Virus record (IMG/VR): IMGVR_UViG_3300044630_002611 | Location: 1-21,946 of that record | Source: a virus | Length of the DNA: 21,946 nucleotides | Direction: 5' to 3' (one strand) | Shown: in pieces, positions 1-21,946 of the stretch | Layout of the letters: the number at the start of each line of letters is the position of its first letter | Position numbering within the stretch: the first letter of the stretch is position 1 | The notes under the pieces: generated by a model | The model's input: the letters and a program-made list of their open reading frames with translations, nothing else | What the model was told of the DNA's origin: nothing | Databases searched by the model: none | Position numbers and translations under genes: made by a program

Positions 1-2
1 AA

Positions 3-98
3 GGGGGCACTAAACTCATACGCAAGGGGATGGGTGGGGGCATTAAGGAATCTATTAGTTTTTTAACCCCCCCCACGGGGTAATTAGAACCAGCCCCC
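3..98. other. Nested G-tract/C-tract leader upstream of the terminase genes
   Basis: The first 218 bases hold no convincing gene. They carry G runs at 3-7, 27-30, 32-34 and 36-40, and C runs at 67-74 and 94-98. The segment 34-40 (GTGGGGG) is complementary to 70-76 (CCCCCAC), and 3-8 (GGGGGC) is complementary to 93-98 (GCCCCC), so two nested stems can form. The adjacent G runs could alternatively form a quadruplex. The position just before the terminase genes is where cos or pac sites often lie, but no terminase-binding repeats are recognised. A weak promoter-like pair, TTGCAT at 171-176 and TTATTT 17 bases later, precedes the first gene. Confidence 0.35.
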
Positions 99-218
99 GC
101 AAAAAAACTATTAAGTATTTCTTAAAGTCACGTCTAAACCGTTGATTGTGTGTACTTTGTGAATAAAGTGTTGCATAAGTGGGTTTTTACAACTTATTTA
201 CATGAAATTTACACGTCA

Positions 219-812
219 ATGACTGATAAACGAATGGATGGCGGACAGAACTCGCAAGAGAACCAAATTGCGAGGAAGGCGTATCGTGAGTATTACGATA
301 AGCAGAGTGCTGAAGTTAAAGCAAAGTTACCTGCACCCGAGAGTGGGGATGATGTTACGGGTATGGATGGTCAATGGGTTTTTAGTGTTGACGAAGAGAG
401 AATGGGAAATGATTTTGCGTACAGTGAAAGGATGGATGTAGAAAAAGATAGTGAGCCAGTGGGACGACTTTATACGGAGGATGAGGTACAAGAGGTTATA
501 CGGAGGGTTATAATGGCTATGCAGATGAGTGAGCATCCCGATGTATTGTTTCAAGCGAGGTGTATTTTGATTGCGCTTGGAATTGGGGAGCCGCCGAAGG
601 AGAGTGAGTTGGCGCGAATTAAGGGTTGTTCTAGACAATTTGTTTCAAAGAAGGTTAAGCGTATACAAGCATTATTTAATTTGACACCTTCTCAATTTAT
701 GCGTTCTAATGAGGCTTGCAAGGCATACTCAAAGGCGTACTGGGAAAAGCGCCAGCGCAGTGCGCGGCGCAAAAATAACTTTAATATGAAAAAGGATAAC
801 AACAATGAGTGA
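219..812 (+). CDS. Helix-turn-helix DNA-binding protein of unknown role
   Basis: The gene encodes 197 residues. The N-terminal two thirds are hydrophilic and not recognised. The C-terminal third contains a clear helix-turn-helix resembling sigma-70 region 4 or a LuxR-type recognition domain (ESELARIKGCSRQFVSKKVKR), followed by a basic tail rich in Lys, Arg and Asn. I chose the ATG at 219 because the longer reading frame from 150 adds a hydrophobic stretch unlike the rest of the protein. Neither start has a Shine-Dalgarno sequence. The gene overlaps the small terminase gene by 8 bases, implying translational coupling. It could be a transcription regulator of the late genes or an accessory packaging protein. 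The DNA-binding call is fairly secure; the role is inference. Confidence 0.7.
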   Translation: MTDKRMDGGQNSQENQIARKAYREYYDKQSAEVKAKLPAPESGDDVTGMDGQWVFSVDEERMGNDFAYSERMDVEKDSEPVGRLYTEDEVQEVIRRVIMAMQMSEHPDVLFQARCILIALGIGEPPKESELARIKGCSRQFVSKKVKRIQALFNLTPSQFMRSNEACKAYSKAYWEKRQRSARRKNNFNMKKDNNNE

Positions 813-1581
813 TGGCGAAAACCAAGGTCCGAAGTTGGCAGACATTGCTGATGCACTTGGCGTGTCTAGACCTCGTGTGACTCAACTTGTGGCAGAGGGG
901 ATGCCGACTGATTCCATTGAAGCAGCGAAGGCATGGCGTGCTTCTCGCAAGAGGGCTAACGAACGAGCAGGTCACATTGCTGTTCCGATTAAGCCAATTG
1001 ACGTTGCTGGTTTAGATAATATTTTAAACTCTCTCCACGGGGAGGGTACTGCTCAGACGCAAGACACGGAGATGGACAATCGGATTGCGCAGCAGATTGA
1101 ATTGTGCAGACTTACCAGAGAGTCATTCATGGGGTCTGTTCAATCTGGAGACCCAAGTCAGACAAAGTTGTATGGCAACTTTGACAGGGCTATTGCAACA
1201 TTGATGCGTATGGAAAAAGAAAGAGCAATTAGATTACAGGAGATGGGAAGATTGGTTGATGCGGATGAAGCGGCTTCACGGTACGGAAAGATTCTTGGTC
1301 AGATACGCACGCTCCTTGAGCGCGCTGAACTTACAGTTGCTCCATCTGCTAACCCAGACAATCCAGCCAGAGCGTTGATTGCGTTTAGAGAATTTAGAGA
1401 TGACTTGTTTAGAAAGATTTCTGAGTATGCGCCACAGGTAGTTTCTCAAGCAGTTAAAACAGAATTGTCGGCTGAAGTTAAACCAATGGATGAAGATGAT
1501 GCGCCAGCGAGCGACGACGATGAAGATGGTCCAAAGGAGATGGGGGACTGGGAGTCACCACCAGAGGATGAATCTAAATGA
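805..1581 (+). CDS. terS: Terminase small subunit, Nu1-like
   Basis: The protein has 258 residues. Residues about 10-50 form a winged-helix-type domain (KLADIADALGVSRPRV) followed by an AAKAWRASRKRA segment, the pattern of the lambda Nu1 DNA-binding domain that recognises the packaging site. The middle is helical and probably drives oligomerisation. The C-terminus is strongly acidic (Asp-rich, residues about 225-258) and in this family usually contacts the large subunit. The gene overlaps its upstream neighbour by 8 bases and the large terminase by 4 bases (ATGA). A weak purine-rich stretch (AAGGA) precedes the start. Direct context with a GpA-type large subunit makes the assignment good, although it rests on the helix-turn-helix and position rather than on full-length similarity. 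Confidence 0.82.
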   Translation: MSDGENQGPKLADIADALGVSRPRVTQLVAEGMPTDSIEAAKAWRASRKRANERAGHIAVPIKPIDVAGLDNILNSLHGEGTAQTQDTEMDNRIAQQIELCRLTRESFMGSVQSGDPSQTKLYGNFDRAIATLMRMEKERAIRLQEMGRLVDADEAASRYGKILGQIRTLLERAELTVAPSANPDNPARALIAFREFRDDLFRKISEYAPQVVSQAVKTELSAEVKPMDEDDAPASDDDEDGPKEMGDWESPPEDESK

Positions 1582-3431
1582 GTTCTGAACTATCTCCCAT
1601 AGATAGATTTGAAAAGAAACTGAGAGGGGTCTTTCAGCCAGATGACGGTGGAGATATTGTTACATGGTTGCGCGATAATATTAAACAGATTCCGTTCTCT
1701 CCAATGCCAGCAGGGTTTAACCCAGAGGAAACTCCGTGGCTCAAAGAGCCACTGCGTGCCATTGCTAATGATGAATTTAGATTGGTTCAAATCATTGCAC
1801 CAATTCAGTCTGGTAAGTCTTTGATGGCTGAGTTGTTGTCGTGCTACATTCTTTCACGGGTTCCTGCTCCGACTTTATATTTACACGACACGGATGATAA
1901 CGCTATCAACTGGGTTCAGACACGACTCAAGGTTCTTTGGGAAAATTGTCCGCCAGTGCGTGAGAAGATTGGCGAGGCTGTTTTAAAAGGTAAGGTTCAG
2001 TCATTCCAAACAAACGGTATTTCGTTCTGGTGTCTTGGTGCTTTCAATCCAAAGAATCTACAAGGTCGTTCGATTAGATGGTTGGTGGGTGACGAGACTT
2101 GGCTTTGGAAGAAGGGTCACATTGCCGAAGCACTTGCTCGTGTGACTTCATTCGGCTGGCTCGGCAAGGCGGTGTTTATGTCACAGGGTTCTTTCCAAGG
2201 TGACGAGACTCATGAACTCTGGGAGACTACAACGAAGAGTGAGTGGTGGTTCTCTTGTCCGCATTGTGCGCACAAGCAGCCTTGGTCTTGGAGTCAGATT
2301 AAATTCCCTCAAGATTGCAAACTCCCAGATGGTGATTGGGATTACGTTAAGATTAGAAACGGTGTTGTCTTTGAGTGCGAAGGTTGCCGATATCACTTTA
2401 AGGATTCCCGTGCGTCCAGAATGGAAATGAACGCAAAAGGATTTTACCACAGAAGAAACCAAAACTGCTCTGATGAGAATCAAGGGTATCAATGGAACGC
2501 GCTGTGCGCTAGAAACTGGGGTAAGATTATTGAAGGTCGCCTCCGTGCAGAAGTAATCAAAGAGGTTACTGGAGATACTAAGCCGATGTCACAGTGGGTT
2601 ATGAAGCAGATGGGTGATTTCTGGGCAGATGTACCAGACGAATACGATATTAACCAAGTGATTGGGGATTACAGGATGAACGATGAGTGGGAGGATGAGT
2701 ACCTCATCGACCCCAATACCAAGCGGTTGCATAATGACCCATCCATTGTTGGGAGCATCAAGGCAAGGTTCATGACCGTTGATGTTCAAAGAAACGGGTT
2801 TTACTGCTTAGTTCGTATGTGGGGTCCAGAATTCCAATCTAGATTGTACAAGTGGCGTTTTATTGAGGGTGAACTGAACTGGCATGATATCAAGTCCTTC
2901 CAGACGGCTTGTGGCGTACAAGACTCCCTTGTCTTCCTTGACTGCGGTGACAGATACGAAGATGTCATTAGACAGTGCGGTCTTAACGGCTGGACGGCTT
3001 TAAAGGGCGACCAGAGGGTCGACTTCATCTGGAGGGTCCAAACGGCACAGGGAGTCCGCAGCATAGCAAAGACATACGCTCCAGCAAAGATGGTTAACGT
3101 CGGCTCTGGCGTAGTCAGAGTCCATCACTTCTCAAATTTAGGTTTAAAAGACCAACTCTTCCGCTTGCGTAAGATTAGAAAGCATACCATTCCAAACGAC
3201 GTTGGTCGTGACTATCTGGAACAAATGGAGTCGGAAGTCCGTGTTCTTGGCAATAGTGGCAAGCCAGAGTGGAGAAAGGTCGGTAAGCGAGCCAATCACT
3301 TATGGGACTGCGAAGTTATGCAGTTAGTACCAGCAATGGCATTTGGGCTATTTACGTCTACTGGACAAGAACTCAACACTGCTCCGTCGGTTGAAAGCGA
3401 AGGTACAGATAAAACAAATATATTTGATTGA
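1578..3431 (+). CDS. terL: Terminase large subunit, GpA family (packaging ATPase and nuclease)
   Basis: The protein has 617 residues, the normal size for the lambda gpA family. It powers DNA translocation into the prohead and cuts the concatemer. The Walker A motif is APIQSGKS at residues 74-81 and Walker B is LVGDET at about 169-174. A Cys-x2-Cys pair at 227/230 and a second at 267/270 form the zinc-binding insertion seen in this family. The nuclease domain follows from about residue 395, with candidate metal ligands Asp402 (MTVDV), Asp455 (FLDCGD) and Asp577 (NHLWDCE). The start overlaps terS by 4 bases with an AGAGG sequence upstream. All signature motifs are intact, so the enzyme should be active. 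This is the most secure call in the window. Confidence 0.97.
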   Translation: MSSELSPIDRFEKKLRGVFQPDDGGDIVTWLRDNIKQIPFSPMPAGFNPEETPWLKEPLRAIANDEFRLVQIIAPIQSGKSLMAELLSCYILSRVPAPTLYLHDTDDNAINWVQTRLKVLWENCPPVREKIGEAVLKGKVQSFQTNGISFWCLGAFNPKNLQGRSIRWLVGDETWLWKKGHIAEALARVTSFGWLGKAVFMSQGSFQGDETHELWETTTKSEWWFSCPHCAHKQPWSWSQIKFPQDCKLPDGDWDYVKIRNGVVFECEGCRYHFKDSRASRMEMNAKGFYHRRNQNCSDENQGYQWNALCARNWGKIIEGRLRAEVIKEVTGDTKPMSQWVMKQMGDFWADVPDEYDINQVIGDYRMNDEWEDEYLIDPNTKRLHNDPSIVGSIKARFMTVDVQRNGFYCLVRMWGPEFQSRLYKWRFIEGELNWHDIKSFQTACGVQDSLVFLDCGDRYEDVIRQCGLNGWTALKGDQRVDFIWRVQTAQGVRSIAKTYAPAKMVNVGSGVVRVHHFSNLGLKDQLFRLRKIRKHTIPNDVGRDYLEQMESEVRVLGNSGKPEWRKVGKRANHLWDCEVMQLVPAMAFGLFTSTGQELNTAPSVESEGTDKTNIFD

Positions 3432-3484
3432 TTGTGTACAGATGATTCTTGACTAATATCGTTGTTCTAACAACAGTTTACTTT

Positions 3485-3557
3485 GAGATTGGATGGGTGG
3501 GCATGTCGAGTAATCGCTGCCACGGGAGTGGTCCCATCATAGCGCCCGTCCAGTCTC
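3485..3557 (+). ncRNA. Candidate structured RNA between terminase and head genes
   Basis: The intergenic DNA folds into a 15-bp uninterrupted stem: 3485-3499 pairs with 3543-3557. Three of the 15 pairs are G-U wobbles, which favours RNA over a DNA palindrome. The 43 bases inside can form two hairpins with GNRA-type tetraloops: CGA-GTAA-TCG at 3507-3516 and GCCAC-GGGA-GTGGT at 3519-3532. The bases ATG at 3503-3505 can pair with CAT at 3538-3540, giving a three-way junction. No thymine run follows, so a simple terminator is unlikely. It is not a tRNA, since there is no T-arm consensus or anticodon loop. It could be a cis-regulatory leader, a processing site or a packaging-related RNA; function is unknown. 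Confidence 0.5.
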
Positions 3558-3566
3558 TCCTTTCCG

Positions 3567-3572
3567 TTGACA
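3567..3572 (+). promoter_or_regulatory. TTGACA element upstream of the gpW-position gene
   Basis: GTTGACA lies 13 bases before the ATG at 3586. It matches the recurrent hexamer seen upstream of many genes here. The spacing is much shorter than in the other cases, and no -10 element is visible, so this copy is the least convincing as a promoter. Confidence 0.25.
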
Positions 3573-3585
3573 TAGAACCAATCAC

Positions 3586-3828
3586 ATGGCAACTGGAATA
3601 TTTGTCGGTATAGATAAAAACACTATTCTAAGAATACAGGCTCGGGCTATTGAGTTTTTTTTAGAGGGCAAGACGACTATGTCGTACGCAGATGCTGGCA
3701 CTTCTGTAAGTAAACAATTCAGTATGCCACCAGACCAAGTGCTTGACGAATGCAACTACGCATTAAGAAGGATTGACGGGCGCGTGAGAGGTCTTTACAC
3801 AAACTACAACCGAATCGTTGACCGCTGA
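3586..3828 (+). CDS. Small head protein in the gpW (head-tail joining) position
   Basis: The protein has 80 residues and lies exactly between the large terminase and the portal, where lambda carries gpW. The sequence is not obviously homologous to gpW. It looks like two or three helices ending in ALRRIDGRVRGLY, with the segment EGKTTMSYADAGTSVSKQF in the middle. The ATG has no Shine-Dalgarno sequence. The stop overlaps the portal start as TGATG, so the two are translationally coupled. A head-completion or head-tail joining role is inferred from position and size only. Confidence 0.6.
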   Translation: MATGIFVGIDKNTILRIQARAIEFFLEGKTTMSYADAGTSVSKQFSMPPDQVLDECNYALRRIDGRVRGLYTNYNRIVDR

Positions 3829-5495
3829 TGCAACCAAGCAAACTTAGTTTATTTGACAAGGCTAGAATGGCCCTGTCAAACCTCCTTAAGCCCAAGGCTT
3901 ACAACGGTGCGTTTGAATCCGCAAAGTATTCTATTGCAAGAACAAGAGTAGACTCTCCACCTCCGCAAGACTTTAAGAAAGAACTTAACGAGAGTACCAG
4001 AATTGAATTGGTTCGTTTATCAAGATGGCTTGAAAAGAATAATGGTTTTTATAAACAAATTATTAAGGACACAGCAATCTATACCGTCGGAGACGGTATG
4101 TACCTTCAGTGCCTTGGTGGTGACGGTGAGTGGCAATCCTTAATTGAAACTGAATGGGAACAAGAGTGTGATTCACCAGAAGTTACTGGCAGGTTCTCAA
4201 TGGTTGAATCTTTATTTGTTATCAGTGAGTCAATTGATAGAGATGGTGAGATATTCATTATCAAAACAAAAAGCAAGGGCAGCCCAAAATTCCAGTTAAT
4301 CGAAACGCATAGAGTTGCTACGCCTCCAAAGTTTGAAGGTCAACAATCCGTACTAGACGGAATTGAGTATGATAAGTTTGGTAAGCCAAGAGCATACTAC
4401 GTTGAACAAAGCGATGGTAGTTATTCAAGAATTCCAGCATCATCAATGATGCACGTGTTTGACCCATCACACGCATCTGGCGGACGTTCATATCCACCAC
4501 AGCAGCACGCCATCAATAATTTAAGAGACGAGATGGACCTGCTTAGTTTTGAGAAACTAGCAGCGAAAGACAATAGCCGCGTAAGCCGCATTCTAACTAC
4601 TGGAGACCCCACTCCAGATAATGGTGACGTTGGATTTGGTATTCCAACAAATGCTTCTACGACTGCAACAGACCCCAATTTCATATCGAGACAACTCGGT
4701 GGTGTCACTGCGGTACTCGGTCCAAATGAAAGATTAGCAGAACATACTCCAGCAAGACCAACTGCTGCGTTCAATGGATTCATTGAGCACTTACGCAGAG
4801 ACTCAATCATGGGCGGTCTTCCTTACGAATTCGTTGCTGACCCAAATATGTTAAGCGGCGCGGCATCGCGCCTTGTTGTTGCAAAGGCAGCAAGATACGT
4901 TGGTAAGAGACAACTAATTTTAATTAAAAGATTCCTCACTCCTTATTTCATCTTCTGGCTTGGAACTAAGATTAACCAAAAGGAAGTTCCAGTTGCAAAG
5001 AACTGGTGGAGAATTGACTGGCAAGTAACAAAGCCAGTTACTGTTGATGCTGGTCGTGACGCAGCAAATGCGCGAGCAGACCTTCAGATGGGTATTCGTA
5101 CGCCACAGGATGTGTTCCAAGAAAACGGAACAAACTTCGAAAGGTCTTTAATTCAGAAAGCACAAGCACTCGCATTCAGAGAGCGTGTTGCTAAGAAGTT
5201 CAACATTGACCCAGAAGCACTATTGTCACTCAAGACTGTTGCGGAAATTCAAACTGACGGTCAGAACAAGATGCAAATGGCTCAGATGAAGGTTGCGCTT
5301 GGAGAAGACCCCAATGCGGTTATGGCTCCAGAAGAAATCAATCAATCTGCGACGAATGATATCCTTCCAGCAATAAGCAGACCAGAACTTCCCAAGGGTT
5401 CTCCAAGCGTTCAAGAAGACCCATTCTCCGTTGACAACATACCAGAACAGAATCAAGGTCTTGACAGAGACCCCGACCAACCCACCATTCGCTAA
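3828..5495 (+). CDS. Portal protein, lambda gpB family
   Basis: The protein has 555 residues, typical of lambda-family portals, which form the dodecameric ring at the capsid vertex through which DNA enters and leaves. Visible family features are the N-terminal Lys/Arg-rich segment, the RLSRWLEKNNGFYKQIIKD helix followed by YTVGDGMYLQ, and the later GGLPYEFVADPNMLSGAAS motif that precedes the long crown helices. The C-terminal approximately 80 residues are polar and probably disordered. Neighbours agree: the terminase and a gpW-position gene lie upstream and a prohead protease downstream. The start shares bases with the upstream stop (TGATG), and its own stop shares bases with the protease start (TAATG). 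No Shine-Dalgarno sequence is seen, consistent with translation by reinitiation. Confidence 0.93.
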   Translation: MQPSKLSLFDKARMALSNLLKPKAYNGAFESAKYSIARTRVDSPPPQDFKKELNESTRIELVRLSRWLEKNNGFYKQIIKDTAIYTVGDGMYLQCLGGDGEWQSLIETEWEQECDSPEVTGRFSMVESLFVISESIDRDGEIFIIKTKSKGSPKFQLIETHRVATPPKFEGQQSVLDGIEYDKFGKPRAYYVEQSDGSYSRIPASSMMHVFDPSHASGGRSYPPQQHAINNLRDEMDLLSFEKLAAKDNSRVSRILTTGDPTPDNGDVGFGIPTNASTTATDPNFISRQLGGVTAVLGPNERLAEHTPARPTAAFNGFIEHLRRDSIMGGLPYEFVADPNMLSGAASRLVVAKAARYVGKRQLILIKRFLTPYFIFWLGTKINQKEVPVAKNWWRIDWQVTKPVTVDAGRDAANARADLQMGIRTPQDVFQENGTNFERSLIQKAQALAFRERVAKKFNIDPEALLSLKTVAEIQTDGQNKMQMAQMKVALGEDPNAVMAPEEINQSATNDILPAISRPELPKGSPSVQEDPFSVDNIPEQNQGLDRDPDQPTIR

Positions 5496-6499
5496 TGCTA
5501 AACAGCAAACTCGCAATTCAACTTCAGTCCAAAAGGCCATTGGCTATTTTGCAGTATGCGAAAGACAAATTCCTTCTCAATTTGCAAGCGATTGCGTCTG
5601 ATGAGCAGTTCTCAAGAAAGATGCAGAAGTTTGCGTATAAAAAGAATTTAAACGAAGTAGCCTTTAAGAAGAGAGCAGATGGCGACGAAGCCGACGAGGG
5701 TGATATAGCGGACATGCTAGAGCAAATCATGTCGAGCATGGCTGTTCCTTACGTCACGCCAAACGGCACAGCAGTATTTCAAATTGAGGGTGTAATCGGG
5801 AAGAACCTTTCAGTCATGGAGCGAGCAATCGGTTGCTGCGACATCAACGACCTCCAAGCGAAACTTAAGGAATGGGCGGCTGACTCAGCGGTAAAAAGAG
5901 TTGTTTTAAAGATTAACTCGGGTGGGGGTACGACGACTGGTCTTGAGGAAACAGCAAAGATGATTTTTAATTACAAGAAGCCAACGGCTTCTTTCACTGA
6001 TGAAGACATGGGTTCTGCGGCTTACTGGCTTGGTTCCCAGTGTGACAGGGTTGTCGTAACTCCTTCATCTACAATCGGTTCTGTCGGAATCTATGTGTCG
6101 TTTGTTGATGAATCAAAGAAGTTCAAAGAAGACGGCAGAAACGTTGTAGTCATAAAAAGCGGAGATTTCAAGGGGGCTGGAATCGAAGGAGTACCCCTTA
6201 CACAGTTACAGGGTGATTGGATTCAAGATGAAGTCTTAGACCTGCACGCCATCTTTAAGAACACAATAAAGCGCTCACGCTCACTTGTTAAGGAAGAAGA
6301 TATGCAGGGTCAAACATTCACTGGTCTAAAATCGGCAGAACGCAACTTGGTCACAGGACTGGCGGACTGCTGGGACGACTTTATTAAACAGTTTGACGAT
6401 ACTGGAGAAGACATTATTCCCAACATCATCAACAGGGGTAACGCTAACGCTACCCAGCCAACAATCGTAAGACAATCTCCAACGAGAAAAGTGCGATAA
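5495..6499 (+). CDS. S49-family prohead maturation protease (SppA/ClpP-like fold)
   Basis: The protein has 334 residues. It resembles the lambda gpC protease domain, which processes scaffold and portal during capsid maturation. Motifs in order are KINSGGGTTTGLEE (about 139-152), DMGSAAYWLGSQCD with the probable nucleophile Ser174, and STIGSVGIYVSF (192-203). Lys226 in SGDFKGAGIEG is the probable general base, and GQTFTGLKSAERNLVTGLAD is the usual C-terminal S49 helix. The first approximately 80 residues are basic then acidic and may be a removable propeptide. A FKKRAD sequence at 57-62 is echoed at the start of two downstream proteins. The gene starts in a TAATG overlap with the portal. The scaffold region often fused to this protease in lambda-like phages is absent and may be supplied by the next gene. 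Confidence 0.9.
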   Translation: MLNSKLAIQLQSKRPLAILQYAKDKFLLNLQAIASDEQFSRKMQKFAYKKNLNEVAFKKRADGDEADEGDIADMLEQIMSSMAVPYVTPNGTAVFQIEGVIGKNLSVMERAIGCCDINDLQAKLKEWAADSAVKRVVLKINSGGGTTTGLEETAKMIFNYKKPTASFTDEDMGSAAYWLGSQCDRVVVTPSSTIGSVGIYVSFVDESKKFKEDGRNVVVIKSGDFKGAGIEGVPLTQLQGDWIQDEVLDLHAIFKNTIKRSRSLVKEEDMQGQTFTGLKSAERNLVTGLADCWDDFIKQFDDTGEDIIPNIINRGNANATQPTIVRQSPTRKVR

Positions 6500-6500
6500 G

Positions 6501-6506
6501 TTGACA
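6501..6506 (+). promoter_or_regulatory. TTGACA element upstream of the polyampholyte gene
   Basis: GTTGACA begins 2 bases after the protease stop and ends 27 bases before the ATG at 6534. A degenerate -10 candidate TCTAAC sits 18 bases downstream, which would place the transcription start at about the ATG. No Shine-Dalgarno sequence is present. Confidence 0.45.
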
Positions 6507-6533
6507 TTCCGAAACTTTAAATCGTCTAACCCA

Positions 6534-8030
6534 ATGTCGAAAGAAACGCCCGAGAACCAACTCCAGTCGGCTATTGCCGCACTAAATGAATTCAAAGCAC
6601 TTGCTGAAAGCCTTACGGCTAAGGCTGGCGCAACGCCATCTCAGCCATCGGCTGAAGATAAGATTGAGTCCGCTCTCGCATCTATTGCAGAGCGCATGGC
6701 TGCTTTCGAACAAAAGATTGAGGCACTCGCTGCCAAGAAGAAAAAGGAAGACGTTGCTGACGAAGAAGTTATTGCTACGGACGAAGAAGAACTCGACGAA
6801 GAAGCAAACGAAATTGGCGGAATCAACAAGACAGTGATTCAGAAAAAGAAACTTAAAAAGAAAAAGGAATTGATGGCGGCTGAAGAAACCGAAGAAGAAA
6901 TTGAAGACGAAGACATGGAAGATGAAGAAGTAGCAAAATCAAAGTCCTCTAAGAAGAAGGCTGCTGAACCTGTTGATGAAGAAGAAACAGACGAAGAAAG
7001 TGCTGCTCCACAAAAAGGTAAGATTCCTCCCCAGTTCCTTAAGAACATTAAAAAGAAGAAGGCTGCTGACGAAGAAGGCGAAGACGAAACTGAAATGGAA
7101 GACGATGCTGCCGAAGATGATACTTATGCAGCCAAGAAGTCCGTGAAGAAGAAAGCCAAGAAAGCATCTGAAGCAGAAGACGGCGAAGCCGCTGACAAAG
7201 AAGAGCAAGACATGGAAGAAGAAGAAATGGCAAAAGGTAAGTCTTCCAAGAAGAAGGCTGCTGAACCCATTGACGAAGAAGTCGAAGACGAAGAAGTCGT
7301 AGAAGACGAAGCAAAAGTTAAGTCTTCCAAAAAGAAGGCTGCTGAAACCGTCGAAGACGAAGAAGAAATCGTTGACGAAGAAGTCATCGAAGACGAAGAA
7401 GCAAAGGTCAAAACCTCAAAGAAGGTTGCCGCTGAACCAGTCGACGAAGAACTCGAAGACGAAGACATGGAAGACGAAGAAGAAGTAGCAAAAACTTCTA
7501 AGAAGAAAAAAGTCGCCAAAGAACAACTTGTAGATGAAGAACTCAAAAAGAAAACAAAGAGCAAAAAGAACTCCGCTGAAGAAGTCGCGGCAGCCCCTGT
7601 TGCTGAAACAGTTGAATCAAATCTTGCTGCAACTCTGGAACAAGCAATTGTTACCAAGGCTCAAGAAACTGCTTCCGTTCTGACGGAAGTTGATGCACTC
7701 AAGTCTAAGTTCGCAGACGAAGTAAAGGCTCGCGAAGAAGCACTTGCTCAAGTCGGAAGAATTAAAGCAGAGTTCGATTCCTTGATGGACAGAATCACAA
7801 GAGTCGAGTTAGAGAGCAAAGCATCAGATGCCAAGGTTGCGCGCACCGTCGCTCAACTTGGAGTTGAACCAGTCGCATCTTCTGCCGCAGTTTCTGACGA
7901 CAGACCCAAGTCCGCAGAAGATATCATGTCTGAGTACATGTCCATCTCCGATGCCCGCGAACAACGCGAGTTCTACCTCAAGCATTCGGCTACAATCCGT
8001 AACCACACTTGGGGAACAAAGAAGGCTTGA
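6534..8030 (+). CDS. Lys/Glu-rich repetitive polyampholyte, candidate scaffold or internal head protein
   Basis: The protein has 498 residues. Residues about 5-70 are predicted helical and probably coiled-coil. Residues about 70-350 alternate blocks of Glu/Asp with blocks of Lys, with recurrent SSKKKAAEP-type units. Residues about 360-440 form a second likely coiled coil. The end contains SAEDIMSEYMSISDAREQREFYLKHSATIRN. I chose the ATG at 6534 rather than an upstream TTG at 6501 because that TTG is part of the recurrent TTGACA element. It occupies the lambda scaffold position between protease and coat genes, so a scaffold substrate of the S49 protease is the leading guess. The Lys/Ala/Pro units resemble histone H1-like tails, so DNA or capsid-wall binding is an alternative. 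No membrane segment or enzyme motif is seen. Confidence 0.8.
   Translation: MSKETPENQLQSAIAALNEFKALAESLTAKAGATPSQPSAEDKIESALASIAERMAAFEQKIEALAAKKKKEDVADEEVIATDEEELDEEANEIGGINKTVIQKKKLKKKKELMAAEETEEEIEDEDMEDEEVAKSKSSKKKAAEPVDEEETDEESAAPQKGKIPPQFLKNIKKKKAADEEGEDETEMEDDAAEDDTYAAKKSVKKKAKKASEAEDGEAADKEEQDMEEEEMAKGKSSKKKAAEPIDEEVEDEEVVEDEAKVKSSKKKAAETVEDEEEIVDEEVIEDEEAKVKTSKKVAAEPVDEELEDEDMEDEEEVAKTSKKKKVAKEQLVDEELKKKTKSKKNSAEEVAAAPVAETVESNLAATLEQAIVTKAQETASVLTEVDALKSKFADEVKAREEALAQVGRIKAEFDSLMDRITRVELESKASDAKVARTVAQLGVEPVASSAAVSDDRPKSAEDIMSEYMSISDAREQREFYLKHSATIRNHTWGTKKA
6924..7550 (+). repeat. Degenerate in-frame repeats coding Lys blocks between acidic blocks
   Basis: Five diverged copies of a unit of the type AKxKSSKKKAAEPVDEE begin near 6936, 7233, 7314, 7404 and 7491 (residues 135, 234, 261, 291 and 320). 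Each is followed by 10-25 acidic residues. Spacing is irregular (about 27-30 residues for the last copies), suggesting growth by unequal recombination followed by divergence. The simple GAAGAAGAC-type composition also creates long spurious serine-rich frames on the other strand. Confidence 0.8.
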
Positions 8031-8032
8031 CA
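8027..8032 (+). promoter_or_regulatory. TTGACA element overlapping a hairpin, upstream of the Gly/Arg-rich gene
   Basis: The hexamer contains the TGA stop of the preceding gene and ends 29 bases before the ATG at 8062. A hairpin GACACCC-ATTC-GGGTGTC (8029-8046) overlaps it; no thymine run follows, so it is at most a weak terminator. TCTGAT, 17 bases downstream, is a degenerate -10 candidate. Confidence 0.4.
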
Positions 8033-8061
8033 CCCATTCGGGTGTCCCTTCTGATTAGCCC

Positions 8062-8391
8062 ATGTTAAAGCCAAGGGCGGATTCGGTTGTTAGAACAGGA
8101 TTGTCTGGCGTACAGGCAAGGACCAACGTCGTTAAAAATAAGTTTGGCGACAAGAAGCGTGTAAGAAGAAGCGCAGACTACGCACCAGAGAATCGTGGTG
8201 CTGAAGACCGCTTAGATACAAGAGAAGGGCCAAGAGAAGGCGGAAGAACTGGTGGCAACAAGCAGTACATCAAAGGTGGCGGTTCCCAGTCTGGTAAGGG
8301 CGGCGGAAGCGGAAGACTGTACCAATACCGTGAACGTGGCAAGGGTGGTCGTAGCACGAGAGATAAGGACCAAGGCGGTCCAAAGAGATGA
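8062..8391 (+). CDS. Small basic Gly/Arg-rich protein, probable head component
   Basis: The protein has 109 residues with about 28 Lys/Arg against about 12 Asp/Glu. The second half is Gly/Arg/Lys-rich (GGGSQSGKGGGSGRLYQY) and probably disordered, like nucleic-acid-binding tails. The first residues, MLKPRAD, resemble the start of the next gene product (MFKSRAD). No known domain is recognised. The position between protease and coat genes suggests a virion-internal or assembly role, possibly neutralising packaged DNA or contacting the acidic blocks of the upstream protein. The gene stands alone behind its own TTGACA element and has no Shine-Dalgarno sequence. Real coding is supported by its isolated, well-placed frame, but function is unknown. 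Confidence 0.65.
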   Translation: MLKPRADSVVRTGLSGVQARTNVVKNKFGDKKRVRRSADYAPENRGAEDRLDTREGPREGGRTGGNKQYIKGGGSQSGKGGGSGRLYQYRERGKGGRSTRDKDQGGPKR

Positions 8392-8433
8392 TATCTATTG
8401 GGTACTCAATCTCTGTAAAAATTACAGTAGGTG

Positions 8434-8439
8434 TTGACA
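8434..8439 (+). promoter_or_regulatory. TTGACA element next to a perfect palindrome
   Basis: GTTGACA ends 43 bases before the ATG at 8483. It abuts the 14-base palindrome AATCGTTAACGATT (8439-8452), which may be an operator or a weak hairpin followed by five thymines. A second small hairpin, CTGTAA-AAA-TTACAG (8413-8427), lies just upstream. The candidate -10 is TAGTTT with a 16-base spacer. Confidence 0.4.
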
Positions 8440-8482
8440 ATCGTTAACGATTAACTAGTTTTTAATAAACCAATTATATATC

Positions 8483-8962
8483 ATGTTTAAATCACGCGCA
8501 GACGAATCACCCAAAGCAGGAACCGTTTCGAAAGAATCGAAAAAGTCATCCAACAATCTTGATAGAGCCATTGCAAAGGCTGCAAAGGCTGGAAAGAAAC
8601 TTACTGACTCCGCAATCATTAGAATTGGCTTTAAGGGTGCAAAACAAATCACTAGCCTCTTTTCACCCAGAGGCTCAAAGGGAAAAGTCACAGCAAGAGG
8701 AATTAGTGGTAAGGTTGGTAGCAAAGCCGACACAAATCTATCGTTGCAGAAGATTCAAAAATGGACTCCAGCAGCCGCTGGCGCAGCCCTTGCACGCTTT
8801 GAAAGCAAGAGTGGGAAACAGTTGCTTAAGTCTGTTGGAAACAGGACTGGTGCGAACGGAAAGAAGTTTGTCAGCGCAGTTATGGCTGGTCTGCGGAAAC
8901 GTGCGGCTGGTAAGAACGTTGCAAAACTCCCCAAGTCAACTCGTCCGACTAAGAAGAAATAA
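8483..8962 (+). CDS. Very basic Lys-rich protein, probable internal head protein
   Basis: The protein has 159 residues with about 39 Lys/Arg and only about 7 Asp/Glu. It begins MFKSRADESPKAG, similar to MLKPRAD at the start of the preceding gene product. Ala/Lys helices (DRAIAKAAKAGKKL) are followed by a Gly/Lys/Ser-rich middle and a C-terminus ending in TRPTKKK. This composition is typical of DNA-condensing proteins, but no family is recognised. It lies just before the coat gene and has its own TTGACA element upstream and a strong intrinsic terminator downstream, so it is probably transcribed as a single gene. A virion-internal DNA-binding role is inference from charge and position. Confidence 0.75.
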   Translation: MFKSRADESPKAGTVSKESKKSSNNLDRAIAKAAKAGKKLTDSAIIRIGFKGAKQITSLFSPRGSKGKVTARGISGKVGSKADTNLSLQKIQKWTPAAAGAALARFESKSGKQLLKSVGNRTGANGKKFVSAVMAGLRKRAAGKNVAKLPKSTRPTKKK

Positions 8963-8984
8963 TCTTAATAAGATTGTTAAAATT

Positions 8985-9009
8985 GAGGCTCCAAAGGGAG
9001 CCTCTTTTT
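8985..9009 (+). terminator. Intrinsic terminator before the coat gene
   Basis: An 8-bp perfect stem GAGGCTCC/GGAGCCTC with loop AAAG (8985-9004) is followed by five thymines. It ends the 8483-8962 transcript and insulates the coat gene. A smaller AATCTT/AAGATT hairpin (8961-8975) precedes it. Confidence 0.85.
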
Positions 9010-9017
9010 ATGCTTGG

Positions 9018-9023
9018 TTGACA
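9018..9023 (+). promoter_or_regulatory. TTGACA element upstream of the major capsid gene
   Basis: GTTGACA lies 8 bases after the terminator T-run and 28 bases before the ATG at 9052. CATATT with a 19-base spacer is a weak -10 candidate. There is no Shine-Dalgarno sequence, so a leaderless or very short-leader mRNA is implied. Confidence 0.5.
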
Positions 9024-9051
9024 AACTGGCATTGTCGTAACCCATATTTAA

Positions 9052-9942
9052 ATGTCTAACACAATTGGAGGTATTAACCTCACAGTCATTGCACAGGATG
9101 GTCTCACGACCCTTTTGTCCGAATTCCCTTTAATCAATACCTTTACCACAAACTTTGGTGGAGATATTGCTCAAAAAGGTGAAGCCGTCACCACTCGTAT
9201 TGCATCATCCGTTTCTGCCACCGACATCGGCGCTAACGGTTATGCAGCATCTAACGTAACCTCGACTGCTAAAACAGTCACTCTTAACCAACACAAAGGC
9301 TTTGTGATGGGCTTTGACGACGGTGAAGTCGCCAAGGGCGGTTACGACATGCTCAAGAGAACGTTCCTCGCTCCTGCTGCTCACGCTACCGTGAAAGCAA
9401 TTATGGACGATGTGTTCGCTCTCGTCACTGCTGGTAACTTCGCCAGCGTTGGCTACAACAGCACTGTTGCCGCCTTCGATGCTGACTCAGTTGCTTCGCT
9501 CTCGCAGGTTCTGACTGACGCAAACAACCCACAGGCTGGTCGCACGCTCCTCGTGAAACCATCCCTCTACACTTCACTCGCTAAGGACAACGCTATCCAA
9601 GCCCAATACGCTTCGGGTACCAACGCTCCAGTTACTGAGAACTTGCTGCCACGTATTCACGGCTTCACAGTTCGCCAGTACAGCGACCTCCCTGCAACTG
9701 TTGCCAATCAGAAGGGCATTGCCTGTACACCAGAAGCGATTCTAATCGCAACTCGTCTACCTGCTACCCCTTCGAACTGGTACGGTAACGTTGCTACCGC
9801 AACTGACAAACTGTCTGGTCTCTCGATTCAAGTTCGCGAATGGTATGACGGTAAAGACGGCAAGCAATACATCTCCATGTCCCTCCTCTATGGAGTGGCA
9901 GTTGGTAACGCAAATTGCTTGACCCGCATCATTGCAACATAA
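9052..9942 (+). CDS. Probable major capsid protein (HK97-fold type)
   Basis: The protein has 296 residues, well balanced in composition and markedly more regular than its charged neighbours. It begins SNTIGGINLTVIAQDGL and continues with a β-rich segment (GEAVTTRIASSVSATD). A helical region (APAAHATVKAIMDDVFALV) follows, then RTLLVKPSLYTSLAKD, which resembles the spine-helix and A-domain organisation of phage coat proteins. It ends with a domain containing GLSIQVREWYDGKDGKQYISMSLLYGVA. The size, the position after the protease and scaffold candidate and the dedicated terminator-promoter insulation all fit the most abundant virion protein. I recognise no close subfamily, so the fold is inferred. 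It has its own TTGACA upstream and a strong terminator downstream. Confidence 0.85.
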   Translation: MSNTIGGINLTVIAQDGLTTLLSEFPLINTFTTNFGGDIAQKGEAVTTRIASSVSATDIGANGYAASNVTSTAKTVTLNQHKGFVMGFDDGEVAKGGYDMLKRTFLAPAAHATVKAIMDDVFALVTAGNFASVGYNSTVAAFDADSVASLSQVLTDANNPQAGRTLLVKPSLYTSLAKDNAIQAQYASGTNAPVTENLLPRIHGFTVRQYSDLPATVANQKGIACTPEAILIATRLPATPSNWYGNVATATDKLSGLSIQVREWYDGKDGKQYISMSLLYGVAVGNANCLTRIIAT

Positions 9943-9965
9943 TTGAACCAATAAGGAAAGAAATT

Positions 9966-9993
9966 GACCCACAGAAATGTGGGTCTTTTTTTT
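9966..9993 (+). terminator. Intrinsic terminator after the coat gene
   Basis: An 8-bp perfect stem GACCCACA/TGTGGGTC with a GAAA tetraloop (9966-9985) is followed by eight thymines. It is the strongest terminator in the window. Confidence 0.92.
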
Positions 9994-10010
9994 GCTTAAT
10001 AGTGAACGGG

Positions 10011-10016
10011 TTGACA
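10011..10016 (+). promoter_or_regulatory. TTGACA element upstream of the 64-residue gene
   Basis: GTTGACA ends 26 bases before the ATG at 10043. TAACTT follows after exactly 17 bases and is the best-positioned -10 candidate among these elements. The predicted transcription start is within or just after the first codon. Confidence 0.5.
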
Positions 10017-10042
10017 CCCTTCAAAGTTCGATTTAACTTACA

Positions 10043-10237
10043 ATGGCTAATCCCAAATACTCTATCCTTCTTAAAGTTGCTATCGCCGATGGTGCGATAA
10101 CAGTCGATGATTACACATCTAAAGTATCCGCAGAAGCGGATTACGTTACTGCCGTTAACAGCGGAGACTACGACTACGTAGCGTTGTTACTTGAGCAACT
10201 TCCTTCAAAAGACTACAAACTCCCAACTAATAACTAA
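10043..10237 (+). CDS. Small protein of unknown function following the coat gene
   Basis: The protein has 64 residues, is acidic and has no recognisable motif. Notable stretches are SILLKVAIADGAITVDDY and SGDYDYVALLLEQLPSKDY. It is flanked upstream by the coat terminator and a TTGACA element, and downstream by a hairpin and another TTGACA unit, so it is probably transcribed alone. Small genes directly after the coat gene are often head-decoration or packaging-accessory proteins (lambda has gpFI in a comparable place), but nothing in the sequence identifies this one. Confidence 0.6.
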   Translation: MANPKYSILLKVAIADGAITVDDYTSKVSAEADYVTAVNSGDYDYVALLLEQLPSKDYKLPTNN

Positions 10238-10248
10238 GGGAGTCGAAG

Positions 10249-10268
10249 GTATCCCTCGCAGGGGGTAC
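10249..10268 (+). terminator. Hairpin after the 64-residue gene, possible weak terminator
   Basis: GTATCCCT and GGGGGTAC can pair over 8 positions (two G-U) around a CGCA loop. No thymine run follows, so termination would be weak or factor-dependent. It is followed by a short tandem TACTGGCG/TACTGGAG. Confidence 0.35.
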
Positions 10269-10302
10269 TGGCGTACTGGAGTAATTTAAAGTCAAAATGC
10301 TA

Positions 10303-10308
10303 TTGACA
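10303..10308 (+). promoter_or_regulatory. TTGACA element overlapping a terminator, upstream of the 106-residue gene
   Basis: ATTGACA shares its last base with the stem of the terminator at 10308-10335 and ends 35 bases before the ATG at 10344. TATCTT with a 16-base spacer is a -10 candidate lying in the terminator tail, so promoter and terminator would be physically merged. Confidence 0.4.
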
Positions 10309-10335
10309 GCCCCAGAAATGGGGCTATCTTTTTTT
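10308..10335 (+). terminator. Intrinsic terminator before the 106-residue gene
   Basis: AGCCCCA/TGGGGCT forms a 7-bp stem with a GAAA loop, followed by ATC and seven thymines. It lies between the TTGACA element and the ATG at 10344. Confidence 0.85.
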
Positions 10336-10343
10336 ATACATAT

Positions 10344-10664
10344 ATGTCTAAGTTCACATTCGTAATCGAAATCAAAAATGGCAAACCGCTTGGTACTGCC
10401 TTCACAAAAGAAGACGCAGCAGTTGCTCGTGCAATGTTTGACGACTTGCGCGAAAAGGGCAAAGAGGCTTACTTCTTCCAACACCCACAGCCAGACAAAC
10501 GCTGCAAGTCTACAGAGCAAATGGCTGCATCTCGTGGAACTGAATCAACTGGCGAAGTTGCCCCAGCAGAAACCGCTAAACCGCTTAATGAGTCGGTTGA
10601 CCAAGATATGGAAGTTATCAAGAACAGTAAGTACAAAAAGAATTCAATTGGCGGACTTTCGTAA
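10344..10664 (+). CDS. Small protein of unknown function, head region
   Basis: The protein has 106 residues. The first half looks like a compact α/β unit (SKFTFVIEIKNGKPLGTAF followed by a helix AVARAMFDDLREKGKEAYFF). The second half is polar and low in complexity. No family is recognised. It lies between coat and connector genes and is bounded on both sides by terminator plus TTGACA modules, implying its own expression level. A head-accessory role, comparable in position to the lambda gpFI packaging protein, is a guess. There is no Shine-Dalgarno sequence. Confidence 0.65.
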   Translation: MSKFTFVIEIKNGKPLGTAFTKEDAAVARAMFDDLREKGKEAYFFQHPQPDKRCKSTEQMAASRGTESTGEVAPAETAKPLNESVDQDMEVIKNSKYKKNSIGGLS

Positions 10665-10668
10665 TCCG

Positions 10669-10674
10669 TTGACA
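10669..10674 (+). promoter_or_regulatory. TTGACA element upstream of the gpFII-position gene
   Basis: GTTGACA lies 4 bases after the preceding stop and 38 bases before the ATG at 10713, with the terminator hairpin 10685-10708 in between. No good -10 candidate is seen. Confidence 0.35.
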
Positions 10675-10684
10675 TAACTTAAAT

Positions 10685-10708
10685 GGGGAGCGAAGGCTCC
10701 CCCTTTTT
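10685..10708 (+). terminator. Intrinsic terminator before the connector gene
   Basis: A 7-bp perfect stem GGGGAGC/GCTCCCC with a GAAG loop is followed by one C and five thymines. An in-frame ATG at 10683 at the hairpin base would extend the next gene by 10 residues, but the hairpin makes that start unlikely. Confidence 0.85.
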
Positions 10709-10712
10709 GTTT

Positions 10713-11042
10713 ATGAATGTCTGGCAAGAGATGGAATCAGATGCCCCCGAAATCTTAAAGGAACTCGGAAGGGTGGTCATATACAGAAAGAATCAAGTCC
10801 TCGCAATGGTAGACCCAAATCCGATAGATTCGATAATGACTCAAGGTGGATTTGACAACGATACATCATTTAGAGTTAAGTTCTTTGCAAAGTCTAACTC
10901 TGAACTAATTAGAAACCCTCCATCGCACGGGGAGCAAGTTACCGTATATGGTTCACAGTACACGATAGTTTCTATTACTTACAGACCGCCATCTCCTTGG
11001 ATTGAAACAGTTGTTCAACCAACAGACGGGAACACCCTTTAA
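10713..11042 (+). CDS. Probable head-tail connector (lambda gpFII position)
   Basis: The protein has 109 residues from the chosen ATG, which directly follows the terminator T-run. The sequence starts MNVWQEMESDAPEILKELG and continues with β-strand-rich segments (TSFRVKFFAKSNSELI, GEQVTVYGSQYTIVSITY). A helix followed by a β-barrel matches the general build of gpFII-type connectors. Size and place, after the coat and accessory genes and before the tail-completion genes, agree. No motif proves it. It is followed one base later by the next gene, so the two probably form an operon. Confidence 0.6.
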   Translation: MNVWQEMESDAPEILKELGRVVIYRKNQVLAMVDPNPIDSIMTQGGFDNDTSFRVKFFAKSNSELIRNPPSHGEQVTVYGSQYTIVSITYRPPSPWIETVVQPTDGNTL

Positions 11043-11043
11043 T

Positions 11044-11943
11044 ATGGCTGCGAGTTCCAGTGCGTTCACCTTAAATGGTGCTAACAACCCGTCATCAACA
11101 CCCCAACTTAGCATTGATGAGAAACAGTTATTCAACACGGTCAAGAAGGTAAACATCAAATTAGATATGCTCAGTAAGGAAGTTAAGTTAAACATGTTTG
11201 CAATCATGAGAACTGAGTGGGGGAATCTTGCTGGAGACTTGGTTGCAATAACCCCTCCGTTTGACAAGGGCGGGAGTCTTGGAAAGGGAAGACAGGCGGC
11301 AAAAGAAACAATTAAAGCGGCTTTCGTTCCATTAAGCAGCATACCAATTGGTGCATTGATAAGAGCAAAGAACTGGCGCGCGGTTGATGCTTATGGCTGG
11401 AAGCCCAAAAGTTCAAAGGTTCAGAAACTCTTAGATAAGAGAAACTGGAATGCTTTGGATAACCTCAAGTTTGGAATAACAAAACCGAATCCAGCGGCTG
11501 CTGGTGCCGAACCAATTTCAAAAATTACAAACGCCCATCACAGGACAGTAAGAGACCCACGTACAGGGAAGTGGAATGGAACCAGATACTATGTTGCTGG
11601 AGCCAATGCTCAAGCAAAGATAAACAAGTTTGCAGCAGAAGTATCCCAAAATGTTGGCTTTATGTTAAGCGGATGGGTCTACTGTCACAACGCACTAAAG
11701 GGTAACAGAAAGGTTCCATCTGTAAAAAACTATGGGACTGGCAAGGTTGTTGTAAAACCATTCAAAGGAGGCGGAAGCGCCTCCGTAACAATTATAAACT
11801 CAAAGGGTAACTTTAACGGCTGGCTTGGAAACAAGAAGGGTGCTGAATATCAAGCCCTCATATCCAAGGCACAAAAAAGAATTCAAGAAGAGTTTGACAA
11901 AGCAGCCATCGGTATGGTTAATGAACTCGACTTTAAATCATGA
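11044..11943 (+). CDS. Probable tail-completion protein (gpZ or HK97 gp10-like position)
   Basis: The protein has 299 residues and is basic. An N-terminal helix (SIDEKQLFNTVKKVNIKLDMLSKE) is followed by MRTEWGNLAGDLVAITPPFDKGG. That resembles the LVDTGRLRDS-type opening of HK97 gp10 or lambda gpZ neck proteins. A central loop-rich portion and a C-terminal helix (SKAQKRIQEEFDKA) follow. I chose the ATG at 11044, one base after the upstream stop, over an internal TTG at 11002 that would overlap the connector gene. Its stop overlaps the next start by 4 bases (ATGA). The role is inferred from order: connector, gpZ-like, terminator-like, tube. Confidence 0.6.
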   Translation: MAASSSAFTLNGANNPSSTPQLSIDEKQLFNTVKKVNIKLDMLSKEVKLNMFAIMRTEWGNLAGDLVAITPPFDKGGSLGKGRQAAKETIKAAFVPLSSIPIGALIRAKNWRAVDAYGWKPKSSKVQKLLDKRNWNALDNLKFGITKPNPAAAGAEPISKITNAHHRTVRDPRTGKWNGTRYYVAGANAQAKINKFAAEVSQNVGFMLSGWVYCHNALKGNRKVPSVKNYGTGKVVVKPFKGGGSASVTIINSKGNFNGWLGNKKGAEYQALISKAQKRIQEEFDKAAIGMVNELDFKS

Positions 11944-12365
11944 GCATCCGAAGAGCAGTAGAACTTAATTTTCAAACACGACTTGATAGAGCCTTTAAGG
12001 GTTCTAGATACAAGGTAGTGGGGGGTACTTCTGCGGATGACCGCCCAAGCCCATGCATTATCGTAGTGGCGGGGGAGGCTGACTCGGCACTCCCAGAAAT
12101 GAGCGACTCTCTCGACAACTACATCTGTGACCTCAGTGTTGTCATACTATCTGGCGTGGACGAGGATGGCTTCAACCAGCACAATGACGCAAACGGTATT
12201 GTTTCTTCGGTGTTTTCCAACAGGGAAACGAGGAAGGAATCAATGGTTGAGAAACTTTACATCTACGACGTGGTTAAACTTGGTGTCTCAGAAGACAACA
12301 TCCCAGACCAAAGAAAATTTGGTACGGCTTACAACTTCAAGGTTGTCTTTAACTATTCTGGTTAA
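11940..12365 (+). CDS. Probable tail terminator (lambda gpU position)
   Basis: The protein has 141 residues of mixed α/β pattern. An N-terminal helix (RRAVELNFQTRLDRAF) is followed by alternating strands (CIIVVAGEADSALP, YICDLSVVILSGVD, KLYIYDVVKLGV, AYNFKVVFNYSG), a layout that fits tail-terminator proteins of the gpU type. It begins within the stop of the upstream gene (ATGA). It is the last plus-strand gene before the inverted cassette and is followed immediately by an 8-bp hairpin. The sequence alone does not prove the family. Confidence 0.6.
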   Translation: MSIRRAVELNFQTRLDRAFKGSRYKVVGGTSADDRPSPCIIVVAGEADSALPEMSDSLDNYICDLSVVILSGVDEDGFNQHNDANGIVSSVFSNRETRKESMVEKLYIYDVVKLGVSEDNIPDQRKFGTAYNFKVVFNYSG

Positions 12366-12464
12366 GGAATCCCAAGGGGATTCCCTGCGAACTGTACGCT
12401 AATGTCTAGGAACTGTTTCCAAGTCTCAAGGGAAACTCCTGCAACTGTTGGTTAATGTCTAGGA
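12366..12464 (+). repeat. Two tandem hairpin-plus-microORF units
   Basis: Unit 1 is the perfect hairpin GGAATCCC-AAG-GGGATTCC (12366-12384) followed by 12385-12411. Unit 2 is the hairpin GTTTCC/GGAAAC (12415-12436) followed by 12439-12464. The tails share CTGC, AACTGT and an identical TAATGTCTAGGA, about 22 of 27 positions, at a 54-base period. Each ATG of TAATG opens a tiny frame: 17 residues from 12402 and 8 residues from 12453, the first ending where the second begins. These may be decayed duplication products or a regulatory element. A further small hairpin (12463-12476, followed by TTTA) closes the region. Confidence 0.6.
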
Positions 12465-12536
12465 GTGCATCCACTCTTTAATCATCTACCAAGACTGACA
12501 AGGCACATGCAAGGATTACGATTAGAATTAGAGTGC

Positions 12537-13004
12537 TCATTTTTTCATCTTTTTACAATAGTAAAGAACGCCCTCCGTGCCATCCAAGGCAGACCTGTAT
12601 TTTGAGGTTTTCTCTACGGACATCTTCCCGTGCAAAGGATTCCAGACTACTTCGCCAATTTTAACATAATACTGTATTAGTTTGTCGCTGTTCAGTATTT
12701 TGAATACATAGCGGCAGTAGTTGTTGTTGCCTGTATCGACATAGTAGTCCCCTCCACTAGTCACAGCGATGAACTTAGATAGACCCTTGGCAGCCTCTGG
12801 GATGCCCTGTGAGGGGGTATGGTCGCTCGGGATGGCTATCTTCCTCAGTGAGCCAATGAACTTCATCTGGGACCGATTTAGAGACACCTCTGGGCATTCA
12901 GCCCAAGAGGTTGGACACTTGGTACACGAGTTATAAAGGTCGTATATCAACTCGCTCCTCTTAGCGTCCGCCAGAGTTTTAGTTTTGTTTCTTTTTAAAT
13001 GCAT
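12537..13004 (-). CDS. Unknown protein, last gene of the inverted cassette
   Basis: The protein has 155 residues. It has a basic, lysine-rich N-terminus (HLKRNKTKTLADAKR) and five cysteines, three of them clustered (CTKCPTSWAEC, residues 27-37), which could bind metal or form disulfides. The middle is Gly-rich (VTSGGDYYVDTGNNNYCRYVFK), and the protein ends in a Lys-rich tail. No signal peptide, membrane segment or enzyme motif is evident, and no family is recognised. The start overlaps the upstream gene by 26 bases. It reads against the surrounding tail genes and converges on the gene ending at 12365. Confidence 0.6.
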   Translation of the reverse strand: MHLKRNKTKTLADAKRSELIYDLYNSCTKCPTSWAECPEVSLNRSQMKFIGSLRKIAIPSDHTPSQGIPEAAKGLSKFIAVTSGGDYYVDTGNNNYCRYVFKILNSDKLIQYYVKIGEVVWNPLHGKMSVEKTSKYRSALDGTEGVLYYCKKMKK

Positions 13005-13176
13005 CGTTAATTGATTTTAGTGCGTATTCGGTGATTACATCTCTTAGTTCAGACTCGTTAGATTTAGATTTAACAAGAGCCTTTGACAGTGCTTCGCAAG
13101 CACGAATCAAGTTTTTGTTTTGTTTAACCAAGACCCCAATGCGTGATTCGTCACTCACGGCTGCTTGGGTATCCAA
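12979..13176 (-). CDS. Small helical protein of the inverted cassette
   Basis: The protein has 65 residues and is predicted almost entirely helical (RIGVLVKQNKNLIRACEAL and SELRDVITEYALKSINDAF), probably coiled-coil. It overlaps both neighbours by 26 bases, as expected in a tightly packed operon. It is not recognised. Small helical proteins are found in lysis and moron cassettes, but nothing here is specific. Confidence 0.55.
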   Translation of the reverse strand: MDTQAAVSDESRIGVLVKQNKNLIRACEALSKALVKSKSNESELRDVITEYALKSINDAFKKKQN

Positions 13177-13339
13177 AGTTATCAGACTTTGGTTTTAAAT
13201 TTGTATCTGGAGCCTTGGGCGGCAACACCCATCCCATCTCAATAGAGACAAGTCTCATATTCAAGCGCTCGACTATTGAGTAGAGTATTTCAACGCGTTG
13301 CTCAAGCAACGCTATCTTATGCTCGTTCGGGTCAGTCAT
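13151..13339 (-). CDS. Small coiled-coil protein of the inverted cassette
   Basis: The protein has 62 residues from the ATG at 13339. That start lies in an 8-base overlap (ATGACTGA) with the stop of the membrane-protein gene, which supports it over a longer frame beginning at 13450. A heptad-like helix (HKIALLEQRVEILYSIVERL) is followed by a Pro-rich tail (GWVLPPKAPDTNLKP). Function is unknown. A coiled-coil partner of the membrane protein is plausible. Confidence 0.55.
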   Translation of the reverse strand: MTDPNEHKIALLEQRVEILYSIVERLNMRLVSIEMGWVLPPKAPDTNLKPKSDNFGYPSSRE

Positions 13340-13631
13340 TTTCAACGACCTCTTTTCTGTTGCCAAAAAATACTTGAACTTTGTGGTTAAACTCTCTGTC
13401 GAACAGTCCCAAGAAGAAGCAGAACCAAACAAAAACAACTGCGACCACAAGCGGAATGAGCAAACCTGTTTTTCTTAAAAACCAAATAACTCCCTTTGAC
13501 CAAAAAGAAAGGAGTGCAAATGCTATTAAGATTAAACCAGCGTCTGTCCAAACGCTTGGACTTTGTTTCTGTGTAGAAAACATTCCGTCCTCAGTTCGTT
13601 GTTCATCATCGTCGTTGTTATTGTATGCCAT
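13332..13631 (-). CDS. Two-span membrane protein, holin-like in size
   Basis: The protein has 99 residues. Residues 1-28 are polar and acidic (Asn/Asp-rich). Membrane segments lie at about 30-52 (AGLILIAFALLSFW) and 56-77 (LLIPLVVAVVFVWFCFFLGLF), joined by a short Arg/Lys turn, with a charged tail. Size and two-span layout fit a class II holin, but there is no recognisable endolysin or spanin beside it, so an immunity or superinfection-exclusion role is equally possible. It is the first gene of the minus-strand cassette and has its own TTGACA element upstream. Confidence 0.65.
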   Translation of the reverse strand: MAYNNNDDDEQRTEDGMFSTQKQSPSVWTDAGLILIAFALLSFWSKGVIWFLRKTGLLIPLVVAVVFVWFCFFLGLFDREFNHKVQVFFGNRKEVVEND

Positions 13632-13662
13632 AGAACGCCCATTAAATAAGGGTTTGGGCTAT

Positions 13663-13668
13663 TGTCAA
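13663..13668 (-). promoter_or_regulatory. Minus-strand TTGACA element for the inverted cassette
   Basis: On the minus strand, CTTGACA ends 31 bases before the ATG at 13631. TTTAAT (five of six consensus bases) follows with a 16-base spacer, making this the best complete promoter in the window. Confidence 0.6.
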
Positions 13669-13873
13669 GCGATTAAGTGTGCATCAGTTGACACCGACAC
13701 TTTGTTCCATGTTCATTCAGAAGTTTTTACTAAAGGTATCGGTCTTAATCCATAAACTATCAAAGCATCTCCCATCAAGGGTTAAAAAGCACCTCTCTAA
13801 CATTTCATTTAAAATAGCATTTTTTGCAGTAAGTCGTTCTGTTCACAAGAGTTGTGCTTGTTCCAGCAAGCGG

Positions 13874-13879
13874 TTGACA
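13874..13879 (+). promoter_or_regulatory. TTGACA element upstream of the tail tube gene
   Basis: GTTGACA ends 23 bases before the ATG at 13903. TAGAAT (five of six consensus bases) lies after a 14-base spacer, which is unusually short, and 3 bases before the ATG. No Shine-Dalgarno sequence is present. Confidence 0.45.
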
Positions 13880-13902
13880 GGTTGCAAATAACGTAGAATA
13901 AC

Positions 13903-14292
13903 ATGGCAAATCCTCCAACACCAACCACATTCACCCCGTCACCAGTGACGGTTGGCACAATTTTGCACTACGGTCTTGAAGACCTTACAATTACTGGTCT
14001 GTTAGTTGATTCGTATAAGCGCTCTGCAAAGTACGCCAAAGTTGAGGAAATCGAAGGTCAAACTGGTATTGTTGAAGGTATTCGTATGTCCGACTATCGA
14101 GCAGATGTGTCCGTATCTGGAAGAGTCTTAACCGCTACTGCTCCAAACGCTAAGGTCGGAGACATTCTTGCTATCAACGGAGACAACATTTTAATCATGT
14201 CAATTGACCTGTCTGCAAGTTCTTCTGGATTTGCAACAATTGATATGTCTGGAACGTCTTACGAAGGTGTTACTGGCTTAGACCCAGCATAA
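13903..14292 (+). CDS. Probable major tail (tube) protein
   Basis: The protein has 129 residues, Thr/Ser/Gly-rich and β-strand-like throughout (TVGTILHYGLEDLTITGLLVD, YRADVSVSGRVLTATAP, DNILIMSIDLSASSSGFA). The β-rich composition, a dedicated promoter-like element and the place just before the chaperone and tape-measure genes point to the tail tube. At 129 residues it is short for a siphovirus tube protein, so a tail-accessory or capsid-decoration protein is the main alternative. It has no Shine-Dalgarno sequence. Confidence 0.55.
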   Translation: MANPPTPTTFTPSPVTVGTILHYGLEDLTITGLLVDSYKRSAKYAKVEEIEGQTGIVEGIRMSDYRADVSVSGRVLTATAPNAKVGDILAINGDNILIMSIDLSASSSGFATIDMSGTSYEGVTGLDPA

Positions 14293-14297
14293 TCTGA

Positions 14298-14303
14298 TTG
14301 ACT
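14298..14303 (+). promoter_or_regulatory. TTGACT element upstream of the tail chaperone gene
   Basis: A one-base variant of the recurrent hexamer (ATTGACT) ends 28 bases before the GTG start at 14332, the same spacing as at the coat gene. The -10 is poor (GTTAAT with a 20-base spacer). Confidence 0.3.
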
Positions 14304-14331
14304 CGGACTTCTGGGCAAACACGTTAATTGA

Positions 14332-15006
14332 GTGAACAAGGATTTCTTATCCTCTGCTATTCTTCCAGAGAGTTGGGATATCTACGGATGGGAACTTAAA
14401 CCGTTTTCACTTAGAATCCATTTACATTTAACCGCGCTAGAGAACCCTTACGTAGTCGGTCAGCCACCAACAGCACTTGATACATTTGAGTTTCTAAAGG
14501 TATGCTCGAATAAGAGTGATGATATTTTTAAAATAAAGAACCCATCCATACTACAAAGGCTTTTCTATAAAAGGATGATTTACGATGAAAAGTTTCACGC
14601 AAAAATCTACTTAAGAATTGTAAGGTACTTAAAGGAAAACACAGTAAACCCAAACACTACAATAAAAAGTCAGTTCAAGGAACTTGACGAATATAAGGAA
14701 GAAGTTGTAAAGCCCCAAAACACACTGCCCGAGCAGTTACTGATTGTAGCAATCTTTGCCAACAAACTCCACATTCATCCCAAAGAAACATGGAACATGC
14801 CAATCTCAATGGTTGGTTGGTACTCTAACGCAATAGCATGTATTGAAGGCGCAGATGTTACAGTAAACAGTACCTCTGAGGCAGACATACAATCTGATTT
14901 AGATGTTTTAAGAAGAGCAGAGCAGGATGCTGCTGAGAGATTGAAACTGGCAATGGTTAACGGCAAAATCAAAAGGCAGAAAATAAAACTGTCCACTGAA
15001 CAATGA
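14332..15006 (+). CDS. Probable tail assembly chaperone
   Basis: The protein has 224 residues from a GTG start. It lies between the tube and tape-measure genes, where siphoviruses encode tail assembly chaperones. The central part is helical with many aromatic residues (FYKRMIYDEKFHAKIYLRIVRYL). The C-terminus is a charged helix (LRRAEQDAAERLKLAMVNGKIKRQKIKL). I found no obvious slippery heptamer leading to a second overlapping product, so a frameshifted long form, common in this family, is not supported. It overlaps the tape-measure start by 4 bases (ATGA). The assignment is by position. Confidence 0.55.
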   Translation: MNKDFLSSAILPESWDIYGWELKPFSLRIHLHLTALENPYVVGQPPTALDTFEFLKVCSNKSDDIFKIKNPSILQRLFYKRMIYDEKFHAKIYLRIVRYLKENTVNPNTTIKSQFKELDEYKEEVVKPQNTLPEQLLIVAIFANKLHIHPKETWNMPISMVGWYSNAIACIEGADVTVNSTSEADIQSDLDVLRRAEQDAAERLKLAMVNGKIKRQKIKLSTEQ

Positions 15007-17033
15007 GTACTGTTGCAAATATCACAGTCAAAGCAAACGACCAAGCGTCGAGCGTCATTGACAGAGTTAGAGCAAAAATGAACGGCATGCTGGGAGGCGT
15101 TGGCTCACAGAGCGCAGCCATGACATCAAAGATGTCTGGAGGTGCTATTACCGCAGGTTTAAATGTTATGGGATTGGCATTGGGCTTTAAAGAAGTTTAC
15201 GGAAAGATAATGGAAGCCTCTTACGAGGCTAAGAAGTTTGTGGTAACGGGAAAGAGACTTGGTATGCCAGCAGTTGAGATTGCAAAACTATCTAGATATG
15301 CAGAACAGGCTGGTATGAATGTTGGCACAATGGGTCGAGCAGTCCTCCTTCTTCAGAAAAACGCAAACAGCGGCATGAAGGACACTAACGAATCCACTGG
15401 CATTCTTGTTCAAAAACTCGGTATGTCGGAGGCTGCACTTGCTGAAGTAAGAAAAGGTGGTGTTAATGCGTTCGCCAAGGTTAGAGAGGCTATGGGTGAC
15501 ACAATGGATGAAGGTGAACAAATGGCTGTTTGGCAGCAACTTATTGGTCAAAGAGCATTTGAAATGGCAGAGTATCTAAAGAAGTCCCCAGAGGAAATGA
15601 GAGAGGCAACGGAAAACTCTATCTCAATGAGCGAGCGCGTGATTCAGTCGCTTGCTTCTGGACAAAAGGCTTATGCAAACTTCCAAGCAGAAATATCTAA
15701 ACTCTTTGGGGAACTTGCTGACAACTGGGGTTGGTTGTTCGGGGCAGTTGGTTGGGTTTTAACTGCTTTAATGTCTGGAATAAGAATGCTTAGAATCGTT
15801 GGTGTACTTATAGAAACAATAGCAGCGGGGCTTTGGTCAATAGTTACAATGAACTTTAGTCACATTGAAAAAGCAATGGGAAAACTTAGTAATACATTTG
15901 GTGAAGTTACTGAAGATTTGAAACGAGATTCTGATGTACTATTCGGAGGGGGAGCAGCGGAGACGAAAGGCGGAGGCTCAAAGGGTACAAGTGCCAAAAC
16001 GCTAAGAACGATGGAAGAGATTGTTGCTTATAACAAGGCGCTAAAAACTTACCTTGAGAAACAGTATTCAATCGGAAAGTCTCTCACGGATAACGATGAC
16101 GTAAAACTTTACTTGTTAACAGAGCAATCGAATCAACTTCAACATCAAATAAATCTGTTAATGATTAAACACAAACTAGAGGGTACGCAGACAGCAGAAT
16201 ATCTACAATTCCAAGAAGACAAGTTAAAGACGGATTTAGAAATTGAAAGGGTGCGGAAGGCTGGTTATCAAACCAGAAGAGACCAAGCAGCAGAAGAAGA
16301 GACCCTGTTGCGCGAGCACGCGGTTGCTATGAATGACCTTTCCACCAACCCAAATAGATTTTATTCCGAAGGAATAAACAGTACTATTGCGGCAAGACGA
16401 AAGGCTGAAAAGGCTAGCGCAGATTACGAAGCAACAATGAACGACCAGAGCGCAACCCCAGAACAAGTTAATAAATCTAAACTAGCATATCTTGGTGCAA
16501 GAAATGGATACGAACAGGCGATTGCAGCAGCACAGCAACAACAAAAACCAAACGCCTTAGTAGACAGCATGCAAGCGGTTGGTGGTGGCGGAAGAATTGG
16601 TCTAAACACTAGCGGTATTTCAGCGGCACAGTTAACAGAACTGAAAGCACACTCTGCGCTATTATCAAGCATTGATGCCAAGATGGGTGCACTTGCTGGA
16701 CACAGAGTCAATGTTCAATCATCGTTTACCAATTCGCAAATTTCGAATGCTCAAGTTAATAGACCGCCTCCTTCTCCTCCAAGCACTGATGAACTGGCGA
16801 TGAGAGCACGTATGTCTGGCAAGCCAAACCCAGCAGTGACTAAGCAGATTGAGGATGATAGTAACAACTTGAGCAGAGGGGACTTCAGAAAGAAGTATCC
16901 TCAACTAATGGGCGAACACGACGCTCAAGCAGCAAAGAAAGACAAGATGAAGTCTGATGCAAGAAGGCAGGTTGAAAAACGTGGACCCGTCTTAAACCCC
17001 AACTACAAATTAGATGGTAATCATAATATATAA
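15003..17033 (+). CDS. Tail tape-measure protein
   Basis: The protein has 676 residues. Typical tape-measure features are visible: an N-terminal segment (ANITVKANDQASSVIDRVRAK) shared by many of these proteins, long Ala-rich helices, and a hydrophobic region at about residues 243-283 (GWLFGAVGWVLTALMSG and RIVGVLIETIAAGLWSIV). A second helical region with coiled-coil character lies around 345-520, and a Pro-rich, polar C-terminus follows. Using the known rule of about 0.15 nm per residue, the tail would be about 100 nm long. No lysozyme or peptidase domain is seen. It overlaps the chaperone gene by 4 bases. The call is strong on length, composition and position. Confidence 0.9.
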   Translation: MSTVANITVKANDQASSVIDRVRAKMNGMLGGVGSQSAAMTSKMSGGAITAGLNVMGLALGFKEVYGKIMEASYEAKKFVVTGKRLGMPAVEIAKLSRYAEQAGMNVGTMGRAVLLLQKNANSGMKDTNESTGILVQKLGMSEAALAEVRKGGVNAFAKVREAMGDTMDEGEQMAVWQQLIGQRAFEMAEYLKKSPEEMREATENSISMSERVIQSLASGQKAYANFQAEISKLFGELADNWGWLFGAVGWVLTALMSGIRMLRIVGVLIETIAAGLWSIVTMNFSHIEKAMGKLSNTFGEVTEDLKRDSDVLFGGGAAETKGGGSKGTSAKTLRTMEEIVAYNKALKTYLEKQYSIGKSLTDNDDVKLYLLTEQSNQLQHQINLLMIKHKLEGTQTAEYLQFQEDKLKTDLEIERVRKAGYQTRRDQAAEEETLLREHAVAMNDLSTNPNRFYSEGINSTIAARRKAEKASADYEATMNDQSATPEQVNKSKLAYLGARNGYEQAIAAAQQQQKPNALVDSMQAVGGGGRIGLNTSGISAAQLTELKAHSALLSSIDAKMGALAGHRVNVQSSFTNSQISNAQVNRPPPSPPSTDELAMRARMSGKPNPAVTKQIEDDSNNLSRGDFRKKYPQLMGEHDAQAAKKDKMKSDARRQVEKRGPVLNPNYKLDGNHNI

Positions 17034-17053
17034 AATTTAAACACAACTCAACA

Positions 17054-17911
17054 ATGCCACCAATCATACCCAAACCCTCAAGCGGTATAAAAAAGCGCGG
17101 AAGCATAACAAGCGGAACGCCTCAATGCACTTGGACTATTTCCAATGACGGGAAGGGCTTGCTCAATGGAACACTTAAGACATTTTTAAACTCTGAAAGC
17201 GGCAAGCCAACAGACTCACAACTAGCAGTTCCCAAGAGAGGCGATAGACATCCATTTAGCGAACTGCTGTATTGTGTAGACTCAAGTACTAATTTTTCAA
17301 GCGGAGACATTGCTTATAATGATGCCAACTACGTTGGCTTAGAGTCTGACCCTTGCCACATTCAGTGGACTCTAAATTGCCCAACAGAAGAAACCGACAT
17401 TCAGTTTCACCCAAAGTTTGCAGTAAAAGGAGAGAAGGGGTTTGATATCATTGAGACAGACGCAACAGAAGACATTCCAACTGTTTTCAAACAAAAAGAA
17501 GTAATCATTGACCCCAAGACTGGAGCGTTTGAAAGTTTTGCTTTTTCTAAATTAAACGGTCCAACGGGAACAAAGAAGTTATATGGTGTTAAGTCATTCA
17601 AGGACCCACGGATAACATTTAACATATCTTACAAAACTCAAAAGGTAGAATACTGGACTTGGGCTATTAAGTTTATAAAATGCAGCATAGACGCTGTTCC
17701 CCTTGGTCCGAGTTGGACAAGGATTTCTGGTAAAGACGATAAGAGAACTTGGCTTCTTGTAGACACAAATGTAACAGAAGAAACTGGAATATATAACGTA
17801 TCACTACAATTTGCTTTATCTGGAGACAACGGATGGAACCAGTTAATGTATGAAAAGTTCAACGCAACAGTCAGCGCCCCAGCAGCAGGTGGCGCACAAG
17901 GAGGCTCATAA
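17054..17911 (+). CDS. Probable distal tail or tail-tip protein
   Basis: The protein has 285 residues, β-rich with many aromatics, followed by an Ala/Gly tail (SAPAAGGAQGGS). It follows the tape measure by 20 bases, where distal tail or minor tail proteins normally lie. No specific motif is recognised. The start has no Shine-Dalgarno sequence and the gap is A/T-rich. The end of the gene contains a strong AAGGAGG that serves the next gene. A structural tail role is likely; the exact component is unknown. Confidence 0.6.
   Translation: MPPIIPKPSSGIKKRGSITSGTPQCTWTISNDGKGLLNGTLKTFLNSESGKPTDSQLAVPKRGDRHPFSELLYCVDSSTNFSSGDIAYNDANYVGLESDPCHIQWTLNCPTEETDIQFHPKFAVKGEKGFDIIETDATEDIPTVFKQKEVIIDPKTGAFESFAFSKLNGPTGTKKLYGVKSFKDPRITFNISYKTQKVEYWTWAIKFIKCSIDAVPLGPSWTRISGKDDKRTWLLVDTNVTEETGIYNVSLQFALSGDNGWNQLMYEKFNATVSAPAAGGAQGGS
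17898..17904 (+). promoter_or_regulatory. Perfect Shine-Dalgarno sequence for a GTG start
   Basis: AAGGAGG lies inside the 3' end of the preceding gene, 7 bases before the GTG at 17912. It fixes that unusual start and shows that the host ribosome can use Shine-Dalgarno pairing, in contrast to the solitary genes, which have none. Confidence 0.8.
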
Positions 17912-19267
17912 GTGTCAAACAACGTAAACGGTCAAGGACCAAACTTTGGTCCATCTTACGAGAAGGCTTATGCTGGACAAGCGATAAGCATAGACCACGT
18001 AAACAAAGCATCACAGGCTGGAAGAAAGAACGCCATCACAACCATTGTTGGTGATGGTCAAATTGCAAGAGGTCCAAGCGGAACGTCTCTTATTCTTCCA
18101 AAGCCAAGAAGGGTAAATGACTCTTGGCTTGTTAACCGCGTTGGTAAACAAATAAGGGTACTACTTGGTAACATCTACAATGGTCAGAGTAAGAAGCACG
18201 CAGAGAAGGACTTGGCTAGAATAACTAACAAGGTCTCTAATAATCAAGTATACTTTCAATATACAACGTGTAGTGTTGCTGGTGCAGCATACGACAATTA
18301 TAACCAAGTTTGGACATTCCCCAAAACGGATGTAACCACGGATATGATAATTTGGTTAGACCTTACGTTAAGCGAAAGCGGAGAGGCCGAGTTGAAGTAC
18401 ACTAACGACACGGATTATGCGGCTGCTGCCCTGCTCAAGCAGACAGTAGTCATAGCAACTTTGATTGGTAATGAAACGGTTCTTCAAGCCACTTACGGAG
18501 ATGTGTGGATTGCTCCGCCAGCAACCCAAAAATACCACCCGTTTGAAGTTGTAAGAATTACCAACAGTGCTGGGTTGACCGAAACGTTTATATACCGAGG
18601 TTCGGTGTTTTCTTATCCAAGTGGTGATGACGGTTTTATTGATACCGTCGGCAACGCCCCACAATGGAGAACTGGTGGATACATGCAACATGGATTAACT
18701 AAAATCACTGCACCATCAAGTAGTTTTCAAGTGTTTTTAGAGTTCAAGAGAGAGGTTGATTTAAAAAACCCAGTAGACCCAGAAGACTCGAATGAGTACA
18801 CTGACTGGGCGTATGCAAGGCAGCCGCCAGACCTTCCAGAACCAAATTCACCAGAAGTATCGTCTAGATGGATATGCAGACTCTGTCTTGGAGATATTGG
18901 CTCGAACCTTCTATACGGCAATTACAACATTAACTTAACCGCCCCGCCAGACCCCTCTGATTATAAAGAGATTAAAAGCGAAGATATTGATGTTAACGGA
19001 ACGCTTAGTAGCATGTTTGGAGATATTCCAGTTAGACTTTCTCAAAAGAAGAAAACTTATGGAATAAAGTTCTTTAGTTATGGCGCTCAATATTACCTTA
19101 TAGCAAGCATCCAAACTGGTGCTACATGGACAATAGTTCAAAACTTAGCATCGGACTTCTTCTTCTATCCTCCTCTTGATAACAGACACGTATTCTGGGA
19201 TAGCCAAGTAAATGCTGTCAGCAGTGATACTGGCTTGCCACCCAACCCATCCCCTCCAGAAGAGTAA
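17912..19267 (+). CDS. Probable tail-tip or baseplate structural protein
   Basis: The protein has 451 residues from a GTG that directly abuts the preceding stop and carries a perfect Shine-Dalgarno sequence. The N-terminus contains GQAISIDHVNKASQAGRKNAIT, then a β-rich body with many aromatic residues (TDMIIWLDLTLSESGEAELKY, VFLEFKREVDL), and a Pro-rich end (LPPNPSPPEE). No enzymatic motif is seen. Position between the distal tail candidate and the fibre indicates a tail-tip component or fibre attachment protein. The family is not recognised. Confidence 0.6.
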   Translation: MSNNVNGQGPNFGPSYEKAYAGQAISIDHVNKASQAGRKNAITTIVGDGQIARGPSGTSLILPKPRRVNDSWLVNRVGKQIRVLLGNIYNGQSKKHAEKDLARITNKVSNNQVYFQYTTCSVAGAAYDNYNQVWTFPKTDVTTDMIIWLDLTLSESGEAELKYTNDTDYAAAALLKQTVVIATLIGNETVLQATYGDVWIAPPATQKYHPFEVVRITNSAGLTETFIYRGSVFSYPSGDDGFIDTVGNAPQWRTGGYMQHGLTKITAPSSSFQVFLEFKREVDLKNPVDPEDSNEYTDWAYARQPPDLPEPNSPEVSSRWICRLCLGDIGSNLLYGNYNINLTAPPDPSDYKEIKSEDIDVNGTLSSMFGDIPVRLSQKKKTYGIKFFSYGAQYYLIASIQTGATWTIVQNLASDFFFYPPLDNRHVFWDSQVNAVSSDTGLPPNPSPPEE

Positions 19268-19269
19268 TT

Positions 19270-19935
19270 ATGGTAAATGCAGTAATGTTCACATGCTCAA
19301 GGCATGAAAAGGCTGCGCTGATTGCTGCCGAAGCAGCATCAGCATATTACAATGTCATACTAGCGTTTGATAAAGATGATGTTGCGTTTAAAAGCCCGTA
19401 CAGGTCGGTATCAACAGGATTCAGTAGAAACGGTAATCTTAATGGTTTCGAGGCCGCCAGAGGCATCGCAGACACCTTACTGGCGAACATGGATGGAGAC
19501 TATGTCCTCAAGTTTGACTCTGATACCGTAATAAGGGATAATTCGTTCTTTTACGGGTATGACGCTGCTGGGTTTGCGCACCCATTTGTGCCAACGGCAA
19601 TGCTTGGTTGTTGCTACCATTTATCAAGGCGAGCGCTTGAGTTCTCTATTGAGAGCCTCAAGAAACTTGAATACATGGGAATCAGAGTACAGGGAGAAGA
19701 TGTACTCATAACATCATACGCATCTTCGATGCGTGCAGAAGGCTTTAAACTCAACCTCTTGTCTAACAAGCATATTGGTGTGTGGCATCCAACACTATCC
19801 CCAATTCTAACCTGTAAGATTGGCAACTTTGGCAATTACAGAATTGATGCAAACTGGCATCACGAGTCGGCATTATTGGCTATGAAGCAATACGCAGACA
19901 GCACTATTGACACACGTCAAGTTGTGTCCTCATAA
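19270..19935 (+). CDS. GT-A-like glycosyltransferase encoded among tail genes
   Basis: The protein has 221 residues. The N-terminus MVNAVMFTCSRHEKAALIAA begins like a nucleotide-sugar-binding Rossmann strand. The segment MDGDYVLKFDSDTVI contains a DxD-type metal-binding motif (Asp83-Ser-Asp85) typical of GT-A transferases, and GEDVLIT (142-148) supplies a probable catalytic acidic pair. HIGVWHP further on is compatible with the C-terminal acceptor region. No signal peptide or membrane segment is seen. It starts 2 bases after the upstream stop and precedes the fibre gene, so a sugar modification of the fibre or other virion protein is possible; modification of a host glycan is the alternative. 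The fold call is fairly good; substrate and target are unknown. Confidence 0.65.
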   Translation: MVNAVMFTCSRHEKAALIAAEAASAYYNVILAFDKDDVAFKSPYRSVSTGFSRNGNLNGFEAARGIADTLLANMDGDYVLKFDSDTVIRDNSFFYGYDAAGFAHPFVPTAMLGCCYHLSRRALEFSIESLKKLEYMGIRVQGEDVLITSYASSMRAEGFKLNLLSNKHIGVWHPTLSPILTCKIGNFGNYRIDANWHHESALLAMKQYADSTIDTRQVVSS

Positions 19936-19943
19936 CTCTAAAG

Positions 19944-19951
19944 TATAAATA
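19944..19951 (+). promoter_or_regulatory. TATAAATA box just upstream of the fibre gene
   Basis: TATAAATA lies immediately before the ATG at 19953 and is identical to the T4 late-promoter consensus. A hairpin GACACA/TGTGTC (19909-19928), starting in a TTGACA at 19907-19912, lies just upstream. One A/T-rich octamer can arise by chance, and no T4-type late sigma factor is encoded in this window. Confidence 0.25.
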
Positions 19952-19952
19952 A

Positions 19953-21946
19953 ATGGCAAATCCGTATCTAATTCTTTGGTGTGACGCTACCAACAATAGA
20001 CTCTATTCTGGTTGGCAGATATCGACTGAGGCGACGACTCCAATTCTGAAACAAGGAGACAACATTGGTGTTGAGATTCATAGAGTTTACAGGGCGCAGT
20101 TTGGTGCGCCAATGGATGAAATACCATTCCCGCCATCCTCCACTGTGAGGCTTGCTGTTGGAAACATAGACAGCGCTCCAGTAGACGGAACTTTTAAATT
20201 AACTTATGGCACTAGCACAACTAGTGATTTATCCTTTGATACAACAGCGGCAGAGTTGGACACGGCTCTTAACTTACTCGCTGACATAATCGCAGACGGA
20301 GGAGTTTCGGTAACAAAAACTGGCAATAACTTTAGAATAGTATGGGACGTAAGGGCATTGTTCACGGACACGTTCTCTGCCGAAATTGATGCTCTTTCTC
20401 CGACATCAGAGGCATCATTTATTGACGTTAACGTTGGCTCCGCAACTGCAAATAGAATAGTCTTATTCAAACTAAGACAGTCCGCCATTGCTGCACAGGT
20501 ATCTTTCACTGCAACACCACCGCCAGCAATAACAATTACGGCATCGGACTTAGCCAATACTTACAGATTAGATATTTCTCCAGCAGCGAAAACTGGCGTA
20601 TTTACCATAACTATGACTGGCGGAATCATTCCCCCAGCAATCGTTCCGTTTGATGTAACAAGTGCGCCAATTAGCGTCTTTGATACACCGATTACCATAC
20701 AAAACACTCTTGGCTCGCTTGGTGTTGGAACGTTCTCGGTATCCCAAGTTTCTACTTACTCTTGGGAAATAACAACACCCTCTGTTGTTGATACATTTAC
20801 GGCAACAAGCGGTCTAGTTGGTTTCTCATCTGTATACGGCATTCTTAACATGAACACCGCAGAGGTAGAAGAATTTCTATCTGGCGTTGAAGAAGGAACG
20901 GCAACACTTGAGGTGGAGGTTGATATTGATGGGGAGATACAAACAATCATTCAAACCCCCGTAAGAATCATAAATGACCTTATTCAAACATCGTCATTTA
21001 CTCTTGTGGATATGGGCGAGGTTATGCCAGTGGACTCTGTTGTTCGTTATGACACGGCACAGGCTCTTACAGCCCCAGAGCAAGAGCAAGCACGACTAAA
21101 CATTGATTCTGTTAGTTTGGCTGAAGTTACAGCAAGTTTATCCTTGGGGAATCTGCCAACAAATAACGAAAAGGGTGCAATGCAGTATTCCATACTGCCA
21201 TCGACATCAAATCCGTTTGTGACGATGTCGGAACGCAATTCCTTTGACCAAGACCTTAACACGACAGACGATGTGCAGTTTAACACAGTAACCGTTGGAA
21301 CGGCATCTGTTGTGATTGACGGAACTAGTGTGTCAATATCAGATGCAACTGACACGCTGCTTCTTGAGCCAGCAGGAATTACGTTTGAAGACGGTACGGT
21401 TCAGACGACTGCATATGATGTGTCTACGCAGTTTATCATTGCTGGCTCCAATCCAGCAGGTGCAAAATACATAAATCTAGATATAGACGGCGGTGTCGGA
21501 GAGGGTGGAGACCCGTTTATTACAATACAAAAAAGCGGAGAAGCCAGCGTAATGACAATGACTGGTGTTGGTCTTACATTCCCCGATGGCACTGCGCAAA
21601 CAACCGCTGCTGTTGCAGACGGTGCTTTATATTTAACGAAGGCTGGAAACTTCACTGGTCTCGTAAGTGTATCAACTGCTAGAACAAATCTTGGTCTTGG
21701 TACGATGGCGGTTGAGACTGCGAGCAATTACTTGTCAAAGGCTGGCAATCTATCTGGTTTAGCAAGCACGTCTACGGCTAGAACGAACCTCGGTCTTGGC
21801 ACAATGGCTGTTGCGACTGCAAGTGATTATCTAGCCAAAGCAGGAAACCTTGCTGGTCTAGCAAGCACAAGTACGTCTAGAACTAATCTTGGACTCGGCA
21901 CCGCTGATACCGTTACATTCAATCAAGTTATTCTTGGAACTTCAAT
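19953..21946 (+). CDS. Tail fibre or receptor-binding protein, truncated by the window edge
   Basis: The frame is open for 664 codons to the last base with no stop, so the C-terminus is missing. The N-terminal approximately 45 residues (ANPYLILWCDATNNRLYSGW) look like an attachment domain. A long Thr/Ser/Val-rich β-repeat region follows, containing GTATLEVEVDIDGEIQTI. Two DGTxQTTA motifs (FEDGTVQTTAY and FPDGTAQTTAA) are seen, a hallmark of trimeric phage fibres. From 21630 there are 33-residue repeats of the form YLSKAGNLSGLASTSTARTNLGLGTMAV, common in fibre shafts. No transmembrane or enzymatic region is visible. The receptor-binding tip lies beyond the window. Confidence 0.85.
   Translation, partial: MANPYLILWCDATNNRLYSGWQISTEATTPILKQGDNIGVEIHRVYRAQFGAPMDEIPFPPSSTVRLAVGNIDSAPVDGTFKLTYGTSTTSDLSFDTTAAELDTALNLLADIIADGGVSVTKTGNNFRIVWDVRALFTDTFSAEIDALSPTSEASFIDVNVGSATANRIVLFKLRQSAIAAQVSFTATPPPAITITASDLANTYRLDISPAAKTGVFTITMTGGIIPPAIVPFDVTSAPISVFDTPITIQNTLGSLGVGTFSVSQVSTYSWEITTPSVVDTFTATSGLVGFSSVYGILNMNTAEVEEFLSGVEEGTATLEVEVDIDGEIQTIIQTPVRIINDLIQTSSFTLVDMGEVMPVDSVVRYDTAQALTAPEQEQARLNIDSVSLAEVTASLSLGNLPTNNEKGAMQYSILPSTSNPFVTMSERNSFDQDLNTTDDVQFNTVTVGTASVVIDGTSVSISDATDTLLLEPAGITFEDGTVQTTAYDVSTQFIIAGSNPAGAKYINLDIDGGVGEGGDPFITIQKSGEASVMTMTGVGLTFPDGTAQTTAAVADGALYLTKAGNFTGLVSVSTARTNLGLGTMAVETASNYLSKAGNLSGLASTSTARTNLGLGTMAVATASDYLAKAGNLAGLASTSTSRTNLGLGTADTVTFNQVILGTS
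21630..21926 (+). repeat. Three tandem 99-bp (33-residue) fibre repeats
   Basis: Units start at 21630, 21729 and 21828, exactly 99 bases apart. Each encodes a variant of YLxKAGNxxGLxSxSTxRTNLGLGT. The third unit departs after LGLGTA and passes into TVTFNQV, an intervening shaft segment. Such units commonly expand or contract by recombination. Confidence 0.9.

Follow-up and report, generated by a model that had tools for sequence, protein, structure and literature searches.

TTGACA sites and genes in the window

The window, a 21,946-nt stretch of an uncultured virus (IMG/VR record IMGVR_UViG_3300044630_002611), opens on the plus strand with a gene for a conserved helix-turn-helix (HTH) protein (222–812), which lies just 5′ of TerS and has homologs in the clade. 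The terminase large subunit gene (TerL; 1578–3431, +; phrog_15, E = 2e-52) is separated from the portal gene by a gene of an 81-aa type starting at 3586. Further plus-strand genes are a scaffold-like gene (6534–8030), a gene at 8483–8962, the major capsid protein gene (9052–9942; phrog_283, E = 1.1e-31), a 64-aa gene (10043–10237), a gene at 13903–14292 and a tail-fibre gene (19953). An inverted cassette starts on the minus strand at ATG 13631. Intrinsic terminators lie on the plus strand at 8985–9009, ending 8 nt 5′ of the element before the capsid gene, and at 9966–9993, 5′ of the 10011 element.

The earlier note had reported that TTGACA recurs, beyond chance, before genes without a Shine-Dalgarno sequence. 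TTGACA copies were present at the positions it gave. We observed TTGACA 12–45 nt 5′ of 13 of the 24 starts in the window; unrelated hexamers reached at most 3. The bare whole-window total is weak evidence (27 vs 19.7 expected), and it is the position and strand of TTGACA that carry the significance. Related contigs were found via the terminase large subunit gene, and gene starts were calls from our own simple gene caller. An unbiased hexamer count in 42 of these contigs placed TTGACA first upstream of starts (223 vs 14.5 expected), with its reverse complement at 7. Exact motif matches in full contigs fell 12–60 nt 5′ of a start in 53 of 66 cases (~3 expected). Sites were picked by exact TTGACA, so these counts cover the perfect hexamer only. 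Shine-Dalgarno motifs occurred before 4% of genes with a gap above 30 nt, equal to the 4% of the control. The GTG at 17912 does carry one (AAGGAGG, read directly). These data support TTGACA as a signal that recurs on one strand and is linked to starts without a Shine-Dalgarno sequence.

TTGACA clusters also sit 52–61 nt before the protease gene, within the end of the portal gene. These were left out of the count as promoters, coding conservation being possible there.

The signal is particular to these phages: only 6 of 314 sampled host-gene starts had TTGACA within 80 nt, and the full motif occurred about 50 times in 195 Verrucomicrobiota genomes, against 33 in the control. A host-wide Verrucomicrobiota promoter was rejected, the strict motif not being enriched before host genes; a looser TTGACA-N12-16-ATG exceeded the control in some host genomes, but not near sampled gene starts. 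The motif is mainly restricted to the clade, because IMG/VR outside the clade held 16 exact matches with ATG versus 9 in an ACG control. Literature searches returned no description of this motif.

Two site classes and a fixed internal geometry

The TTGACA sites form two classes, CTTGACA (n = 64) and GTTGACA (n = 148). GTTGACA sites are almost all on the late strand (59 late vs 1 early strands) and follow the pattern TTGACA-N5-CMA-N4-YR, whose core was found in 90/148 sites of this class against 7/64 of the CTTGACA class. Sequence information was confined to positions −2 through +19; no −35 or −10 block stood apart from it, and the five bases after TTGACA were nearly devoid of information. A −10 hexamer ([TC]ATA[AC]T at N15–18) was present in only 2/148 GTTGACA sites. 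In the CTTGACA class such a box was present in 10/64 sites, eight at exactly N16 and two at N17, and A23 reached 69%. With a −10-like box 16 nt downstream of TTGACA, the CTTGACA sites look like sigma70 promoters. One of them is the minus-strand site before the inverted cassette (13641–13669; CTTGACA-N16-TTTAAT), 9 nt from ATG 13631.

The YR step keeps a constant offset of exactly 13 nt from TTGACA, whereas its distance from the ATG differs by gene family. It occupied positions 18/19 in 20/22 scaffold and 16/20 capsid sites despite their unlike ATG distances; in capsid sites the step was mostly CG or TG rather than YA. M12, A13, Y18 and A19 occurred together at 40/60 sites with a distance of 12–17 nt and at 15/41 with 26–31 nt, compared with 0–5 at other offsets. 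The most distant relatives retain TTGACA at 12–16 nt but lack A13.

In the window, the element at 3566–3586 (+; G-TTGACA-tagaa-CCA-atca-CA) matches at 6/6 downstream positions, and its predicted +1 (3586) would be the A of the ATG, giving a leader of 0 nt. Orthologs of this 81-aa gene have TTGACA 13–16 nt before the ATG in 25/28 cases. Judged from this geometry, the gene at 3586 (TTGACA at 3567) is the best candidate for a leaderless mRNA, and it was missing from the earlier list of seven cases. Conserved elements do precede four of the listed starts. The element at 6500–6520 (+), before the scaffold-like gene, has A13 but AA instead of YR (predicted +1 ~6520, leader ~14 nt; TTGACA in 28/28 orthologs). 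The one before the capsid gene (9017–9037, +; GG-TTGACA-aactg-GCA-ttgt-CG) has a predicted +1 at 9037 and a 15-nt leader; the first six capsid relatives all carry GGTTGACA-N5-CAA, with TGGTTGACA as the variant in L006, and 21/25 orthologs have a TTGACA element. The elements at 10010–10030 (+) and 13873–13893 (+), before the 64-aa gene and the gene at 13903, both match at 6/6 positions, with predicted +1 at 10030 (leader 13 nt; TTGACA in 3/3 orthologs) and 13893 (leader 10 nt; 3/9 orthologs). Given a YR step fixed 13 nt past TTGACA and no −10, these four genes more likely have leaders of about 10–15 nt than leaderless mRNAs.

Of the other three listed cases, 13631 belongs to the sigma70-type site rather than the conserved late element, and two found no support: a 7-bp stem begins inside the TTGACA before 8062, and the TTGACT before 14332 has TTGACA counterparts in 0/10 orthologs. 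Two other elements lie on the plus strand. The one at 19907–19926, before the tail-fibre gene, has A at −1 and 6/6 matches (predicted +1 19926, leader 27 nt; TTGACA in 5/6 orthologs). The compact-type element at 8433–8453, before the gene at 8483–8962, scores 5/6 (predicted +1 ~8453, leader ~30 nt); its gene family has just one member. The site at 10303 continues into a terminator stem, and the site at 10669 is followed by a terminator.

Distance to the start codon, leaders and alternative readings

The near-fixed distance to the start that was first described proved multimodal in the relatives (13–16 nt, 26–30 nt and a tail to ~65 nt). By family, TTGACA lies 13–16 nt from the ATG in the 81-aa gene, 26–30 nt in scaffold genes and 28–56 nt in capsid genes. 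We counted 74 sites at 13–16 nt, 50 at 27–30 nt and 0 at 4–11 nt, with almost none below 12 nt; predicted leaders of 4–12 nt are likewise rare. A 5′ end barred from lying beyond the ATG, together with avoidance of leaders of 4–12 nt, would produce such a distribution. Predicted leaders contained 5% G versus 17% in spacers (P = 1e-5), motif-free genes 14–17% and the upstream DNA of the leaderless class 13–15%. The depletion of G begins only 3′ of R19.

We consider it probable that a group of tailed Verrucomicrobiota phages uses GTTGACA-N5-CMA-N4-YR as its late promoter, with R19 as +1; this role is read from the sequence patterns above. Transcription would start 13 nt beyond TTGACA, on the purine, so that TTGACA spans −19 to −14 and CMA −8 to −6. 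An element abutting its gene would yield a leaderless mRNA or a leader of 1–3 nt, and one farther off a G-poor leader of 10–40 nt without a Shine-Dalgarno sequence.

The earlier note took TTGACA for an ordinary sigma70 −35 box, with transcription starting at the ATG or next to it, about 28–30 nt downstream. The hexamer does match the −35 consensus exactly, four late cases in the window lie at 26–29 nt, and clade CTTGACA sites have [CT]ATA[AC]T at N16. In the cultured phage P8625, TTGACA stands exactly 30 nt before the ATG at four genes, and a TAT-box at N17 accompanies it at three of these. (P8625 was the sole cultured relative found.) Sites of sigma70 type with short or absent predicted leaders are present in these phages, chiefly as the CTTGACA class and in P8625. 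For the late GTTGACA sites this reading is unlikely. Only 2/148 have a −10, and in the largest distance class (13–16 nt, 74 sites) a sigma70 start would fall 12–17 nt inside the gene and cut off conserved N-termini; the conserved A13 and YR 18/19 would be left unexplained. The TTGACA observation is real, but the geometry first proposed for it is not borne out.

If instead an endonuclease cut a long late RNA 13 nt after UUGACA, leaderless and short-leader mRNAs would arise with the same distance distribution and the same fixed YR. Many RNases cut readily at YA steps, and a small hairpin is possible at some sites, which fits processing. Among sites at 13–16 nt, stem-loops between TTGACA and the ATG with at least 5 pairs numbered 8 versus 2 expected, which hints at an RNA-level role in this subset; a stem-loop as a universal feature of the element was rejected, as just some of the sites have one. 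The capsid step, however, is mostly not YA. Capsid elements often lie directly 3′ of terminators, which are only modestly enriched upstream of core sites (16/92 vs 20/300), and an element right after a terminator requires a new start, not a cut. We regard processing as quite improbable. Binding of a phage regulator to the element, as RNA or as DNA (translational control or operator), in place of promoter function has mycobacteriophage precedent in one-strand, start-linked repeats (start-associated sequences, PMC3203893; stoperators) and would suit the stem-loops of a subset, but start distances of 13 to 56 nt with unchanged internal geometry, and leaders that are G-poor only 3′ of R19, make it very unlikely.

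Known promoter systems and a candidate reading factor

The proposed late promoter shares the hexamer TTGACA with bacterial sigma70 promoters (TTGACA-N17-TATAAT) but has no −10 and a predicted start 13 rather than ~30 nt past the hexamer. We know of no ordinary bacterial promoter with a start 13 bases after TTGACA. Promoters of T7-type single-subunit RNA polymerases are compact, with a GGG start and contacts that begin near −17 and reach the start; the compactness is shared, but the predicted start here is A or G and no PF00940 protein was found in 16 contigs, a scan run with no positive control on possibly incomplete contigs. L5-type stoperators are a conserved 13-mer (reverse complement CTTGACAKCCACC), and membership was rejected since the five bases after TTGACA are almost without information. 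Start-associated sequences of cluster K mycobacteriophages are likewise conserved one-orientation repeats at the starts of particular gene families (PMC3203893); membership was rejected. The sequence differs, and the start distance is variable here, with fixed internal geometry and no Shine-Dalgarno sequence.

AR9 late promoters, used by its nvRNAP, read AACA-(6N)-T(A/G) with the start at the last base (PMC5312081). Alike are the short upstream block, the fixed spacer, the YR start within a few bases of the gene and the late genes; unlike are the sequence, as the consensus here is not AACA-N6-TR, and the multisubunit RNA polymerases that AR9 encodes, a family with no member among the G004 proteins scanned. 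The phiEco32 sigma gp36 recognizes a single element, tAATGTAtA, with the start 6–8 bp downstream (PMC8948821). It is similarly compact, without a −35 box and with a start ~6 bp past the last conserved block, and its combination of host core polymerase and phage factor matches the factor proposed here; the sequence differs, TTGACA being part of the element here, and no protein with sigma region 2 turned up. In Deinococcus-Thermus, leaderless genes have an adjacent −10 of the TANNNT type (PMC12340547). A promoter element directly 5′ of the ORF would give a leaderless mRNA in both cases, but that element is a −10 there and TTGACA-N5-CMA here.

An extra phage factor, also suggested in the earlier note, is plausible. 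Host RNA polymerase would most likely be redirected by a phage specificity factor, and the first candidate would be the HTH protein encoded just before TerS (222–812), which we infer to be the leading candidate reader of the late element. Its resemblance to sigma region 4 was weak (one member gave the best E, 6.9e-5), every Foldseek match had E of at least 0.14, and neither the predicted fold nor family scans revealed a sigma region 2; its sigma likeness is a weak lead only. Matches to the sigma factor family PF04545 proved to be the HTH of TerS and were rejected. Family scans of the contigs, which may be incomplete, found neither a phage RNA polymerase nor a true sigma factor. As a tentative extension, with a modest chance of being correct, the phages may use an undescribed initiation system, in which a sigma-region-4-like phage protein or an unrecognised polymerase would read TTGACA at −19 and initiate 13 nt downstream, and the position of the element would set a leaderless mRNA (low-copy connector) or a G-poor leader (scaffold, capsid).

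Almost nothing is known so far about gene expression in Verrucomicrobiota phages. Our data propose a concrete late promoter for a whole uncultured phage group, from which late transcription units could be predicted. A perfect TTGACA should not be assumed to be a −35 box: one genome holds two site classes with the same hexamer, distinguished by the preceding base (G or C) and the downstream sequence. The late sites would form a natural series, with one element giving leaderless or leadered mRNA through position alone.

TTGACA upstream of phage genes

The window, an IMG/VR virus record of 21,946 bases with a GC content of 44%, covers a tailed phage's head-tail module, with TerS, TerL, portal, head protease, a scaffold-like protein, major capsid protein and tail genes. 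Its hosts are probably Verrucomicrobiota, because most TerL relatives among bacterial genomes were Verrucomicrobiota contigs and the top cultured TerL match was Verrucomicrobia phage P8625 (23% identity). The scaffold-like protein (6534-8030) has a long, repetitive middle that is highly acidic and lysine-rich (EDE/KKK); its orthologs range from ~330 to 600 aa.

TTGACA was only mildly in excess across the entire window (27 vs 19.7 expected). It lay 12-45 nt upstream of 13 of 24 gene starts, where unrelated hexamers reached at most 3. We assembled capsid and TerL relatives, then whole contigs, called genes with a simple script, and repeated the upstream-hexamer test on 42 contigs (1,035 genes). 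TTGACA again ranked first (223 vs 14.5 expected), with its reverse complement at 7. The TTGACA signal described in the earlier note is therefore real, strand-specific and common to the phage group.

The near-fixed distance to the start codon did not hold. Gaps were absent at 4-11 nt, numbered 74 at 13-16 nt, were few at 17-25 nt and reached 50 at 27-30 nt, with a tail to ~65 nt. Between TerL and portal lies an 81-aa gene; 25 of its 28 orthologs carried TTGACA 13-16 nt upstream. The hexamer also preceded all 28 scaffold orthologs (mostly 26-30 nt) and 21 of 25 capsid orthologs (28-56 nt); orthologs of TerS, TerL, the tape measure gene and two further tail genes lacked it. Head protease orthologs in many relatives have TTGACA 52-61 nt upstream, within the portal gene end (window 5431 and 5461), which may reflect either a promoter or coding conservation.

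The TerL/81-aa gene interval also contains a strong hairpin of RNA type whose tip is branched (3485-3557, +; z = -3.2); it had no Rfam match. Four related contigs (L008, L042, L044, L047) have 62-74 nt hairpins of quite different sequence at the equivalent place; closing stems like theirs (12-15 bp) occur in ~1% of random windows. These hairpins may represent a structured RNA conserved next to the packaging genes.

Two classes of TTGACA site

We divided the sites by the base preceding the hexamer. CTTGACA sites (n = 64) look like ordinary sigma70 promoters: a -10-like box is centred 16 nt past the hexamer, and only 7 have the downstream core (CMA and YR). Early arms showed the pattern TTGACA-N16-(C/T)ATAMT. 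Of the GTTGACA sites (n = 148), 90 had the core and 2 a -10 box. In a count by strand, GTTGACA occurred 59 times on late strands and once on early strands. An inverted cassette of at least two small genes lies inside the late region (12537-13631, -), with no family match for its genes and its own sigma70-type promoter (CTTGACA-N16-TTTAAT, -) upstream of the gene at 13631.

Aligned on TTGACA, late sites gave the consensus (G)GTTGACA-N5-CMA-N4-YR. M12, A13, Y18 and A19 were found together in 40 of 60 sites close to the start codon and in 15 of the 41 lying 26-31 nt away, compared to 0-5 at any other offset; at a gap of 13 nt, where A19 coincides with the first base of ATG, the other positions alone carry information. 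Despite differing ATG distances, 20 of 22 scaffold sites and 16 of 20 capsid sites had YR at 18/19. No further conservation was found from -60 to +45 around the element. Of 66 exact motif matches in full contigs, 53 lay 12-60 nt before a start (~3 expected); almost all were on the late strand. In relatives, some of the sites 13-16 nt before ATG carry a small stem-loop in the intervening stretch, the stems being unrelated in sequence (e.g. CGTGC-caaaa-GCACG, CTTGG-ctaaac-CCAAG).

A putative late promoter and its leaders

The earlier note read TTGACA as a -35 box giving leaderless mRNAs. This fails for the largest class of sites, because a sigma70 start ~30 nt past TTGACA would lie 12-17 nt inside the 81-aa genes. 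Such a leaderless promoter does fit P8625, where four sites place TTGACA exactly 30 nt ahead of ATG and three of them have a TAT-box at N17. At three positions in P8625 (5412, 10736, 15558), the TTGACA that stands exactly 30 nt ahead of ATG is followed, immediately before the start, by a GTATCC...GGATAC-type inverted repeat, which looks like an operator or hairpin. Among more distant Verrucomicrobiota phages and prophages, 25 of 39 upstream cases kept TTGACA at 12-16 nt, and A13 was not conserved. TTGACA was near only 6 of 314 host gene starts, and the strict motif showed no clear enrichment in 195 Verrucomicrobiota genomes.

We favor, with moderate confidence, a phage-specific late promoter as the function of the late element, based on leader-length fit, G-poor leaders, preceding terminators and the YR step. 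A 5' end at R19, the purine 13 nt past TTGACA, would translate the gaps into leaders of 0-3 nt, few intermediate ones, then at least 13 nt, a pattern that translation would presumably tolerate. G made up 5% of leader bases past R19, compared to 17% in element spacers (p = 1e-5) and 14-17% in motif-free genes; the matching stretch upstream of leaderless-class genes was not G-poor. Intrinsic terminators directly precede several elements, with modest overall enrichment. YR at -1/+1 is the usual preference of bacterial transcription starts. From element geometry, the mRNA at 3586 is predicted to be leaderless and leaders elsewhere to measure ~14 nt (6534), ~30 nt (8483), ~15 nt (9052), ~13 nt (10043), ~10 nt (13903) and ~27 nt (19953), all on the plus strand. 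Window copies at 8027, 10303, 10669 and 14297 were unsupported as promoter elements.

In design, the element resembles AR9 late promoters (AACA-N6-TR; PMC5312081) and phiEco32 sigma promoters, which have a single element and start 6-8 bp downstream (PMC8948821). We found no published description of it in the literature searched.

A candidate reading factor

Searches of the contigs, which may be incomplete, revealed neither a phage RNA polymerase nor a sigma factor. A gene for a helix-turn-helix (HTH) protein (222-812), directly upstream of TerS, is kept across the phage group. The recognition helix of this protein, CSRQFVSKKVKRIQ, shows no variation among full-motif phages and is altered in more distant relatives, a correlation confounded by shared ancestry. 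Its matches to sigma-70 models were weak: TIGR02937 hit 5 of 25 members (best 6.6e-4) and NF041236 gave 6.9e-5, and the nearest folds to its predicted structure were sigma factors, without significance. We propose this protein as a candidate reader of the late element, with less confidence than for the promoter itself. One relative, L106, offers a natural test of helix-to-motif pairing: its element (4193, 7086, 8577, 10340) is almost invariant, three genes having TTTGACA-N3-GGCAAATAGTATG, and its HTH protein has a different recognition helix (VNRANISYRVKRIQ).
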